A DNA stretch of 64,000 nt from an uncultured Eisenbergiella sp. (GTDB lineage Bacteria; Bacillota; Clostridia; Lachnospirales; Lachnospiraceae): positions 1 through 64,000 of the forward strand of contig CANQVD010000003.1 of the NCBI GenBank assembly GCA_947627215.1. The letters are read 5' to 3'. The first letter of the stretch is position 1, and each line of letters begins with the position of its first letter. The notes beneath the pieces were generated by a model that made no database searches, was not told the origin of the DNA, and saw only the letters and a list, made by a program, of their open reading frames with translations. Positions 1 to 64,000 of the stretch are shown here, piece by piece. Position numbers and translations under genes: made by a program.

Positions 1-6
1 GGCATG

Positions 7-32
7 AAAAAAGAACATCCATCATGATGTTC
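7..32 (-). terminator. Intrinsic terminator after the toxin-like genes
   Basis: Read on the minus strand this is a 7-bp stem (GAACATC/GATGTTC) followed by six T. It lies just downstream of the first toxin-like peptide and would end its transcript. Confidence 0.7.
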
Positions 33-93
33 TCTTCCCACTGCCGTCACATAATCACTTACTTTGCGTAAGATCCTGAATGGGATTGGACGG

Positions 94-192
94 TTATTTC
101 TGCGTTTTGTGAGTATCTTTGCTTATGCTGTATCCTAAGACAAAGCATGTCAAGCCGAAACTCAATACTGCTATCAGTCCTAAAATATCCAT
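94..192 (-). CDS. Small hydrophobic peptide, type I toxin-like (copy 1, probably decayed)
   Basis: A 32-residue peptide that starts MDILGLIAVLSFG and ends KDTHKTQK: one hydrophobic helix with a charged C-terminal tail, as in the short holin-like toxins of type I toxin-antitoxin loci in Bacillota. It is nearly identical to the copy at 499-603. An in-frame TTG at 198 could add two residues. The ribosome site that is AAAGGAGG in copy 2 is AAATAGGG here, and I see no good promoter upstream, so this copy is probably silent. Toxicity is inferred from size and shape only. Confidence 0.55.
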   Translation of the reverse strand: MDILGLIAVLSFGLTCFVLGYSISKDTHKTQK

Positions 193-354
193 AAGCAACA
201 GCCCTATTTTTTCAGATTCCTTTTCAGGTTTCTATGTATCAGGAGGATCGCAGACCCTCCTAAGAGGGCTAACCGTCTACCATCCTGGCGTTCCCCAAAA
301 GAGATCAGCGTCTATCCCAGCATCTATCCCTGTTCTTTTGCCAAAAGAAATCTC

Positions 355-383
355 TTGAATCAATACGCTAAACGTGGTATATT
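355..383 (+). promoter_or_regulatory. Plus-strand promoter facing toxin-like copy 2
   Basis: TTGAAT, 17 bases, TATATT. It would start a plus-strand RNA near 390 that runs antisense through the peptide gene at 499-603, the arrangement expected for a type I antitoxin RNA. Confidence 0.55.
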
Positions 384-389
384 ATAAAT

Positions 390-610
390 AAAGAAGGGCA
401 CCTGCTGGTAACAGGCACCCCTCAGGAGCTGCCGATAGACGGTTAGCCCAAATCAAAATTAGGCGAAATAGTCGCTTTCCTTTGGTCTGGATGGGCGGCT
501 ATTTCTGCGTTTTATGAGTATCTTTGCCTATGCTATATCCTAAGGCAAAGCATGTCAAGCCAAAGCTCAACACTGCTATCAGTCCTAAAATATCCATAAG
601 CATCAGCCCT
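390..610 (+). ncRNA. Candidate antisense antitoxin RNA
   Basis: Inferred transcript from the promoter at 355-383. It begins with an imperfect hairpin (about 396-420) and is complementary to the whole toxin-like reading frame. The 3' end is not defined: I see no U-rich terminator on this strand. Only the promoter and the geometry support it. Confidence 0.35.
499..603 (-). CDS. Small hydrophobic peptide, type I toxin-like (copy 2)
   Basis: A 34-residue peptide (MLMDILGLIAVLSFG...KDTHKTQK) with one membrane-spanning helix (residues 4-26) and a polar tail. A strong AAAGGAGG site lies 3 bases before the first ATG and 9 before the second (597), so either start works. Its own promoter lies at 707-735, giving a leader of about 100 bases with a strong hairpin. 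A plus-strand promoter faces it. Size, tandem duplication and antisense arrangement fit a type I toxin; such pairs often stabilise plasmids. The function is inference. Confidence 0.65.
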   Translation of the reverse strand: MLMDILGLIAVLSFGLTCFALGYSIGKDTHKTQK

Positions 611-645
611 CCTTTCTTAGATTCCCTTTCGGTTCACTATGTAAT

Positions 646-666
646 CGGAGGGTCGCAGACCCTCCG
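646..666 (-). other. Hairpin in the toxin mRNA leader
   Basis: CGGAGGGTC-gca-GACCCTCCG, a perfect 9-bp stem about 45 bases upstream of the toxin-like start codon. An imperfect copy lies before copy 1 (241-261). It may occlude translation or stabilise the 5' end. Confidence 0.6.
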
Positions 667-706
667 AAGAGGGCTAACCGCCTACCATCTTGGCATTCCC
701 AAAAAG

Positions 707-735
707 ATATTAACATATATTTGCGTAAAATACAA
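707..735 (-). promoter_or_regulatory. Promoter of toxin-like copy 2
   Basis: On the minus strand TTGTAT, 17 bases, TAATAT; transcription would start near 700 and read the peptide gene at 603-499. Confidence 0.5.
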
Positions 736-847
736 CCGGGGATGTTTTTTCGTGTTGCTCGCGGTCCCATTTATGGTCAGCATATCCATTGAAAATCCGT
801 AAAGGTTCGTAAAACCCGATTAAAAACCCGTTGAAGCGGGAAATAAA

Positions 848-2709
848 GGGGGTGTCGCAAAATCATCAAAAATAGATGATTGAGCGGCACCTTCGCTCAT
901 GATAGTCAAAAAATCCGGAGATCTCTCTGCTCTTAGAGGGTTCTCCGGATTTTTGGCATACTTTAATAAGCCTTCGTGGTCTTCGCTTCTTTGCTATGCA
1001 CTTTTTACTTCAAACAGGTAGGTTCCCGTCCGGCTGCTTTGGATTTTTGCGTGCAGTTTATTCAGGTTGTATCCCATACACAGCAAAAGTATCTCCAGTT
1101 TCACCTTGTTTTTCCCTCGGAGCAGGAACCTTTGGAACTCATAGTCATTTTTCAGAACGCCAAATGCTCCCTCCACCTGAATGGAGCGGTTCATTCGGTA
1201 CTTGATCCCCGTTTCGCTTAAGATGTTTTCATAGGATTCCTGCCGCTTCTCCAAAAAACTTTTTGAAACATACAGCCGCTTGTTTCCCTTTGCCCTGCTG
1301 CACTTCTCTTTATGGGGACAGTTGCTGCAGTCCTCACATTCATACACCGTTACTTCAGACTGATAGCCGCTTTTGCTTCTCTGCTTTTTTATAAAAAGCG
1401 GCCTCAGTTTTTTCCCTGCATGGCAGGTATAAGTATCCGTCTGACCGTCATATCCCATGTTTTCCCGTTTGCTGATATCCTTTTTAAAGCTGCGTTTCTT
1501 CCACTTCTCATAGGTCTGCGGCTTTATGTAGGGCTTCTGGCCTGTTTCCCTCAGATATACATAAACTTCTTCACTTTCATATCCGGAGTCTGCTGTCACA
1601 CTGGGATATCGGAACCCCATACATTTCTCTATGACTTTTAAAAATGGAACCAGCGTCCAGGCGTCGTTCCGATCCTGGAAGATATCAGTCCCGACGATAT
1701 ATTCGCTGTCTACCGCGATCTGTATGTTATATCCCGGTTTTAACTGGGCGTTCCGCATATGGTCGTCTTTCATATGCATGAACGTTGCGTCCGGATCCGT
1801 TTTGCAGTAATTATTCCTCCCCTGGAAGCTTGCCGTATGCCAGTCGTAAATGGTCTGCCGTTCCAGATATCTGCGGAACAGCTCCAGGTATCGCTGGTTC
1901 CTTCCCTTCCTTTTTCCCCTGCCGTGGACAAAGACCGTCCCATCCTCCCGGCAGCGTTCTTCCAGAAAACGGCAGATGGCTTGCAGATCCTGCGTCCTTG
2001 TCTCCAGGGTCACGAAAAAGGACTGCAGGTATTCCAGGTTGACGGCCTGTACGGCTTCCTGCATCTTCCGGAACATTTTTTCCTCCCACTTCCCAATGGA
2101 TTTCTTCCACACGAAAGTGTATTTGTTGGCACAGGCTTCCAGCTTTGTCCCGTCAATGAATACTGTTTCTTTCGACAGCTCTCCTGCATGGTCCAGCCTG
2201 CGAACCATCTGATAGAAAAGAGCTTCACAGGCGTCGGCCAGAAAACCGGTCCGGAACCGGGCGATCGTACTGTGGTCCGGTGCCTTCTGTCCGGCTAAAA
2301 GCCACATGAAGTTGATGTCCCGCCTGCAGGCGGTTTCGATCTTTCGGGAAGAATAAATGTTTTGTGAATACGCATAGGTCAGGATCTTGAACATGGTCTT
2401 TGGGTCCACTGCCGGATTTCTGCCTTTGGCAGAGTAAGCCTGATACAGCAAGCTGTAATCCAATTCCTCCAATTCGTGGCTCAGCAGTCGGACAGAATCA
2501 TCATCAGGAACCAAACCTTCCAAATTTAATGGCAAAACCAGTTGATAAGGTTCGCCGAATTCGGTATAATTTTTATGGTATATTGAATTACTCGACATAA
2601 TTAATTATACCACGGATTACGGACTCTTTGGGGTCCGTTTTCTGTTTTTATGCAAAAAGATAGAGCTGTTGCTCCATAGGTGATTACTCATCTATTTTGC
2701 AACAGCCCC
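848..2709 (-). mobile_element. IS1182-family insertion sequence
   Basis: Holds one transposase gene. The ends are imperfect inverted repeats: GGGGTGTCGCAAAAT at the left and, reversed, GGGGCTGTTGCAAAAT at the right (to 2709). I could not identify a target duplication. The left interior also has an internal hairpin (about 910-955). The element separates the toxin-like locus from the operon that starts at 2738. Confidence 0.85.
994..2598 (-). CDS. IS1182-family DDE transposase
   Basis: 534 residues, a normal length for the family. An N-terminal region (about 20-110) with the conserved PDHSTIARFR stretch precedes the RNase H-fold domain. The acidic triad can be seen at FIDGTKLEA (first Asp), VTADSGYESEE (second Asp) and QVEGAFGVLK (Glu). 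The C-terminal GYNLNKLHAK motif is typical. The frame is open from end to end, so the enzyme is probably active or was recently. Confidence 0.93.
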   Translation of the reverse strand: MSSNSIYHKNYTEFGEPYQLVLPLNLEGLVPDDDSVRLLSHELEELDYSLLYQAYSAKGRNPAVDPKTMFKILTYAYSQNIYSSRKIETACRRDINFMWLLAGQKAPDHSTIARFRTGFLADACEALFYQMVRRLDHAGELSKETVFIDGTKLEACANKYTFVWKKSIGKWEEKMFRKMQEAVQAVNLEYLQSFFVTLETRTQDLQAICRFLEERCREDGTVFVHGRGKRKGRNQRYLELFRRYLERQTIYDWHTASFQGRNNYCKTDPDATFMHMKDDHMRNAQLKPGYNIQIAVDSEYIVGTDIFQDRNDAWTLVPFLKVIEKCMGFRYPSVTADSGYESEEVYVYLRETGQKPYIKPQTYEKWKKRSFKKDISKRENMGYDGQTDTYTCHAGKKLRPLFIKKQRSKSGYQSEVTVYECEDCSNCPHKEKCSRAKGNKRLYVSKSFLEKRQESYENILSETGIKYRMNRSIQVEGAFGVLKNDYEFQRFLLRGKNKVKLEILLLCMGYNLNKLHAKIQSSRTGTYLFEVKSA

Positions 2710-2737
2710 TTTTCTGTTTTTTTTGACTGCTCCCGTA

Positions 2738-2932
2738 TCAACACGCGAGCCTGAGGTCGAGCGTGACATCGAATACAGGGAATCCATCTTCCCCGCCTTC
2801 CTCAGACACGAACGGCCTGACCTCGCAGCTGTCGAACCACTTGTCGCCGCGGACATCTCGGAACTGTATCTCCTGATCTCCGTATGCAGCGGCAGCATCA
2901 CGCAGTTTCTTCAGCACATCGCTGACTTTCAT
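2738..2932 (-). CDS. Small acidic protein, unknown
   Basis: 64 residues starting MKVSDVLKKLRDAAAAYG, preceded by AAAGGAG with 7 bases of spacing. It starts with an amphipathic helix, then a charged region. No family is recognised. It is the last gene of the operon 4392-2738, and its stop lies only 29 bases from the IS1182 end, so the element may have removed whatever followed. Confidence 0.7.
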   Translation of the reverse strand: MKVSDVLKKLRDAAAAYGDQEIQFRDVRGDKWFDSCEVRPFVSEEGGEDGFPVFDVTLDLRLAC

Positions 2933-2951
2933 GCTCTACTCCTTTCGCTGA

Positions 2952-3293
2952 TCAGTTGTCTTCGTCGTATATGTATATATTTAATTGTTTCCCAAGCCAA
3001 TCAAGCCCCGCTCTGTTAAAACTGTAAAAATCATCAACGCAAGTCATATACCCTGCATCTACAAGCCGGTCCAGATCCTTGTCACGGCCGCCAAAAAAAT
3101 TACGATACGGCCGATAAAATCTCCTGCCGTGTCGGGTGTATAACCGTCCGCTGATGTGGGAAGAATTAAGCCCAATGGTGTGAAGTGCCTTTTGCCTCAG
3201 AGTGCAATAGGTTATCATCTTCCCATTTTTTTCCTCATGTACATATTCGTCCTTTGGAAGTTCTACTGTCTTCAACGAATCGTTTCCTTTCAT
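2952..3293 (-). CDS. Hypothetical protein, possible small DNA-binding protein
   Basis: 113 residues. The start MKGNDSLKTVELPKDEYV at 3293 is set by AGGAAAGGAG six bases upstream; the open frame extends further but without a ribosome site. The centre is rich in Arg and aromatic residues (GRRFYRPYRNFFGGR) and the end is acidic. The C-terminal half (VDAGYMTCVDDFYSFNRAGLDWLG) resembles the end of small phage or plasmid proteins, but I cannot name a family. Confidence 0.7.
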   Translation of the reverse strand: MKGNDSLKTVELPKDEYVHEEKNGKMITYCTLRQKALHTIGLNSSHISGRLYTRHGRRFYRPYRNFFGGRDKDLDRLVDAGYMTCVDDFYSFNRAGLDWLGKQLNIYIYDEDN

Positions 3294-3307
3294 GTTCTTC
3301 TCCTTTC

Positions 3308-3715
3308 CTAAACGAATGTGTAGCCCCAGGAGTCCGCTTTCGGCTCTGGACAGGGGCTCACTGCTCTCACCGCATCCGGGTCCGGTGCATAGGGATCTAT
3401 CCCATGGCCCAGCAGCCACTCGGATTCCTCGATCTCAAATTCTATTGAGGATCCCTCTCCCGCAAGCTCAGGTATCTCTTTCGTGGTGAAGAACGTGCCC
3501 GCACTGTTCACAGCTGCCTGGGCGCGGCTCATCCTGCAGAAGATCCCAATGCCTTCCGAGTCGTGGCTGATGTCATAGGCGTTCCAGCCGTCCGGCATCG
3601 TCGCCCTGTTGAGGGCCGGGTCGCAGAAGCGGCCTTCGATCTCACGTCCGTCAGGAGCGATGATGTTCATCGGCCTGCCGGTCCTTACCGCCTCTGAAAA
3701 ATCGACGCCTCTCAT
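3308..3715 (-). CDS. Hypothetical protein
   Basis: 135 residues from MRGVDFSEAVRTGRPMNII. The ATG at 3715 overlaps the stop of the gene upstream (ATGA), so translation is probably coupled. The middle is rich in Ala and Asp, and a C-terminal segment reads DSWGYTFV. No family is recognised. Confidence 0.65.
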   Translation of the reverse strand: MRGVDFSEAVRTGRPMNIIAPDGREIEGRFCDPALNRATMPDGWNAYDISHDSEGIGIFCRMSRAQAAVNSAGTFFTTKEIPELAGEGSSIEFEIEESEWLLGHGIDPYAPDPDAVRAVSPCPEPKADSWGYTFV

Positions 3716-4107
3716 GCGTGCTCCTCTCCGAACGCAGGATAGTCCTGCAGGTTCTTTTCCACGAACTGAAAACTGACCCGTTTGTATGTCCGCTTCCAAT
3801 CCGACACCTTCTCTTCGAGCTCATCCACAGCTCCCATGAGGATATACGCTTCACCTTCGATGAGGAAGCCGTCATCCAGCGGCTGATAATATACCACCTT
3901 ATCCTTAGGCCCTTCCATGGGCTCGACCACCATGATATAGGACCCGAGCGGGTTCCCAGGCTCCTTGTAGTTATCTGAAAAGTTTGGTTTCCCGATGAAG
4001 AGCCCGGACTTTTTGAGTTTTTTTACTTGCATGATACCTTTCATATGCAGTTCGGGCGGAACCCTCTGCCACCCTGTAACAGCAGCGTTAGAAGCGGTCC
4101 TACCCAT
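3712..4107 (-). CDS. Hypothetical protein
   Basis: 131 residues if the first ATG (4107) is used, but AAAGGAGG directly abuts that ATG. The ATG at 4032 (MQVKKLKKSGLFIG), with GAAAGG four bases upstream, is a good alternative. The rest (SYIMVVEPMEGPKDKVVYY) looks like a small beta-rich globular protein. It overlaps the next gene by 4 bases. No family is recognised. Confidence 0.6.
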   Translation of the reverse strand: MGRTASNAAVTGWQRVPPELHMKGIMQVKKLKKSGLFIGKPNFSDNYKEPGNPLGSYIMVVEPMEGPKDKVVYYQPLDDGFLIEGEAYILMGAVDELEEKVSDWKRTYKRVSFQFVEKNLQDYPAFGEEHA

Positions 4108-4161
4108 CCTCCTTTCCCTTTCAATGTCTACACTTCTGCTCCCGATCCTGTCCCAGCCGGT

Positions 4162-4392
4162 TCAATAACTGACTGAAATATCTATGAATCCTTCATATGC
4201 ACCGGAGGCTTCCACCTCATCAATGTCATCAAAGATTTGAGAATCATCATCTTCGATACGATATGCGGTAGTTTCGTTCATCACAAACTCCTGTGAGTGG
4301 CTGTTGAGCCAATCTTTCGCCGCATCCTCATTTTCCGCCTTTAAATTAAAAATGATCGTCCTCGTGTTTATACATCTGAAAATCTTCGCCAT
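4162..4392 (-). CDS. Small acidic hypothetical protein
   Basis: 76 residues, MAKIFRCINTRTIIFNLKAE..., preceded by AAAGGAG with 7 bases of spacing. The second half is strongly acidic. It sits between the paralogous pair upstream and the 4107 gene in the same operon. Confidence 0.7.
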   Translation of the reverse strand: MAKIFRCINTRTIIFNLKAENEDAAKDWLNSHSQEFVMNETTAYRIEDDDSQIFDDIDEVEASGAYEGFIDISVSY

Positions 4393-4419
4393 GACTAACT
4401 CCTTTCTTCATGCCCCGTT

Positions 4420-4914
4420 CTATTCCTCTGCATCCTCAGCATACCCGGACACGTTCATCACATAGTCGTGCGTCGGAAAATCCCTGTAGACAGATACCAT
4501 CATCTGATACATCTGTCCGACGTGCGAATTGACGAGCTGTTCAAAGTGCAGATAGCAGGCATGGAACAGATTTTCTTTTTGCGTAGGCTCAACGAAGACA
4601 ATCGGCTCCCCGTCGAAACGGACAGCAGCGTGATCCTCATCCGTCACGGGGTTGGTATACGAAAGCCCGCCGTTTTCCCACTCCTCAGTGAACTGCATCT
4701 GAGCAGCCGCACCGTGAAAGCATGGGTGAAAATGGACAGTAACACCCTTTGGCGCATACTCTTTGAGGAGCCTTCCTGCCTCGGCCACGGCCTCACGGCC
4801 CTCAGGGATGGGCTTATTCCCATCCTCCTGCAGGTCCATGATGACCTTTCGCGCCAGGGCTCCTGTGACGACCAGCGCTCCCGTCTGAAACACCGGTATG
4901 ATCCTTTTTTCCAT
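4420..4914 (-). CDS. Hypothetical protein, paralogue of 5099-5587
   Basis: 164 residues from MEKRIIPVFQTGALVV; AAAGGAG lies 6 bases before the ATG at 4914 and 3 before the ATG at 4917. It shares an N-terminal pattern (IxPVxQxGALVxxxxxA) and an HxxxCFHGxA motif with the gene at 5099-5587, so the two are a diverged duplication. No catalytic family is recognised; the conserved CFHG is the obvious site to test. Confidence 0.7.
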   Translation of the reverse strand: MEKRIIPVFQTGALVVTGALARKVIMDLQEDGNKPIPEGREAVAEAGRLLKEYAPKGVTVHFHPCFHGAAAQMQFTEEWENGGLSYTNPVTDEDHAAVRFDGEPIVFVEPTQKENLFHACYLHFEQLVNSHVGQMYQMMVSVYRDFPTHDYVMNVSGYAEDAEE

Positions 4915-4946
4915 CATCTTCTCCTTTCCCCGCCGTTGCAGCATCC

Positions 4947-5102
4947 TTACAGCTTCTCGAACACCCCGGACCGGAGCATATCCTGTTTCCAGCAGGGGAA
5001 ATCAGGATATTCGCTCTTGTCCGCACGGGTCTGCCAGAGCCGGTACATCTCCCGCTCGGAGAACACGCCAGCGCTTCCTTCCTCATATGAGACAAATCTC
5101 AT
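4947..5102 (-). CDS. 51-residue conserved small protein between the paralogues
   Basis: MRFVSYEEGSAGVFSE... to SGVFEKL, 51 residues. Its ATG overlaps the TGA of the gene upstream (ATGA) and it ends about 30 bases before the next gene, so it fills the gap exactly. The pattern YRLW...KSEYPDFPCWKQDMLRSG, an aromatic cluster followed by a DML/SGV ending, looks like a small domain seen in Clostridia, from memory. Function unknown. Confidence 0.6.
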   Translation of the reverse strand: MRFVSYEEGSAGVFSEREMYRLWQTRADKSEYPDFPCWKQDMLRSGVFEKL

Positions 5103-5587
5103 CTCTCATTAGCCTCCTTTTTGGCATAGCCCTCAATCGTGCGGATGTTGTCCTCCATGGGAAAATTGAGGACGAACATGCCCCAACCGAGGGCATCCAG
5201 CATATCGGTGTATTCTCTTTCCAGTTCTGAAATGCGGGAATACGCACCCCTGAAAAAGCTCGGCTGCTTCCTGGGCTCGACATATGCGACCGTCTCATCG
5301 CGGAAGTGCCGATGGAACTCCGGAAGATCCGGGGCGATGCTGTACAGATCGTCGTTTTCCTCATTGGTCAACGTCAGATAGCGAGCGCTCCCATGGAAGC
5401 AGTTCAGGAGATGCACGCCCTGCACACCGTTCTCACGCAGGATCCGGGCCGCTTCCCTCACCGCCTCATTTTTGTCCTCAGGGAGTTCTTTTCCATCATC
5501 ACCGAACGCCTGACAGATCTTATACGCAAAACCTGCGTCGATCACCAGCGCTCCCATCTGATGTACAGGAACTATCTTTTCGTTCAC
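5099..5587 (-). CDS. Hypothetical protein, paralogue of 4420-4914
   Basis: 162 residues. The start is GTG at 5587 (VNEKIVPVHQMGALVI), chosen because AAAAGGAG lies 7 bases before it and because this aligns the N-terminus with the paralogue. It carries the same NCFHGSA motif. A perfect 11-bp hairpin (5607-5633) lies just upstream of the ribosome site. It is coupled by a 4-base overlap to the 51-residue gene. Confidence 0.7.
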   Translation of the reverse strand: MNEKIVPVHQMGALVIDAGFAYKICQAFGDDGKELPEDKNEAVREAARILRENGVQGVHLLNCFHGSARYLTLTNEENDDLYSIAPDLPEFHRHFRDETVAYVEPRKQPSFFRGAYSRISELEREYTDMLDALGWGMFVLNFPMEDNIRTIEGYAKKEANER

Positions 5588-5606
5588 GTCTTTTCTCCTT
5601 TTAACT

Positions 5607-5633
5607 CCGGTCAGCCGTGAATCGGCTGACCGG
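5607..5633 (-). promoter_or_regulatory. Stem-loop between parB-like gene and downstream operon
   Basis: Perfect 11-bp stem CCGGTCAGCCG/CGGCTGACCGG with a 5-base loop, 12-19 bases upstream of an AAAAGGAG site. It has no U-tract, so it is more likely an mRNA processing or stability element, or a protein-binding palindrome, than a terminator. Confidence 0.5.
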
Positions 5634-5662
5634 AATTTGCATGTTGTTGTCAGAAGCAAAAG

Positions 5663-7018
5663 TCAGTTGCTGCCTCTGGCCTTGCTGCTGCCGCCGGACG
5701 CATACAACCGGCTGGTCCCATCCAGCAACTTGGCATACTCCCCGTTGTCCGGAGGGAAGCCGTACTGCGCGAGGACGGAATCGACCAGTGCGATGCGCGC
5801 CGCCTCTGACCGGATGAAGGCAAGATCTGCGGAGCAGGTCGTGCGCCCTTCCAGGTTCTCGGCAGCGAGGATCAGATACAGATCCGTGTCGCTGAGGCTG
5901 TCCGTCCTGACCCTGTCCTCTTCCGTCACCTTTACGAAGTCTATTCCGTTCAGGTAGGCGGTGACGAGGCCATAGCTGAAGATCACGCCGTCCGCCAGCA
6001 GCTGACGCCGCAGCTTCCGGCTGATCTCTTCCGTATCCTCAGGACACCCGGTCTTCCCCGCGATGATGGCCTGGATAGCCTCGCGCCGATGCAGGGCCGC
6101 TTCCCGCAGGATATCGGCCGCCTTCTTTCGCACGGCTTTTCTTGCATTCCTCGCGCTCTCCTGTTCGGTGAGCTCTTTTCCTTTCCGGCTCATGCGGATC
6201 AGGCATACGGCCTGCGTATGGTCGAAGCGCACGTACCAGTACTCCCCGCCGTCGGCAAGGATGTTCCGGACGCCGTCGTAGTCCGCGCTCTCATGTCTCT
6301 CATCCAGAGAGAACTCGCGCACGACCTCCCATTTGCCGGAATAGTGCTCGCCTCTGACGGATGCGGGGGCCTCCTTGACACCCGCCTGTGCCAGCGCACG
6401 CCGGATCCTCTCCTCATTTGCCTGCCGCTTCTCATCGGCTGCCGCACGGATGCTCATGCCGAGGATGTCGGTGGGGTTAGCCGCCGTGGCAAGGATCTCA
6501 TTGCGCTTTTCGACATCGCGCACCTTTTCCAGGGCGATATAGTCGGTGATGGAAAGCTGGAAACCGGCCTTCTCCCGTCTCTTGATCTCCTTCTGGTCGA
6601 GCTTTGCGATGTTCAGCCGGTGCTTCACCGTGGAAGCGGAGAACCCGGTCTTTTTACAGATGGTATCCACCGTATCGCCGAGGTCCAGCATCATCTGGAA
6701 GCCCTGGGCCTGTTCCACCGGCGTGATGTCCTCCCGCTGCATGTTCTCCAGCAGCATGATGGATATCTGGTCGTTCATGGACAGCCCTTCCGCGATCCTG
6801 CAGGGGACCGCCGTGAGCCCGGCCAGCTTGGAAGCAGCGAGCCTACGGTGCCCGATCAGCACGGTATACCTTCCGTTCTCAGCGGGAACGACCGTCAGGT
6901 TCTGCATGATGCCCTTCTTTTTGATCGAATCCGTCAGTTCCTGCAGGTTCCCGATGTTCCGTCTCGGATTGTACGGATGGGGATCCAGCAGCTTTACATC
7001 TATCTCTTTCTGGATCAT
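5663..7018 (-). CDS. ParB/Spo0J-like DNA-binding protein
   Basis: 451 residues from MIQKEIDVKLLDPHPYNPRR (AAAGGA, 5 bases spacing). The ParB N-domain is clear: NPRR near residue 20, then VLIGHRRLAASKLAGL (the GxRR box) and LLENMQREDITPVEQAQGF. An HTH follows (DTVDTICKKTGFSASTVKHRLNIAKL). The C-terminal 220 residues are unlike chromosomal Spo0J and end in a Ser/Gly tail. I see no ParA in the window, so it may act in partition with a ParA elsewhere or as a ParB-type regulator. No canonical parS was found; the GTACCC palindromes are possible sites. Confidence 0.88.
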   Translation of the reverse strand: MIQKEIDVKLLDPHPYNPRRNIGNLQELTDSIKKKGIMQNLTVVPAENGRYTVLIGHRRLAASKLAGLTAVPCRIAEGLSMNDQISIMLLENMQREDITPVEQAQGFQMMLDLGDTVDTICKKTGFSASTVKHRLNIAKLDQKEIKRREKAGFQLSITDYIALEKVRDVEKRNEILATAANPTDILGMSIRAAADEKRQANEERIRRALAQAGVKEAPASVRGEHYSGKWEVVREFSLDERHESADYDGVRNILADGGEYWYVRFDHTQAVCLIRMSRKGKELTEQESARNARKAVRKKAADILREAALHRREAIQAIIAGKTGCPEDTEEISRKLRRQLLADGVIFSYGLVTAYLNGIDFVKVTEEDRVRTDSLSDTDLYLILAAENLEGRTTCSADLAFIRSEAARIALVDSVLAQYGFPPDNGEYAKLLDGTSRLYASGGSSKARGSN

Positions 7019-7169
7019 ATTTTTCCTTTCTGCGGCATTCGTCCGCTGTTCTGACAGGCACATATCGGCCTGCCGCTGATGACCGTTATAATAATAGGAA
7101 GGAACGCGCGGCATATGCCGTACGTCCCCTCCCATATCGGTCTGTTTCCGTATCCTTCCCTGCAGTGCG

Positions 7170-8342
7170 TCACGCATTGTTCGGCAGGTTCTGCATCGCA
7201 AAGAATTTAAGCTGTCTGGACGCCTTCTCCTGCATGTCGAACAACTGCTGCAGGCCCAGAGGCTTCCCTTTTTCCTGCTCCATGTAGAACGCATGGTCTT
7301 CGATGATCCAGAAGATGTAGTAATAGATCTCGAATCCCGTGCAGGTTCCACCGCACTCCTCGCTCATGAGTTCCTGCGCACGCTTCGTGCTCCGGATCGG
7401 GAGGTCAGCCCTCGTGGCGATGTCGTCCAGCACCTTCTGCGGGTTCGTGACGGTCACGCCCGCCAGTTTCTTCATCAGGGCGCTGCTGTCCTCGAACATG
7501 CTGTAGATCATACGGCACTGTTCACGGAAATCCTCCACGTGGCAGCCCTTGTGCCGAAGCTTCAGCGGCTCGCCGATGCGCATCCGGGTATTGCCGCAGA
7601 TCAGCTCAGGAACCAGCGTAGCGCTGTTGCGTCCGATGTCGCTGGTCACCATCCGCAGGACGAACTTCGCGCCATCGACATCCACCTGCGTGCCGGAACT
7701 GTTGACGCTGTTCACCAGCTCCTCCTCCATGAGCGCATCGTTCATGTAGAACGTTGCCTGCGTCATCTCGTGGGAAGTATTGCACCCGGCGAACTCAGAG
7801 GACGAGAACTTCTCCTGCATCTCTTCCAGCAGGATCCGCAGAAGATCGGCTACCGGCATGACCGTGTAGTCCCGTTCATCGCCGCTCATCACCGCAGACA
7901 CCTTGTCGTCCCTGACGAGGATCAGTGCCTTGCTGGTGAAATGGCCAAGGAACATCTTCAGCGTCTCCGCCCTCTCCTTCGGGCTCAGCGGGGAATGGTA
8001 TGGCTTGTCATCATAGGTCATGATGGACATGCCGGAGATCCCAGCACGGTCGCAGAGGGATTTCAGGGCCGTGTAGCGGATCGGGACCGTGCGCAGCTTA
8101 TCGTCCCAGGGGAACTTCAGCATGAGCTGCATGTCCTCCATGCACTCTTCCACTGCCGAACGGTCCACATCGATCGCGTGCTCCTTAATCACGGCATCCG
8201 TGAACAGCGGCGCGTTGTCCAGTTCCACAGGCTCGATCTCATTGGTGAACACGAGGATCCACCGGTCAGACTCTTTCTGCTTCTCGAAAAAGTCCAGCAT
8301 CTGTTCCTGCTCTTCGAAAACTATCTGTTCTCTGTCTTTCAT
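7170..8342 (-). CDS. Hypothetical protein, possibly DUF932-like
   Basis: 390 residues from MKDREQIVFEEQEQML; AAAAGGAG lies 6 bases before the ATG at 8342, better than the ATG at 8375. The layout, with an acidic N-terminus, a long mixed domain (LKSLCDRAGISG...SHEMTQATFYMND) and a helical C-terminus, faintly resembles plasmid and phage DUF932 proteins, but I cannot confirm it. It is first in its operon, behind a promoter and terminator-like leader hairpin (8429-8534), with the ParB-like gene downstream. Confidence 0.6.
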   Translation of the reverse strand: MKDREQIVFEEQEQMLDFFEKQKESDRWILVFTNEIEPVELDNAPLFTDAVIKEHAIDVDRSAVEECMEDMQLMLKFPWDDKLRTVPIRYTALKSLCDRAGISGMSIMTYDDKPYHSPLSPKERAETLKMFLGHFTSKALILVRDDKVSAVMSGDERDYTVMPVADLLRILLEEMQEKFSSSEFAGCNTSHEMTQATFYMNDALMEEELVNSVNSSGTQVDVDGAKFVLRMVTSDIGRNSATLVPELICGNTRMRIGEPLKLRHKGCHVEDFREQCRMIYSMFEDSSALMKKLAGVTVTNPQKVLDDIATRADLPIRSTKRAQELMSEECGGTCTGFEIYYYIFWIIEDHAFYMEQEKGKPLGLQQLFDMQEKASRQLKFFAMQNLPNNA

Positions 8343-8428
8343 GTTCTTCTCCTTTTCATTTAAAGGTGAAGCCATAATTTTCTTCTTTTCTCTGACGCCT
8401 TTCGCGCCTCCTCCTTTCCTTATTTTTG

Positions 8429-8464
8429 CAAAAAAAATAAGCAGATACCGAAAGATATCTGCTT
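8429..8464 (-). terminator. Leader hairpin with U-tract (putative attenuator 1)
   Basis: On the minus strand AAGCAGATA / TATCTGCTT with an 8-base loop, then ATTTTTTTT. It lies between the promoter at 8506-8534 and the gene that starts at 8342, so most transcripts would stop here unless something prevents termination. Confidence 0.7.
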
Positions 8465-8534
8465 GATAAGAAAATTATGCACTTCGTATAATTGTTTACA
8501 AAATAAGTATACCACCGATCTGGATATGGCGCAA
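8465..8534 (-). promoter_or_regulatory. Promoter and conserved leader box 1
   Basis: TTGCGC (8534-8529), 17 bases, TATACT (8511-8506), then the box TGCATAATTTTCTTAT directly before the hairpin. The same box and layout occur at 9800-9869 and 13646-13718. Confidence 0.65.
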
Positions 8535-8667
8535 CAACAAAATGCTAAATGTTGATTTTCCTCACGCTCTTTGACTACCTTGCTATGTAGCTATGTGCTT
8601 CGTTGCTGTCTACGAGCACTCGGAACTTTCTCTCTGCAGGGGCTTCCCATGGGCGAAGGTGCAAAGA

Positions 8668-8696
8668 GAAAAAGGCGCCGCATACCGCAGCGCCTT
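8668..8696 (-). terminator. Terminator of the CAP-protein operon
   Basis: Stem AAGGCGCTGC/GCGGCGCCTT with a 5-base loop, followed by TTT on the minus strand, 8 bases after the stop codon at 8704. Confidence 0.8.
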
Positions 8697-8703
8697 ATCC
8701 CGA

Positions 8704-9228
8704 TCAGTACCCAAACTCGGTTGCATAGAAGCATTCTCCATTGCACCAGTATGCTGCAACCGCAGCATATTTCCACGGTGCATAAAGGATATTGTCTTTA
8801 TGAGATGGGGATCCCATGAGTCCATCAAACGCAAATTGGGCGTCAATTCGGTTTACACGCGAAAGGTTTTCTCCCATCTCTTTCCAGGGACCGCCAATAA
8901 AAGCAGTGGCAAATATCGTACTATCCGGCCTTGTATGTGACCAGCATACAGAAGCCTCCTGCGAACGCAGACAAGCGACCGCATACAGATTTGCATCCCA
9001 CTCCAATGGCGTAATGCCGGCATCTTCTCTGGCTTTATTCATAAACTGAAAAAGTTCAAGAGACGATGCAAGTTCAGGATTATTGAGGTCCTCTGTGTCA
9101 TCCTTCTGTTCCTGTACGGTTCCTGTTTGCGTTTCTGCGGCGATCATATTATCCATGACACATGACATGGTAAGAAGAAAGGCCGTGCTAAGGGACAAAA
9201 AACCTATCGCCAATTTATTGATTCTCAT
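8704..9228 (-). CDS. Secreted CAP-domain (SCP/PR1-like) protein 1
   Basis: 174 residues. AAAGGAGG lies 5 bases before the ATG at 9228 (MRINKLAIGFLS); the ATG at 9231 is also possible. A signal sequence covers residues 1-30. A CAP domain follows: an N-terminal helix with NKAREDAGITPLEW, then CWSHTRPD (His), MGENLSR (Glu) and SPSHKDNIL (second His), the usual His/Glu cleft residues. A conserved Cys pair near the end may form a disulphide. CAP proteins act outside the cell; the plasmid role is unknown. It is paired with a second CAP gene 30 bases upstream. Confidence 0.9.
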   Translation of the reverse strand: MRINKLAIGFLSLSTAFLLTMSCVMDNMIAAETQTGTVQEQKDDTEDLNNPELASSLELFQFMNKAREDAGITPLEWDANLYAVACLRSQEASVCWSHTRPDSTIFATAFIGGPWKEMGENLSRVNRIDAQFAFDGLMGSPSHKDNILYAPWKYAAVAAYWCNGECFYATEFGY

Positions 9229-9258
9229 CATTTCCTCCTTTCGAGGGATGCCGCGTGG

Positions 9259-9741
9259 CTACCCCTCAAACAACATGACAGTTACTACGGCATCCTTTCC
9301 CTTCAGGGTATAAATGCCTACTCGCGTGTAGTCTGGCGCAACCATATTCGCCAGATGTGTAGGGCTGCTTATGAACCCTTCAAAAACTGCCTGCGCATGG
9401 TCGCTCTTAAAAGTTTTCCTGCGCGCAAGGTTTTCGCCGGCTACCATCGCATCCGGATGTTCAGCCAGGACGAGGCTGCAGCCGGTCCCGCCCTCAGGTC
9501 CAGGCCGTGTGTGGGAAAAAGATTCCATTACTTCGCCCGCCCGCACGATTGCGAGCTCCAGAAGTCCCTCATCTCCTTCCAGTACATTCAGTCCCATCTG
9601 GGTCCGATAGTCGTTGAGCATCCCCAACAATTCCTGATCGGCATCCGCTGTGCCCATCGTCTTGATGCTGCCTGTGCCAGTGATCATAATAACGACCACT
9701 GCCAGGATGGACAGTACCTGCCAGATTTTTTTTGCCAACAT
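9259..9741 (-). CDS. Secreted CAP-domain (SCP/PR1-like) protein 2
   Basis: 160 residues from MLAKKIWQVLSILAVVVIM; AGGAGG is 8 bases before this ATG (9741) and 2 before the ATG at 9747. A signal peptide or anchor (residues 4-24) precedes a CAP domain with ELLGMLNDYRTQMGL, SFSHTRPG, AGENLA and SSPTHLANM. It is about as long as the first CAP protein but clearly diverged. It is first in the operon, behind the attenuator-like leader at 9764-9869. Confidence 0.9.
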   Translation of the reverse strand: MLAKKIWQVLSILAVVVIMITGTGSIKTMGTADADQELLGMLNDYRTQMGLNVLEGDEGLLELAIVRAGEVMESFSHTRPGPEGGTGCSLVLAEHPDAMVAGENLARRKTFKSDHAQAVFEGFISSPTHLANMVAPDYTRVGIYTLKGKDAVVTVMLFEG

Positions 9742-9763
9742 GGTCATCACCTCCTCTCTGCCG

Positions 9764-9803
9764 CAAAAAAATAAGGGCCTTCTGTTCACCAGAAAACCCT
9801 TAT
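9764..9803 (-). terminator. Leader hairpin with U-tract (putative attenuator 2)
   Basis: On the minus strand ATAAGGG...CCCTTAT with an inner TTCTG/CAGAA stem, then seven T. It ends only about 10 bases upstream of the CAP2 ribosome site, inside the leader, not at the end of a gene. Confidence 0.75.
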
Positions 9804-9869
9804 AAAAATTATGCAGCGTTCAAAATGTTCTTATAAATAAATAGTAATACGATAACACTCTGTTGTCAA
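9800..9869 (-). promoter_or_regulatory. Promoter and conserved leader box 2
   Basis: TTGACA (9869-9864), 17 bases, TACTAT (9846-9841); the box CTGCATAATTTTTATA leads straight into the hairpin. It drives the two CAP genes. Confidence 0.75.
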
Positions 9870-9915
9870 CATTTTTTTTGAGATCTCTGGCTGCGCCCCG
9901 ACGCATACGATCCCG

Positions 9916-9950
9916 TTTCGCAAGAACAACGTTCTTTCCATTTTGCGAAA
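9916..9950. promoter_or_regulatory. Inverted repeat upstream of the CAP promoter
   Basis: TTTCGCAA ... TTGCGAAA, 8-bp arms 19 bases apart, with an inner GAAC/GTTC pair. It starts 47 bases upstream of the -35 box at 9869 and may be an operator or activator site. Confidence 0.4.
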
Positions 9951-9986
9951 TGGGTTCAGAACGGCATGGAGCGTCATATTTTGTGC

Positions 9987-10031
9987 AAAAAAAGACCCTG
10001 CTGACTTTCAGTGAAAGCCGACAGAGTCTTT
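9987..10031 (-). terminator. Terminator after the acidic gene 10118-10318
   Basis: On the minus strand AAAGACTCTGTCGGCTTTC / GAAAGTCAGCAGGGTCTTT with few mismatches and a T-run, about 90 bases after the stop at 10118. Confidence 0.75.
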
Positions 10032-10117
10032 CCGCCCCACCCTACATCTTCGGGTCGTTTGACAGACATTGTCTGGATGGTGATCGATGACACATATGTG
10101 GGAGATCATTCTTTTAC

Positions 10118-10318
10118 TTAGATTTGCCCGATGACGGAATTTGCATCTTCGAGATACCCGTAGGATTCATCCAGCATTTCAATAAATCCTTCCATTTCCT
10201 CCCCGCGCTCTCCATACTGCAAGGATTCAGGAAGATTGTCGTGAGCTTCCTGCTCCTCATCCTTGACCTCCTCCAGAATGCTCATCGCCTGTTCTATGAG
10301 ATCAAAGGCTTCTAACAA
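10118..10318 (-). CDS. Small acidic helical protein
   Basis: 66 residues, very acidic and probably all helical (EEVKDEEQEAHDNLPESL). The ORF begins with TTG at 10318 (LLEAFDLIEQAM). The only strong ribosome site, AGAAGGAGG, is about 30 bases further up and no ATG, GTG or TTG in this frame follows it closely, so the true start is uncertain. It has its own promoter (10412-10440). The acidic composition would fit a DNA-mimic or antirestriction-type protein, but this is only a guess. Confidence 0.5.
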   Translation of the reverse strand: MLEAFDLIEQAMSILEEVKDEEQEAHDNLPESLQYGERGEEMEGFIEMLDESYGYLEDANSVIGQI

Positions 10319-10411
10319 ACGCTTTCGTCTCTGCTTGTTCGTGTTTCTCGCCTCCTTCTAAAGACCCTTCTGACTCTCAGAAAAAGCCAGAAGAGCCCTT
10401 TTGTTGTTTTT

Positions 10412-10440
10412 TTTGTATTTGTTGACAGTCCCCGTGTCAA
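10412..10440 (-). promoter_or_regulatory. Promoter for 10118-10318
   Basis: TTGACA (10440-10435), 17 bases, TACAAA. The -35 box is half of an inverted repeat (TTGACA-n7-TGTCAA). A hairpin at 10361-10396 follows in the leader, without the conserved box of the three attenuator leaders. Confidence 0.5.
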
Positions 10441-11045
10441 AGGACATCCGGATCGATCCGTTCGAAGCTGAACACTCCTGTCCAGGGGTCCGCGTCCCAT
10501 CCGAGCTGATCCCGCTCCGTGCGCTTGATACGCTTGTTCCAGGCGCGGCGCAGGTCGTTCCAGTCCGAGAACCCTTCGCTCATGGCCTCTGATGCTGTCA
10601 TCGCCTTCAGCCGCTCCACACGCACGTCCTTCACCAGCAGGAAGATCCGTGCCGCCTTCTTTGGCATCCGAGCGGAAGGGCTCCAGACTCCCGGCCAGGT
10701 ATATCCTTTCCCGTTCGGGAACCGCCTGTCATATTCTGCAACGCCCATTCCTTCGTCCGCAAGGTACATATATCCGACGATCTGATCGGACGTCCCGTCC
10801 GCATACACCGGCGCCCAGGTTTCTTTGACATAGAGGACGTCGCCCTCTTTGTATGGGAGCCGTATCTCATGTGCGTCGCCGTCCTCCCACCAGGACCACG
10901 CGAAGCCGCCGTGGTATCTGCGGATATTCTCCGTCTGAGGCTGCGGCCTGACCGGCAGCCGGAACGCGGTCTTTATGCCTGACCTGACGGCCAGCACCAT
11001 GTCGTTGTCAAAATAGACCGGCTTTGCATGTCTCTCTTTCTGCAC
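10437..11045 (-). CDS. Phage-type ASCH-like ('morphogenetic') protein
   Basis: 202 residues with a GTG start at 11045 set by AAAGGAGG 8 bases upstream. The sequence has the pattern of a family common in phages and prophages: KPVYF near the N-terminus, GDVLYVKETWAPVY, then WSPSARMPKKAARIFLLVKDVRVERLK and AMSEGFSDW, ending DPWTGVFSFERI. This family is often annotated as an ASCH-like or morphogenetic protein; ASCH folds bind nucleic acid. It overlaps the next gene upstream by 38 bases, as in compact phage operons. Confidence 0.75.
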   Translation of the reverse strand: MQKERHAKPVYFDNDMVLAVRSGIKTAFRLPVRPQPQTENIRRYHGGFAWSWWEDGDAHEIRLPYKEGDVLYVKETWAPVYADGTSDQIVGYMYLADEGMGVAEYDRRFPNGKGYTWPGVWSPSARMPKKAARIFLLVKDVRVERLKAMTASEAMSEGFSDWNDLRRAWNKRIKRTERDQLGWDADPWTGVFSFERIDPDVL

Positions 11046-11820
11046 GTGAAATTCCTCCTTTCGGCCTATTCGGCCCCATCTTGGGATCGCGTTTGACCAT
11101 CTCCGGCATCATCACGTCGATCGCCGCACCGTCGCCGATGTGCGCGACGCTCTCGGTATCCCCTCTGCACTCCGCGACCTTTCTGCCGTATTTGACGGCC
11201 TGATCCCTGTTCAGGGCATTGAAATAGCAGAGCGTCGAGCGGCTGCCGTCACGGTCCTCTGTCACGAACAGGTTCGTCCCGCCGAGGTTGCGGCCCATCC
11301 CGAAGGCCGAGAGCATGTACATCGGTTCCCCGCAGGTTTCCCAGACACTGCCGTCATAGAGCAGGTATCTGTCCGCGGCCCTGCGGATCAGCGCCACATC
11401 CTTCTCCTCAGATGAGGATATGATGACGGATCTTTTGGAATATCCCATATCGTCCTCATCAGATCTCTCCGGCACGCAGCGCTCCAGCGTATCTACGATA
11501 TACTGAGGCCGCCGCCAGATCAGGCTGACTGCGTGACCGCGGGCGACCCGGACGGGTTTAAACAGCCGTCCGCGGTACGCCCGGTACTCCTCCGAGAAGA
11601 TACGGCGCTCGCCGTCCATGCGTTCAAAATCCTTCACGCACGCCGCGTCCTCGTACACGGTCCTGAACGTGCGTGTCACCATCGCCACGGGGAAGTCCTC
11701 TGCTGTCACCTCAGGGATCTCAACGTCCACTTTTCTGGGCGTATACATCCTGCGTGGGATCCTGTGCCGCCTTGTGGGCAGGAAATCCACCGACGCTTTG
11801 TATCTGATCGTGAGTCTCAC
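11008..11820 (-). CDS. Hypothetical protein, paralogue of 11856-12620
   Basis: 270 residues; the start is GTG at 11820 (VRLTIRYKASVDFLPTRRHR) with AAAGGAG 7 bases before it. It is about half identical to the next gene upstream over its whole length (VDVEIPEVTAEDFPVAMVT, FERMDGERRIFSEEYRAY, LERCVPE, FGMGRNLGGT, CYFNALNR, MMPEMVKRDP). No family is recognised. It extends 38 bases into the ASCH-like gene, and its extra C-terminal tail may be an artefact of that overlap. Confidence 0.7.
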   Translation of the reverse strand: MRLTIRYKASVDFLPTRRHRIPRRMYTPRKVDVEIPEVTAEDFPVAMVTRTFRTVYEDAACVKDFERMDGERRIFSEEYRAYRGRLFKPVRVARGHAVSLIWRRPQYIVDTLERCVPERSDEDDMGYSKRSVIISSSEEKDVALIRRAADRYLLYDGSVWETCGEPMYMLSAFGMGRNLGGTNLFVTEDRDGSRSTLCYFNALNRDQAVKYGRKVAECRGDTESVAHIGDGAAIDVMMPEMVKRDPKMGPNRPKGGISRAERETCKAGLF

Positions 11821-11855
11821 AGCATCACTCCTTTCACCTCTCACATGCAGGATCT

Positions 11856-12620
11856 TTAGAACTTGTGGTCCTTTTGGGGATCCCGCTTTACCATCTCCGG
11901 CATCAGCACATCGATCACAGCACCGTGGCCGATGCGGGCAACGCTTTCGGTGTCCCCTCTGCGCTCCGCCACACTCCTGCCGTACATGACAGCCTCAGTT
12001 CTGTGAAGGGCGTTGAAATAGCAGCGTGACGAGATGTTCTCGTTGTAGTGCTCGGTCACGGACATGCTCGTCCCGCCGTGATTGCGGCCCAGCCCGAAGG
12101 TCACGATATAATACATCGGCTCCCCACAGGCTTTCCAGGCGCAGCCGTTGAAAAGCAGGTATCTGTCCGCGGCTTTGCGGATCGTCCTCGTATCCTCCTC
12201 CTTAGATGAGGATACGATGATAGAGTTCTCTGTGAACTCACCTTCGTCACTTTCCCAGCTGCAATGCTTCGGCACGCAGCGCTCCAGCGTTTCGGCGATA
12301 TATCCGCCCCTCTTCAGGATCAGGCTGATCGCGGCGCCATGCGTGACCCGCACGGGTTTGAACAGCTGCCCATGATACGCCCGGTATTCCTCCGAGAAGA
12401 TACGGAAATCACTGTCCATGCGCTCAAAGTCCTCATAGCACGCCGCCTTTTCGCATACAGACTGGTATGTGTGCGTCACCATCGCCACGGGGAAATCTTC
12501 CTCTGTCACCTCGGGGATCTCCACGTCCACGTACGCGGGCACACACCTTATGCGGGGGTTCCTGTGCCTCTTTGTGGGCAGGAACATTTCCGTGGCCAGA
12601 AATTCGATCGACAGTTTCAT
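11856..12620 (-). CDS. Hypothetical protein, paralogue of 11008-11820
   Basis: 254 residues from MKLSIEFLATEMFLPTKRHR. The ATG at 12620 overlaps the upstream stop (ATGA) and has GGAGGAGAAGGA before it. It shares the motifs listed for its paralogue and differs mainly at the ends. The fold looks mixed alpha/beta without transmembrane segments. The pair arose by tandem duplication. Confidence 0.7.
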   Translation of the reverse strand: MKLSIEFLATEMFLPTKRHRNPRIRCVPAYVDVEIPEVTEEDFPVAMVTHTYQSVCEKAACYEDFERMDSDFRIFSEEYRAYHGQLFKPVRVTHGAAISLILKRGGYIAETLERCVPKHCSWESDEGEFTENSIIVSSSKEEDTRTIRKAADRYLLFNGCAWKACGEPMYYIVTFGLGRNHGGTSMSVTEHYNENISSRCYFNALHRTEAVMYGRSVAERRGDTESVARIGHGAVIDVLMPEMVKRDPQKDHKF

Positions 12621-13177
12621 TCCTTCTCCTCCTTTTCTTCTTTCATCGCCAGGGCCTTTGCCATCTGCACATACCACTGGCCGTCGATGTCCTCGTCCGT
12701 GATGTCCCGGATCTTTGACGGATCCTTCACCCGTCTCCACCAGCATTCCGCGCCATAGACGATCCGCTTCAGCGAGAACACCCAGATGCCGGGGTTGGTC
12801 ACCGTGCTGGTCTCCAGGACGCCGGTCTCCTCGGTGAACGAGGTGTGCAGCATCCAGGGGAGCTCGCCCAGGTACATGCCCAGATACGTCTTCCCGGCTT
12901 CCTCTCCTGCCATCCTGACAGAACAGAGCGTCCCGGCCTCTCCCCGGTTCCATATCTTTATGGGCTCAGTCTCGATGCCGTTGATCGTCAGCGGAAATTC
13001 GATGTACCTGTATTTGTAGTTCGGGCATTCCCTGCAGGCGTCCTCCGGTATCTCGTGGGCGTTCGCCAGCATCGCACTGCCGTCCTCGCCTCTTAGACAG
13101 CTGCAGACTCCCTTTGTGAGCGTCGGCAGCCAGTACAGGCAGTCGTGCCTTTTGGGATCCTTTTCCTTCTGTTCCAT
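12617..13177 (-). CDS. Cys-rich hypothetical protein
   Basis: 186 residues from MEQKEKDPKRHDCLYWLPT (AAAAGGAGG, 5 bases spacing). Cysteines cluster in the first third (DCLYW, GVCSCLRG, ACRECPNY), suggesting a metal-binding site. The C-terminal part (ECWWRRVKDPSKIRDITDED) is followed by a Glu/Lys tail. No family is recognised. Translation is coupled to the next gene. Confidence 0.65.
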   Translation of the reverse strand: MEQKEKDPKRHDCLYWLPTLTKGVCSCLRGEDGSAMLANAHEIPEDACRECPNYKYRYIEFPLTINGIETEPIKIWNRGEAGTLCSVRMAGEEAGKTYLGMYLGELPWMLHTSFTEETGVLETSTVTNPGIWVFSLKRIVYGAECWWRRVKDPSKIRDITDEDIDGQWYVQMAKALAMKEEKEEKE

Positions 13178-13209
13178 GGTCTCCTCCTTTTCTTTTTTTT
13201 GGGCCTTGT

Positions 13210-13230
13210 GCGTACCCTCCGTGGGTACGC
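13210..13230. repeat. Dispersed palindrome GTACCC-n5-GGGTAC (copy 1)
   Basis: GCGTACCC-n5-GGGTACGC, arms of 8 bp, between the stop at 13237 and the ribosome site of the next gene. Related palindromes lie at 24199-24255, 48624-48648 and 48872-48892. Confidence 0.65.
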
Positions 13231-13236
13231 AGCCCC

Positions 13237-13533
13237 TCATTTCTGTTCTCCTTTCACCACTCTGCTGATGAAGGAATAGAGATACACCATCGCGACGGCG
13301 ATGCCGATCGTGACGCATCCCTGCATCTCGGCGTCTCCGTCCAGTACGGGCATCGCGAGCACCGCAGCGCCAACGACGATCCCGCAGGCACAGACGGCCG
13401 CGATAGCTGTCTCCATCCCGTTCTCCTTCAGAAAGCGGTGGATCTGGATCCTCTTCTTGATCCGATGCCGGATCTTTTTCTGCTCCTGGATCCTTGCATA
13501 CTCGTTTTCGATGAACTTTGCGTACATATCCAT
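13237..13533 (-). CDS. Small membrane protein
   Basis: 98 residues, MDMYAKFIENEYARIQEQKK, AAAGGAG 9 bases before the ATG. A basic amphipathic N-terminal part (residues 1-38) precedes two hydrophobic helices (about 42-62 and 72-90). It is first in the operon that runs to 10437 and follows a strong promoter and attenuator-like leader. Function unknown. Confidence 0.7.
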   Translation of the reverse strand: MDMYAKFIENEYARIQEQKKIRHRIKKRIQIHRFLKENGMETAIAAVCACGIVVGAAVLAMPVLDGDAEMQGCVTIGIAVAMVYLYSFISRVVKGEQK

Positions 13534-13613
13534 CTTGTCCTTCTCCTTTCGATGGAGCAGAGAGCATAGTGTGTGTTCTTGGCCTTTTTGGGGCCCTCCT
13601 CCTTTCTTTGGGC

Positions 13614-13644
13614 ATAAAAAAAGAGCAGAGAAAAAACTCTGCTC
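13614..13644 (-). terminator. Leader hairpin with U-tract (putative attenuator 3)
   Basis: GAGCAGAG-tttttt-CTCTGCTC followed by TTTTTTT on the minus strand, between the promoter at 13690-13718 and the first gene of the operon at 13533. Confidence 0.75.
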
Positions 13645-13645
13645 A

Positions 13646-13718
13646 AAAAAGAAAACTATGCAATCGGCTCAAATTTAATTTACACTTACATTATACTATC
13701 ATCCGGCGTTCCCGTCAA
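13646..13718 (-). promoter_or_regulatory. Promoter and conserved leader box 3
   Basis: TTGACG (13718-13713), 17 bases, TATAAT (13695-13690); then ATTGCATAGTTTTCTTTTTT immediately before the hairpin. Third instance of the promoter-box-hairpin leader. Confidence 0.75.
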
Positions 13719-13744
13719 TCAATTTTCCGGACACAGCGATCCCC

Positions 13745-13872
13745 TGCTATGGCGTGGGTGCCCAGGCCAGTCACTGGTCTCCGTCCTTGGCTCCTCGCGT
13801 TTTCGCATCAGGACACCAGCGACGTTATCCTCATTGACACTCCACACGACTTTAGTCGTGTGGAGTGTCAAT
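13745..13872 (+). mobile_element. Relic 3' end of a TnpB (IS200/IS605-type) element
   Basis: Ends with a long hairpin (GACACTCCACACGACT / AGTCGTGTGGAGTGTC) whose last 30 bases match the right end of the intact TnpB element at 30183. The upstream part (gtgggtgcccaggccagtca) resembles right-end omega-RNA scaffolds of this group. No transposase or tnpB is present. It borders the old end of the CRISPR array. Confidence 0.55.
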
Positions 13873-13898
13873 GCATGCTTCTAAATCCACGTGATCAC

Positions 13899-15857
13899 TT
13901 TAGAATCCACCCGCTCTCGCGAGCGGGAACCCAGCCCTTGCATAGACAATCCGTGCACCCAGATTATTTCAATCCACCCGCTCTTGTGAGCGGGAACCCA
14001 TTGCGACAAGGCCATCGACTGCATCAGTTTTAATCCACCCGCTCTCAGGAGCGGGACCAGGAAAAAAAAAGAAAAATATCGACAACTTATACATTTCAAT
14101 CCACCCGCTCTTACGAGCGGGAACGCCGGTGAGCGTTTTGTTGTGCGCGATCGTCTCATTGCATTTCAATCCACCCGCTCTCACGAGCAGGAACGTGATA
14201 GCGTACGCTGATCATGATGATGTTGCCATTTCAATCCACCCACCCTTTCGAGTGGGAATCAGGTACTACGGATCGATTTTAGGCCCCGGCCATTTCAATC
14301 CACCCGCTCTCGCGAGCGGGACCCGGCGGATCACGATGGAGACAGTGGAACGGCTCATTTCAATCCACCCGCTCTCGCGAGCGGGACCTCCTATAGCCCC
14401 TGCCTTCGATGTCGTGGGTGAGATTTCAATCCACCCGCTCTCACGAGCGGGACCACTACGGGATCGCGCTCATGGCGCTGGAGACGGACATTTCAATCCA
14501 CCCGCTCTCACGAGCGGGACCCGGCGATCCAAATCAGTACACCACTCAACAGATAGAATTTCAATCCACCCGCTCTCACGAGCGGGACCCCGTCGAAATA
14601 GGAATTCATGACTTCCGCGACTATTTCAATCCACCCGCTCTCACGAGCGGGACCAAAATCCCAATCATCCGGCAGGGACAACATTATCATTTCAATCCAC
14701 CCGCTCTCACGAGCGGGACCACGACATAATGATCCTAACGCCACAATATGAGCAGATTTCAATCCACCCGCTCTCACGAGCGGGACCGGGGATTTTTTGT
14801 GATGTGACCCAAGATTGACCAATTTCAATCCACCCGCTCTCACGAGCGGGACCGTGGATTACGATGTGCGGGAGGTGCCGGCGGATGCCATTTCAATCCA
14901 CCCGCTCTCACGAGCGGGACCCACAGTGGGGAACGATACTTAATTCCGCTGTTAAATTTCAATCCACCCGCTCTCACGAGCGGGACCCTGATTGCGTGTT
15001 TAGCTCTAACGTAATTGCCGTTAATTTCAATCCACCCGCTCTCGCGAGCGGGACCCGGCGGATCACGATGGAGACAGTGGAACGGCTCATTTCAATCCAC
15101 CCGCTCTCGCGAGCGGGACCCACGCCGTTAATTGCGTTAATTCTGTTAATTTTTATTTCAATCCACCCGCTCTCACGAGCGGGACTATCATATTCCTGCA
15201 GTTCCGCAGCCTTTTCCTTAAATTTCAATCCACCCGCTCTCGCCACCCGCTCTCGCAAGCGGGACCTTGGGAACGTATCCAAGCCCACGACTTTAGTCGT
15301 GCGGAGTGTCAAGAGCGGGAACCAGGTACTACGAATCGATTTTAGGCCCCGACCATTTCAATCCACCCGCTCTCACGAGCGGGACCTTCCACCGAGCGGA
15401 CTCCCCGCTTGTATGCAGCAGCCATTTCAATCCACCCGCTCTCACGAGCGGGACCGATGCCGCCGGCGGTGTAGGTTTCGTAGATTTTCTATTTCAATCC
15501 ACCCGCTCTCACGAGCGGGACCGTACACCTGTGCGCAATGGCAGCGGACAGTACACCATTTCAATCCACCCGCTCTCACGAGCGGGACCGAGACAGCGCC
15601 CACCACGGTGACAGAGCCCCCGCGATTTCAATCCACCCGCTCTCACGAGCGGGACCACGTTGCGCGCACAGATGTGCGCAATGCAAGCGATTTCAATCCA
15701 CCCGCTCTCACGAGCGGGACCGCGGATTCCCTGACAGCCTCCAGATACAGAGGTTAAATTTCAATCCACCCGCTCTCACGAGCGGGACCCTCCCGTACCC
15801 TGCCGCCAGCATGCAGCTTCGCCCAATTTCAATCCACCCGCTCTCACGAGCGGGACT
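13899..15857 (-). CRISPR. Type I-C CRISPR array, about 30 repeats
   Basis: The 32-base repeat, read on the minus strand, is GGTCCCGCTCGTGAGAGC followed by GGGTGGATTGAAAT, the typical I-C ending. Spacers are 31-37 bases. The leader side is at 15858 because the repeats at low coordinates (13899, 13966, 14027, 14093, 14163, 14228) are degenerate. The spacer at 14324-14356 is identical to 15056-15088, and 14260-14291 is nearly identical to 15324-15354. The repeat at 15222 has an internal 13-base duplication, and at 15284-15323 a TnpB-element tail has replaced most of a repeat. The spacer at 14590-14622 matches the plasmid's own rep gene. Confidence 0.98.
15284..15312 (+). mobile_element. TnpB-element tail inside the CRISPR array
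   Basis: CCCACGACTTTAGTCGTG followed by CGGAGTGTCAA matches the right end of the TnpB element at 30183 and the relic at 13872. It is followed by only the last 11 bases of a repeat (15313-15323), so it interrupts the array. Confidence 0.7.
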
Positions 15858-15973
15858 GCAAATTCTTCCCGATTTTGCAGTGATTTTACTCAGCCGCTTG
15901 CGAAAAACGGCAGTTTTCTACGGTCTTTCGTACATATTCTGACACCGCAGGCCGAAAATCCGGTGCGAACCGT
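15858..15973 (-). promoter_or_regulatory. CRISPR leader
   Basis: The 116 bases between the first repeat and the next gene. On the minus strand it is AT-rich near the repeat and contains a short inverted repeat (tgcaaaatcgggaagaatttgca-like, 15858-15882). Promoter activity is expected here for the array but no clear -35/-10 pair was found. Confidence 0.6.
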
Positions 15974-16654
15974 TTAGAAATTTATGCTCCATACCTTGTA
16001 ATCCGTGTCGGCCAGAGCACCCTCTTCATCGAACGTGACGGTCAGGGATCCATTCTCTACATCGAAGGCGTTGTGGAACGGGCTCTCCCAGGAACCGTCC
16101 TCATTCTGCGAAAACCCTTCGATGGAGCCCATGTCATCCACGGTGACGGTGCTGGACATCCCGTTCAGGAGGTCGTAGGATACCTTGCCGCTCTTGATGC
16201 GGAAACCGGATACCCTGCAGCCATCGCGGATCGTAGGCATATCGATAGGCGGCTGCAGGTAAAAGGTGATATCCCCGCCGCCGGGAGCGGTCATCTGAGT
16301 CTCGACGGTGCTGCCCTCGTAGATGACTTCGTTCACATCGACATCCCCAACGAGCTGGAAGCCCTTTTCTTTCAGCATCTGCAGCGTCGTCCAGCCGACG
16401 GAGACATCCTGACCGGCGATCTGCACATCAGCCCTGTAGCGTTCCGCCGGGCCGCCGGTATCCACTTCCGTGCTCACCTCGGTCCCCTCTTCCTCTGCCA
16501 GGATCTCGTCCAGCACGGATTCATCCACATAAGTAGGGATGATCACCTCCATCGTTTCCTCTTCCGTCTCGGGTACTGCCTCCTGCTTGTCCTTGCCGCA
16601 TCCTGCGATGACTGTCATTGCCAGGATCAGTCCGATCAAAACTTTTTTCTTCAT
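15974..16654 (-). CDS. Putative lipoprotein
   Basis: 226 residues from MKKKVLIGLILAMTVIAGCG: a lipoprotein signal with the lipobox VIAGC. An acidic spacer (residues 24-60) leads to an exported domain with Gly-rich beta segments and no recognised family. The ATG at 16654 gives the best signal peptide; an in-frame ATG at 16708 has the better ribosome site (AAAGGAG) but would put 18 residues before it. It lies just beside the CRISPR leader and is transcribed toward it. Confidence 0.75.
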   Translation of the reverse strand: MKKKVLIGLILAMTVIAGCGKDKQEAVPETEEETMEVIIPTYVDESVLDEILAEEEGTEVSTEVDTGGPAERYRADVQIAGQDVSVGWTTLQMLKEKGFQLVGDVDVNEVIYEGSTVETQMTAPGGGDITFYLQPPIDMPTIRDGCRVSGFRIKSGKVSYDLLNGMSSTVTVDDMGSIEGFSQNEDGSWESPFHNAFDVENGSLTVTFDEEGALADTDYKVWSINF

Positions 16655-16749
16655 GGTTTTCTTTTTGGCGCACCGTGCCGACCTGTACGGTCCATGGCCG
16701 GCCGCCATTCTCCTTTCTTTTTTTGTCGGGATCTGTGGATCCTCCGCCC

Positions 16750-16971
16750 TTACTTCTGCTGTTCCTGCTGTTCCTGCTGTTCCGGCCTGTTCAGCCCGAG
16801 CAGTTCATCGAGTGCCGTCCGGATCACAAAAAACCTGTTCCCGGACTTTATCGCACGCACCGTCCCCTGATACAGGAACTGACGCATTGCGTGATAGGAT
16901 ACGCCGCAATATTCCGCTGCCTGCTGGACGGTCAGCAGCGGCGGAGCCTCCGCCTTTTTAATATCACACAT
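16750..16971 (-). CDS. Excisionase-type HTH protein
   Basis: About 73 residues from MCDIKKAEAPPL. The core PPLLTVQQAAEYCGVSYHAM...GNRFFVIRTALDELLG is the winged HTH of the excisionase/MerR-like small DNA-binding family (helix-turn-helix VQQAAEYCGVSYHAMRQFL, wing VRAIKSGNRFFV). A GTG at 17076 that overlaps the upstream gene would add 35 residues. The C-terminus is a Gln/Glu repeat. It could assist the recombinase at 24895 or act as a regulator. Confidence 0.75.
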   Translation of the reverse strand: MCDIKKAEAPPLLTVQQAAEYCGVSYHAMRQFLYQGTVRAIKSGNRFFVIRTALDELLGLNRPEQQEQQEQQK

Positions 16972-17060
16972 TCTCTCTCTTTCGGGCGGAACCTGTACCT
17001 CTTCGGGCGTGTCGGGTCCCCACCCTTCCTCCTTTCTGTTGGTCTGCGCGTTCTGCGCAT

Positions 17061-17864
17061 CTAATCTGTTGACCACCTGCTTCCATCTGTTGCCGGCGGA
17101 CCTTTCCCCCGGTGATTCCCCGCGTAGGGATTCTCTCCCGCTTCCAGCATCCTGTATCTGCCGCTGTCAGGGTCCAGGTTGAACGGCACATAGAACCGTT
17201 TGAAATATTTCTGGAGTTGGTCAGCGTACGGTGCAAAATCGCAGTTGTCCGTGAGCATGCCCCGGAGGATATCGGTGCCGCACCCGAGATATGATGCCAG
17301 GTCCTGTTTTCGTGCTCTTCTTATCCGTATATTAAAGCCGACAGCCGTTGCTGAATAAGGATCCCTGCCGTTGCTATGGACACTGAGAGCCTCATCTGAG
17401 AAGTCGTCCGTGACGTAACGCACGTAGGAACCGTCCGATGCACGGTAGAAGGGAACCAGATAAGGGTCGAAGATCCTGTCCAAAGTCTCCTTCAAGTCAT
17501 AAAAGCAGGTATCTCTGTTGAGAAGCATGGACATATAAGGCTGGCTCACCCCAAAGACTGCCGCGAGACTCGCCTGCGTATGATTCCAATCACTGTTCCT
17601 CGCACCGCCGTGACCCTCGTGCGGGCACAGGATCCCTTTCGCGATCATGTTCAACAGAAGCGATGCGCTTGTGTAGGACAGGAACTCATCCGGAAGATTT
17701 ATGATCTGATGCCCCGCCCTGTGCTGAGAAAACACGATGTTGTCCTGCAGCCACCCCTTCTTTTCCGCGTTGATGTAGTATGCTCGGGACACGCCGCATA
17801 TCTGAGACATCTCCCTCTGCGACAGGCCGAGGCTGTTCCGTAAGTTTACCAAATCGATCTGCAT
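17061..17864 (-). CDS. Regulator with up to three HTH motifs
   Basis: 267 residues, MQIDLVNLRNSLGLSQREMS. An XRE-like HTH occupies residues 5-40 (LGLSQREMSQICGVSRAYYI). A second possible HTH is at about 95-120 (TQASLAAVFGVSQPYMSMLL) and a third at about 185-205 (KQDLASYLGCGTDILRGM). No catalytic motif. The three similar motifs suggest one protein contacting several operator half-sites. It is a candidate for the shared regulator inferred from the promoters. Confidence 0.65.
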   Translation of the reverse strand: MQIDLVNLRNSLGLSQREMSQICGVSRAYYINAEKKGWLQDNIVFSQHRAGHQIINLPDEFLSYTSASLLLNMIAKGILCPHEGHGGARNSDWNHTQASLAAVFGVSQPYMSMLLNRDTCFYDLKETLDRIFDPYLVPFYRASDGSYVRYVTDDFSDEALSVHSNGRDPYSATAVGFNIRIRRARKQDLASYLGCGTDILRGMLTDNCDFAPYADQLQKYFKRFYVPFNLDPDSGRYRMLEAGENPYAGNHRGKGPPATDGSRWSTD

Positions 17865-17871
17865 GACTCTC

Positions 17872-18165
17872 TCACTGCAAGGCTTTCATCAGCCGGTCGA
17901 TCTCCTTCTCCAGATCGCCGTACTGCTTTGCATCGTCCGCCAGATGGAGCCCATCGTTCAGCCGTTCCTTCTCTTCGATGGTGTAGGCGCTGCTCCCTGC
18001 AGTCTTCTCCCCTTTCTTGTCTTCATTGTCTTCCGCCTTGACTTCCTCTGGGATCTGCGTCCCGGGACCGCATGCGGTCAGCGCGGCTAAGATAAGGAGG
18101 AGAGCCGCAGTACAGACGTACCGTTTTCTACGCAGTATGGTCCTGATTTGCTCTTGCAGCCGCAT
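17872..18165 (-). CDS. Small lipoprotein
   Basis: 97 residues, MRLQEQIRTILRRKRYVCTA. A basic N-terminus, a hydrophobic stretch and the lipobox LTAC (Cys 32) are followed by a charged, probably coiled region (EEKERLNDGLHLADDAKQYG). ACGGAGG is 7 bases before the ATG. It overlaps the next gene by 38 bases. Confidence 0.75.
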   Translation of the reverse strand: MRLQEQIRTILRRKRYVCTAALLLILAALTACGPGTQIPEEVKAEDNEDKKGEKTAGSSAYTIEEKERLNDGLHLADDAKQYGDLEKEIDRLMKALQ

Positions 18166-18382
18166 GTGCCATCCTCCGTTCCTCTATCTTTTTCCAACAC
18201 CGTATGACCACCGCCCGGGATATCCCCATTTCATCCGCTATCATTTCGGCGGACCAACCAGCCCCGGTCAGGGCGATGAGCTTTCCAATGTCGAGCTTTG
18301 CCAGATCCACGCATTTGCCGCTCCTTGACCTTCTCCTCTTCTTGACGGGAGCATCCTCTGATCTCTCTTTGTTCTTCTCCAT
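18128..18382 (-). CDS. Small HTH protein
   Basis: 84 residues. A Lys/Arg-rich N-terminus (KKRRRSRSGK) precedes an HTH (IGKLIALTGAGWSAEMIADE, then MGISRAVVIRCWKKI), as in the N-terminal part of transposase-like or sigma-like small regulators. GGAGGG lies 8 bases before the ATG. Function not known beyond likely DNA binding. Confidence 0.65.
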   Translation of the reverse strand: MEKNKERSEDAPVKKRRRSRSGKCVDLAKLDIGKLIALTGAGWSAEMIADEMGISRAVVIRCWKKIEERRMAHAAARANQDHTA

Positions 18383-18425
18383 GCCATTTTCCCTCCATCA
18401 CATTGTTCTTTGCCTTCAGCTCAAC

Positions 18426-18704
18426 TCACCAGACCCAGGTCTCCACGATGCAGGCATCGTCCGCAGGCGACCGCGGAAAGCAGATGGTGAAGCCTGCTGC
18501 CAGGATATCCTTCCGGAGACTGTCCGCATCCGGCGCGGTCCTGACGACGTTCGTCGCCCTCGGCCCGCCGCCGTCCCATACCCGAGCCACGTACACATCC
18601 GGGAAGTCCCGGGGCTTGTTGTAGATCGTGACCATCGGCAGCCGCAGGCCGCTGAAGTCCACATCGCACAGGGTCTCTACTTGTTTATTGATCTGATCGA
18701 TCAT
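18426..18704 (-). CDS. Hypothetical protein
   Basis: 92 residues from MIDQINKQVETLCDVDF, with GAGGTGAGG just upstream; its start overlaps the upstream gene by 20 bases. A mixed sequence (VTIYNKPRDFPDVYVARVWD, then DADSLRKDILAAGF) suggests a small alpha/beta fold. It has the look of a conserved phage or plasmid hypothetical but I cannot name a family. Confidence 0.65.
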   Translation of the reverse strand: MIDQINKQVETLCDVDFSGLRLPMVTIYNKPRDFPDVYVARVWDGGGPRATNVVRTAPDADSLRKDILAAGFTICFPRSPADDACIVETWVW

Positions 18705-19170
18705 ATTCCTCACCTCTCTCCGCATCGCGGGGTGCCGAAGCCTGTGAACAGGCGGTCTCTGCCTCCCATTCCTTGTGTACCTCTTCAAAGTATCGCTCTT
18801 CGCACCGGTACGCCAGTTTGCAGTGCCGGAATGCCCTTTTTGCAAGCTGGTAGCTTTTCCGCTCACGGGCGCGCTTAATGTCGTTAATGAACAGTTCTTT
18901 GTCCAGCTTCTGGATTCCTCTGGAGATGGCTTCCTCGTCGGATGCAGGGAGCGGATCATCATATTCGCTTTCATACGTATAGACAGCCCGTCCTGTTTCC
19001 GGATCGATGAAATATACCTGGACACAGTCGAAAAAGTCTTTTTGCTCAAAACTTGCATATGTATAGAACTTTTCGCCATCTACCATAATCTCATAGCCAT
19101 TCTGTTTTTCGGCCTTGATAAGCCCGCTTGTCTTGTCTTGTAAAATCGAATAGAATTTTTTTCGTTTCAA
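18685..19170 (-). CDS. Hypothetical protein
   Basis: 161 residues starting with TTG at 19170 (LKRKKFYSILQDKTSG); GAGGTG lies 6 bases upstream. A beta-rich N-terminal half (YEIMVDGEKFYTYASFEQKD) and a basic helical C-terminal half with an acidic end. No family recognised. Confidence 0.65.
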   Translation of the reverse strand: MKRKKFYSILQDKTSGLIKAEKQNGYEIMVDGEKFYTYASFEQKDFFDCVQVYFIDPETGRAVYTYESEYDDPLPASDEEAISRGIQKLDKELFINDIKRARERKSYQLAKRAFRHCKLAYRCEERYFEEVHKEWEAETACSQASAPRDAERGEEYDRSDQ

Positions 19171-19173
19171 ACC

Positions 19174-19326
19174 TCACACCTCAGTCCACAGCTTCCATAC
19201 ACGCCGCACAGCTTCGTGCTCCAGCGCTTCCTCCAGTTGCAGGTTGTTCCTGGTACAGTATTCCTGAACAAAAGCCCGGAACGCGGCATTATGCCTGTAA
19301 TCGTTTTCGATCATCGTGTTCCCCAC
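19174..19326 (-). CDS. Small protein, GTG start
   Basis: 50 residues, start GTG at 19326 with AAAGGAGG upstream (spacing about 8), sequence VGNTMIENDYRHNAAFRAF... ending VWKLWTEV. It exactly fills the gap before the TTG gene at 19170, with the same ribosome-site pattern as its neighbours. Unknown function. Confidence 0.6.
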   Translation of the reverse strand: MGNTMIENDYRHNAAFRAFVQEYCTRNNLQLEEALEHEAVRRVWKLWTEV

Positions 19327-19378
19327 TCGCTTCTCCTCCTTTCACTTTCATGAGACACCTACTGTCACAAAAGGGCCT

Positions 19379-19821
19379 CTACGAGACCTCCTTATCCTCC
19401 AAAAAAAAGTGTTTCTCTTCCAGCCGTTCAAAGACCGTCTGCCCGCCCGACAACTGGATGTACGGCAAAAAGATCTCCTCAAACTTTACGAGCTCGATGT
19501 CGAGCAACGCCATCTGTGCGGCCAGCCAGTCTTTGAGGATCCTCCACGCCACGCGCTCCGCCTGCTCCCTGGTCGCCTTGATGCCGCTCCTGGGGTTCTT
19601 CTGTTTTTCCGCTGCAGGACGGCGAGGCACTCGTCTATCTTCACCGGCATCTTAACCGGGATCATCTGGTATCCAGTATCGATCAGGAAGGACAGACCAA
19701 CGATTGTCTCGCCGTCGAAGTCCTTGATGACGCTCTTCGCTTTATGCTTCCGAAGGATGTATTCAATCTCAGAAACCGTTTTGAAAGCGTCCACCGTTGT
19801 CGTGTAGTTCATGATCGGCAT
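19379..19821 (-). pseudogene. Frameshifted conserved phage/plasmid protein
   Basis: The frame starts at 19821 (MPIMNYTTTVDAFKTV, AGGAAGG 5 bases upstream) and runs to IDECLAVLQRK. The rest of the protein (RSGIKATREQAERVAWRILK to the end at 19379) is in the -1 frame. The switch falls on a run of five A (19604-19608); one more A would restore a single 147-residue protein. The ERVAWRILKDWLAAQMALLD segment is typical of a small protein family found in mobile elements. It may be a pseudogene, a sequencing indel, or a gene that relies on slippage at the A-run. Confidence 0.65.
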
Positions 19822-20341
19822 GATGACCTTCCTCTCCTTTCGCAAACTGCCTGCTCCGCAGCATACAGAACAGCAGTTCCACCATTGCCCGCTTCCTCCT
19901 TTGAGGGAAGGCGTAACGGACAGCACACAGTTTCCAGTCCCGGTCATCGGACAGTATGGTGGGCGACTGGAACTCGTCGTTCACGTCCGCCAGCATTGGC
20001 ACCGGCACCAGGACACCAATGCCCTCCGGGATATCCTGGATCAGCTCCTTGTAGACCGCCATCGGCATGACAAGGTAGTTCTTATCGCCGATGTAATTCT
20101 GTCCATGCCCGCTGTAGAAATCGTTCCTGCAGCTCTTGACTTCGTAGCCGATGAATAGCCCCTTTTCGATATCGCTGACTGACATCTGCCCCGGCGGATC
20201 GAACTGCAGGAAATCTATCCGTCTCACATCTGACGTTCCGTAATCAATGGAGACCTCCCTGGCCCAATACTTCCCTCTTCCACTCAGCCTCTGGCAAACA
20301 AGAAGATCGCTGAGGAACCTGGTCGTTTCCCTGCGTGTCAT
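19769..20341 (-). CDS. PD-(D/E)XK nuclease-like protein (MmcB-like)
   Basis: 190 residues, MTRRETTRFLSDLLVCQRLS. The core has RRIDFLQF (acidic residue) followed by GYEVKSCRNDF (the ExK pair), then NYIGDKNYLVMP and a GIGVLVP segment: the pattern of the MmcB-like and phage PD-(D/E)XK nuclease fold. Its stop overlaps the start of the frameshifted gene by about 50 bases. A role in DNA repair or in processing foreign DNA is an inference. Confidence 0.7.
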   Translation of the reverse strand: MTRRETTRFLSDLLVCQRLSGRGKYWAREVSIDYGTSDVRRIDFLQFDPPGQMSVSDIEKGLFIGYEVKSCRNDFYSGHGQNYIGDKNYLVMPMAVYKELIQDIPEGIGVLVPVPMLADVNDEFQSPTILSDDRDWKLCAVRYAFPQRRKRAMVELLFCMLRSRQFAKGEEGHHADHELHDNGGRFQNGF

Positions 20342-20718
20342 TACCCCGCTCCTCGTTCCGCAGCCTGCACTTCCCGGAACGGCTTCGGGAGAGGACGCCA
20401 GGCAACGACCGGCGCGGTATAGCCTGACGAATCCGTGAACCTTCCGCCGCCCTCGTAATAGACCACATCGTCCTGCCAGAATCCGATGCCCTGTTCATTA
20501 ACGAACCGGATGCTCCCCCATACCTTCCGCTTATCCGGCAGACGGTCTCTGCACTTGACCCAGCCGTCTCTCTGCTTTTCCTCCAGCAATGAGGAGAGCG
20601 TTTCTATGATGGCAATGTTTACCTTTTCGATGTCTTCCAATGGCTCGGTGATCCGGTCAAGATTTGTCTCCAAACGGGACTTTAGCGTGCTGATCAGATC
20701 TGCAGTTTCTTTATCCAT
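20341..20718 (-). CDS. DUF551-domain protein
   Basis: 125 residues. A coiled N-terminal half (residues 1-50) is followed by the DUF551 pattern: GWVKCRDRLPDKRKVWG ... GYTAPVVAWRPLPKPF. DUF551 proteins are frequent in phages and integrative elements; no activity is known. The stop and the next start overlap (TAATG). Confidence 0.85.
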   Translation of the reverse strand: MDKETADLISTLKSRLETNLDRITEPLEDIEKVNIAIIETLSSLLEEKQRDGWVKCRDRLPDKRKVWGSIRFVNEQGIGFWQDDVVYYEGGGRFTDSSGYTAPVVAWRPLPKPFREVQAAERGAG

Positions 20719-20805
20719 TTCCTTCCCTTACTCCTCTCGTCTCTCTGCTTTTCGTCTTTGCCCAACTCTCCCCTTAAAACGCGCAATCTTCACATTCTTC
20801 ACGCT

Positions 20806-21129
20806 TTATCCATAGTTTTTCCGGATGATCCCGCACGAGGGATCCCCGCGTCTGAGCCGGCAACTGCCGTGCTGCTCGCACTGTTCGCAGTGTGCCTCAT
20901 TCAGCCATTCGTGTACTTCATCCCATGTAAAGTATTCATCATCCGCGTCCATAAAAAACGCATTCAGAATTTTATCGCATGTCTGGCATAATTCCCTGCT
21001 GAAGAACTCTCCGTCGCATTTGCCTTTCTGCTTCGCATATCTCTCTCCGCGCTCGATCGTGCGGCCGCAGAACTCGCATGTATGCGGTTTTCTGGCTTTC
21101 GGATATTCGTCTGTGTAAAATTCCAACAT
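20806..21129 (-). CDS. Zinc-finger phage-type protein
   Basis: 107 residues. CEFCGRTIERGERYAKQKG with CxxC, then CQTC, then CEQCEQHGSC: two likely treble-clef or zinc-ribbon sites. ARKPHTCEFCGRTIERGERY is characteristic of small phage and plasmid zinc proteins. Probably DNA- or protein-binding. Confidence 0.7.
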   Translation of the reverse strand: MLEFYTDEYPKARKPHTCEFCGRTIERGERYAKQKGKCDGEFFSRELCQTCDKILNAFFMDADDEYFTWDEVHEWLNEAHCEQCEQHGSCRLRRGDPSCGIIRKNYG

Positions 21130-21156
21130 CTGTTCACACCCTCCTCGTGCTAACGC

Positions 21157-21852
21157 TTACTGGATCCAGTATTCATTCGGGACTTCACGGATCATGTCAT
21201 CCAGCTTTACGACCTCGGCGTTATATTTCCACTGAAATCCGTTCGAACTCCTGTCCGCGATCAGATACTGTTCTTCGATCGCTTTGACGATCCTGATCTT
21301 CTCCATGTTCTCACCGCGCAGGATATCCAGGGCTGCTTCGAGGCTGTCGTATCTGTGCCTGATCCCGATGTAGGCATAGGCGATCTTCAGGCACTGACCG
21401 GCGGCTTCAAGTATCTGCTTTTTGGTCAGCGTCATGATCTTTTTCGCCGCTTCCTCTTCTGCCCAGGCATATTCATACGGTGCGATGCCGTAGTAGTCGC
21501 CCTCATAGATGTCATATCCCAAATAGCCGCCTGCATATCTGGCCCCGACCGCTGGGAAGAAGATATCGAAATAGTCTGTGACATACTCTGCATCAAGATC
21601 GCGCTGGAATTGATCCAAGTCTGCTTCCAGATCGGAAAAAGCCATCTTAAATTCAAAGGCTTCATCCTCATCCCCGTCGAGAGCATTCACAAGTGATTCC
21701 TCGTCGCTATCGTACCAGTGAATACCTTCGCAGACCTCCATCATGTCGCATATTTCTGACTGGATCCTGTAGAGGTTGAGATCACGAACGATCGGTTTTT
21801 TGTAACGCAGCCGCTTTGCCTTTTCAGCTCGCCTGGAGTCCCGTACCGTCAT
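21157..21852 (-). CDS. Conserved mobile-element hypothetical protein
   Basis: 231 residues. An acidic core WYDSDEESLVNALDGDEDEA is followed by an aromatic-rich stretch (EYVTDYFDIFFPAVGARYAG, YDIYEGDYYGI). I recall similar proteins in prophages of Lachnospiraceae, without a known role. The C-terminal half is helical. Confidence 0.7.
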   Translation of the reverse strand: MTVRDSRRAEKAKRLRYKKPIVRDLNLYRIQSEICDMMEVCEGIHWYDSDEESLVNALDGDEDEAFEFKMAFSDLEADLDQFQRDLDAEYVTDYFDIFFPAVGARYAGGYLGYDIYEGDYYGIAPYEYAWAEEEAAKKIMTLTKKQILEAAGQCLKIAYAYIGIRHRYDSLEAALDILRGENMEKIRIVKAIEEQYLIADRSSNGFQWKYNAEVVKLDDMIREVPNEYWIQ

Positions 21853-21927
21853 ATGGCCCTCCTGCTCATGTGCGGCACTCTACCGCCGCATCAGTTTCTT
21901 CCTTATATATATCCGCGTCCGCGCCGC

Positions 21928-22746
21928 TTACCCGAAATCGGACAGATCCATCTGCCGCGCCGGCGGCTCGAAGTTCATCCATAGTACTTCCCGCTTTACT
22001 TCCCGCTTCTTGCTGCACACCTGCGAATATGCCGTGGTACTTACAGTCGTCCAGCCTTTCAGAATATCGTTGTACAGCTCACTCTCGTAGCCGCTGATGA
22101 TGACGCTCCCCTTATGCTGGAGCAGCGCTTCCAGCAGTTCGACGTGGTCCTGTTCGGACATCTCGTGCATGTACTGCTCTCCGCGCCGTGTCTGCAGCAG
22201 GTACGGCGGGTCGCAGTAGATGAGCACATTGCGAAAATTGAAGCGCCGGATCAGATCGACCGCTGGCTTATTTTCAATCTGCACACCTCTGAGGCGTTCA
22301 GCCGCCTGCATGATCTTTTCCGGGAGGACGCACCAGTCCTGGGATGCGTATGACCTCTCCCGCCCCTGCACGTCGTTCTTCCAGCCGACGACCTCGCCGT
22401 TCGTTCGGAAGCCGTGTCCCATGTTCATCCGGATGTAGAAATTGTAGGCTTTCTGGAACGGCTCTGTCGGTTCCTCCTGGCACGCCCTGTCATAGACATC
22501 CCTGGAATACGGCGTCATGTAGATCATATCAGCGAGCCTGCCGGGATCCCGGCGGATGCAGTCGAACAGGTTCACCACATTCCCGTCGAGATCGTTCACC
22601 GTCTCGATATGAGACCGTGCCTTGTTGAACAAAACTGCCCCGCTCCCGAAGAACGGTTCCAGATAGCTGTGATGCTCCGGGAAGTAACTTATGATCCACT
22701 TCGACAGGGACCACTTGCTTCCCGGATATTTGATGATAGCTTTCAT
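21928..22746 (-). CDS. dam: DNA adenine methylase, D12 class (Dam-like)
   Basis: 272 residues. It transfers methyl from S-adenosylmethionine to N6 of adenine. Motifs in order: KYPGSKWSLSKWI (residues 6-18), LEPFFGSGAVLF (SAM-binding motif I), NDLDGNVVNLF, and YCDPPYLLQT (catalytic DPPY). The length is normal for the family. No cognate nuclease is adjacent, so it is probably an orphan methylase that protects the element or controls its replication or regulation. A GGGGG site lies upstream of ATG. Confidence 0.92.
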   Translation of the reverse strand: MKAIIKYPGSKWSLSKWIISYFPEHHSYLEPFFGSGAVLFNKARSHIETVNDLDGNVVNLFDCIRRDPGRLADMIYMTPYSRDVYDRACQEEPTEPFQKAYNFYIRMNMGHGFRTNGEVVGWKNDVQGRERSYASQDWCVLPEKIMQAAERLRGVQIENKPAVDLIRRFNFRNVLIYCDPPYLLQTRRGEQYMHEMSEQDHVELLEALLQHKGSVIISGYESELYNDILKGWTTVSTTAYSQVCSKKREVKREVLWMNFEPPARQMDLSDFG

Positions 22747-22770
22747 TTATCCCCCGCAGCGTCCCGCCGG

Positions 22771-24012
22771 TCACAGGCCGGATGCGTATACGATCTGCTT
22801 CTTTCCGTCGGTCCGAGGAACTTCCTCGCCGACAAAGTGAAACTTCAGCGTGCCGGCGGACGTTCTCGTACAGAACTCATCCCACCTCGCCTTGGACATG
22901 GCAGATACGGAGTCGTGCGTGAACAGCAGATAGATGGTCTCATTGCCGTCAAGAACGCACTTGATGATCCAGCCCGCCTTGGACTGGCGCAGCTCTGACA
23001 CGCTCTTCGCGTTGTAGCGCTTCTGGACCCTTGCCGTGGTGCCGGGGAACTGAGTGACCTTACCGGTATTGACGGCCGAAGGCGCCTGCGCCTCTGCAGG
23101 CTTCTCCTGGATGGGCTGGGCGTTTACGGCCTGCTGCCGTGCCTGAGCCTGCTGCTGTACGCTGGGCTGAGGCTGTGCGGCCTGTGGCTGGCTGTTCTGG
23201 TACTGCTGACGGCTCTGCCCGTTCTGCCCCTGGATGTTCTGGTACTGCTGGCGGCCCTGCCCGTTCTGTCCCTGACCGTTCTGGTACTGCTGGCGGCCCT
23301 GCCCGTTCTGTCCCTGACCGTTCTGGTACTGCTGACGGTTCTGCATGTTCTGCCCCTGGCCGTTCTGATACTGCTGGCGGCTCTGGTACTGTTCCTGCCG
23401 CTGTCTGCTGCGGTTCTCCCGCTGCTGGCGGTCCTTTTCCTGCGCCTTCTCTATCTCTTCCCGGAACCATGCGTTGTACTCGCAGCTGCGGAACGCCATG
23501 ATCGAGCTCTCGATCGCGAACGCCATCGTACGGAGTGCCTTGTCGTCAATGGGCACGCGCACCGTGATCTCCGGCGCCGCACCGTTCTCCGGCACGATCA
23601 GGCCCCGCTCGTCCGTATGCCCTGGCCTGGCGATGGCCGTCATGATATAGGGGCTCTTGCTGCCAGGCGCCAGAGAAAAGATCCTGGAGAGCGCCTTGCC
23701 GTCTGTGCGCAGTTTCTGCTGTGCCGCCTTCTGTTCGGAAACACCGCCCAGGCCGGAATCCCATACGGCCTTCGGATACTGCCCGCCTTCCTTTCTGGAT
23801 GCCTCCGCCCGACGCCCGATGAATCCCAGCGAGATCTCGCGGGCAAATGCGCCTGCTTCATCCATATCCAGGTAGCAGTCGATGTGCTCTGTCTCCCTTT
23901 TGTTCCCATCGATGTTCACAAAAGAAAACAATACCTTCCCGATACCGAAACAGGTATTTTTTACCTTCAGGAACGATTTACGGCTCCATGCCTCAAAGAT
24001 CGCTTCGTTCAC
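22771..24012 (-). CDS. Large protein with Q/N-rich 14-residue repeats
   Basis: 413 residues from GTG at 24012 (AAAGGAG, 6 bases). A folded N-terminal domain (1-185: VKNTCFGIGKVLFSFVNIDG, IYLDMDEAGAFAREI-like) is joined by a disordered linker holding about five RQQYQNGQGQNGQG repeats (residues 212-277) and a Gln/Ala-rich part to a C-terminal domain (330-413, YNAKSVSELRQSKAGWIIK). The layout, a nucleic-acid-binding-like domain plus a Gln/Gly tail, recalls single-strand-binding proteins, but I do not see an SSB signature. It is first in its operon, behind a perfect consensus promoter. Confidence 0.6.
   Translation of the reverse strand: MNEAIFEAWSRKSFLKVKNTCFGIGKVLFSFVNIDGNKRETEHIDCYLDMDEAGAFAREISLGFIGRRAEASRKEGGQYPKAVWDSGLGGVSEQKAAQQKLRTDGKALSRIFSLAPGSKSPYIMTAIARPGHTDERGLIVPENGAAPEITVRVPIDDKALRTMAFAIESSIMAFRSCEYNAWFREEIEKAQEKDRQQRENRSRQRQEQYQSRQQYQNGQGQNMQNRQQYQNGQGQNGQGRQQYQNGQGQNGQGRQQYQNIQGQNGQSRQQYQNSQPQAAQPQPSVQQQAQARQQAVNAQPIQEKPAEAQAPSAVNTGKVTQFPGTTARVQKRYNAKSVSELRQSKAGWIIKCVLDGNETIYLLFTHDSVSAMSKARWDEFCTRTSAGTLKFHFVGEEVPRTDGKKQIVYASGL
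23182..23379. repeat. Tandem 42-base coding repeats
   Basis: About five in-frame copies encoding RQQYQN-(G/I)-QGQN units. Repeat number is likely to vary between strains. Confidence 0.85.
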
Positions 24013-24074
24013 TGTTCGCTCCTTTCACCGCGTTTCTTGCGTCCGCTTTTGTGTGGTGTTCTGTTTATACTGTT

Positions 24075-24103
24075 ATTATATAATACCATTTTGCATATGT
24101 CAA
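24075..24103 (-). promoter_or_regulatory. Consensus promoter of the 24012-downstream operon
   Basis: TTGACA (24103-24098), exactly 17 bases, TATAAT (24080-24075): a perfect sigma-A promoter about 60 bases before the GTG start. Confidence 0.9.
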
Positions 24104-24198
24104 TATTAGTTATATTCTTTCAGCCCTTTCCGGATCTTGGAAAACCCTGAAAACAGGCGCTTTCGGCGCCTTTTTCCCTCCCTCATCCGGATTTTTCC

Positions 24199-24255
24199 GT
24201 ACCCTCGGAGGGTACAAAACCTCATATGAGCGCGGCGTACCCACGGTGGGTACGC
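24199..24255. repeat. Two GTACCC...GGGTAC palindromes (copies 2 and 3)
   Basis: GTACCCTC-g-GAGGGTAC at 24199-24215 and GCGTACCC-n5-GGGTACGC at 24235-24255. The first lies 96 bases upstream of the -35 box at 24103, almost the same distance as at 48526/48624. A GGCGC-tttc-GCGCC hairpin with T-run on the plus strand lies at about 24155-24175. Confidence 0.65.
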
Positions 24256-24281
24256 ACTGTCCCCACCCGCCCGAAACCCAC

Positions 24282-24324
24282 AAAAAAAAGACGCCCGCAT
24301 CAGTGTCTCCACCGTGCGGACGCC
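24282..24324 (-). terminator. Terminator after the signal peptidase gene
   Basis: GGCGTCCGCA ... TGCGGGCGTC followed by TTTTTTTT on the minus strand, 18 bases after the stop at 24342. Confidence 0.8.
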
Positions 24325-24341
24325 CTGCTCTTTCTTTGCCG

Positions 24342-24815
24342 TCAGTTCCATCGCTCATTCCTTCGCATGATGAGCCGACTCAGTATCGCATATGCGATAA
24401 CCACCGTCAGACAGATGATGATACCCGGCGCAGTCTGTATCCAGACCACGAAATAACCGAAGTACGGGATCCAGAAGATGTTCTTACCCACCACCTGTTC
24501 CGGCGTAACTGGCGCGAGATCCTCCGTCTCGTTGTTGTCGCCCTGCGTGATATAGTTCCCATCCTCATCGACCGCGACGACCCTGTGCGTCACCAGCTCA
24601 TCAGAGAGCCGGTACGCGATGATATCCCCGATCTCGGGATCCCGCTGGTTCTTGTCTATGTAGCATATGGCGCCGGGCGAGAACGTAGGGACCATGGAGC
24701 TGCTCATGACCACGTATGTGCGGATGTTGAACAGCAGAGGGACCACCATGGACAGCGCGATGACGCATATCGTCAGGGTGATCAGCGTGTCGATCACATT
24801 GAATACCTTTTTCAT
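24342..24815 (-). CDS. Signal peptidase I, SipW/ER-type
   Basis: 157 residues. It cleaves N-terminal signal peptides at the outer face of the membrane. An N-terminal membrane anchor (10-30), then SSSMVPTFSPG with the catalytic Ser 40, then GDIIAYRL and VTHRVVAVDEDG with His 77 in place of the Lys of ordinary signal peptidases, so it is of the SipW/ER type. A C-terminal membrane segment (about 122-146) follows. The ribosome site is weak. SipW-type enzymes usually process a few dedicated proteins; here the secreted proteins of 35723-47456 are the natural candidates. Confidence 0.88.
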   Translation of the reverse strand: MKKVFNVIDTLITLTICVIALSMVVPLLFNIRTYVVMSSSMVPTFSPGAICYIDKNQRDPEIGDIIAYRLSDELVTHRVVAVDEDGNYITQGDNNETEDLAPVTPEQVVGKNIFWIPYFGYFVVWIQTAPGIIICLTVVIAYAILSRLIMRRNERWN

Positions 24816-24894
24816 ATTTCTACTTGGGCAGGACCGTCTTCAGGCCCCGCCGCTCCTCCTTCCTTCTCTGCAGACTGAATGTGCCAACCAAACC

Positions 24895-25704
24895 TCATAG
24901 ATGCGAAAGACCCGCGACCTCATCCTCTGTCTCCAGCATCCTGTCATAGCTCTTCATCGCGAGCTGCGTCGCTTCCATCTCTATGGTCCGGAACGCCTTC
25001 CGGTACATGCGGTTCAGGGTCCGGGGGTTCGCCTTCCTCCGGTCCACCTTCGCGTCCAGGGAGAGCCCCGCGACCTGTCCCCAGACAGACCTGCGCGGCA
25101 TCGCCTGCCCGTTCTTGCCCTGGAACACCGGTCCTTTGTATATCCCGCGTTCCTGGATGAAATCCAGCAGCTCCAGCCGCAGCGGTTCAGGGATATGTAT
25201 CACCCGTGCGTGCCCTTCGATATCCACTACCGCCGTTCCCTGGTCCACGACATCGACGGTAAGGTAGGCCAACTCGTTGACCCGAAGTCCCACAGACCCA
25301 AGTGTCCTGACGAGGAGGTACGCTTTCTTGTTGTTCATCCTCTTGGCCGCCTGGAGGAGCCTGACATATTCCGCGCGCGTCAGCTCCGGCATGTCGTCCC
25401 TGGGCCCCCTCTCATGAAAATCCGTGAGCATCCAGTCCCTCTTCCCGTAAAAGTTCAGGAAGCTGTTCAGGCAGGATATCCTGTTGCATGCCGTCAGATG
25501 GGCAAACCCCTGGTCGAGCATCCAGTCATACCATTCCATGACCGTGACCTCGTCGATCTCCCGGTCATCCGCAAGATACTCCAACAGATATGTCATAATA
25601 TTTTCATAGCATCGGATCGTCTCTTCTTTTCTTCCTTTGTTCCGCAGGCTCTCTATGAACCTGGATATCTTTTCCTCGTCGATCGTCAATCTTTCTTCTG
25701 CCAT
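24895..25704 (-). CDS. Tyrosine recombinase-like protein lacking its catalytic C-terminus
   Basis: 269 residues. An N-terminal SAM-like core-binding domain (1-95) is followed by a catalytic-domain fold with the first Arg in LGSVGLRVNELAYL (Arg 141). The region where HxLRH is expected reads NPRTLNRMYRKAF. The usual LGHSSINTTRIY segment with the second His and the nucleophilic Tyr is absent, replaced by ATQLAMKSYDRMLETEDE. The protein is therefore probably not an active recombinase; it may bind DNA as a regulator or architectural factor, or it is degenerate. Confidence 0.75.
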   Translation of the reverse strand: MAEERLTIDEEKISRFIESLRNKGRKEETIRCYENIMTYLLEYLADDREIDEVTVMEWYDWMLDQGFAHLTACNRISCLNSFLNFYGKRDWMLTDFHERGPRDDMPELTRAEYVRLLQAAKRMNNKKAYLLVRTLGSVGLRVNELAYLTVDVVDQGTAVVDIEGHARVIHIPEPLRLELLDFIQERGIYKGPVFQGKNGQAMPRRSVWGQVAGLSLDAKVDRRKANPRTLNRMYRKAFRTIEMEATQLAMKSYDRMLETEDEVAGLSHL

Positions 25705-25877
25705 ATGCCTTTTCTGCCGTGTTTAAACGGCTGTATACCTCCTTTCCCGTCTTCGACTCTCCCGGCAGCCGTCCGGTCGCCGGTCAGGTTCTTTTCTTCC
25801 CCTTTTTCCTATTTTCCCAGAGCGCCCGTCCGCAGACTGAGAGCCCCAATACTTTTGCAACAGGATTACGTACTTTC

Positions 25878-25974
25878 CTTTCGGTCCACCCGCGTCCCAC
25901 GCGGGCCGAGATCGTCTGTTTTGCATACTGCTTCACCTTGTTTCTTCAATCCACCCGCCTTCGCGGCGGGACTG
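25878..25974 (-). CRISPR. Degenerate repeat-spacer-repeat unit next to cas7
   Basis: Two 32-base sequences with the I-C repeat shape but altered stems: 25943-25974 (minus strand CCCGCCGCGAAGGCGGG then TGGATTGAAGA) and 25878-25909 (CCCGCGTGGGACGCGGG then TGGACCGAAAG). The sequence between them is 33 bases (25910-25942), the exact spacer length. It lies 66 bases after the cas7 stop, in the same direction, 10 kb from the main array. This fits a dedicated crRNA-like guide or an array relic. Confidence 0.7.
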
Positions 25975-26040
25975 TGGGCGCGGACAGGCGGCTCCTGCAC
26001 CTTTGGCCCGCGCCTCTTCTCACCCTGCAGATACCACAGA

Positions 26041-26895
26041 TCAGTACAGATCGTATACCTCAGGCGCCTCGCAGCCCGGATCGACGTACTCGACCTCATA
26101 GTCATCGAAGGACTGCGGCTCAGAGACCTTTGCAGTGATCTTCACGCTGCGGTGGACCTTGGCGCTGTTGACAGGGGCGGACATCCCGTCATGCTGCCAC
26201 CAGTACAACCTGCACACCTCCATGCTCCCCTCGGGGCGCGCGGCAGCGGCATCGCCCTCGAACAGGGTCATGAGGGCTTTCTTCAGGACTTCCGCATCCT
26301 CCTGGGAGAATCCGGTGAGCTGGCCAAGCTGGAGGCTGACGCTTCCCTTGACCACGTAGAGGCCGAACTTGACGCCGTACTTCGTGCCCATGCGGTCAGA
26401 GGACTTCTCTTCCTTGTCAGAGCCGTTCACGCTCTTGGTGATCTGGTACTCCGTGATCTCGACGGGGTCAACGCTTCTGGCGGTGCGCACGGTCACGGGC
26501 CCGCGGATGCCGACCGAAGCCGGTACGCCCTGGAATGCCAGCACGGCGCCGAAGCTGCGCATGTCGATCCACTTTTTGCATGCGGCGTCGATGACCACGC
26601 TGCTGTCGGCCTTCTTGCCCTTAGAGAACTCGCCGTAGATATCATTGGCGGCCTTCAGGCGGGCGTGGAGGGACTTGCACCCGTCGTCCTCTCTCCCGTC
26701 GGACTGCACGAACACCGGGAGCCCCATGTCCTGCATGCGGTTCCTGATCTTGCGCTTGATGCAGACGTCCGTGATCTCGCCGTAGCCGTACACGTCGGTA
26801 CGGGGCTTGTTGTTCTCCAGAGGGTCTCCGTTGGGGTTCGCACCCTCCACCGCTACGATTGCCAGGAAATCGATCTTGCCTTTTAAGTTCGTCAT
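26041..26895 (-). CDS. cas7: Cas7, type I-C (Csd2)
   Basis: 284 residues, MTNLKGKIDFLAIVAVEGAN. It forms the crRNA-binding backbone of the I-C Cascade. The N-terminus VEGANPNGDPLENNKPRTD and the GPVTVRTARSVDPV region with IRGP are typical of Cas7/Csd2. Length is normal and the frame intact. The gap to cas8c (26896-26959) has two copies of GGAAAAAACTGA. It is the last gene of the cas operon; no cas4-cas1-cas2 follows. Confidence 0.95.
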   Translation of the reverse strand: MTNLKGKIDFLAIVAVEGANPNGDPLENNKPRTDVYGYGEITDVCIKRKIRNRMQDMGLPVFVQSDGREDDGCKSLHARLKAANDIYGEFSKGKKADSSVVIDAACKKWIDMRSFGAVLAFQGVPASVGIRGPVTVRTARSVDPVEITEYQITKSVNGSDKEEKSSDRMGTKYGVKFGLYVVKGSVSLQLGQLTGFSQEDAEVLKKALMTLFEGDAAAARPEGSMEVCRLYWWQHDGMSAPVNSAKVHRSVKITAKVSEPQSFDDYEVEYVDPGCEAPEVYDLY

Positions 26896-26959
26896 TTTTC
26901 TTCTCTCCTTTTCTTATATGTCAGTTTTTTCCATATTCAGTTTTTTCCAGATGTGTATC

Positions 26960-28942
26960 TTAGGCGGATACGCGCTCTTCGCCTGTCCCTTCGGGCTCGG
27001 CAGCCTCAGGCTCTGTGCCATCGGTCTCTGCGCCGTCAGTCTCTGTGCCGCCGGCCTCCTTGTCCTTTTTCTTGGGGCCGCGGACGAAGTCGAAATAGGA
27101 CTCCTGGGAATAGAACCCGCAGAGGTAGATATCTTCCAGCGGGCCGATCTTCTCAAAATCCCCTTCCCGGAAGAGACCCGTGATGTTCATGATAGCGTTC
27201 TCATAGTACCTCGCTTCTCCGCCCAGCCGTTTGAGGTAAGGCTGGAGCTTGTTGTGGAGGAGCATCCACGTCTTTGCGGGGGACTGAGAGAACTTCGCCA
27301 TGAGCTTCTTGGCGTTGGTCGGCCGTTTCCTGCTCGGGTTCTTGATGTAGTACAGCTCCTCCGCCTTGTCAGCGACGGCTAAGAGCCGTCCGTACAGATA
27401 AGATCTGTCCCGGTTCTCCTTATCCAGCTTCAATACAGGGACCTCCTTCCCTCTTGCCGCGCGGTCCTCCTTCACCAGGGAACACGCCAGGGACACCATG
27501 CGCCTCCAGTTGCTCTCGCTGCCCGCGCCTGCGGGGTTCGACGCGCGCCTGACCGCCTGCTTGACGATATCGGGAGCCATCCTAGTGCCGTCCAGCACCG
27601 CACTCATCACGCAAAGGATCAGCCTGGCATACATCTCCTCGTTCCACTCTAAGGACAGGATCACGTTCTCGCCCTGCTGTACGGGCTTGCCGTAGAGCAG
27701 CTTCGCCATATCGTACACGGACGGTATCCCATAATACTCATACATCTTCTCCGTTTTGGCATCATAGCGCGTATGGATCCAGCCGCACCTGGACTGCCAG
27801 CTCTTGATCCGCCGCAGGTACTCGGATGTGGCGAGCTGTCCGTAGAAGCGCACCGACGTCCGGCCCTTGATGGGATCCTGCAGGACGAGAATGTGCATGT
27901 TCTCGGGCATGTCGGCGGGGAGGCGGTAGCCTGCCAGCGCCGCACGGAAGCGTTCGACATACCTGCGCTCCGCACGCGCCTCCTTCTCCTCCTCGGTCTC
28001 CTCCTCTTCCATGTGCGCGTCCGTCAGCCTGGGCACCGCCGCGCCGTTGTCTCCCCAGATGATCAGGACCATGTCCTTGGCCCGGACCGCGTTCCGGCTG
28101 ACCAGCCATCTGAGCGCATTGGCGACCTTCTGGGAATCCTCAAAGCCGATGGAGTACGCATTCTCCGCGCTCAGGAGGCGCCCCATGACGGTAGGCTCGT
28201 TGGCGATGCCGTTGGAGAACAGCTTGCCCATATCCCCCGCGGAGAGCAGGAACTTCGGATGCATGGTCGTGAGCGGCTGTACCGTGCCGGAGATCATGGA
28301 CAGCCCCATCTGGCGCGGCTGCGAACGGATGTAGTCCTGCCACTTCTTATGGAGGGACCTGTCCTTCCAGCAGTCGCAGCACTGCCCCGTCTCGGGATCG
28401 TCCCCGGTCCCTTCCTCAACCCGGAAGCGCACCTTGTACGCCAGAGCCGCCTTCTTGACGGTCCCGTCGTCCTGCCTCTCCAGCGCTCCCGCGCCGAGCA
28501 GGTCCGACATCATCCCTGCCGTCGATAAGTACTTATACACCGCCTCCGCCTTGGGATGGGTATGGGGCGAATCGATCCAGTCCTTCAGGTTTTCCATGTA
28601 CGCCCGGTGGTATGCCGGCGCCTCGGGGTCGTCCGCCGCTTCGCCGTAGTCCTCCGCCAGGTATTTCAGGCCGTCGCACAGGCCGTGCGGGCTGATGCCG
28701 CTGCTCCTGCAGTGTGATGTCTCCGTCACGGAGATCACCGTGTACGCGGACCCGTCCGTCTTATCGACCTGTTTCGCGCCCAGGAACTTCCCGTCCGCGT
28801 CGATGCATACTGTTACATCGGCGGACATGGCCGCATGATAGACCGGCAGGAGCACCTGCCCGCCGTCCTTCGGATACAGCCCGGCGATCTGCTCGTTCCG
28901 ATCGTACAGCTCCAGCAGTTCTGCAAATAGATTGAAGTTCAA
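26960..28942 (-). CDS. cas8c: Cas8c, type I-C large subunit (Csd1)
   Basis: 660 residues. The start is TTG at 28942 (LNFNLFAELLELYDRN), overlapping the cas5 TGA, with GAGGAGG about 10 bases upstream. It recognises the PAM and helps unwind DNA in the I-C Cascade. Family marks: LLPVYHAAMSADVTVCID near the N-terminus, ADMGKL-like and SENAYSIGFEDSQKVANALR in the middle, and FYGQLATSEYLRRIKSW. The C-terminus carries a Thr/Glu/Asp/Gly-rich tail (GGTETDGAETDGTEPEAAE) beyond the usual end. Confidence 0.95.
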   Translation of the reverse strand: MNFNLFAELLELYDRNEQIAGLYPKDGGQVLLPVYHAAMSADVTVCIDADGKFLGAKQVDKTDGSAYTVISVTETSHCRSSGISPHGLCDGLKYLAEDYGEAADDPEAPAYHRAYMENLKDWIDSPHTHPKAEAVYKYLSTAGMMSDLLGAGALERQDDGTVKKAALAYKVRFRVEEGTGDDPETGQCCDCWKDRSLHKKWQDYIRSQPRQMGLSMISGTVQPLTTMHPKFLLSAGDMGKLFSNGIANEPTVMGRLLSAENAYSIGFEDSQKVANALRWLVSRNAVRAKDMVLIIWGDNGAAVPRLTDAHMEEEETEEEKEARAERRYVERFRAALAGYRLPADMPENMHILVLQDPIKGRTSVRFYGQLATSEYLRRIKSWQSRCGWIHTRYDAKTEKMYEYYGIPSVYDMAKLLYGKPVQQGENVILSLEWNEEMYARLILCVMSAVLDGTRMAPDIVKQAVRRASNPAGAGSESNWRRMVSLACSLVKEDRAARGKEVPVLKLDKENRDRSYLYGRLLAVADKAEELYYIKNPSRKRPTNAKKLMAKFSQSPAKTWMLLHNKLQPYLKRLGGEARYYENAIMNITGLFREGDFEKIGPLEDIYLCGFYSQESYFDFVRGPKKKDKEAGGTETDGAETDGTEPEAAEPEGTGEERVSA

Positions 28943-29655
28943 GCCAACACCTCCTCGTCCTTGGGAATCCCGAACTTCTTGATCCCCATCGGCTTGACCG
29001 GGACCGTCAGGGTGCATTCCTCCGGACGGCAGAAACGGATGATCCCCTTCTCCATCACGGGGTTCCAGAACCGCCTGGTCATCTGCCCCCTGTCCTCCGG
29101 CCTGACAGCCTCATCGGCATAGGTCATGCCGTGGAACATGAGCCCGAACGTGAACGGCCCTTCCTGACCGTCGTAGCAGCCTTCCCCTTCGCCGAACACA
29201 CAGGGCTGCACATCCCCCTGGCACTCGCGGGACCCGAGGAAGATATCCCTCCTCCCGCCGCGCCGGATGTATTTCTCGGCCATGGCCTCATGCTTGCCCG
29301 GGTTCCTGTCGCACGCCAGCTCCGGATGGTTCTCATTCCACTCGAAGTGTGCGCGCACCTGATAGCGGACATCCCTCAGATAAGTATAGAAGGATAAGTC
29401 CTTCCCGCCGTTGTACTTGGGGACCAGGATCCCCTTCGACTGCGTCCGGATCTCGTTCATGATGCGGACCTCGTCAATGATCCATACCAGCGTGGGCTTA
29501 TAATACACCGACTGGAGGATCCCTTTGAGCGCCTCGTAGGTGGGGATCCCGTACGAGAACTTCTCGCCCCCGGTCCTCGTGAGCGGATCGGAGAACAGGG
29601 CGTAATCGCCCGTCACTTCAAATTCGAGCTCTCTGCTCCTAAAACTCTTGATCAC
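28939..29655 (-). CDS. cas5c: Cas5d, type I-C crRNA-processing nuclease
   Basis: 238 residues, start GTG at 29655 overlapping the upstream stop (GTGA). In I-C systems Cas5 cuts the pre-crRNA and holds the 5' handle. It has the glycine-rich and KFSYGIPTYEALKGIL N-terminal region and a Lys-His pair (K121-H122 in NPGKHEAMAEKY) where the family's catalytic Lys-His sits. Intact. The cas3 that normally precedes cas5 is absent; a two-helix membrane protein gene takes its place. Confidence 0.95.
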   Translation of the reverse strand: MIKSFRSRELEFEVTGDYALFSDPLTRTGGEKFSYGIPTYEALKGILQSVYYKPTLVWIIDEVRIMNEIRTQSKGILVPKYNGGKDLSFYTYLRDVRYQVRAHFEWNENHPELACDRNPGKHEAMAEKYIRRGGRRDIFLGSRECQGDVQPCVFGEGEGCYDGQEGPFTFGLMFHGMTYADEAVRPEDRGQMTRRFWNPVMEKGIIRFCRPEECTLTVPVKPMGIKKFGIPKDEEVLA

Positions 29656-30017
29656 TTATCTGCCGCGGCGCCATGCTCCCGACGTGCTGCGCCGCCCTCC
29701 TTTCCTGTATTCCTGTCTGCCACGCACACCGCGGCGGCGGCTGTTAGTCCCGTCCCGTATACCGCCAGCGCTATGGCGAGCATGCGCGTCTCCCTTACCT
29801 GCACCGTGCGGTCCGCATGGACGGCCCCGGTCACGCGCTGACCGTCCGCCTCATACTGATCGAACGACCCGGTCTCGGACACGGGCATCCGGCGGTATGC
29901 GCCCGCGCCTGGGCTTCCCCGCACCACGCTCCCGCCATGCGTCCAGAGATATCCCGCAGCGGCGATCATCAGAAGGCCCCAGACGGCCCAAACAGTCACT
30001 GTCTTCTTTCCCGGCAT
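29652..30017 (-). CDS. Two-helix membrane protein coupled to cas5
   Basis: 121 residues from MPGKKTVTVWAVWGLLMIAA (ATG 30017, AGGAAGG upstream). One membrane helix at residues 5-24 and one at about 78-98, with a polar external loop between them and a charged tail. The stop overlaps the cas5 start by 4 bases, so the two are co-translated. It resembles DUF3592-like small membrane proteins (SETGSFDQYEADGQRV) but I am not certain. Membrane proteins next to CRISPR operons are of interest as ancillary factors. Confidence 0.65.
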   Translation of the reverse strand: MPGKKTVTVWAVWGLLMIAAAGYLWTHGGSVVRGSPGAGAYRRMPVSETGSFDQYEADGQRVTGAVHADRTVQVRETRMLAIALAVYGTGLTAAAAVCVADRNTGKEGGAARREHGAAADK

Positions 30018-30054
30018 CTTCCTATCCTTCCTGCAGGCACCGCGCCCGCGCACC

Positions 30055-30182
30055 TTAAGACATCCGCCATACGATATACCCCGCCGCCTTCCTGGCGTTT
30101 CTCTTGTTGACCGCGTGGATCCCCTGCCCGAACTTCCACTCGCTCAAATACACCGGCCATTCGGGGCAGGCGCTCACATCAA
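30055..30182 (-). pseudogene. 3' part of a small gene split by the TnpB element
   Basis: The open frame DVSACPEWPVYLSEWKFGQG ... YIVWRMS ends at 30055. Joined to the 14 codons at 31659-31700 it would give a 55-residue protein (MEGYANFINFMNYN + DVSACPEW...). The TnpB element sits exactly at the junction. This was the first gene of the cas operon. Confidence 0.6.
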
Positions 30183-30330
30183 TTTGACACTCCACACGGC
30201 TAAAGTCGTGGGATTCTTGCAACCTACCGCTTTACGTGGCTGGCCAGTCCATTTCTGGGAGGCCGCAGTGCAAGATATGGGTGTGCCATCACCCTTCCTG
30301 AGACAGGACATATAGTCTCTCAGGCAGCAT
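30183..30330 (-). ncRNA. Putative omega RNA (reRNA) of TnpB element 1
   Basis: The 3' end region of the element, downstream of and overlapping the tnpB end, with several hairpins and the conserved terminal stem. In this superfamily the right-end transcript guides TnpB to cleave the empty donor site. Inferred by position. Confidence 0.55.
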
Positions 30331-31453
30331 GTCTGGCATCGCTGCCGCCGACATACTCAGTCGAGCTGCATATATTCCATGCGCCGACGATATCTCTATG
30401 TGTGCGGAATCCGCACTCGCAGACAAAGTTCCTGTCATCCGCGTGATGCCGTTTTCCGCAGTTCGGGCAAGTCTGGCTTGTGTATGCAGGGTTCACATAG
30501 AGCACTTCGATCCCGGCAAGTCTCGCTTTGTATTCGATGTACTGCGCGAGACGATAAAAACTCCAGGTATGAAGCGATGGGTTGTTTTTCCGACTTGTTC
30601 TTGTCGTGGTGCGGATGTTGGACAGCCGCTCCATTTTGATCACTTTTACATGGTGTTTCTCAGCCGTTTTGATGATCTCACGGCTAACCTTGTGGTCGAT
30701 GTCCTTCATGATGCGCTGCTCTTTGTTGTTGATCCGAGCGAGCGCCTCCTGATGCTTTGCCTTCTGCAGGGCTTTTCTCTTCGCGGCGAAGTGCCTGCGC
30801 ATCGCTTTATTGCGGCGTCCATTGCCATAGAACTTCACGCTGCCGTCAGAGCACCTGCTTACGGCTGGGCATTTGATGCCAAGGTCTATACCCATGAAGC
30901 AGCCTTCTCCGTCAGATGCCTCCTGCTCTGGTTTCTCATACACGATCTGAGCCATGATCGTACCGTTTTTGCGGACGATACGCATGGTTCCCAGCTTTGC
31001 ACCGAAGAAAAGGGCCTTCTGCCTCTCCGTCATTCTGGTGCGGACAGCGATCCTCTTGGTCCTGCCGTCCATCATAACAGGGAACTCGATATCCGTACCG
31101 CGAACCCTAAAACCCTGGTTGTTTATATAACAACACGGTCTCTTTAGTATGGTGACAGCGGCCTGTTGGACATTTTTGCCCAGGTTGGAGCGTCTGGCAT
31201 TCCGGCGGTCTGCTTCACGGCATGCCTTTTGATACTTCTTGAAAACTGAATTCGCATCCCGAACGCATTGGTTTCGAAGCGCGGATGGCAGATATGCATC
31301 GACGTCTTTGCTCGTGAACTTTGCGATGGATCTGCCATCGACTGCATCGGCAACCAGCCTGTTGACTGTTGCGATATATGTGGTCATCATCTCTGATACC
31401 AGCATATACTGCTCTTTTGTCAGATACAGTCTTACTGTTTCTGATAACTGCAT
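30320..31453 (-). CDS. tnpB: TnpB RNA-guided nuclease (element 1)
   Basis: 377 residues from MQLSETVRLYLTKEQYMLVS; AAGGAGG lies 6-7 bases before the ATG at 31453. RuvC residues are all present: D190 (GIDLGIKCPAV), E274 (VIKMERLSNI), D353 (HRDIVGAWNI); the zinc finger is CPNC...CECG (329-346). An intact TnpB, likely active as an omega-RNA-guided nuclease that favours retention of the element. It lies in the same direction as the cas operon and so may be transcribed with it. Confidence 0.93.
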   Translation of the reverse strand: MQLSETVRLYLTKEQYMLVSEMMTTYIATVNRLVADAVDGRSIAKFTSKDVDAYLPSALRNQCVRDANSVFKKYQKACREADRRNARRSNLGKNVQQAAVTILKRPCCYINNQGFRVRGTDIEFPVMMDGRTKRIAVRTRMTERQKALFFGAKLGTMRIVRKNGTIMAQIVYEKPEQEASDGEGCFMGIDLGIKCPAVSRCSDGSVKFYGNGRRNKAMRRHFAAKRKALQKAKHQEALARINNKEQRIMKDIDHKVSREIIKTAEKHHVKVIKMERLSNIRTTTRTSRKNNPSLHTWSFYRLAQYIEYKARLAGIEVLYVNPAYTSQTCPNCGKRHHADDRNFVCECGFRTHRDIVGAWNICSSTEYVGGSDARHAA

Positions 31454-31658
31454 GTTTTCACCTCCTTGTTCTGATCCTGCAGCTGCGGTCATTGCCGCAA
31501 AATAATGTGTACACAGTCCGATTTTCGAACAAAATTTTTAGCATCCAGCGGGCGAATCGCGGAACTAACTGTGTACGACCTGCACAGCCTTGTGCGACCA
31601 TTCAAAAAATGTTGGGCTTTCATCCCACTATTAAAATAGTGGGCTTTCCCGCTCAACC

Positions 31659-31700
31659 ATTGTAATTCATGAAATTGATGAAATTCGCGTATCCTTCCAT
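31659..31700 (-). pseudogene. 5' part of the small gene split by the TnpB element
   Basis: ATG at 31700 with AAAGGAG 6 bases upstream encodes MEGYANFINFMNYN, then the TnpB element begins. The remaining codons are at 30055-30182. Confidence 0.6.
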
Positions 31701-31732
31701 CCCGGGCTCCTTTCCCTCTGTGTTATCGTATG

Positions 31733-31783
31733 TTATCGTTTATTTACAGGATATATAGTAACACCGCATGTATATATTGTCAA
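31733..31783 (-). promoter_or_regulatory. Promoter and operator (a), head of the cas operon
   Basis: TTGACA (31783-31778), 17 bases, TACTAT (31760-31755). The plus-strand sequence TTATCGTTTATTTACAG at 31733-31749 lies over the start site and is shared with operators (b), (c) and (d). This was the promoter of the split gene and, beyond it, of cas5-cas8c-cas7. Confidence 0.75.
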
Positions 31784-31823
31784 TAATACTTATAATTTTT
31801 GGTTCGTTTCTAAATTGAAACGC

Positions 31824-31853
31824 AAAAAAAGACCCTGCCTTTTCGGCAGGATC
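31824..31853 (-). terminator. Terminator of the recG-acyltransferase operon
   Basis: GATCCTGCC-gaaaa-GGCAGGGTC then TTTTTTT on the minus strand, 13 bases after the stop at 31867. Confidence 0.85.
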
Positions 31854-31866
31854 CTCTCCTATCTTG

Positions 31867-32952
31867 TCACGGTCTTTTCTTCCGCCTTCTCACCGCCCGC
31901 ACCAGGCCGCCCCGGACCAGGTCTATAGCGGTACAGGACGCGAACACCAGCGTGACCTGTAGGAACAGCACCGCCAGATATCGGAACACCGGTGTGACGC
32001 ACGCCCTGTCCGCCATCGCCTGTGAGAAGCCCTCTCCCAGCTTCCCTGTCAGCATGTTCATCCAGGGAAACCACCTGTCAGCCAGATCCGCCTGCGCATG
32101 GATCAGATACACCCCCAGCATAGCCGGACTGATCCGGCGAATGAGGGCGGCCAGCTTTCCTTCCCTGATGTGCATATGCGAGAACGCGCAGAACAGGCCC
32201 AGCGCTCCCGTCAGACAGAGAAGAAAATTGTAATGATACGGCACGCTCGCAAAATAAGTCAGGCTGCCGCCGTTCCTCTGCAGGACGGTCTCCAGCACTG
32301 CCGTCCCTGCGGCGGAGCAAAAATACAGCGCCCAGCCCGCGCGCGCCGACCGGACCGACCCGGCACCGTATCTGCGGATGTATCCGCCGATCAGGTACAG
32401 CACCAGGAACCAGCCGAAGTCGTACCCGTACCGGTCAGACGCGAACCGGATCGGGCTGAGTGACTTGCCAACGCAAAAGAACAGGATCAGCGCTGCCAGC
32501 ATTCCCCCAAGGTCCATTCTGTCCATCCGCTCCAGCGCCGCGTTCAGCAGCGGGGAGAAGCAGGCCATGACCACATATGCGGTCACGAACCAATACTGCC
32601 CGGACTGTACCGGGAACACGCTGTTCCAGATATGGTAGATCCCAAAGACCTCTGAAAAAGATACCGCCCCGAGCACGGCCAGCACGACCGGGATCAGGAT
32701 CGAATAGAACAGCGTCTGCGCGATGACCCGGACCGGCCGCTTCCAGGAAAACGGGGCTGCGGACAGGAAGTACCCGCTGATGAGCACGAAGACGTTCACC
32801 GCCGGGATGCACAGCGACTCCAGCACCGTCTGCAGCACGGCCAGGCTTCCCGTCTGCGCCGCCGTCCTGTCCAGATAGTGCAGGACAATGACCATGTACA
32901 TGGCGGTGATCCGCAGCAGTTCAAACCCCGCCTCCCGCGCTTTTCCTTCCAT
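31867..32952 (-). CDS. Membrane acyltransferase (acyltransferase_3 family)
   Basis: 361 residues, about ten membrane segments. It transfers acetyl or similar groups to exported glycans. The start MEGKAREAGFELLRITAMYM has the family's FELLRxxAMxxIVLHH-like motif (LRITAMYMVIVLHYL, with His near residue 25), and NVFVLISGYFLS follows. It probably modifies a surface polysaccharide. It follows recG and a small membrane protein in one operon. Confidence 0.9.
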   Translation of the reverse strand: MEGKAREAGFELLRITAMYMVIVLHYLDRTAAQTGSLAVLQTVLESLCIPAVNVFVLISGYFLSAAPFSWKRPVRVIAQTLFYSILIPVVLAVLGAVSFSEVFGIYHIWNSVFPVQSGQYWFVTAYVVMACFSPLLNAALERMDRMDLGGMLAALILFFCVGKSLSPIRFASDRYGYDFGWFLVLYLIGGYIRRYGAGSVRSARAGWALYFCSAAGTAVLETVLQRNGGSLTYFASVPYHYNFLLCLTGALGLFCAFSHMHIREGKLAALIRRISPAMLGVYLIHAQADLADRWFPWMNMLTGKLGEGFSQAMADRACVTPVFRYLAVLFLQVTLVFASCTAIDLVRGGLVRAVRRRKKRP

Positions 32953-32958
32953 AGCCGT

Positions 32959-33174
32959 TCACCCCCGCACGAACAGGAACACTATGACCCCCAGCAGGAG
33001 CACCAGCGCGATCCCCGAAAAGATCTCTGCTCTTGTCCCGAGGCTTCTCTTCTGCTCACCGGTGCTGCCGCCGTTTTGCCGTCTGCCGAATGCTATCGCC
33101 AGGAATGTCAGGAACAGCAGGAACAGAACCAGCAGTGCGAGCGGCAAGTTGTACGATTCTAACAGGTCGAGCAT
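32959..33174 (-). CDS. Small two-helix membrane protein
   Basis: 71 residues: MLDLLESYNLPLALLVLFLL is one long membrane helix (about 8-30), a polar middle (GRRQNGGSTGEQKRSLGT) follows, and IFSGIALVLLLGVIVFLFV is a second helix. AAAGGAGG upstream. Start overlaps the recG stop (TGATG). Confidence 0.75.
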   Translation of the reverse strand: MLDLLESYNLPLALLVLFLLFLTFLAIAFGRRQNGGSTGEQKRSLGTRAEIFSGIALVLLLGVIVFLFVRG

Positions 33175-35264
33175 CAGCTATTGCCTCCTTTCTGTGCCTC
33201 CGCCGCGGGCGCTGTCCGGCCCCGGCCTTTCCCTTTCTTCTTTTCCGCAGCGGCCGCTGCCTCTTCCCGTTCCGCTTCCACCGCCGTAAGATACGCCTGC
33301 GCGGTCCCGTCGGTAAACATCCCAACCGCGATCTGGCGGACCTTCGCGAACATGGCCGGATACTGCATGGCCTCTTCCATGAACCGGTCGCGGCCGGTCT
33401 GCTCCACGCCGACCATATTTCCGGCGCCGCGCAGCTTCATATCCTGCTCCGCTATATCAAACCCGCTGGTGGTGGATGCGATCACCTTCAGCCGTTCATT
33501 CTCCGTATCCTCAGAGTTCAGGATACAGTATGACTGGTATTTCCCCCTGCCGACACGGCCTCTCAGCTGATGGAGGCTCGCAAGGCCGAAGCGGTCCGCT
33601 GAGTTGATGACGATAACGGATGCGTTCGGCACGTTCACGCCCACCTCCACCACCGTTGTGGAGATCAGGATCTGGATGCGGTTCGCCTGGAACTCCTCCA
33701 GAATGGCCTCCGCCTCCGCCTTCTTTGTCCGTGCCGTCAGTGCCGCCGCATTGATCCCGTACGGCAGGAAGTAGGATTCATAGATCCGGAGCGTATCCTC
33801 AACTGAGAAAACGCCTTCCAGCTTCTGTTCGTTCTTGTCAACTAACGGGCAGACGACGTATGCCTGACGCCCCGCTTCTATCTCTCTGCGTAAAAACCGC
33901 ATGATGGAGGGCATGCCGCTGTAGATGGCTGTCTTGACCGGCAGCCTGCCCGCGGGCATCTTCTCGATGCTGTACAGCTTCCTCTGACCGTTGTAGATAA
34001 CGGTCGCGATGCTCCTGGGGATCGGCGTGGCGGACATGGAAACGACATGCACTCCTGTCCCGCCCTTTGCGATCAGCGCTTCGCGCTGCTTCACGCCGTA
34101 CTTGTGCTCCTCATCCATAATGACCAGCGCGAGATTCTTAAAAGCCACGTTCGTCGAGAACACCCCGTGCGTCCCGATCAGGATGTCGATGGAACCGTCG
34201 GCGAGCCCTGCCAGGATCTTCTTTTTCTCAGACGCCTTCATCGTTCCTGCAAGAATCGCTGCATGGAACCCGTACTTTGACGCCCATTCCTTCATTTCCG
34301 CGAAGTGCTGCTGTGCCAGAACGGTGGTCGAGGCCATCATGACCCCCTGTCCCCCGTTCTCCGCCGCCGCCATCAGCAGAAGGAACGCGACGATCGTCTT
34401 CCCGCATCCCACATCGCCCTGGATGACCGCATCGACCCGCCTCCCGTTCTGCATGTCGCCAAGGAGCGCCTCCAGCACATCCTTCTGCCCCTTTCCCTCC
34501 GTCAGGGCATAGGGCAGTGATGCTTCCATGTCCCTGGTCTTGCTGAGCGTGCGGACCGCGAAGCCGCTGCCCCTGGACATGGCGCGTTCTGCATCTTCCA
34601 ACTGCAGGCTTAAATAGAGCAGGTCGTCGAACACGAAGCGCTTCCGTGCCAGCGTGACCTCATCCATCGTGTCAGGGAAATGGATGCACCGGTACGCATC
34701 CCGCCTGGACAGGAGCCGGTAGCGGCAGCGGAGCGCCTCCGGAAGGGGATCCGCGACCTCATCGGCTTCCAGGGCTGCCCTGACGCACTTGGATATGTTC
34801 TCATCCGAGATCCCTTTGATGTCTTTGTATCCTACAAAGATCCCGTTGTGCTGTTCCGCCTCCTTAAAAACAGAAGGAGCGAACATGCTGTATGTCCTAT
34901 AGGCCGGGTCATAGCTCACCTTGCCACAGGCGATGATCCGGGCCCCGATGTACGTCACGTACTGCCGCACTCGGTACGGCTGCTCTATCCATAAGACCTT
35001 CAGGATGTTCCCGCTGCCCTCTTCACGCAGCTCCGCCGCTGTCATCAGCCTGCCGCCCCGCGTGGCATGGTTCCGGATGCTTTTCAGGATGCCTGCGATC
35101 CCACAGGTCTGCCCCTCCGGCGCTTCCGCCAGAAGGGTGATCCGGTCCAGGTCAAAATAGTGGCGCGGCCTGCAGTCCAGCAGTTCCTTCACGGTATGGA
35201 TATGTGCGCGGCTGAGCGTCCCCACCTGCCGGCTCGTGATCTCGAAGATCTCTGATAGTTCCAT
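33174..35264 (-). CDS. RecG-like ATP-dependent DNA helicase
   Basis: 696 residues from MELSEIFEITSRQVGTLS (ATG 35264). It has an N-terminal wedge/OB-like domain (1-170), Walker A GDVGCGKT (283-290), DEEH box (384-387), SATPIPRS, and the C-terminal QLRGRVGRG and RFGLASLHQLRGR motifs that define RecG. The chromosome normally has its own RecG of similar length; the C-terminal Lys/Ala-rich tail is unusual. RecG remodels forks, R-loops and D-loops, so a plasmid copy could help replication restart or work with the helicase-less Cascade. It has its own promoter. Confidence 0.9.
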   Translation of the reverse strand: MELSEIFEITSRQVGTLSRAHIHTVKELLDCRPRHYFDLDRITLLAEAPEGQTCGIAGILKSIRNHATRGGRLMTAAELREEGSGNILKVLWIEQPYRVRQYVTYIGARIIACGKVSYDPAYRTYSMFAPSVFKEAEQHNGIFVGYKDIKGISDENISKCVRAALEADEVADPLPEALRCRYRLLSRRDAYRCIHFPDTMDEVTLARKRFVFDDLLYLSLQLEDAERAMSRGSGFAVRTLSKTRDMEASLPYALTEGKGQKDVLEALLGDMQNGRRVDAVIQGDVGCGKTIVAFLLLMAAAENGGQGVMMASTTVLAQQHFAEMKEWASKYGFHAAILAGTMKASEKKKILAGLADGSIDILIGTHGVFSTNVAFKNLALVIMDEEHKYGVKQREALIAKGGTGVHVVSMSATPIPRSIATVIYNGQRKLYSIEKMPAGRLPVKTAIYSGMPSIMRFLRREIEAGRQAYVVCPLVDKNEQKLEGVFSVEDTLRIYESYFLPYGINAAALTARTKKAEAEAILEEFQANRIQILISTTVVEVGVNVPNASVIVINSADRFGLASLHQLRGRVGRGKYQSYCILNSEDTENERLKVIASTTSGFDIAEQDMKLRGAGNMVGVEQTGRDRFMEEAMQYPAMFAKVRQIAVGMFTDGTAQAYLTAVEAEREEAAAAAEKKKGKGRGRTAPAAEAQKGGNS

Positions 35265-35318
35265 CGTTTCTTCCCTTAGTGCTTCCTTTCGCACTTCTAC
35301 CTGTGCGGTGTAACATTG

Positions 35319-35369
35319 TTATTATTTATTTACAATAACATTTTAACACAGCACGAAGAAAAGTGTCAA
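35319..35369 (-). promoter_or_regulatory. Promoter and operator (b), recG operon
   Basis: TTGACA (35369-35364), 17-18 bases, TTAAAAT. Operator TTATTATTTATTTACAA at 35319-35335 with a dyad (TGTTATT ... AATAACA), over the start site. Confidence 0.75.
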
Positions 35370-35398
35370 TATTCCTAATATAGCAGGAAAAACAGACG

Positions 35399-35719
35399 CT
35401 AAGATGGTGCGCCTACTCTTCCTGTAGGCTGTCCTTTTTCGAGTCCCTTAGGTTCATAGTCGAAATTTTGATAGAGATCCCGAGCTGTCAGAGGGACAAG
35501 AAAACCGCCGTACAGGTTTCCATTCCCATACGGCGGCATCTTTCGTCGTTTCTGTTCCCGGAGAGTCTTTTTCTCATCTGGATGCTGCTTCACGCTTACC
35601 GATCAGCCAAAATACATTCTTTCTCTAGTTCCACCAGCAATAGTCAGGTATGGAGTCCCTGTTCTTTCGTTATATCTCAGGAGTCCACCATTTTGAATAT
35701 AGGAGTCTGCTGTACCGCC
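35399..35719 (-). pseudogene. Detached C-terminal modules of the FecR-like protein
   Basis: Directly after the TAA that ends the 35723-37453 gene, and in the same frame, the sequence encodes GGTADSYIQNGGLLRYNERT ... PYLTIAGGTRERMYFG, a copy of that protein's own last 40 residues (GTTESYIQNGGYLMYNPDNV...). A TGA at 35603-35605 ends it. A further open frame in the same register runs to 35399 (KTLREQKRRKMPPYGNGNLY...). No ribosome site was found, so these are probably relics of a longer C-terminus or cassettes. Confidence 0.55.
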
Positions 35720-35722
35720 AAA

Positions 35723-37453
35723 TTAGCCGGCGAAAATCGTTATCTCGTTTGTTCCCCCAACAGATGTCAGGTACGGCTGTACGTTATCCGGGTTATACAT
35801 CAAGTACCCGCCATTCTGTATATAGGACTCTGTCGTTCCGATAAAATAACTGTCTCCACCGTTCTGTACGACCTTTCCAACATGAGCATCTATCCATCCC
35901 TGAAAGTGCCCTCCCTCTATTTCAAGCTCGTCGATTTCCTGTGCTGAAATGAGTTCTTCATCAAGCATAACAAGCCCGCCGTTATTCAGCACTGCCCTGG
36001 AGATCCTGCAATTTTTCTTCATATATACTTGCGCAGCTTGTTTCCTGAAATCCTCAGGAGTAGGCCCTTCCTCATCTAAGACCAACAACCCGGTCTCTCC
36101 TCCATAGAAGTAGATCTGCCCTTTTTTTATTAGAATAGAATCTATACTTCCATCCATCACGCCAAGCCAACCTGCCCCTTCACCGTTTGATTCGGATTCA
36201 GGAGCGTCCAGTGTCATTCCTCCTTCAATCTCTCCGTAGTTCAAGAGACCTGTAAGAACAGCCCCTTCTTGTACATTGCCACTGTACTCAATTCCTTTAC
36301 CAGTACTGACGGTCCCTGTGTTGATCATTGTCTCACTTCTGGAAACAGTGATCCCGCCGCCTGCAGTGATGTTCCCTTTATTTGCAAAAGCACCTTCTCC
36401 CTGCAGATAGATATCGCCCTGGGTCTCTAAAGTTCCTTCTATAACACTGCCATTTTCAATGGTGATGGTTTCCTCTGCTCTCAGTATGCCTGATATCGTA
36501 CAGGCAGGGACCACTCCCTCATAAACAGCATCTTTCGGTGTCCGCCAATCAATCTCCTCTGGGAAAACGGACAAACCTTCCCGGTATGCAAGCCTCACTG
36601 GTACGTTGTCACCAAAGGCAAGCGTCTTCCCTTCAGGGACGACCATCTCCTCAAAGACAAACTCGGAACCTGTTTCATCATCAACTACCGTTATTGACGT
36701 GATCTCCTGATCATTCAGTAATTGCTGTACCGTTTCTGGCGAGACCGGCATGGAGAGCATCCTATCAGGCCCGGTGATACTGTCTATATCCAGACCTGAA
36801 GCGTCTTTGATCTTCTTTTTAAGTTCCTCGTCTGACACAAGTTCTTCCAAAACAAAATCCTTGATATCAAATACGGTGAACTCCTCAGCAGTCCCACCGT
36901 CCGGACGAAGCCTTGCCACCTGTCCTCCTGAAGCAGAAACAGTACCGCCGTCCTCAACTGTACACTCTACCTGCCCCTCCAGGATGTAGACATCCATGTG
37001 ATCCGCATCGGCTTCCACCCATCCGCAGGTCCCCCGGATGCCGACCATCATAGTAGAGGTCTTGATGTCAAACGATTCGTTTGCCGCCAGCGGCCGTTCG
37101 ATATTGAAGAATAAACCGCCGGATTCCAGATCCAACTCCAGGGCTTTTCCTTTCTGATTGATTTGGACAGCGCTCTCCTCATCCATCTTTGCAAGTCTCT
37201 CGGTATCCAAGTCAATCCAGGCATAGCTCTCCCCGCCGGTATGCATATGGTATCCGTCATGCAGGAGCATCTGTTCCGCAGGCTCGACTTCCTCACCCTT
37301 CTTGTCGTTGATGTCCACCATGCCCAGCAGCTTCTGCAGGCGCATGGTGTATGCTCTCCCGACGCCCTGCGCGACGTACCGGCCTACGAAGACTGCGGCG
37401 ATGATAACGATCAGACTCACTATACCCAGGATGATTTTCTGTTTCTTCTGCAT
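35723..37453 (-). CDS. FecR-domain surface protein
   Basis: 576 residues. A basic N-terminus and one membrane helix (5-25) put the rest outside the cell. A FecR-like domain covers about 55-200 (EPAEQMLLHDGYHMHTGGES, then SFDIKTSTMMVGIRGTCGWV). The rest is beta-solenoid-like, rich in Gly and Asn (ENGSVIEGTLETQGDIYLQG). GGAGG lies upstream of the ATG. It is the last gene of the surface operon. FecR domains in Bacillota often pair with surface or sensing proteins. The stop appears to have cut off repeat modules (see 35399-35719). Confidence 0.8.
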   Translation of the reverse strand: MQKKQKIILGIVSLIVIIAAVFVGRYVAQGVGRAYTMRLQKLLGMVDINDKKGEEVEPAEQMLLHDGYHMHTGGESYAWIDLDTERLAKMDEESAVQINQKGKALELDLESGGLFFNIERPLAANESFDIKTSTMMVGIRGTCGWVEADADHMDVYILEGQVECTVEDGGTVSASGGQVARLRPDGGTAEEFTVFDIKDFVLEELVSDEELKKKIKDASGLDIDSITGPDRMLSMPVSPETVQQLLNDQEITSITVVDDETGSEFVFEEMVVPEGKTLAFGDNVPVRLAYREGLSVFPEEIDWRTPKDAVYEGVVPACTISGILRAEETITIENGSVIEGTLETQGDIYLQGEGAFANKGNITAGGGITVSRSETMINTGTVSTGKGIEYSGNVQEGAVLTGLLNYGEIEGGMTLDAPESESNGEGAGWLGVMDGSIDSILIKKGQIYFYGGETGLLVLDEEGPTPEDFRKQAAQVYMKKNCRISRAVLNNGGLVMLDEELISAQEIDELEIEGGHFQGWIDAHVGKVVQNGGDSYFIGTTESYIQNGGYLMYNPDNVQPYLTSVGGTNEITIFAG

Positions 37454-37632
37454 GGGGGACCTCCAGCAAAACTGCTTTTTCAGCGGTCGTTCTGGAGGTA
37501 TGATAGCATAGTTTTAACTCAATATCCATATTTTGTTTGTTAGCAGCACAAAAAAACACCCGCGACGCCGTACGCGCGCAGATGCTCTCTTTTGTATTAC
37601 ACAGAGTTTCCGCCCTACCGTGACGTACAAAG

Positions 37633-39132
37633 TTACCGAACAAACTTTGCAGAGCATACTTTTCTGAGAAAGGGTTCAACAGCTGCGATGACCGCGGCGT
37701 AGAAGACCCCAAACCCGTAGATCAGGTAACGCTGCATTCCAAAGAACACCGTACAGATGACAACTGCCATCCCGGCATTCAAAATGAGCATTCCCAAAAG
37801 GTTTTCACTGCGGCTGCGATATTTTTCCCCCTTGCGGTATCCCACAAAGAAAATGATGATAGCCGCTATATACACGAGAACTGTATATAGATAGCATAAA
37901 CCCTGTGGATTCACAAGAAAGGCCACCGTACAGAGCAGGCCATGCGGGAGCATGCACATAGTATGCAACATGGCTCTTGCCCAGTGTTTTTTAAGCAGAC
38001 GCAGAGCGATATCCCACTGCATCCTTTCAATCTTCTCCAACGGGACCTGTTCATGAGAGATGTTATAATTCTCGATTGCCTTCGGCATAACAATAGAACC
38101 GCCTGCGATCCCGTTCATAATGTCTTCCCATGCCATCAGGTCATTTCTGCAATAGACATATCTGTTTTTCAATCGATCTGACTCTTCGTAGACGGTCCTG
38201 TAAAAATCCTTCGTGTCCGCATCGGTAAACAGTTCCACGTCAGCCTCATCCATTTCGTAGAGAACGCGGCATAGAATTACAGATCGCATCTGTCCAGTCA
38301 TTGAAGAACTATCCTGACTCTTCACATTCACAGGCAATGCGGTAATGCTTAGTTTCAAGCTTCCGGCATCATCCATCACAATCTCTGTCTGTATGTGTGA
38401 TCGAATTTCATACAGGCATCCACGAAGGGCTCCGTGTGCTCGGAGTATAAAGCTCTCGGAAAACAAAAGGATTGCTATCGGGCCAATTATTGTAAAAACT
38501 GCAGCAAGAACTTTCTTACCGGCTCCCTTCCCAATCGCTCTATGCCAACAGACATACAAGGCACCGAGGATAACAAATCCGATCAGTACCTGCATCTGGG
38601 ACCGGATCAGGGCAAGCAGCACTGCCATAACCCACATCGGGACCAGCCCTGTCCAGCTCTTTCGAATCATCAGTTCTGCACACGCGATTGCAAACAAATA
38701 AAACAGAGGGTAAGCGAGAGCCTCAGTCAGAATACAGTGGTTGATGAGGACATCCGGAAAATCAAGCGTCAGAGGGACAATACAAACCACAGCCGTCAGA
38801 AGAATGGCTATCGTTCCAGGTTGGAAGCGGCGCCGATACCAGTCAAGATATACGGTCAGACATAAAACCGCGATAATCGTCTGGAAAACTACTACCCCAA
38901 CGAGAAAATGCTCCTCCCCGAGAAGGATCCGATGGATCTGGATGAAAAGCGGATATATGGGCATGATGCCCTGAGCACCCCAGGAATCAATATATTGGTA
39001 GCTGTCAGTAAATTCCCTGTATCCGCGTTCTCCCACGCAAGTAAAAAAGATAATATATAATATCATTGAAATGAAAACTATTATTGTACCATTTCGCGGC
39101 GCTCGTGATGCTCCAGATATTCCTTTTCTCAT
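37633..39132 (-). CDS. Polytopic membrane protein, GT-C glycosyltransferase-like
   Basis: 499 residues from MRKGISGASRAPRNGTIIVF; CGGAGG is about 6 bases before the ATG at 39132. About ten hydrophobic segments are seen, with a long first loop (CVGERGYREFTDSYQYIDSW) and a C-terminal outer loop (300-370). The layout resembles GT-C-type glycosyltransferases that act on lipid-linked sugars; DSYQYID would be the place of the acidic catalytic residue. The family assignment is uncertain. Confidence 0.6.
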   Translation of the reverse strand: MRKGISGASRAPRNGTIIVFISMILYIIFFTCVGERGYREFTDSYQYIDSWGAQGIMPIYPLFIQIHRILLGEEHFLVGVVVFQTIIAVLCLTVYLDWYRRRFQPGTIAILLTAVVCIVPLTLDFPDVLINHCILTEALAYPLFYLFAIACAELMIRKSWTGLVPMWVMAVLLALIRSQMQVLIGFVILGALYVCWHRAIGKGAGKKVLAAVFTIIGPIAILLFSESFILRAHGALRGCLYEIRSHIQTEIVMDDAGSLKLSITALPVNVKSQDSSSMTGQMRSVILCRVLYEMDEADVELFTDADTKDFYRTVYEESDRLKNRYVYCRNDLMAWEDIMNGIAGGSIVMPKAIENYNISHEQVPLEKIERMQWDIALRLLKKHWARAMLHTMCMLPHGLLCTVAFLVNPQGLCYLYTVLVYIAAIIIFFVGYRKGEKYRSRSENLLGMLILNAGMAVVICTVFFGMQRYLIYGFGVFYAAVIAAVEPFLRKVCSAKFVR

Positions 39133-39171
39133 CTGATACCTCCGTCCAAAAGAACTTCGTGACAATGATCA

Positions 39172-39201
39172 ACCACCCATGACCTTATGGACGTGGGTGG
39201 C
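39172..39201. other. Hairpin between two surface genes
   Basis: CCACCCATG ... CGTGGGTGG, 9-bp stem with a 12-base loop and no U-tract, between the stop at 39236 and the next ribosome site. It may be an mRNA-processing hairpin or a relic of an IS200-like end. Confidence 0.4.
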
Positions 39202-39235
39202 TGACCCATGCTGACGTCGAACATTTTCAAAACAA

Positions 39236-42200
39236 TTAGTTGATGATCAGCAGACCCGGTTCATACCTGTCTCCAATCCGATCGGTGAGTGAAATAACAG
39301 CTACATCGCCGCTGCGTACTTCGACCTCGATATCATACAGCCCAGCCTTCACGGTCCTCGTCTGACCGGGGTTGTCGGCGCCGAAAGCTTCCTGATACCA
39401 CTCGTCCATACCGCCTTCGAACTGTCTCGCGGCGTTCTCAGGGAGCCTGCTGGGGAAATACTGCAGGTGTTCTGCGCCGCCGTTCTCGGACGCGATCTCG
39501 AAGTTCAGCACGAGCACCCCATCCTTCAGCCAGATATCCGAATTATCCGCCACGCCGTCCATCCCATCGGAACGGAACCGGTCATCACCCAGCGCATAAT
39601 TCCAGACATCGTCGTCATCATCTACCGTTCCGTCATGGTTCAGGTCGCTCTCGCACACATAGATCTTGTCGGGGATGCGGTACGTCCCATACCATTTCTG
39701 GATGGACTCCATCAGCATCTCCTCATGTACGCCGTCGATATCCATGACATTGAGTGCGTCCTCGACATCCTGGGACAGATCCCTGTCGATGCCCATGTTG
39801 CGTTCCAGATGCTCATATGCGCCGCGCAGGCCCGCGAACAGACGGAGCGGATCTTTGAGCTCGATGTCCGCGAGCGTAAAGGACTCCGTCTTTGTCTGCA
39901 TATACTCGTTGAGCTGCTGTTCGGACGGCATGCTCACGACACCATCGAGCCCGTTGCGGCGTGCTACGGTATATTCCAGCTCATCCTGTGTATAGGAGTC
40001 CCCGAACTCGAAGTCTGACAGCGACACAGAGCGGATGTTGGCGGTATCGTCCTGAGATCCCGCCTTGATGTACATCCCGGTATCATCCGTATAGTACACT
40101 GTCACGTCCTCACGCACGTTCCCGTCCTCGTCCACATATCTCCATGTAGGCGTGATCTTCATGCGGTCGTCCGCATCCTGAAGGTTCGCCATGGTATAGA
40201 AGGTAAAGGAGAAATCCGTCCCTGCCGCCAGCGTGCCCATCCCGGGGTAGCGGTTGGAGGATCCGTTGGCGAAGGGCAGGATGTTCTGGTCTTCATCCCA
40301 ATCGTCAACCACTTTGCCGTCATTGGTCCGGCGCACATCTTTTCCGCCCAGCCGGTCGTAGGATCCGGTCTTCTTTTCCCATCCTTCGGAAGCGAGGGAC
40401 ATCCTCTGGCTGGAGACAGGCGTCTCCTGGAACTCCTCGAAGACATCGCGGTCATTGATCCCAACGACCTGGAACCCGTACATGCGGCCAGATACCTCGC
40501 ATTCGATCGTGTATGTCGCCACATAGTTGGTCATGTTCATGTTCGCGAGCCATTCGTCGTCATTGATATGGTTCACGCCCTGCTCATCCACCACGTTCTC
40601 GGCGGCCACACGGTAGAGGATCTCATAGCTGTCGCTCTCTTCCACCCATGGCGGGATATAGAAGGTATCCGCCTCAAAATCGGGAAGCGTGATCCACTGG
40701 TCCTTCTCGAAGAACTCACCGTTGAGTTCCACGTCAAACGGGAACTTCACTTCCTTGAACGCGGTATATTTATCGTACTTTGAGGGATCTCCGGAGTCCC
40801 CGTAACCCAGGATCTCCAGATGCGTTGCCGGGTCAAACTTGAAGGTGTATGTACCATCCAGCAGGAACTCGTAAAAGTTGGGATCCCTCTGGTCCCCTTC
40901 CAGGGCGTTGACCTCATTCTCTTTGATCAGTTGGGTTTCCTCGCCTTCGAAGTGGTCCCCGGTGTCAGGGTCCAGTACCGTAACAGGAGAGATGACAGGC
41001 GTATGCACATGGATGGGCTCGTTCTGTTCATACCCTTCCTTGATATGGAGATCGGTAAAGATCCTCGCCGCCTCGGTATCAGGCTCTTTCCTGGTGAACC
41101 GCACCTGCATGTTCGTAGGGTATTCGCCGTTCGCCACGTTGGAAGGGATCTTGACCGTTTCCTCAAACTCCTCTACGGCATAGTCATCATCGCCGATCAG
41201 GTCGTATGTCAGCGGGGTCCCGGACATACTGTATCCGGCGTCTGACATGTACACCTTTCCATTGATCACGATACGGTCATTATGGACGGTAGCCTGTCCG
41301 ATGGACATCTCCGCCTCCTGCCTTGCGGCTGCTCTCGCCTCTTCAGGCGTATTACCGCTAAAGGATCTGGTATAATTCGCATCTTTCTCCGGCCATTCAA
41401 CATGAACGTTCATGTCAGGGAACCAGGTGTCTACGGTCTCCGGATTCGTCACACCGTTCACAGAGATGTCAAAATCGACCGTATCCTCTTCCCCTGTGTA
41501 AACAATAGTGTCGCCCGGGTAGACGCTGTTCTCGATATAAGCATCGCGGAAGTCATAGACCGCCATGTTCATGATATAGAAAAATGTAGCCGTGCGGTCA
41601 ACCGTGTAACTGTAGGTCTCGGTCGTATTCACTCCATTCAAAGGATATGTGATCAGGAACGTAAATGTCGTGGATAATGTCTCCTTGTGTTTCCCGATCA
41701 TGAACGACCCGTACCAGCCGTCCACCTCGAAGCCGTTCTTCACCTCTTCGGAGGTAGGGATCCCCTTCGACAGATCGAACTTTCCACCGGGGGATTCGTT
41801 CCACGTCCGGTAATATGGCTCGTCCTTGCCGATGGTCTCCACGAAGTCCTCTGCAGGCGCATCAGTAGGCGTTACGGTATCCTCGTCTTCCAGTTCTCCC
41901 ACAAAGAAATACTTGTTGAAATGGTTGTCGAGCTTCCCAGGATCCGCCCATGCTTCCGCCGCCTTCAGTGCGTCGATGCTGTCCTTGTCATAGACCTCTC
42001 CCATGTACATGCCGTTTGGCGCAAGAGCTCCGCTCGCATTTTCTCCGTGACAGACCACCATGACCGCGTCAAACTTCAGGAAATACCCGTCGGCATTGGC
42101 GATCTCATCGCACCAGTCAGAATACTGTGTGAGGATGAGCTGCATAACGTAGTCGGCATTGATCGTCCACCGGTGTTCGACGTACACGCCGTCGTCAGAT

Positions 42201-42502
42201 ACGACCTCAGACGGCGTATAATGCGTGGACAGGGCGACCGTTACGTGCTGATCGGGCACATAGGGTTCTTTCGACCCCGGCATGCACCGGGAGATCGTGA
42301 ATCCGATGGTCTTGTAATGTGTCCCGGACGTCCTCTTCCGGTCCCTGGACTGGAACACGAAGTTCCCGTCGTCATCCATAAAGATGGAATTAGTCACGGA
42401 CACCCCATCGTATCCTTCAGCCTTCACCCTTACTGCAGGATGCGCGGCCATTCCGATGACAAATGCCAGGGCGAGCACCCAGGCAAGGATCCTTTTTCCC
42501 AT
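39236..42502 (-). CDS. Large secreted protein with dockerin-like calcium loop
   Basis: 1088 residues from MGKRILAWVLALAFVIGMAA, a clear signal peptide (cleavage near KAEG). Acidic throughout, mostly beta-rich repeats with Tyr/Gly/Asp. A calcium-binding, dockerin- or EF-like loop is seen at CESDLNHDGTVDDDDDVW and again near GMDGVADNSDIWLKDG. No LPxTG or membrane anchor at the end (LLIIN). It is probably a secreted or loosely attached adhesin or structural surface protein. It is possibly the substrate of the SipW-like peptidase; that is inference. Confidence 0.75.
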   Translation of the reverse strand: MGKRILAWVLALAFVIGMAAHPAVRVKAEGYDGVSVTNSIFMDDDGNFVFQSRDRKRTSGTHYKTIGFTISRCMPGSKEPYVPDQHVTVALSTHYTPSEVVSDDGVYVEHRWTINADYVMQLILTQYSDWCDEIANADGYFLKFDAVMVVCHGENASGALAPNGMYMGEVYDKDSIDALKAAEAWADPGKLDNHFNKYFFVGELEDEDTVTPTDAPAEDFVETIGKDEPYYRTWNESPGGKFDLSKGIPTSEEVKNGFEVDGWYGSFMIGKHKETLSTTFTFLITYPLNGVNTTETYSYTVDRTATFFYIMNMAVYDFRDAYIENSVYPGDTIVYTGEEDTVDFDISVNGVTNPETVDTWFPDMNVHVEWPEKDANYTRSFSGNTPEEARAAARQEAEMSIGQATVHNDRIVINGKVYMSDAGYSMSGTPLTYDLIGDDDYAVEEFEETVKIPSNVANGEYPTNMQVRFTRKEPDTEAARIFTDLHIKEGYEQNEPIHVHTPVISPVTVLDPDTGDHFEGEETQLIKENEVNALEGDQRDPNFYEFLLDGTYTFKFDPATHLEILGYGDSGDPSKYDKYTAFKEVKFPFDVELNGEFFEKDQWITLPDFEADTFYIPPWVEESDSYEILYRVAAENVVDEQGVNHINDDEWLANMNMTNYVATYTIECEVSGRMYGFQVVGINDRDVFEEFQETPVSSQRMSLASEGWEKKTGSYDRLGGKDVRRTNDGKVVDDWDEDQNILPFANGSSNRYPGMGTLAAGTDFSFTFYTMANLQDADDRMKITPTWRYVDEDGNVREDVTVYYTDDTGMYIKAGSQDDTANIRSVSLSDFEFGDSYTQDELEYTVARRNGLDGVVSMPSEQQLNEYMQTKTESFTLADIELKDPLRLFAGLRGAYEHLERNMGIDRDLSQDVEDALNVMDIDGVHEEMLMESIQKWYGTYRIPDKIYVCESDLNHDGTVDDDDDVWNYALGDDRFRSDGMDGVADNSDIWLKDGVLVLNFEIASENGGAEHLQYFPSRLPENAARQFEGGMDEWYQEAFGADNPGQTRTVKAGLYDIEVEVRSGDVAVISLTDRIGDRYEPGLLIIN

Positions 42503-42513
42503 TGCTTTCACCT

Positions 42514-43917
42514 TTAAAACCACTTCCTTTTTCTGCGGATCAGCACGACGGCTGCAGCAGCCGCTCCCGCGGCGACGGCAGCCGCTATAGCGGCGGGCAC
42601 GGCCAGGTTTCTCTCCGTACTGACCTCGCCAGTCACCTCTGTCTCCTGCTCCTGCGCAGTCTCAGGGACGCTCTCGGTCTCTTCCGTTCCCCGGCTGGTC
42701 CCGATGAAGACATCACACTCTACCGTACATTCCTTCTCCGTCACGGGCAGTTCCAGGAACCCTTCATGATCGGACGTGTACTCGCCGGCTTTGCTGCCGT
42801 CCGCCCTGTACAGCGTATACGCCTGGTTCCTGCGGTCCACGAGCACCCTTACCCACGTCCCGTCTGGATACGTGCTGCCGAGCGACAGGGCATATCTCTC
42901 GATGTAGGGATCGTCCACGTCCTCCTTCTGCAGAGAGGCGGTCAGGTCGAGCACATCACTGTCCTGATAACTTCCACGGAAGATGAAGCTGTAGAGGACG
43001 GTCCCGTCGGAGGTCCCGAACATGATCTCGCCGGGATGCCCGTTTAAGTACTTTCCTTCAATAGTCTTGGAAGGAGCGCTGGACAGCACCTGGATATAGC
43101 ACCGCTCCCCGTTCTGAAGGAAGTAGGCGTAATCCTCTTTTGCGGCCTGGTCCAGATTCTCGTGGTAATGCGAATGCATTACTGTCTTTACATTCTCCTC
43201 TGACTCCGCCGATGTCTCACTGTAGCCGTTTCGCGCCGTCTGACTGACCGTGCTGCCGGATGAGGGCGCCGAAGCGGCCGTCCCTTCTGAATAGCTGCCG
43301 AGCGTTCGTCCGTCTTCAGTGGCCCCGCTTCCGGACGGAACGTTTCCGCTCCCTCCCGTGCTGTAGCCGCCCGTGCTCCTGCTAGTACTCCCGCCTGCGC
43401 TCCCGCCCGTCCAGCCGTCAGAAGACTCTTCTTGTGAGCTTTCGTCTGTGCCGGCGTCCTCTTCGTCCGTACCGCCCTTCTCCTTCTCTTCGGCCCCGGA
43501 GCTCTCTTCCGCCTCAGAACTCTCCTCAGCGTTCGGCGGCCGCCATCCGGGGTCCTTCTGTTCCTCCCCGTCGGGCTGGAGGCTCCCGCCTCCGTCAAAA
43601 ACGGTCTGCGGCTTTGTCTTCGGCTCCTGCAGCGCCGGGCGCTGGAGCGCTTCCTCCGGGACCAGCCCATGCTCCACGCACCACTGCACACCCGCAGTAT
43701 CCAGGCAGTCGTTATCGATGAGCCAGTAGATATCCGTCTCATTGAATTCCCCTTCCGAGTTCTGGATCAGCCACAGGGTATCCGCGTACCCAAAACCTCC
43801 TATGTAGTCCAGATAGAACTCCAGGAACGGCGACAGCTCCGCCGCACGCACCGGTTGTACCGCGAGCATGACCGCCGCGGCCGCCGCACAGACAGATACG
43901 AGCAGTTTCTTCAACAT
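42514..43917 (-). CDS. Surface protein with Ser/Glu/Gly-rich linker and C-terminal anchor
   Basis: 467 residues from MLKKLLVSVCAAAAAVMLAV, a signal peptide with cleavage near VRAAE. Residues 30-85 form a folded segment with a repeat-like EFNETDIYWLIDND. A long linker (about 105-245) is rich in Ser, Glu, Gly and Thr. A globular domain (about 250-415, HSHYHENLDQ...) follows. The C-terminus is a membrane helix (AVPAAIAAAVAAGAAAAAVV) plus RRKRKW. The pattern resembles surface anchor proteins, though no sortase motif is present. It ends 12 bases from the next start. Confidence 0.75.
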   Translation of the reverse strand: MLKKLLVSVCAAAAAVMLAVQPVRAAELSPFLEFYLDYIGGFGYADTLWLIQNSEGEFNETDIYWLIDNDCLDTAGVQWCVEHGLVPEEALQRPALQEPKTKPQTVFDGGGSLQPDGEEQKDPGWRPPNAEESSEAEESSGAEEKEKGGTDEEDAGTDESSQEESSDGWTGGSAGGSTSRSTGGYSTGGSGNVPSGSGATEDGRTLGSYSEGTAASAPSSGSTVSQTARNGYSETSAESEENVKTVMHSHYHENLDQAAKEDYAYFLQNGERCYIQVLSSAPSKTIEGKYLNGHPGEIMFGTSDGTVLYSFIFRGSYQDSDVLDLTASLQKEDVDDPYIERYALSLGSTYPDGTWVRVLVDRRNQAYTLYRADGSKAGEYTSDHEGFLELPVTEKECTVECDVFIGTSRGTEETESVPETAQEQETEVTGEVSTERNLAVPAAIAAAVAAGAAAAAVVLIRRKRKWF

Positions 43918-43951
43918 TTTTATTTCCTTCCTTCCCGCCCGCGCTTGGGCT

Positions 43952-44671
43952 TCAATATGTCCCGACGCAGTCCATGGACAGGACCTGATATCCCTCCGGG
44001 CCGCGCACGACTCCCACATCGCACAAAAGCTTCACCGAATCCCCGGGCTCGATGTCAACGCCGGTCATGTCCCGGAACCAGCCCGCATCGCCGCAGCTGT
44101 AGACAGTGAGAGCCGCATCGCACCTCACATAGGTGATGCCGTCCTTCCAGACGAGCGAACGGTCGGTAACGATGTCCGCATCCAGCTTAACGTGGTTGTC
44201 TGTGTACCACGCGGCGGCTTCCTTCGCGTGTTCGCTGACGCTGATCTCCTCCATGCCCCTCGTCAGGAAGTCCCCGGCGTAGCAGTCCTCCAGCCTGGAG
44301 CAGAACCCTTCCTCGTCCGCCATCACGGACCGATAGCCGCTGCCCACCAGGACGGTGAGGTAATCCTTCGCCGCCTTCTGCAGACGCTCAGCGGTCTTCT
44401 CCTCCAGCGTACCGATGTATTCCTTGTTCATGCAGTACCTGTCTGACTTCCGGAACGGGACCTGAAATACCTCACGGTCCAGAACCACGCTTCCGTCGTA
44501 TACGGTCTCGTTGATGTACGACACCGCCCCGTCCTCTTCTTTTGTCTGAAGGTCCGCTGTCATGTCTTCCTCCCGGAGCGGCTCCTCCATCCGGCTGGCA
44601 GCGAACCATATGCAGGCAGCTCCCGCCGCGGCCAGTACCGCCGCCGCGATCCTTTTTCCTTTTTTCCTCAT
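43952..44671 (-). CDS. Membrane-anchored extracellular protein
   Basis: 239 residues, MRKKGKRIAAAVLAAAGAAC. One N-terminal membrane helix (8-25) anchors an extracellular domain (35-239) with three central Cys (residues about 80, 125, 131) and late Cys residues. GGAGGAG lies 9 bases before the ATG. The domain contains EYIGTLEEKTAERLQKAAKD and a later VDIEPGDSVKLLCDVGVVRG. No named family; it resembles conjugation- or surface-associated small proteins. Confidence 0.7.
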   Translation of the reverse strand: MRKKGKRIAAAVLAAAGAACIWFAASRMEEPLREEDMTADLQTKEEDGAVSYINETVYDGSVVLDREVFQVPFRKSDRYCMNKEYIGTLEEKTAERLQKAAKDYLTVLVGSGYRSVMADEEGFCSRLEDCYAGDFLTRGMEEISVSEHAKEAAAWYTDNHVKLDADIVTDRSLVWKDGITYVRCDAALTVYSCGDAGWFRDMTGVDIEPGDSVKLLCDVGVVRGPEGYQVLSMDCVGTY

Positions 44672-44689
44672 GAATCATCACTCCTCCAC

Positions 44690-46051
44690 CTATTCCTCAA
44701 CCTCGACATGATAGAACGCACATGCGGCGCCCTCCACCGGGCTGTCGCCGAACCTGACCAGGTACTCCGTACAGCCGTTGGGGACCATGTAGCAGGCATA
44801 GCGTTTTCCTTCATATTCGATGCCGTATGTCTTATGGGAATATCGGATCCCGCGGTAGCGCAGGTTCTCCCCGTCCATCCCGGTAAAGAGGATGTTTAAG
44901 TATAGCTTCTCCTCACCGGAGTAGTCGATATGATACTCGGCCGCATGCCAGGTCATGCCTGCGGACGCCGGGATAAATCCGTCGCCCATCGCCGCCATCA
45001 TCAGCTTCGCGGCGTCCCCACCCTGGAGCACCTGATCCAGCGTGACGACCATGGACTGCAGGCTCGCCTGTTTATCCATCACCTCCGCATAGCCGGAGTC
45101 CCCGGCCTCCAGCGTGCTGTACACGGTGGAATAGGAAGCCCTGGACGTGGTCTTGCCCTTGCGCTGGTTATTCAACTGAATCGTCTTTACATCCGTCCCT
45201 TCTCCAGCCGCACCGCTTGTCTCCTCTCCGGTCTCTTCCGCAGTTTCCTCCTCTGCCGCCGTTTCGGAAGTCTCGGCCGTTTCTGTCTCCTTTTCCTGTA
45301 CGACCAGGAATCCGTCCCCGGTATCCTGCAGGCCGTCCTGCAGCGTCTCGGTCTCCTCCTCCACCAAGTCCTCTTCGGGCCTTGCCGCCGTATTGCCATC
45401 ATAGAGGCGCATGCTCCTTGCCACATGCGCAATGCCGTCCTGGCTCTTTTCCGTCGCCTTCTCGTACTGCGTGGAAGGGATGCCGACGAATACGGACCAC
45501 TCCTCTTCTCCACTGCCAACGACCGCCAGCTCGCCTGTGAAGTCGTTGTAGAGCTCCTTCGTAAGAGCGACGGATGCGTTCACGTCCGCGATGAGCTTGA
45601 CGACGCCCTTCTGTTCATCGGTCTCATACGACAGCGTTTTGCCAGTCTTGCCGAACCAGATGCCGAACAGGTCCTTCCCTGTGACCGCCTGTTCCACACC
45701 CGCTTCCTGCGCGACGGACAGGTAGGAAGTGCCCTTCTGCGCGGCGATGACGACGTCTTCCATGCAGAACAGGAAGTAATTTCCGTTCAGGTCCTTATAC
45801 TCATAGGTGATGGACGGCTCGAACCCCATATCGTCCGAGATCTTGGATACCGCGGTGGCGAACTCGCTCAGCCCCTCCGGTATCTCGAAGCAGATGCCCG
45901 GCACGGCCGTGACCATCTCATAGCCTCTCCTGCTCTTCTCGTATACACCCTTCTTTCCGCCGCATCCGGCGAGCAGCACGCACAGGAGCGCGGAGACGGC
46001 CAGCACCGTCCATATTTTCTTATTCACCGACCACAATGATCTCCGTTTCAT
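44690..46051 (-). CDS. Lipoprotein with disordered middle
   Basis: 453 residues from MKRRSLWSVNKKIWTVLAVS; the lipobox is LLAGC (Cys 30). The N-terminal domain (35-210, GYEMVTAVPGICFEIPEGLS) is followed by a Glu/Thr-rich linker (about 215-290) and a C-terminal domain (about 320-453) with KRYACYMVPNGCTEYLVRFG. Start chosen at 46051, where GAGG is 6 bases upstream; the ATG at 46063 has a worse spacing. Its 5' end overlaps the upstream gene by 32 bases. Confidence 0.8.
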   Translation of the reverse strand: MKRRSLWSVNKKIWTVLAVSALLCVLLAGCGGKKGVYEKSRRGYEMVTAVPGICFEIPEGLSEFATAVSKISDDMGFEPSITYEYKDLNGNYFLFCMEDVVIAAQKGTSYLSVAQEAGVEQAVTGKDLFGIWFGKTGKTLSYETDEQKGVVKLIADVNASVALTKELYNDFTGELAVVGSGEEEWSVFVGIPSTQYEKATEKSQDGIAHVARSMRLYDGNTAARPEEDLVEEETETLQDGLQDTGDGFLVVQEKETETAETSETAAEEETAEETGEETSGAAGEGTDVKTIQLNNQRKGKTTSRASYSTVYSTLEAGDSGYAEVMDKQASLQSMVVTLDQVLQGGDAAKLMMAAMGDGFIPASAGMTWHAAEYHIDYSGEEKLYLNILFTGMDGENLRYRGIRYSHKTYGIEYEGKRYACYMVPNGCTEYLVRFGDSPVEGAACAFYHVEVEE

Positions 46052-47456
46052 ACTGTTCCTCATCCTCTTCGTAATCTACCTTGTCAATGGCCGTGTCCGT
46101 CAGGTGATACACATAGATGTCGTAGTCGCCCTCCGGCATCCAGGACACGTTGTATTCCAGGCGCCCCTCGCGGTTGTTCATGCCGAAGTTGTAGGTCTCG
46201 CCCTCAGCATTGATCAGCATCGCGCTGATATTGCCCGCGCCCACATAGCTCACATAAAAGATCGTGTTTTCCACAGGATCATCAAAATGGAACCGGAAGA
46301 TCTCCTGCTTGTTGTCGTTGGAGGACTCGTTGGAATCCATCGTCACGTCCAGGATATCGATGTTCTTGGGGTATGCGTTGATCATCCATTTCCCGGGCCC
46401 TGCCTCCTTTAAGGAGATCGTCAGTGTCCCTGTGCCAGCGGACTTGTTGGCCGCCCCCTTCAGGAAGGTGAGCCGGTCCCCCTGCGGGCTGGTCAGGTAT
46501 GCCTTGGCCTCCTGTCCGTCCAGCAGGCTCTTGGTACTGTATTCGATCGTAAAGGTGACGTCGCTGGAGAGGTACTGCAGCTCCTTGACGTACTGCTGGG
46601 AGAACACCGCCATCTGCTCGCTCTCGGAGCTGTAGTACGGCACGTTCATGTCCTCTTCTCCCGTAACGTCCGCTTTTGCGTTCTGGTAATAGATGCACAT
46701 CCCGGTCCCGTTCACCAGATAGTACCCGTCCTTCCAGTCGTCCGGAAATTCCAGGGAGAGGTATCCGTTCGCGGTCGAATCCGCCCGGTCAATGGAGAAC
46801 ACCTCATAGGAGCGCAGGAACCAGATGTCCGCGGTGATGTCCTTCTCCATGTACCGGCTGCCAGCGTAGAATCCCACGTTGTAGACGCCGTCCTGCTGCA
46901 GTCCCGTGAATACGCCGGACTGATTCACCATAGAGGCCGTTACCGGTGCGCCGTTGATCTTGATGATCTTGACGCTGTTCGTGCCAACGCGGGACATCAC
47001 GCTGTACATGGACGTGCCTTCGATGCAGTTGGCTTTTACATCCACCGTGATGCCGTCCTCATCCCAGCGCGCGCCGTGCAGTCCAAAAGAATAACCGATG
47101 TCCTCGTAGCGCTCCACCACGATATCTGTCAGGGATGTCTCCGCCGACGGATAGGCGATGATCTCATTCCCGTACAGCGTCGGGAGCAGGACCTTATTCC
47201 TCATGAACCACAGGAGCCGGTCGTTCGACGGCTCATTTGTGACGCCCGACGCTGTTCCATTTCCCATGTACAGCCTCCGAAAGTTCGTAGCATCCTTTAT
47301 ATAGAAGACCTCATTTTCAAGTTGGTCCTTCTTATATAGGATGATCTCATACGGATCCTTCTTTCGCTCGAAGATCTGGATGTCGCAGCCCGACAGGAAG
47401 ATCATCTGCGCGGCCAGGAAAAGGAGCGCGGCGCATCTAAGCAGTCTGCTCTTCAT
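46020..47456 (-). CDS. Large lipoprotein
   Basis: 478 residues, MKSRLLRCAALLFLAAQMIF. The lipobox is FLSGC (Cys 24). The protein is beta-rich with many Tyr and Asn (GYSFGLHGARWDEDG, SVMSRVGTNSVKIIKINGAP), probably several immunoglobulin-like modules. It is one of two adjacent lipoproteins of the surface cluster. No named family. Confidence 0.8.
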   Translation of the reverse strand: MKSRLLRCAALLFLAAQMIFLSGCDIQIFERKKDPYEIILYKKDQLENEVFYIKDATNFRRLYMGNGTASGVTNEPSNDRLLWFMRNKVLLPTLYGNEIIAYPSAETSLTDIVVERYEDIGYSFGLHGARWDEDGITVDVKANCIEGTSMYSVMSRVGTNSVKIIKINGAPVTASMVNQSGVFTGLQQDGVYNVGFYAGSRYMEKDITADIWFLRSYEVFSIDRADSTANGYLSLEFPDDWKDGYYLVNGTGMCIYYQNAKADVTGEEDMNVPYYSSESEQMAVFSQQYVKELQYLSSDVTFTIEYSTKSLLDGQEAKAYLTSPQGDRLTFLKGAANKSAGTGTLTISLKEAGPGKWMINAYPKNIDILDVTMDSNESSNDNKQEIFRFHFDDPVENTIFYVSYVGAGNISAMLINAEGETYNFGMNNREGRLEYNVSWMPEGDYDIYVYHLTDTAIDKVDYEEDEEQYETEIIVVGE

Positions 47457-47688
47457 CAGCGTCCCCTCCTTCCGCCTTCTCCTGTAGGCGGTCCAGCGCC
47501 CTGGCGGCTGCCCTGTCCTCCAGGATCCCCTTCAGCTTCACATACAGCCGCAGCCGCTTCATCAAGCACCGCTCAGACACGATGCAGTACACGGCATACA
47601 CGACGCACAGATACGCCGCCAGGAGATAGAACCCTCCATCCCCTTTGTCAGCGATATTTATGGTCCCTAATATCACAGCGTTAAGCAT
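47437..47688 (-). CDS. Small membrane protein
   Basis: 83 residues, MLNAVILGTINIADKGDGGF. A hydrophobic N-terminal segment (1-12), a membrane helix (20-40, YLLAAYLCVVYAVYCIVSER), then a basic and acidic helical tail. It overlaps the next gene by 20 bases. It may tether the lipoproteins or act as a regulator. Confidence 0.65.
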   Translation of the reverse strand: MLNAVILGTINIADKGDGGFYLLAAYLCVVYAVYCIVSERCLMKRLRLYVKLKGILEDRAAARALDRLQEKAEGGDADEEQTA

Positions 47689-47715
47689 TGGCTTCCGTCC
47701 TTTCCCATTGCCCTC

Positions 47716-48435
47716 TCAGCTCTGGATGTACCTTCTGAACACTTCCTGGATGACCGCGTCCACCACCGCTTCGTTCTCATATGCGGTCCCGCGCAGGATC
47801 CCCGTCAGCGCATCCGACCGAAACACGCCGTCATGCATCAGCGCGGCGACCGAGTCCCCCGCGGCGATCTTCAACTCCGCGTCGGACAGGGACGCGATTC
47901 CTTCCTTTATGCCGTCCGCCTCCTCACTGAACGCGGCTTCCGCTTCCATCTGCCGCAGGATCCCGATCACCAGCTCCGCGGGGAAGTTCTGCGAGGTCTT
48001 TTCGTTCACCTCCTGCACCACCGCCCTGACGGAGTAATCCATCGGTTTCTTCATCGCGGTCATCTCCCACGACGTGCGGTAAGCACGGTAGTACAGGTCC
48101 TCATCGATGCCGGACAGCGCTTCCCGGATCCGCGCGATATAGTCCCTAATCATCGGGTTGTGCGGTATGATGTCCGACCCGTCGAAGATGACCAGCCCCG
48201 GCTTACAGGAGATGTTGGCCGCTATCTTATACCGGCTGTGCGCCGCCAGGATGTCCGGAAGGAGGTCTGCGTAGATGTCCTCGAAGATGTCCTCCTCGCC
48301 GCCACCGTCCCGGTCATAGCAGATCCCGATGCGGACGGATTCGATCACCCTGCCCTTCTCGTTGACCAGAGGCCTGGTCCTCTCTATCTTTGCCCAATCG
48401 CGCTTGCGGAAGGGCTTATATACTTTCTTTGCCAT
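47716..48435 (-). CDS. Hypothetical protein, first gene of the surface operon
   Basis: 239 residues from MAKKVYKPFRKRDWAKIERT (ATG 48435; AGAGGAG 7 bases upstream). A basic start is followed by a mixed fold with RVIESVRIGICYDRDGGGEE and KPGLVIFDGSDIIPHNPM, and a helical C-terminus. No signal peptide. It may be a regulator or chaperone for the surface operon; no family is recognised. Confidence 0.65.
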   Translation of the reverse strand: MAKKVYKPFRKRDWAKIERTRPLVNEKGRVIESVRIGICYDRDGGGEEDIFEDIYADLLPDILAAHSRYKIAANISCKPGLVIFDGSDIIPHNPMIRDYIARIREALSGIDEDLYYRAYRTSWEMTAMKKPMDYSVRAVVQEVNEKTSQNFPAELVIGILRQMEAEAAFSEEADGIKEGIASLSDAELKIAAGDSVAALMHDGVFRSDALTGILRGTAYENEAVVDAVIQEVFRRYIQS

Positions 48436-48470
48436 CTTTTTTCTCCTCTTCATGTGGTCTCATGGCAGTA

Positions 48471-48526
48471 AAAATGATATTGTTTATTTACGATATCATT
48501 TTAACACCCGAGCATTTTGTTGTCAA
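48471..48526 (-). promoter_or_regulatory. Promoter and operator (c), surface-protein operon
   Basis: TTGACA (48526-48521), 17 bases, TAAAAT (48503-48498). The operator lies over the start: ATATTGTTTATTTACGA (48477-48493) within a perfect dyad (AAAATGATAT ... ATATCATTTT). It drives 48435 down to 35723. Confidence 0.8.
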
Positions 48527-48539
48527 TATTTCTAATATT

Positions 48540-49493
48540 TGAACGCACGGCAATTCCGCGGTTTCTGCGCGCATTTCCGGGATTTTCGAAAGTGCATTTC
48601 TGTCTGTCAGGCGTTGTTTTTTTTGTGTACCCTCCGAGGGTACACAAATGCGTACCTCCCCATCCACAAGGAAATGCAGAGTATAGAAAAACAGTCTGCG
48701 AAGAAATGGGATCTGTCCCTTTCCTCAGCCGCAGCAGACTGTGGTGGTTGGTCAGACATTCTGCGAAGCTGCAGATCCTTCCCGCATCTGCAGCAGACTG
48801 CGGTGCTGGCAAAACAATCTTCGAAAAGTGTGGCGCGTTCTTTTCCGCTCACGAAAAGAAAGGGAACCGGAGCATACCCACGGTGGGTACGCACCTCTAC
48901 TCTTCGCTTCACAAAAAAAACGTGGGGCAGATGTTGTCGTGGCATGGGGTTGGGATTTTCTCAAAAAATGAAACGGATGGAGAATACCATCCTTTCTTTT
49001 TCAATATCTTTAGAAACGGGGATATTTGATCTTGGATGAGAAAAAAATATATCTGCTGCATCCAGGGGACCAACTAACATGGAGTGGGATGGATGTCTGA
49101 GTATCCGAAATGGATTATCTGGAAGGATTGTCTGAAAAAGATTATCAGAAAAGTTGTTGGAACTATTTATTTTATTATAGCGAGCGAAGAGAAAAGCATC
49201 CCCCAGCGCCCGAAAACCCCAGATTTCAGGCGGGCTTTCGTTTTTTACTGCCCTTTTCCCTGATTGATTCCACTTTTCAGATTTTTGGGGGTCTGAGATA
49301 AACTCTTTTCATACAAATCTTTCCACCTTTTCCATAATGCTGTGTTTTCCTTTCATCCAAAATTCTTTTAGATTTCCGAAAGGGTTCATCCACTTTTCTT
49401 TTTGAAATCTTTCTATTTTCACACAGACCGCTTCCACTTTTCACACCGAAGCCGCAGCGGAACCCGTTTTAAGGTCGCTCTCTGGAGGAATGG
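48540..49493. other. Gene-free region with palindromes
   Basis: No accepted gene. It contains a 25-base palindrome (48624-48648, arms TTGTGTACCCTC/GAGGGTACACAA), a second GTACCC palindrome (48872-48892), two copies of CAGCAGACTG-y-GGTG (48725 and 48789), a GCTGCAGAT/ATCTGCAGC hairpin (about 48768-48794), and a plus-strand hairpin with T-run (49204-49240). Together with the nearby rep gene this could be a partition, copy-control or transfer site. Confidence 0.5.
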
Positions 49494-49532
49494 AAAAAAA
49501 AAGCTCCCCGGGCGGCGGGAAGCCTTCTTTTT
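49494..49532 (-). terminator. Terminator of the first rep-like gene
   Basis: GCTTCCCG-ccgcc-CGGGGAGC followed by nine T on the minus strand, 59 bases after the stop at 49591. Confidence 0.8.
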
Positions 49533-49590
49533 GGGAACTGCAATTAGGAACTTGTGAAAGTCCCTTATGCTATACTGTATGAAGTTTGCT

Positions 49591-50574
49591 TTACGCTGGC
49601 ATCGCTATCTGTTTTGGACGCCGTGCGGGACCGTAGCGGACCTGGAGCCGTTTGGCGAGGGCCTTGACTACATATTCATCAGCTACCCCCAGATCCAGGA
49701 ACGTTTGGTGGGCTGTATCTAAGAGGACGCTCACATTGTGACCCTTGTCAGCGAAAGCGTATATCGTGCTGTATAACTTGTTAAGGAGGGGATTGACTTC
49801 CCGCGCCTCTGGTGAGGAGATGATGCCGTGGTGGTAGAGGTAGGTGCGGAAGCTGCGTTTGAAGTAGCTGTCCTGACTGTCCTTGATGCCGGCGTTAGGT
49901 ACTAAGATGTATGTACCCTTGCGGACGGACACGCTCCCGTAACGGTAGCGACGCCTGCGGTCGGGCTCAACATTGTAGAAACCTTCGCCCAGCAGATGCT
50001 CCAGCTCGCGTAAATAGGATACGACCAGCCGTCTGTTGCGGATCTTCAGCCGGTCTCTGATCTGGTCGATGTTGATCCGGCAGCCGTACTCGCCGTGAAA
50101 GCTATTCATAATGATCAGGAGCGTACGCTTGGCATACAGGGACAGATGACGGTACGCAGCATAAAAGCTCTCCTCTGAAGGATCAAAGAAGGAATGGTTG
50201 ACGTTAAGGTAGTGGACCCCCTCATATGTAACTGTGTCGGAAAAGTCGTTGTCCAGAATCCGGATGTCCATAACTCCCGCCCACTGCGTATTCGATGCCG
50301 TGATGATGGCCTTGCGAACGAGTCCGGCGATGATATGGTATGTTGCCCGGGTCGTGCACCCCAGGACGCCTGCGAGGTCGGATGTACGGTATGCTTCGAT
50401 AAAGCCGGAAGAGTCTGCGATAGTCGTGAAATAGATCACCGCATCCAGCTCCAGAGAGCTGACGCCGCGGCATGTACTGCCGTCAGCAAGCACCAATTTG
50501 CCCGCTGTGAGCTTGTCCAGCAGAGTGCTGGATATCTTGTAGGATCCCATCAGGGATGACATATCGGCAGCCAC
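49591..50574 (-). CDS. Replication initiator-like DNA-binding protein 1
   Basis: 327 residues; GTG start at 50574 with AAAGGAGG 8 bases upstream. Two winged-helix-like regions: residues 40-110 (SLELDAVIYFTTIADSSGFI, then LAGVLGCTTRATYHIIAGLV) and about 165-215 (YGCRINIDQIRDRLKIRNRR). This domain order, and its position beside the iterons, fit an initiator or copy-control protein. The promoter carries a possible operator (50601-50632). The family name is not certain. Confidence 0.65.
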   Translation of the reverse strand: MAADMSSLMGSYKISSTLLDKLTAGKLVLADGSTCRGVSSLELDAVIYFTTIADSSGFIEAYRTSDLAGVLGCTTRATYHIIAGLVRKAIITASNTQWAGVMDIRILDNDFSDTVTYEGVHYLNVNHSFFDPSEESFYAAYRHLSLYAKRTLLIIMNSFHGEYGCRINIDQIRDRLKIRNRRLVVSYLRELEHLLGEGFYNVEPDRRRRYRYGSVSVRKGTYILVPNAGIKDSQDSYFKRSFRTYLYHHGIISSPEAREVNPLLNKLYSTIYAFADKGHNVSVLLDTAHQTFLDLGVADEYVVKALAKRLQVRYGPARRPKQIAMPA

Positions 50575-50600
50575 GCATATCGCCTCCTTTCAGCTTTTAA

Positions 50601-50632
50601 TGCAATTTTATAACGAAATTTTCTTAATTGCA
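50601..50632 (-). promoter_or_regulatory. Promoter and inverted repeat of the first rep-like gene
   Basis: On the minus strand TTGCAA, 17 bases, TAAAAT, with arms TGCAATT (50601-50607) and AATTGCA (50626-50632) bracketing it. Likely autoregulation by the Rep protein. Confidence 0.5.
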
Positions 50633-50643
50633 AATGGCTGAAA

Positions 50644-51262
50644 GTGTTCCAAAAACGACGACATTTAGCTGAAAGTGTTCCAAAATCGACGACACTTTAA
50701 AAAAAAAGGGGAAAAGTGTTCCAAAAATGACGTCAAAATTCGTTGGATTTTCGCGAAAAAATTTTTTCAGATGCGGATGCCGAAAAGTGTTCCAAAAGTG
50801 GTGACACTTTACGTATTCTCGTTAATCAGATATGTATTATTGCGTTTTTATACGGGATTAAAACCATTTAATCCTGTATTATTTCTCCCAAAAAGCCCCG
50901 AACCCTTGTCGGTAAAGTGTCACTTTTCAGTATGAAAAGGCCCAAAACACACTATATATGGTGGTTTAGGGGTGCCCCAGGACACAAAAAAGCCCGAAAG
51001 TGTTCCAAAAACGACGACATTTGGTCGAGAGTGTTCCAAAAACGACGACATTTAGCCGAAAGTGTTCCAAAAACGACGACACTTTTTCCGGAAGACCCCC
51101 CGGGAAAAGCCCTCCCGAGGGGAGGGAAAAAGAAAACCTCAGAAAGTGTTCCAAAAACGACGACATTTGGTCGAGAGTGTTCCAAAAACGACGACATTTA
51201 GCCAAAAAGGTTCCAAAAACGACGACACTTAGCTGAAAGTGTTCCAAAAATGACGTCATTTA
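50644..51262. repeat. Iteron array, plasmid origin of replication
   Basis: Eleven copies of GTGTTCCAAAAACGACGACA with a 31-base period where tandem: 50644, 50675, 50716, 50787, 51000, 51031, 51062, 51146, 51177, 51208, 51239. Two blocks flank an AT-rich stretch (50815-50890). Iterons at a fixed helical phase next to Rep genes define a theta-type origin. The 50716 and 51239 copies are variant (ATGACGTCA instead of ACGACGACA). Confidence 0.9.
50850..50879. repeat. 30-base inverted repeat inside the origin
   Basis: ATAC-G-GGATTAAA-acca-TTTAATCC-T-GTAT in the AT-rich gap between iteron blocks, a candidate unwinding or initiator-recognition site. Confidence 0.55.
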
Positions 51263-51289
51263 CCCGGAATGGGGTGTGACACTCCTTTT

Positions 51290-52681
51290 TCACTCCAGGA
51301 CCAGGCGGTTGCGCTCTAGGTTAAGATCCTCCATCTCATCCTCGGACATGGGAATGAAATTGATCCTGAACACATCCCCGTCGATGGAATAGGACCTTAT
51401 GGCGATCTTTTTGTTCACGAACTCATCCAGAGCCGCACGGATCTCCTTCATGTTTTTCTTTTTGTTCGAGCTGGGGAATCTTGCGCTCATAAAAAAAGTG
51501 GAGTAACTGAGCATCCCAGAGCTTTTAGAGGACTGGACCGCCTTGATCCTTTCCTTTTGGATCGCGTAAAAGATGACCTGGGAGAGCTTGTTCTCCAGCG
51601 CCATCATCTCTCCGGAAAGGACGCTGATCACCTTCTGTTCGACGACGGCGCTATGGATGTAATCGCCGACGGTAACGGCGACGGTCTCCTCTCCGCTGTC
51701 GCCCTCCTTGATGACGACGTTGTCGAAAAAATTAAAGGATATGAGTTGTCCATCCTTCCGAAAGGTATAAGAGTAATCTGTGAACTTCTGGACCCTGTTC
51801 TTGATCCTCTCCTTTTCTAATGAGTTGACCTTCGGGCGGCCGATGACAGATCTGCACAGGTCCGTCAGATTGATCACGATCTTTTTGTCAGAGTAAAATG
51901 AATTGCGCGTCCTGGCGAGCAGGGCGGAAAAGATGTTGCGGTCCATGGAATCCATCGTCATGATCGGGTTGGTCTTCGCCTCTGTCGGGTTCACCGTCAT
52001 TAGGAGGACTTCCCTGCCGTCGTCATCATAGGTCTTGTTCTCCAGAAGATCGCTGTCCGGGGCCATCTCTTCCTTGTACTGCTTAGCGCTGAAGATGGGC
52101 AGGGGAATCAGGTCCTCGGGGAATCTGGACGTGAACGCGCCGATGTTGCCGTCCAGGGACTTCGTGATGTAATCCCAGATATCCGTGATCAGGTCCACCC
52201 GGAAGGCCAGATAGATCCTGCTGGGTGCGATCCTCTTAATGGCAGGATATGCGATCAGCATGCTGTCCGGGTCCCGAAACCACTCCTCCTCCTGGTCGTG
52301 GTTCTGCTGAACGATCTCCTCCAGGGACATCGTGCCGTACATCTGGCGGTACTCAGCGGGCGTGACGGTCTTAGCGACCCTGATGATGTGGGCGGCAGGA
52401 TGGTCAGGGCTGGTCAGCGGATATGTGTTGTAGTCATTCAAATAAGTTTTATGCCAGCGCAGCTTCTTGCGGTAACGGCTTTTCTTGACGGTCAATATTT
52501 TCTGGGACAAGCTGTACTTTTCAGACTCGCCGTCGAAATAGGAGTTCATGACTTCCGCTACCGAATGCTGCAGCGTGTCGGAGGGAAAGCTCAGGATGTT
52601 CTTCTGAGTCTCGAAGAACTCCCTCAGAGGTGTGCTGATGTGGTCTGTGATGTCCGTGATCAACTGGCGTGAATAGCTCAT
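51290..52681 (-). CDS. Replication initiator-like protein 2
   Basis: 463 residues from MSYSRQLITDITDHISTPL (TAGGAG upstream). It has a conserved N-terminal part (HSVAEVMNSYFDGESEKYSL), a middle domain with IYLAFRVDLITDIWDYITKS, and a C-terminal winged-helix-like part (KEIRAALDEFVNKKIAIRSY) near the end. It abuts the iterons and has an extended -10 promoter upstream (52728-52736). I infer the main Rep protein, but I do not recognise the family. Its segment at 52530-52562 matches a CRISPR spacer. Confidence 0.65.
   Translation of the reverse strand: MSYSRQLITDITDHISTPLREFFETQKNILSFPSDTLQHSVAEVMNSYFDGESEKYSLSQKILTVKKSRYRKKLRWHKTYLNDYNTYPLTSPDHPAAHIIRVAKTVTPAEYRQMYGTMSLEEIVQQNHDQEEEWFRDPDSMLIAYPAIKRIAPSRIYLAFRVDLITDIWDYITKSLDGNIGAFTSRFPEDLIPLPIFSAKQYKEEMAPDSDLLENKTYDDDGREVLLMTVNPTEAKTNPIMTMDSMDRNIFSALLARTRNSFYSDKKIVINLTDLCRSVIGRPKVNSLEKERIKNRVQKFTDYSYTFRKDGQLISFNFFDNVVIKEGDSGEETVAVTVGDYIHSAVVEQKVISVLSGEMMALENKLSQVIFYAIQKERIKAVQSSKSSGMLSYSTFFMSARFPSSNKKKNMKEIRAALDEFVNKKIAIRSYSIDGDVFRINFIPMSEDEMEDLNLERNRLVLE
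52530..52562 (-). other. Near-self protospacer with TTC PAM in rep gene
   Basis: Matches the array spacer at 14590-14622 at 30 of 33 positions. On the minus strand the protospacer is preceded by CATTC, so TTC, the standard I-C PAM, is directly adjacent. Mismatches fall at positions 1, 4 and 19 from the PAM. Confidence 0.85.
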
Positions 52682-52727
52682 CTTTTCTCCTAAAATGTAA
52701 TATGTGATCCGTTCTCTGATACCTATT

Positions 52728-52736
52728 ATTATAGCA
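52728..52736 (-). promoter_or_regulatory. Promoter of the second rep-like gene
   Basis: Extended -10 (TGCTATAAT) on the minus strand about 45 bases before the ATG; the -35 is poor. Confidence 0.5.
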
Positions 52737-52796
52737 GAGAAAGAGTGAAAAAGAAAGAAGGCTGCAAAAAATCTGTCCTGTGCTGGAAGCAGCAGA

Positions 52797-52835
52797 AAAA
52801 AAGCCCCGGACAGCTCTTGTCTGCCGTCCGCGGCC
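52797..52835 (-). terminator. Terminator after the UvrD-like gene
   Basis: GCCGCGGACGGC-agacaaga-GCTGTCCGGGGC followed by seven T on the minus strand, a few bases after the stop at 52843. Confidence 0.75.
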
Positions 52836-52842
52836 TTCTCTC

Positions 52843-54897
52843 CTATATGAAAGAGGCTCCGCCCAAAAGTCCCTGGACGTGCGCCTGCCCTTTCTTCGTG
52901 AGCTTCACAGCGGGCAGCGGCGGACTCTGCTTCGTCCCGGCGGCGGGGCCTGCGGGGACGGCCTTCGGGCGCCCGATCTTTGCTGTCCCTGTCGCATCAC
53001 CGTCTTTCTTCGGGTCCCTGGCGCGCCTCGGGACATCCCCCAGGACGCCAAACTCGCTCAGATACCGCGACGGGCTTAAGTCCATCCCCTCCCGCTCTTT
53101 TACATAGAAGAAATACAGGATGTCCTTTGCCCTGGTGGCGCCCACATAGAACAGCCGGCGCTCTTCCTCGAACTCCTCTGGGGTCTCAGCTTTTTTGTAC
53201 GGGCAGACCTCCTCGTTGCAGTCGATCACGATGACCGCCTTCCATTCCAGCCCCTTCGCGCTGTGGAACGTGGACAGGCACACCCCATCCTGCTTCCTGT
53301 CCTTCCTCATGTCTTCGAGCTTCTGGGCGTAGAACTTCGCGTACGCCTCCCAATCCTGCATAGCGGAGAACTGTGACGCCTCATCTGTCAGCATCTGCAG
53401 TACCGCATACAGATCATCCAGGTTCTTGCCGGTGAAATCCGCGTAGTCTTTGAGCCACCGCTTGTAGCCGATGGTGTTCATGCAGTATTTTATGAAGTCG
53501 GCCGGAGCCTTTCCTTTGAGCTCTTTGATATGATAGCACATTTCAAAGATCATAGACCGGGCCCTGTCAGCCCTGTTCCGGTCTTCGATCGTACTGCACC
53601 GCTCCATCAGCGCCCGCAGGTCGAACAGGCAGTCCTTGAACACCTCTGCCTTCAGATACCGGGAGGGGCGGTTTAAGATCCGCTGCAGGTCCCCGTTCTT
53701 CCAGGTGCCCTCAGCCAGCCTCCAATATGCCATCAGGTCTCCGAAGATGAACTCGTTGTGGTAGTCCCTCGGCCGCTCGGTCGTATAGAAGGGGATCTCG
53801 TCCTCCTTCTGCGCGATTAACTGTCCCACCAGGATCTGGTTCTGGGCGTTGGTGCGGTACAGCACGGCGATCTCGTTATAGGGGACGCCGAAGGAGCCGT
53901 GCAGGCGCCGGATGGTGGCCACGACGCTGCGGGCCTGTGTCAGCGAATCCGTGAACGCCGCGCAGGAGGTCTCCCCCTCCCCCTGTCTGAAAGCCCGGAA
54001 GTCCTTTTTGAAGCGGACCTCATTATAGGAGATCAGCCGGGAGGCGCTGTTCACGATCTTCTCTAACGACCGGTAGTTGGTCGAGAGGAAATACTCCCTG
54101 GAGTTTGGATACGTCTTTTTGAAATCCAGCATGATGGAGCTGTCCGCCGAACGGAATCCGTAGATGGACTGATCGTCGTCCCCCACCACAAAGAGGTTGC
54201 CGTTCTCCCCCGCCAGCATATAGAAGATGTCCGCCTGGATCCGGTTGGTATCCTGGAATTCGTCGATCATGATGTACCGGAACTGCCGCTTCCAGAAAGC
54301 CAGTTCCTCCGGCCTCTCCAGCAGGCACGCACGGCACAGGATGAGCATGTCATCGAAGTCGATTTTTCCATGTTTCTGCTTGAAATCCTCATATGCGCCG
54401 AGGAATTGCACGAAGTTCTCACTGCTGCAGACGTTGGGATTGTATCTGACCGGATCCATCTGTCCGTTCTTGACGTAGCTGATCTCGGTCAGCAGCTGCC
54501 GGATGTATTCCTCCAGGTCCGTCTTCTGCACGCGCCGGTACAGGTATTGCCTAAAAAAGTCCCACTGTTCCGCTTCCCGGAGGATGCTGTCCGTGGAAAG
54601 GCCCATCGCCTTCCGGAGCACACGGAAACAGACGGAGTGGATGGTGCCGAACAGGATGCCGCTCGTCCCGAACGCCGTCTCGTATCTCTTCTGCATCTCC
54701 TCTGCCGCGGCTCTTGTGAAGGTGATCACCAGCAGGTTCTGGTGAGGGATTCCCCTTTCCGCCAGACGGTGGACGTGCTCGATTATGACTGTCGTCTTTC
54801 CTGATCCGGGACAGGCAACGACCAGGGTCTGCCCATCGAGGGCATCTGCCGCTGCTTCCTGGTTCGGATCGAGGGAAATGGAAATGTTTTCTGACAT
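52843..54897 (-). CDS. UvrD/PcrA-family SF1 DNA helicase
   Basis: 684 residues. Motif I ACPGSGKT (28-35), Ia ITFTRAAAEEM, II IDEFQDTN (211-218), III VGDDDQSIYGFRSA, IV YRTN, V LSTFHSAKGLEW, VI VGATRAKD. A 3'-5' helicase like PcrA, which in plasmids of Bacillota serves replication of rolling-circle or theta elements. The C-terminal 70 residues are not typical. No host gene is adjacent, so it is element-encoded. Confidence 0.93.
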   Translation of the reverse strand: MSENISISLDPNQEAAADALDGQTLVVACPGSGKTTVIIEHVHRLAERGIPHQNLLVITFTRAAAEEMQKRYETAFGTSGILFGTIHSVCFRVLRKAMGLSTDSILREAEQWDFFRQYLYRRVQKTDLEEYIRQLLTEISYVKNGQMDPVRYNPNVCSSENFVQFLGAYEDFKQKHGKIDFDDMLILCRACLLERPEELAFWKRQFRYIMIDEFQDTNRIQADIFYMLAGENGNLFVVGDDDQSIYGFRSADSSIMLDFKKTYPNSREYFLSTNYRSLEKIVNSASRLISYNEVRFKKDFRAFRQGEGETSCAAFTDSLTQARSVVATIRRLHGSFGVPYNEIAVLYRTNAQNQILVGQLIAQKEDEIPFYTTERPRDYHNEFIFGDLMAYWRLAEGTWKNGDLQRILNRPSRYLKAEVFKDCLFDLRALMERCSTIEDRNRADRARSMIFEMCYHIKELKGKAPADFIKYCMNTIGYKRWLKDYADFTGKNLDDLYAVLQMLTDEASQFSAMQDWEAYAKFYAQKLEDMRKDRKQDGVCLSTFHSAKGLEWKAVIVIDCNEEVCPYKKAETPEEFEEERRLFYVGATRAKDILYFFYVKEREGMDLSPSRYLSEFGVLGDVPRRARDPKKDGDATGTAKIGRPKAVPAGPAAGTKQSPPLPAVKLTKKGQAHVQGLLGGASFI

Positions 54898-54947
54898 GGA
54901 TGTTCCTCTGGTGCCGCTGACTGTGAATGATTGCTATGATGATGTTA

Positions 54948-55595
54948 TCACATTACGAGGGGTGTTTCAATGAAATCCCCGCACTGGATGACGCCCAATT
55001 CCTTCGAATCCTTCCTGTAGCAGAAGACGAAATTCGAGAGGGGCGCGTCCTCGTCCGTGCTGATGCGGCGCACTTCCGCGATAGCCTGAAGGATCGCTTC
55101 CGGATTGGCCCTGCTGGCGGGATGGATCAGCACATCATCTGAGCTGACAAATGCGGCATAGATATCCTCTCCAAACCCCTCGGCGATCCGTGTGGCTACG
55201 CCCGGATAGAAGAACGCCGCGGCGCCTCCGGTGATCACGGTGCTGGAGAGCAGCAGGATGCCGCCGCTTTTGTGGAAGATGCTGTCGTCATCCTCTGTCA
55301 GAAACCGTCCGCTGTCCGTACCATCGGGACCCTCGAAAAGGAACTGCCTCAACGGTTTCAGCCTTGGCGGGAACATGACACTGGTGTTCTGCAGCGCTTC
55401 CACCAAAAGCTCCGGTACATCATCATCTTTGTCCAGCATATTATAGCGGAACGGCATCGCTTTCCCATCGTAATATGAGTACAGCGCCAGGACGATGTCT
55501 GTGATCTGGATCGAGGGGACGTCCTGCAGGCGGCTCTCCGCCGTGCGGATGTTGTGAGGATACAGGATCAGTGCTCCGCCGATGTCTTGTCTCAT
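54948..55595 (-). CDS. DUF5688-type protein
   Basis: 215 residues from MRQDIGGALILYPHNIRTAE. The pattern GGAAAFFYPGVATRIAEGFG...VLIHPAS is that of the DUF5688 family of Lachnospiraceae, function unknown. The strong AAGGAGG lies about 45 bases upstream; just after it another frame encodes QDLYFRPYAQK, similar to the N-terminus of the 56207 paralogue, so a one-base shift may have displaced the true start. Confidence 0.75.
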   Translation of the reverse strand: MRQDIGGALILYPHNIRTAESRLQDVPSIQITDIVLALYSYYDGKAMPFRYNMLDKDDDVPELLVEALQNTSVMFPPRLKPLRQFLFEGPDGTDSGRFLTEDDDSIFHKSGGILLLSSTVITGGAAAFFYPGVATRIAEGFGEDIYAAFVSSDDVLIHPASRANPEAILQAIAEVRRISTDEDAPLSNFVFCYRKDSKELGVIQCGDFIETPLVM

Positions 55596-55681
55596 ACTTT
55601 TTGCGCGTACGGCCTGAAGTACAGGTCCTGCGCACCCTCCTTCCGACTTTTTTTTGAAGGAAAGAACACGGCAGAGGCAGG

Positions 55682-56170
55682 TCATCCTGCCTCCGTCTGC
55701 CCCTCCGCCGAGTGGACTTCTTTCGCCCTTTTTTTTAGTCCGTCCCAGAGCTTCTGCAGGATCCCCTTCAGGCCGGAATACTCCGCCGCTTCGTCAGCGC
55801 CTTCCACGACGCCCTTGGCGGCATCCCGGACGTCAGGGTCGTCCACGATACCCTTCACACCCTCGACGGTGTCCTTCGCACCGTCCTTGAACTCCGGTGA
55901 GCTGACAAAGTCCCCCGTGTCCTCCAGCACGCCCTGGACCGCCTTTTTTGTCTCGTCCGACCGGACGACCTTCCCCGCTCCGGCAGCGGCGTCCTTTGCC
56001 GTCTGTACGATGACTTCTTTCGCATCGTCGGACGTGAGGAACTCCTGCACCCTTCCTGAGATGGAGGAGGCGATCTTCTGCCCGTTCTCCTCACTGAAAA
56101 CGGCTCGACGGTTGTTGTACAGCATGGATGCCGCGATAACGAGGATCACGATAGGTATGATCTTTTTCAA
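55682..56170 (-). CDS. Membrane-anchored helical repeat protein
   Basis: 162 residues, MKKIIPIVILVIAASMLYNN: a short N-terminal membrane segment, then a long charged region of Ala/Asp/Val-rich amphipathic segments (KEVIVQTAKDAAAGAGKVVR, KKAVQGVLEDTGDFV, DTVEGVKGIVDDPDVRDAAK) in imperfect 20-30 residue repeats, and a final helix. It resembles LEA-like or apolipoprotein-like repeats. Between two DUF5688 genes. Confidence 0.65.
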   Translation of the reverse strand: MKKIIPIVILVIAASMLYNNRRAVFSEENGQKIASSISGRVQEFLTSDDAKEVIVQTAKDAAAGAGKVVRSDETKKAVQGVLEDTGDFVSSPEFKDGAKDTVEGVKGIVDDPDVRDAAKGVVEGADEAAEYSGLKGILQKLWDGLKKRAKEVHSAEGQTEAG

Positions 56171-56206
56171 ACTTGTCCCCTCCTTCTTTCGAATGCTTCC
56201 TGCAGG

Positions 56207-56857
56207 CTACTTGCCGACTTTCAGCGGCGTATCGAAGAACTTTCCATCCGTGAAATAAATCCCGAACTCTGCGCTCTCCCTATTGTAGCGGTACAGCAAA
56301 TCTGAGAGAACCTCTTCTTTTCGGTTGCAGTGCCGGTTGGTGTCCCTCAGGCTATCTTTCACGAGATCGAGACGGTACTGCGATGCGGGATGGATCTGCA
56401 CCTCATGGATGCTGGTGAACGCGAGCACGATGTCCTCTCCGAGGGCGTCCGCGATCTGCCGGAGCACTCCGGGGTAGAACGCCGCGGCGGAGCCATAGAC
56501 GAAATGGTCCGTTGTGAGGACATATCCCGCCTCGCTCTTTGGGATGCCGTCCTTCGTGAGCCGGCAGGGCTCCGGCGCCCTGTCAGACCCTGCCGTAAGG
56601 AGGAGCTCCTCCGCTGTGTACAGCCTGGGCGGGTACAGCTCGCTGGTTCTTTCCAGCGCCTTCATCAGGATGTCCTTCTCCCTTTTTTTGCTCATCTTGA
56701 TGCCGGTCTTGTACATCGGCGTTTCCTGCCCGCCCTCCGTATCGATGAGGAGCAGCGCGATCTCGCACGCCCGCAGGTGCGGAATCTGATCGAGATCTGG
56801 GATGTTCTTTTTGGCGAATCCGTAATTGATCGGTCTCAGTATGTATCCGTTGTGCAT
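56207..56857 (-). CDS. DUF5688-type protein (paralogue)
   Basis: 216 residues, MHNGYILRPINYGFAKKNIP. It shares the family pattern: YVLTTDHFVYGSAAAFYPGV, LRQIADALGEDIVLAFTSIH and the C-terminal FTDGKFFDTPL. AAGGAGG upstream. It follows directly on the truncated third paralogue (56866-56999). Confidence 0.8.
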   Translation of the reverse strand: MHNGYILRPINYGFAKKNIPDLDQIPHLRACEIALLLIDTEGGQETPMYKTGIKMSKKREKDILMKALERTSELYPPRLYTAEELLLTAGSDRAPEPCRLTKDGIPKSEAGYVLTTDHFVYGSAAAFYPGVLRQIADALGEDIVLAFTSIHEVQIHPASQYRLDLVKDSLRDTNRHCNRKEEVLSDLLYRYNRESAEFGIYFTDGKFFDTPLKVGK

Positions 56858-56865
56858 GTTTGTTT

Positions 56866-56999
56866 CCTCCTTATGTCCTTGCCAAGGCGGTCAGCAATGT
56901 TCTTCAACACGCCGGGATAGAACGCTGCAATGGCGCCGTTGTTCAGAGTTTCGTTCGTGAGAATATATCCCTCCTCGCTTTGGGGAATGAAACTGTCGG
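56866..56999 (-). pseudogene. Truncated DUF5688 fragment
   Basis: Frame encoding DSFIPQSEEGYILTNETLNN-GAIAAFYPGVLKNIADRLGKD, the core of a third DUF5688 gene, with no start. A TnpB element abuts it at 57000, and the missing 5' part is not on the other side of the element, so a deletion accompanied the insertion or followed it. Confidence 0.75.
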
Positions 57000-57135
57000 G
57001 TGAACTACTCGGTTACAAGTAACCGAGCTTCTTGTTTCAACCACTACAGCGTCTGCTGCAATATACACAGCAGACCGACTTACACAGTGTCCGCAAGCGT
57101 TAGGTTCGGGCTGTTCCATCCCTACCAAGGTATGT
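57000..57135 (-). ncRNA. Putative omega RNA of TnpB element 2
   Basis: Right-end region downstream of tnpB, with a terminal hairpin (57008-57027) and a GTCTGCTG/CAGCAGAC stem (57049-57076). Position matches the guide RNA of TnpB elements. Confidence 0.55.
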
Positions 57136-58275
57136 TCATGCCGCCAATGACTCGTTCAGGACACGAAGTCCTTCCCGCAGGATGTTGAGCGTTGCGTTTT
57201 GATCCCTGCTGATATGATGGCCGCAGATGCAGTCCATAATGCGGATCTTCAGGTCTTTCATCTCCGGATGCATCATTCCGCAGCGATGGCATATCTGACT
57301 GCTTGGAAACCACTTATCGACCCTGACCAGATATTTCCCTCTGTCGGAAAGCTTATATCCGAGCATCCCGAGGAACATGCCGTATCCGTTGTCCATAGTC
57401 GCTCTGCCGTTCCCAAAACCTCTGCCCGCCAGAGAGCACATGTCCAGATCCTCTGCGCATACAACATCATACCGATTGGCTATCTCGGTTGACAGTTTAT
57501 GCAGATGGTCGAGGCGCTGGTTTGCGATATGCCGGTGGATCCTGTTCACCCTCCGGAGCTGTTTTTCATAATTGGCAGATCTCTTTTCCCCTTTCCGGGA
57601 ACCCTGCATGCGCGACAGGCGCCGCTGTGCCTTTACCAGTTTTTCATGGCTCTCGCGGTAATACTTATGGTTCGTGCCTTTATTGCCGTTGCTGTCGATA
57701 TACAGTCCATCGGAAGCGTAGTCCAGCCCGATCGCATTGGTGAGATCCGGTACGTGGTCACAGACAGGATCCGGGATCTTAAATAACACAGAAACATAGT
57801 ATTTCCCGTCGGGATCCTGTGACACAGTCGCAGACTTCAGCAGCCATCCATCCTCCGGCTGTCTGTGGATGACCGCTTTCACCCATCCGATCTTTGGAAG
57901 CCGTATGGCACCGTCGCTGACCGCCACCGTTCCGTGGCTGTTGTTCGTTGTGTAGGATTTCCTGCTGTTCTTTAATGACTTAAATCTTGGAAATCCGGTA
58001 CGTTTTTTGCGTGCCTTGCTGAAATGATTCCCAAATGCCGCCTGCAGGTGGAGCTGTACATTGCAAAGGGCGAGGCTGTCCACTTCCTTTAGATATGGAT
58101 ATTCCTGCTTATACATGGCGGGAGTCACCATTGGGATCTTACCGTTGGCCTGATAACCGGCTATCTTATCCGCGAGCATGAGATTATAGATTTTCCGCGC
58201 GCAGCCAAAGGTCTTGGCGAACATAATGCTTTGTTCAGTTGTTGGGTACACCCTGTATTTGATCGCTTTATTCAT
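57136..58275 (-). CDS. tnpB: TnpB RNA-guided nuclease (element 2)
   Basis: 379 residues from MNKAIKYRVYPTTEQSIMFA, a typical TnpB start. RuvC residues D185 (GLDYASDGLYID), E275 (VVCAEDLDM), D358 (SRDQNATLNIL); zinc finger CHRCG...CICG (329-352). Complete, so potentially active. Upstream TTG at 58284 is an alternative start. Confidence 0.93.
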   Translation of the reverse strand: MNKAIKYRVYPTTEQSIMFAKTFGCARKIYNLMLADKIAGYQANGKIPMVTPAMYKQEYPYLKEVDSLALCNVQLHLQAAFGNHFSKARKKRTGFPRFKSLKNSRKSYTTNNSHGTVAVSDGAIRLPKIGWVKAVIHRQPEDGWLLKSATVSQDPDGKYYVSVLFKIPDPVCDHVPDLTNAIGLDYASDGLYIDSNGNKGTNHKYYRESHEKLVKAQRRLSRMQGSRKGEKRSANYEKQLRRVNRIHRHIANQRLDHLHKLSTEIANRYDVVCAEDLDMCSLAGRGFGNGRATMDNGYGMFLGMLGYKLSDRGKYLVRVDKWFPSSQICHRCGMMHPEMKDLKIRIMDCICGHHISRDQNATLNILREGLRVLNESLAA

Positions 58276-58340
58276 AGCTGACAATCCATTTCCTTTTTGA
58301 ACGTGTATATATCTGCTTCATCTCTAATTGCCAGTGGGTA

Positions 58341-59738
58341 CTAAGGATGCAACTGGAAAAACTGTGCTGTTTCGCGGACCACAATGGCACGAAAAGCGGA
58401 TATGGAGAAATAGGTGTTCTTGTTGGCCGGAAACAGAAACATAATAATGACTGCGGCAGTGAAAAAAACGAGCCAGGCGGGATAGCTTTTTTCAATACTT
58501 TTCATCAGTTTGCCTGTCAGGCCATATTCCCTGTTAGCGGCCAGCCAGCCGGATGCGTTGGCCACATTCATAAGTACGAGCAAATACATAGCAGGCCGCA
58601 TTATATTCTGGCAGGTGCCTGAACTGATATCGCCCGATAAATATAGGGACGGCGTGAACATGGAGGCAAACAGAAAAAAGCTTCCGATTGCCGTTAAAAT
58701 GGGATGGAAAAAACGTTGCCCTGAATGCGACGCGATTTTCCAGATCACGGGAAACACCAGCAGAAAGCTTAAAATCGCAAACGTGTTCATCCAGTGAAGA
58801 AAATAAGTGAATGCCCAATAAATAGAACTTATTATGGCGTGCAGCAAATCCGTGACTTCGATACCATATTCCCGGAGATATCCACCTGGCGCCAGAATAT
58901 GAACGGCAAAACCGGACAGTGTAACAGCCAGAGCAGGTAAGACAGTCACCATCTTTCTGATACAGGTCCTGTACCCCTCGCATAATTTTTCTTTATGGTG
59001 AAGCATTTGCATAAGAGGCTGCAGCATCAGAACGACGGTCATGACGCATGCCTGAAACCCCGTGATTATCGTTGAACCGCCGAGAAAGAAGGCCATCGCC
59101 ATTGAAATAACGACCAACAAGGTCACAACGACCAGACGCCGCGGAGAGGAAGAATCCTGACCGGCAATACGCCGGATAAATAGGATAATGGCAATCTGTA
59201 AAATCAGAGCGGCCTCCATAAACACATAAAGTGCGTCGCTGAACCGATACAGACCGGCCGGGCTGGGCATAGTCTGAAGACACAGGAAAACAAGGACCGA
59301 GGCGCATAGGAATCGCTGCCAGCGGTACTGACTGGCACTGTATGTGCTGCCGCCGTTTGGAGGATTCATCGGCTGCGGAAATACTGCGTGCAGCAGAATG
59401 AGAATACAGCCGCAAAGTGTTCCTACAGTAAAAAATACTGTAAGAAAACAGAGTCCTGTCGGCAATATTCCGGGTAATAATGCCATCAGAAATACGTATG
59501 TATAAGCTCCCTCTCCGCTGTTCCAGCAGTCCGCAGTCGATCTGAGGGCGGTTTTGAGCGCTGACAAGATACCGCCGGTATCCCTCCATACAGTCTGTGT
59601 AGATTGCGCAAAGCGATAATCGTCTGCGGTGGGAACCGCATAGAACGACAGGAAGAATATCGGAACCAGGGCGGCGATAAGTACGGAAATCCATAATATA
59701 GAGATCCATTTATCAGGGTGTCTTTTAAAATATTCCAT
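58341..59738 (-). CDS. Polytopic membrane protein, DUF6056-like
   Basis: 465 residues from MEYFKRHPDKWISILWISVL (TAGGAG, 5 bases). About twelve membrane segments; the first outer loop has AVPTADDYRFAQSTQTVWRD, an acidic pair after the first helix as in DUF6056 and other GT-C-like glycosyltransferase relatives. A role in surface glycan synthesis or export is inferred. The second membrane protein of this kind in the window (see 37633). Confidence 0.65.
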   Translation of the reverse strand: MEYFKRHPDKWISILWISVLIAALVPIFFLSFYAVPTADDYRFAQSTQTVWRDTGGILSALKTALRSTADCWNSGEGAYTYVFLMALLPGILPTGLCFLTVFFTVGTLCGCILILLHAVFPQPMNPPNGGSTYSASQYRWQRFLCASVLVFLCLQTMPSPAGLYRFSDALYVFMEAALILQIAIILFIRRIAGQDSSSPRRLVVVTLLVVISMAMAFFLGGSTIITGFQACVMTVVLMLQPLMQMLHHKEKLCEGYRTCIRKMVTVLPALAVTLSGFAVHILAPGGYLREYGIEVTDLLHAIISSIYWAFTYFLHWMNTFAILSFLLVFPVIWKIASHSGQRFFHPILTAIGSFFLFASMFTPSLYLSGDISSGTCQNIMRPAMYLLVLMNVANASGWLAANREYGLTGKLMKSIEKSYPAWLVFFTAAVIIMFLFPANKNTYFSISAFRAIVVRETAQFFQLHP

Positions 59739-59791
59739 TTTCGCTCCTATCATTATAAACAACAGTGGCGTTAGCCGCAGATTTGCGGCAG

Positions 59792-62212
59792 TTAGATTGG
59801 CGCGAACCAGCCGCTGTACAGGGCCAGACAGGACCAGAACAGGGACAGCCTCCTGTCCACGAATGGTGTCTGCACCGCCCTCTCCAGCGCCTGCTTCTCC
59901 CCCAGGAAGTCCACGTGCTGCTTGCCCCGTGAGATGGCCGTGTTGGGGAAGTTACGGAACAGGAAAGTTCTGTGAAAGCGTGTCAGGCAGGTGATGACAC
60001 AGGCTGCCTCGCTGCCCTGAGCCTTGTGAACCGTCATGGCATATGCCAGGGTGATGTTGTCCAACTGCTCGCCGGTATACTCTACCAGCAGGTCATTGAA
60101 AAACCGGACAGTCACATATGGCTCGTCATCCTTCACTCCTGCATCCTCCACGGTCCCGATGTCCCCGTTGACGACCTCCGCGCCGTTGACCGTGTTCATC
60201 ACCCTGTCCCTTGTCCGGAAGATCTGTCCGTGATGCTCCAGCTCATTCTTGCCGGGAGCCGGCGGATTGTTCTCCATCTGGAGCAGGCGGTTCATCTGGA
60301 CCGTCCCGGCATCGTGCTTGCGGTATGGGCAGAGCACAAAGACGTTGTCCCGTCCGTACTGTGCCACGCGCTGTTTATACAGGGCGCACATCTGCCGCTG
60401 GATCTCTGACAGGCCGCTCATCTCGTAGATCGTGAACTCGCTGCCGCTGATGATATTGGTCTGGCCGCTGTTGATACGCCTCGTCGCCTCATAGATCTCC
60501 GAGCCTTTTGCCTGTCGGAATACGTTGGACAGGCGCACGACAGGGACCAGCCCTGACTGGATGATGTCCCTAAGGACCGCGCCCGGGCCAACGCTTGGAA
60601 GCTGCCCTGCATCGCCCACGATCACCAGCCTGCATCCATCTCCGATCGCGCGCAGGAGCATGTAGAACAGGTAGATGTCCACCATGGACGCCTCATCCAG
60701 GATGATAGTCTTCTTGTCCATCTTCTCATCTGTGGCGCTGTCGAGCAGGTCCTGCGACTCCCCTGCCCGCAGGCCCAGGAGGGAATGGACCGTGCTGGCC
60801 GGGATGCCGCAGGATTCTGTCAGCCTGCGTGCGGCCATGCCGGTCGGCGCGATGCAGATAACCTCCCTGTCCGGTTCCGCTCTTGACAGGTAATTGGTCA
60901 CCAGCTCCTGGATGGTGGTCTTGCCCGTGCCGGGGCCGCCGGTGATGACGCAGCACATACTGGTGACGACCGTCCTGACCGCAGTTTCCTGCAGGGGATC
61001 CAGCCGGATGCCCCGGCGTGCGGCCTCGCTCTCGATATGCCGGTCGAGATCCTCGTGCGTCGGCGCTTTCTGGCTGCTGATCTGCACGAAAATCCGCGCT
61101 GCCTCCTGCTCCATCCGGAACCGCTCCGGCAGGATCAACAGGCAGCGCTCCGAGCCGTCGTACCAGGCCATCTTCCGATACACCAGCTTCTTTGCGCGGA
61201 TCATGCCGCAGGTGGCCTCCAGGATCTCCTCGTTGGTCACGTCAGGGCTGTTGAGCGCCTGTTTGACGCAGCTCCCGAACAGGTCCTTGTCCATGCACAG
61301 GCTCCCGGTGGTGTACTCGTGCTCCGTCAGGACGTACCTGGCGCACGCTTCCATCCGCTCCGGATCGTGCAGGCTGACTCCCTGCTTCCGTGCGGCTGCG
61401 TCTGCCATCGGAAAGGAGATGCCCCGCACGGCGCACAGGGTGTACGGCGACCTGCGGATGTCCTCCACCGAGATCCCCGCGCGGTACACCTTCGCCCCCA
61501 GGGAGGGCGGGATATTGAAGGGCATCAGATACCGGATGACGGCCTGTGCGCCCTTCTTTTCCGTGTAGGACTTCACGATGCCCTCCAGCTTCCGCTTGGT
61601 GATCCCCTTTACGGCCAGCAGCTTATCCGGCTCCTGCTCCAGCACCTCCAGGGATTTCTCCCCGAACTGGTCATAGATCCGGGCGGCGGTCTTCTCGCCG
61701 ATCCCCTTGATGATGCCCGAGGACAGGTATGCCACGATCCCGCTGCGGCTGGTATCGACCTTCTCTTCAAAGGAGGAGGCGTCGAACTGCAGGCCGTATT
61801 TCGGGTCTTTGACGTACCTGCCGTGCATGATGTAGGTGATCCCCTTCGCCGACGGCAGATAATATCCCTTCACGGTCACGCGGCGGCCGTCCGTGAGCAG
61901 GTACGAGTAGACACAGTAGCCGCTGCGCTCGTTGTAAAATAGGGAGAACGAGAACCGGACCTCCAGTTGCCCGTCCGTTGGCACCGCAGGTTTTTTAGCT
62001 GGCAAAACAGCCGGCTTCCCAGCGCCCTGCAGGAACGGCTGACCGGCTGCCTTCGCGCTCTCCATCTGTCCGAAGTACACAGCAGCGCCTTCCGCGCCCT
62101 CCACGCGGCGGAAGACTGCTCTATGGCCCTCCACCTGCCGTCTGCACTCGTCCCAGGACGCATATGTAGTTTTCCTGACAGTGCCGTCTACGGCATACAC
62201 AGCGTACACCAC
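59792..62212 (-). CDS. RecD2 helicase with N-terminal RNase H1-type hybrid-binding domain
   Basis: 806 residues; GTG start at 62212 with GGAGG upstream.   Residues 1-48 (MVYAVYAVDGTVRKTTYASW DECRRQVEGH...) match the caulimovirus viroplasmin / RNase H1 hybrid-binding fold (Tyr-Ala-Val, TWxEC, QVxG, AxF, EAAxYF). Then the RecD2 N-terminal domain (GIVAYLSSGIIKGIGEKTA), Walker A GGPGTGKT near 420, DEAS (DEASMVDIYLFY) and the C-terminal TVHKAQGSE and ISRGK motifs. RecD2 is a 5'-3' helicase; the added domain would target RNA-DNA hybrids. The fusion is unusual. Confidence 0.88.
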   Translation of the reverse strand: MVYAVYAVDGTVRKTTYASWDECRRQVEGHRAVFRRVEGAEGAAVYFGQMESAKAAGQPFLQGAGKPAVLPAKKPAVPTDGQLEVRFSFSLFYNERSGYCVYSYLLTDGRRVTVKGYYLPSAKGITYIMHGRYVKDPKYGLQFDASSFEEKVDTSRSGIVAYLSSGIIKGIGEKTAARIYDQFGEKSLEVLEQEPDKLLAVKGITKRKLEGIVKSYTEKKGAQAVIRYLMPFNIPPSLGAKVYRAGISVEDIRRSPYTLCAVRGISFPMADAAARKQGVSLHDPERMEACARYVLTEHEYTTGSLCMDKDLFGSCVKQALNSPDVTNEEILEATCGMIRAKKLVYRKMAWYDGSERCLLILPERFRMEQEAARIFVQISSQKAPTHEDLDRHIESEAARRGIRLDPLQETAVRTVVTSMCCVITGGPGTGKTTIQELVTNYLSRAEPDREVICIAPTGMAARRLTESCGIPASTVHSLLGLRAGESQDLLDSATDEKMDKKTIILDEASMVDIYLFYMLLRAIGDGCRLVIVGDAGQLPSVGPGAVLRDIIQSGLVPVVRLSNVFRQAKGSEIYEATRRINSGQTNIISGSEFTIYEMSGLSEIQRQMCALYKQRVAQYGRDNVFVLCPYRKHDAGTVQMNRLLQMENNPPAPGKNELEHHGQIFRTRDRVMNTVNGAEVVNGDIGTVEDAGVKDDEPYVTVRFFNDLLVEYTGEQLDNITLAYAMTVHKAQGSEAACVITCLTRFHRTFLFRNFPNTAISRGKQHVDFLGEKQALERAVQTPFVDRRLSLFWSCLALYSGWFAPI

Positions 62213-62248
62213 ATTTCCTCCAGCGCTCCGTTCCTTTTCTTTCGGGCG

Positions 62249-62290
62249 TTATCGTTTTCTACAATAGAAACAATACCATTGTGGACACAA
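62249..62290 (-). promoter_or_regulatory. Promoter and operator (d), recD2
   Basis: TTGTGT (62290-62285), 18 bases, TATTGT (62266-62261). The operator TTATCGTTTTCTACAA (62249-62264) overlaps the start, close to operators (a)-(c). A GCGCCC-ttac-GGGCGC hairpin lies just upstream at 62304-62319. Confidence 0.55.
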
Positions 62291-62340
62291 AGGCCAAACA
62301 GCAGCGCCCTTACGGGCGCCGGTCGTTTTTTCTTTGCCTG

Positions 62341-62958
62341 TTAAGCCTTTGCTACAGCCGCGGCATCCGCAGCATCCATGATGTCCGCGAAGCCTTCCTC
62401 CCGCAGTTTCTCGTCCAGCTCCTCATAGGAGACTCCGTTGGCTGTCAGCAGCGTCCGCAGCTCCGTCAGGTACGGCAGGAACATCTCCACTGACATCTCT
62501 CCGATGTGCATCAGCGTGAACACCCCGTGCACCTTTAAGGTGAGATGGTAGTATAGCCCCTTCCGGCCCAGGATCCCGTTGTCCACTGCCAGATCCAGGT
62601 AGCGGTGGATGATATACCTCTTTTTCATCAGGTCGTCATCCGCCGGCGTGGACGTCAGGCGGAGCTTGCCTTCCCTGACCTTGGCCGTGGCACGATAGCC
62701 GTGTTCCTCACAGACGTATGTGTGGGTCTGCTCTATCCCATGGGGCTTCCCGCGCAGCACCATCGGTTTCCCGCATACGGGACAGCGCGGGGGTTTCTCC
62801 AGTTCCCTGTTGATCACCGACATGGGTCGCTGGCCCCGACGGTCGTCGTTTCCGCCGTTCGGATCCACAGAGGAGCGTTTTCTGCCTGTTCCTTTATTCT
62901 TTTGTTTTCTGTACTCCTCCAGATCCTCGTAGTCGTCGAAGCGGCGGAATTTTGTCAT
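62341..62958 (-). CDS. Zinc-finger protein
   Basis: 205 residues from MTKFRRFDDYEDLEEYRKQK (AAGGAG, 7 bases). The basic N-terminus is followed by a zinc finger (PRCPVCGKPMVLRGK, then VCEEHGYRATAK), as in small phage DUF3268-like zinc proteins, and a helical domain (120-200) with a conserved-looking YIIHRYLDLAVDNGILGRKG. An Ala-rich end follows. It is upstream of recD2. Confidence 0.65.
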   Translation of the reverse strand: MTKFRRFDDYEDLEEYRKQKNKGTGRKRSSVDPNGGNDDRRGQRPMSVINRELEKPPRCPVCGKPMVLRGKPHGIEQTHTYVCEEHGYRATAKVREGKLRLTSTPADDDLMKKRYIIHRYLDLAVDNGILGRKGLYYHLTLKVHGVFTLMHIGEMSVEMFLPYLTELRTLLTANGVSYEELDEKLREEGFADIMDAADAAAVAKA

Positions 62959-63268
62959 ATACACTCTCCTTCTTTTGCCTGAATCCTCTGTCGTTCTCTA
63001 ATATTTAGTATACCACGAAATCCCTTATTTACAAGAGGGTCTGCTGTTCGGAGTGCCTGCAGACTGACAGCGAATCCGCGTGCGCGGCCGCCCTGCCCGG
63101 CCCTCTCCTGCCCTGGATATGGATCGCGGCGGCCCGGCTCAGATGAGGAAAAGCGTTTGCGTCTCTGTCCGTTCTGTGTTAGGATTTCTTCAGAGAGAAA
63201 ACGCGCCGCCATGCGGGGCAGGAGCCTGTCCGGGAAGCGGGGACATCGCGTTTCGAGGGGAAAATGTC
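62959..63268. other. Divergent intergenic region
   Basis: 310 bases between the minus-strand zinc-finger gene and the plus-strand AP2-type gene. It must hold both promoters. I see AT-rich sequence at 62998-63035 but no convincing -35/-10 pair, and a reverse ORF here (63212-62955) is not supported. Confidence 0.4.
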
Positions 63269-64000
63269 ATGGGAAAGGTAGACCTGAAGGGAAAGATCTT
63301 TGGCGGGCTGGAAGTGGTCGGTGAGGCGGAGCCTAAGAAGATGCCGTCCGGTCAGACTGCCACGTGCTGGCAGTGCAGATGCCTGAAGTGCGGATCCGTG
63401 AGGACCTATTTCGCCACCAGCCTGAAACGGGATCTGAAAGACTGCGGCTGCAGCAGGAACAAGCCGATCGAGGTTGGAAGGACGTACGGCAATATCACGA
63501 TCCTGTCGGCTGAAGAAAAGAAGGACCGGCGCACCGCACAGTTCCGGTGCCGCTGCGAACGCTGCGGGACTGTCTTTGTGGACACCGCGCAGGGCATCTA
63601 TCTGCACCAGGACGGCGGATGCGTGGAGTGCAGGAAGGAAAGAAAGTGGGAAGCCAAGCTCTGTGACCTGAAGCAGAAATATGTGGGAAAAGAATACGGA
63701 TCGCTGGAGATCCTGGACATATCCCTGAGAAACACCCGGAAGGGCAGATACACCGTTAGAACCGCCTTTGCGCTGTGCAGATGTGTGTGCGGCACGGAAA
63801 AGGAGATACCGCTTGACAGGATCCTGGATGGCGCCGCCCTGACTTGCGGCCATGACACCCGCAAAAACCTCGGGATTGGCCACGACCTGGCGGCAAAGGC
63901 AGCGGTGGGCGGCACGAGCGTTTTGTGCATCATGCCCGGCCGAAAACTGAACAAGAACAGCTCGACCGGCAGGACCGGCGTGTGCGAGTTGAAGGATGGG
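63269..64000 (+). CDS. Cys-rich AP2-type DNA-binding protein (partial)
   Basis: Open from the ATG at 63269 (GAGGGG, 8 bases upstream) to the end of the window, 244 codons. Three repeats of a Cys-rich module: FGGLEVVGEAEPK ... CWQCRCLKCG ... CGC, then YGNITILSAEEK ... RCRCERCG ... CVEC, then YGSLEILDIS ... CRCVCG ... TCGHD. Then NKNSSTGRTGVCEL, the beginning of an AP2 domain. This layout is common in phage HNH/AP2 proteins. Its C-terminus lies outside the window. It is the only accepted gene on the plus strand. Confidence 0.85.
   Translation, partial: MGKVDLKGKIFGGLEVVGEAEPKKMPSGQTATCWQCRCLKCGSVRTYFATSLKRDLKDCGCSRNKPIEVGRTYGNITILSAEEKKDRRTAQFRCRCERCGTVFVDTAQGIYLHQDGGCVECRKERKWEAKLCDLKQKYVGKEYGSLEILDISLRNTRKGRYTVRTAFALCRCVCGTEKEIPLDRILDGAALTCGHDTRKNLGIGHDLAAKAAVGGTSVLCIMPGRKLNKNSSTGRTGVCELKDG

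Follow-up and report, generated by a model that had tools for sequence, protein, structure and literature searches.

The assembly has 108 contigs and a size of 4.04 Mb, and the window (the whole 64,000-nt stretch of DNA that was analysed) runs from base 1 to base 64000 of its contig C3, which is 164,354 bp long. The window carries a CRISPR array, a type I-C cas operon and a probable replication initiator gene (rep), and one spacer of the array nearly matches a site in rep. The features are listed below by window coordinates and strand; C21 is another contig of the same genome.

5663..7351 (minus): ParB-family partition protein, by family match
13899..15857 (minus): CRISPR array with the 32-nt repeat GGTCCCGCTCGTGAGAGCGGGTGGATTGAAAT and its leader at the right end
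14590..14622 (minus): spacer, 17th of 27 counted from the leader end, with the crRNA sense on the minus strand
24895..25704 (minus): tyrosine recombinase gene, downstream of cas7c, at the place of cas4-cas1-cas2 in the C21 operon
26041..26895 (minus): cas7c, 284 aa, identified by NCBIfam and PADLOC
26960..29017 (minus): cas8c, 685 aa, with an acidic low-complexity tail and Cas_Csd1 as its only Pfam domain
28939..29655 (minus): cas5c, 238 aa, 64% identical to the Cas5c of C21
49591..50574 (minus): CDS beyond the iteron gap; five homologous plasmids have a CDS in the corresponding position (identity only 14-17%)
50643..51258 (plus): iteron array, probable origin, with 10 copies of AGTGTTCCAAAAACGACGACA within 3 mismatches, six of the nine intervals being 31 bp
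51290..52681 (minus): probable iteron-type replication initiator (rep), 463 aa, assigned from homologues and adjoining iterons
52530..52562 (minus): near-matching protospacer in rep (30/33)
52563..52565 (minus): 5'-TTC at the expected type I-C PAM position, preceding the protospacer

The gene at 51290-52681 very probably encodes an iteron-type replication initiator. Homologues were found by tblastn in 27 of 72,556 PLSDB plasmid records, all at less than 60% identity. The best are carried by 627-629-kb Lachnospira eligens plasmids (33.5% identity), on which ParB and ParA are encoded 2.5-4 kb away from it, and the homologue of an Alkalihalophilus plasmid is annotated as replication initiator protein A. 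One of nine aligned Rep sequences, not that of the window, matches the Pfam family RPA (PF10134, replication initiator protein A) at 3e-4. The window protein itself matches no curated family over cut-off, Rep_3 and the RPA type included, and the Rep profile matches PDB entries with E-values of 0.16 and worse. The 'rep-like' label in the original prediction is backed by homologues and iterons rather than by a curated family for the window protein. Among the 396 other genomes of the family, three encode a homologue (28-34% identity), and none of the 12 other genomes of the genus does. An exact-peptide scan of genome_contigs (84,980 species, contigs of at least 3 kb, with near relatives of the window genome possibly left out) found no relatives.

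The iterons lie directly downstream of rep. Copies of AGTGTTCCAAAAACGACGACA occur nowhere else in the 64-kb window, and none appear in 100 shuffles of it. The window and the five homologous plasmids have a common layout, in which rep is followed by a 0.7-1.1 kb gap with direct repeats and then by another gene in the same orientation. This succession of rep, iterons and CDS is how an iteron replicon is organised. C3 also encodes a T4SS coupling protein, a TraG P-loop ATPase (labelled VirB4-like here) and a cell-wall hydrolase; with ParB, these genes indicate that it is probably a conjugative iteron plasmid. The two contig ends do not overlap.

The array consists of 27 spacers, 29-38 nt in length, and 29 repeats, remnants included. 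The repeats become degenerate leftwards (the trailer end), which is why the right end is read as the leader side; the repeats on that side are intact. Type I-C repeats form a hairpin followed by an ATTGAAA(C/T)-type 3' end, which yields the 11-nt 5' handle of the crRNA and from which repeat orientation can be deduced. The plasmid repeat has a predicted 7-bp hairpin and then an end of this style: on the minus strand it finishes in GTGGATTGAAAT, so the crRNA is taken to read the minus strand. The repeat of the C21 array shares the GTGGATTGAAAT end and has a different stem. Comparison of the two leaders gave only short pieces (E-values of about 1 or worse), and the word GGTTCGCAC is visible by eye in both.

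The array is broken at about 15222-15354. One segment is present twice (14250-14323 and 15313-15386; 69/74 identical, all five differences being transitions), and the hairpin CACGACTTTAGTCGTG, found beyond the trailer at 13845, recurs at 15286, ahead of the second segment copy. This duplication suggests fusion of, or unequal crossing-over between, two versions of the array. Members of a duplicated spacer pair differ at 2 of 32 positions, so spacers can drift. One spacer is duplicated exactly (14324-14356 and 15056-15088). Beside the array, the region 11008-13615 contains tandem duplications, with direct repeats of 267 and 300 nt (77% identity) 0.8 kb apart; no protein family was found for its open reading frames.

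The spacer at 14590-14622 (AGTCGCGGAAGTCATGAATTCCTATTTCGACGG) and the site at 52562-52530 (GGTAGCGGAAGTCATGAACTCCTATTTCGACGG) on the minus strand share 30 of 33 positions. Re-comparison confirmed this match as originally described, together with the adjoining TTC and the mismatches at positions 1, 4 and 19. The type I-C PAM is TTC, on the 5' side of the protospacer. The protospacer covers the third base of a Ser codon, the codons for V-A-E-V-M-N-S-Y-F-D and two bases of a Gly codon. With uniform bases and both strands of the 164-kb contig, the chance expectation of a site with at most three mismatches is 7e-10 for one spacer and 1.8e-8 for all 27. No place in the genome other than the array copy and the rep site matches this spacer within three mismatches.

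None of the other 26 plasmid spacers matches C3 at more than 25 of 36 positions. Among the 25 spacers of the C21 array, one of low complexity reaches 28/36 and the others at most 24. In a DNA and translated comparison with C3, the rep spacer (score 51) and the low-complexity C21 spacer (62) exceed the maximum of 47 given by shuffled spacers (n=104). Other spacers of either array were rejected as memories of C3, since nothing convincing rises above the shuffled spacers. Exact 22-23-nt stretches of three of these 26 plasmid spacers gave no matches in IMG/VR; the remaining 23 were compared with C3 only.

The three mismatches bear on the origin of the spacer. Swapping the spacer letters into rep leaves the protein unchanged (TCG/TCA, GTA/GTC and AAC/AAT, all third codon positions). 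Among random triple substitutions, 0.6% are synonymous throughout, and 1.3% when transitions are favoured. This pattern points to changes within a coding rep gene and not to random decay of the spacer, although this array does show decay (the copies of its duplicated segment differ at 5 of 74 positions). The spacer would then come from a rep allele with an almost identical protein. The source may have been a sibling plasmid or an ancestor of this plasmid itself. Iteron plasmids with near-identical initiator proteins usually belong to the same incompatibility group.

The original prediction proposed that the array targets the rep genes of related plasmids and named a perfect protospacer in one of them as its test. 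The synonymous differences agree with an origin in a rep allele, but no related rep with a perfect or near-perfect protospacer was found in the family genomes, genome_contigs, IMG/VR, PLSDB or INPHARED, so that the main expectation of that test is not borne out. The protospacer is absent, at up to three mismatches, from the 396 sampled other genomes of the family; the codon-wobble pattern of VAEVMNSYFD occurs in no stretch of genome_contigs or IMG/VR; and the rep protospacer has one chance-level match in PLSDB (E-value: 0.9) and none in INPHARED. As the closest rep homologue is only 34% identical, this search has little power, and because the replicon is rare in the databases, the missing perfect match is weak evidence.

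The type I-C locus of the plasmid, 10 kb from the array, consists of cas5c, cas8c and cas7c only. All three proteins exceed the NCBIfam cut-offs (Cas5c, Cas8c/Csd1 and Cas7c), PADLOC detects the same set, and the three frames are open at full length. Cas5c has the Lys-His pair of its active site. An ordinary type I-C system had been assumed here. Its Cas5c, Cas8c and Cas7c are indeed present, but C3 has no cas3, cas4, cas1 or cas2. Three Cas3 queries found nothing on C3 (tblastn, 1e-3), and a search around the operon for a cas3 remnant gave only chance-level pieces (best E-value: 0.099). Cas4, Cas1 and Cas2 queries likewise found nothing on C3 at 1e-3, although the same queries found all three on C21. 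That contig carries a complete I-C locus (cas3, cas5c, cas8c, cas7c, cas4, cas1 and cas2) with its own array, and this locus has the only Cas3 above cut-off and the only Cas1 of the genome; weaker matches to the Cas3 models on other contigs are four of helicase type and one of HD type. The plasmid and C21 proteins are 64% (Cas5c), 52% (Cas7c) and 32% (Cas8c) identical.

Pfam shows only Cas_Csd1 in Cas8c and Cas_Cas5 in Cas5c, with no HNH insertion. The acidic, repeat-like tail of Cas8c (TETDGAETDGTEPEAAEPEG, about 26960-27080) is absent from the C21 protein. An exact-peptide scan of IMG/VR found no Cas8c relatives. A RecG-like gene at 33174-35294 was set aside as a candidate Cas3 substitute: it has matches to the RecG wedge and domain 3 and lies outside the cas operon, 3.5 kb away. 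TnpB-like genes occur at 30320-31492 and 57136-58284; the former precedes cas5c by about 0.7 kb, on the side that cas3 occupies in the C21 operon.

Cas3-less loci of this kind occur elsewhere. The Cas8c model PF09709 matches 89 stretches in 80 of the 397 family genomes. Among 60 Cas8c loci fetched by choice (those left out are mainly top-scoring and contig-end loci), 59 have cas3, and cas1 is missing from four. The exception, on contig C27 of genome G347 (loci L059 and L113-L115), has Cas5c, Cas8c and Cas7c without cas3, cas4 or cas1 at the locus. No Cas3 above cut-off was found in the whole G347 genome, its Cas1 is on another contig, and no CRISPR array was found on C27. The other genes on C27 (YqfD, SbcCD-like genes and one for a large serine recombinase) suggest that this locus is probably in an integrated element. 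In another genome, the Cas8c frame at G133:C33:68402-70951 (L050) is 899 aa long, and its Cas11-like region, at the C-terminal end of Csd1, is matched three times over, as though it had been triplicated.

Nine plasmid records carry a Cas8c relative, and six were examined, including two of the four from Lysinibacillus. The Monoglobus record and two Paenibacillus records contain cas3. The L. paracasei plasmid record (L070) was rejected as Cas3-less because, by eye, the HD-type start of a Cas3 follows cas7c at the record origin. The two Lysinibacillus plasmids (pHJ.T1 and pSSII-1) have only cas5c-cas8c-cas7c and an array; tblastn found no Cas3, Cas4, Cas1 or Cas2 in all of pHJ.T1 and in 153.7 of the 156.0 kb of pSSII-1, the plasmids alone being searched. 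Their arrays have three cleanly cut spacers each, none of which matches the two plasmids outside the arrays. With so few spacers and no match among them, rep targeting cannot be presented as a general trait.

In a FastTree phylogeny of joined Cas5-Cas7-Cas8 sequences, the three Cas3-less lineages are on separate branches. The window locus adjoins a 14-locus clade (support 0.996), Lysinibacillus is placed beside Paenibacillus, and G347 falls inside the 14-locus clade among Cas3-bearing loci (nearest-node support 0.59). From these separate branches, cas3 has probably been lost at least three times.

Faster drift of Cas8c after the loss of Cas3 was considered and rejected. Cas8c identity tracks the identity of Cas5 and Cas7 (r2 0.77 over 630 canonical pairs), and the plasmid Cas8c is more alike than they predict, with a mean residual of 4.0 points above the line against 36 canonical loci (canonical residuals range from -6.1 to +3.8, with an sd of 3.9). 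It is thus not decaying faster than Cas5c and Cas7c. High residuals also occur in the Lysinibacillus pair (+4.6 and +4.7) and in the Cas3-bearing L. paracasei locus (+7.1), and a floor effect at low identity may be the cause. The plasmid Cas8c departs from 10 of 53 near-invariant columns, more than canonical loci do.

One of these columns may be of interest. In the Cas8c motif LIS-ND-FTYRGRF, the Asn is present in 52 of 54 Cas3-bearing loci, distant subgroups included, and in L. paracasei. In the three Cas3-less lineages it is Gly (window), Ala and Ser (Fisher P 0.0003, uncorrected). The position was picked after viewing 213 near-invariant columns (53 in Cas8c, 63 in Cas5c and 97 in Cas7c), among which all three Cas3-less lineages depart at one Cas8c column, one Cas5c column and no Cas7c column. 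Among 400 random Cas3-bearing triples per protein, at least one such column was found in 1.75% for Cas8c and 1% for Cas5c, and of two hand-picked divergent triples one had a single Cas5c column. Divergence is greater in the Cas3-less three (3-14 departures each) than in the control triples (0-4), so the control flatters the result. The association of the Asn change with Cas3 loss is a lead and not a result. The aligned equivalents are at chain position 221 of D. vulgaris Cas8 and 225 of N. lactamica Cas8. If the Asn reads the PAM, PAM use by the window Cascade may differ and the TTC rule may fail.

The explanation to which we lean, as a moderately likely one, is that the spacer is a memory of rep from a near-identical and probably incompatible sibling plasmid, and that the plasmid Cascade excludes such siblings, alone or with the host Cas3. 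Each functional step of this model is one that we infer from sequence. Cas5c would cut array transcripts into crRNAs, and the Cas5c-Cas8c-Cas7c complex would scan for TTC next to a matching rep sequence. On an incoming sibling, an R-loop would form about 120 nt into rep, near its 5' end, and the bound Cascade would block rep expression by itself or recruit the C21-encoded Cas3 in trans. New spacers would require adaptation enzymes in trans. In type I systems the seed comprises positions 1-5, 7 and 8, and mismatches there hinder binding. Two of the mismatches, at positions 1 and 4, fall in this seed and would spare the rep of the carrier; in the absence of Cas3, binding to the carrier need not be lethal. 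The carrier may therefore be protected by the seed mismatches and perhaps also by the absence of Cas3, a reason that the original prediction overlooked. There is no second C3-derived spacer in either array, and so no sign of priming against the carrier. In the plasmid CRISPR-Cas survey PMC9071438, 66% of matched plasmid spacers target plasmids, which supports exclusion of siblings. Counting against it are the missing perfect protospacer, the single identified source among the 27 spacers, the drift possible in spacers, the Gly of the window Cas8c and the lack of matches of the Lysinibacillus spacers to the two plasmids; either the spacer or rep may have diverged. A wider version of the proposal, in which I-C Cascades form a recurrent class on mobile elements that lost Cas3 several times, changed the Cas8c Asn and act in incompatibility or exclusion by binding only, here against the rep of a sibling, is tentative and somewhat doubtful.

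Other explanations were considered for the same data. The spacer could have been acquired from the plasmid's own ancestor, with rep then escaping by synonymous changes, so that the match is a scar of autoimmunity. Changes that are synonymous only fit escape under protein constraint, two of the three mismatches are in seed positions, as would suit escape, and loss of Cas3 would also relieve autoimmunity. However, this seed enrichment is not significant (chance P = 0.11), the change at position 19 is unnecessary for escape, and there is no allele with which to polarise the three changes; we regard a self-acquired spacer as unlikely. It is very improbable that the partly matched crRNA tunes expression of the plasmid's own rep, and with it copy number. 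A Cas3-less effector, a PAM and a target so close to the start of rep would suit such regulation, but by the usual type I rules two seed mismatches should prevent stable binding, and no second regulatory spacer against C3 was found.

The locus could also be an inactive CRISPR relic, decayed or carried as cargo, from which cas3 and the adaptation genes have been lost. The four missing genes, the degenerate trailer repeats and the broken array segment would all be expected of a relic, and the Cas3-less proteins leave near-invariant columns more often than Cas3-bearing ones, as they would under relaxed constraint. Against this, the effector frames are full-length, the conservation of Cas8c is what that of Cas5 and Cas7 would lead one to expect, the leader-side repeats are intact and nothing beyond chance-level pieces of cas3 remains. 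The same three-gene set also recurs on separate branches, in two Lysinibacillus plasmids and in G347. An inactive relic appears quite unlikely. If binding alone suffices, this would be plasmid competition aimed at the gene that sets incompatibility, and it would account for the survival on mobile elements of cas3-less I-C modules, which are readily written off as incomplete. The case is testable with one plasmid, one spacer and one rep gene, in which natural mismatches separate self from sibling.

CRISPR-based competition between plasmids is already known, as is one Cas3-less I-C variant in print (PMC10910872). What would be new here is a Cas3-less I-C array aimed at the rep gene of kin. A limited literature search found nothing on plasmid-borne Cas3-less I-C modules or on such a system directed against a kin rep gene, and nothing on Lysinibacillus with type I-C; the passages of PMC11127173 contain nothing on I-C without Cas3. 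As in the survey PMC9071438, in which 36% of plasmid systems have adaptation modules versus 88% on chromosomes, the system is plasmid-borne, lacks adaptation genes and targets a plasmid gene. The main text of that survey does not use the word cas3, and so describes no cas3-less I-C system in those words. The variant of PMC10910872 is likewise a type I-C effector without Cas3, proposed there to act by binding, but its Cas8 and Cas5 are fused, whereas they are separate genes here, and the passages on it give no plasmid or rep target.

The I-C variant of huge phages (PMC7162821) is also an effector without Cas1, Cas2 and Cas3; there a helicase replaces Cas3, whereas the operon described here contains no helicase. 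Type I-C CAST (PMC11656645) is similar in that a type I effector lacking Cas3 is carried by a mobile element. No Tn7-type genes were seen among the neighbours scanned here; the TniQ model had no matches in the genome, but also none in 14 control genomes. The Cas9 system of CampyICE1 (PMC8743540) resembles it as an adaptation-less CRISPR system on a mobile element that is aimed at plasmids, but is of type II and retains its nuclease. Type IV-A (PMC11519345) and type V-M, or Cas12m (PMC11656645), carry out the nuclease-free plasmid interference that is proposed here. The IV-A complex acts with DinG and Cas12m is a different effector, whereas the putative effector of this plasmid is a type I-C Cascade for which action by binding only is a proposal. 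If binding alone suffices, type I would have converged with IV-A and V-M on nuclease-free plasmid competition.
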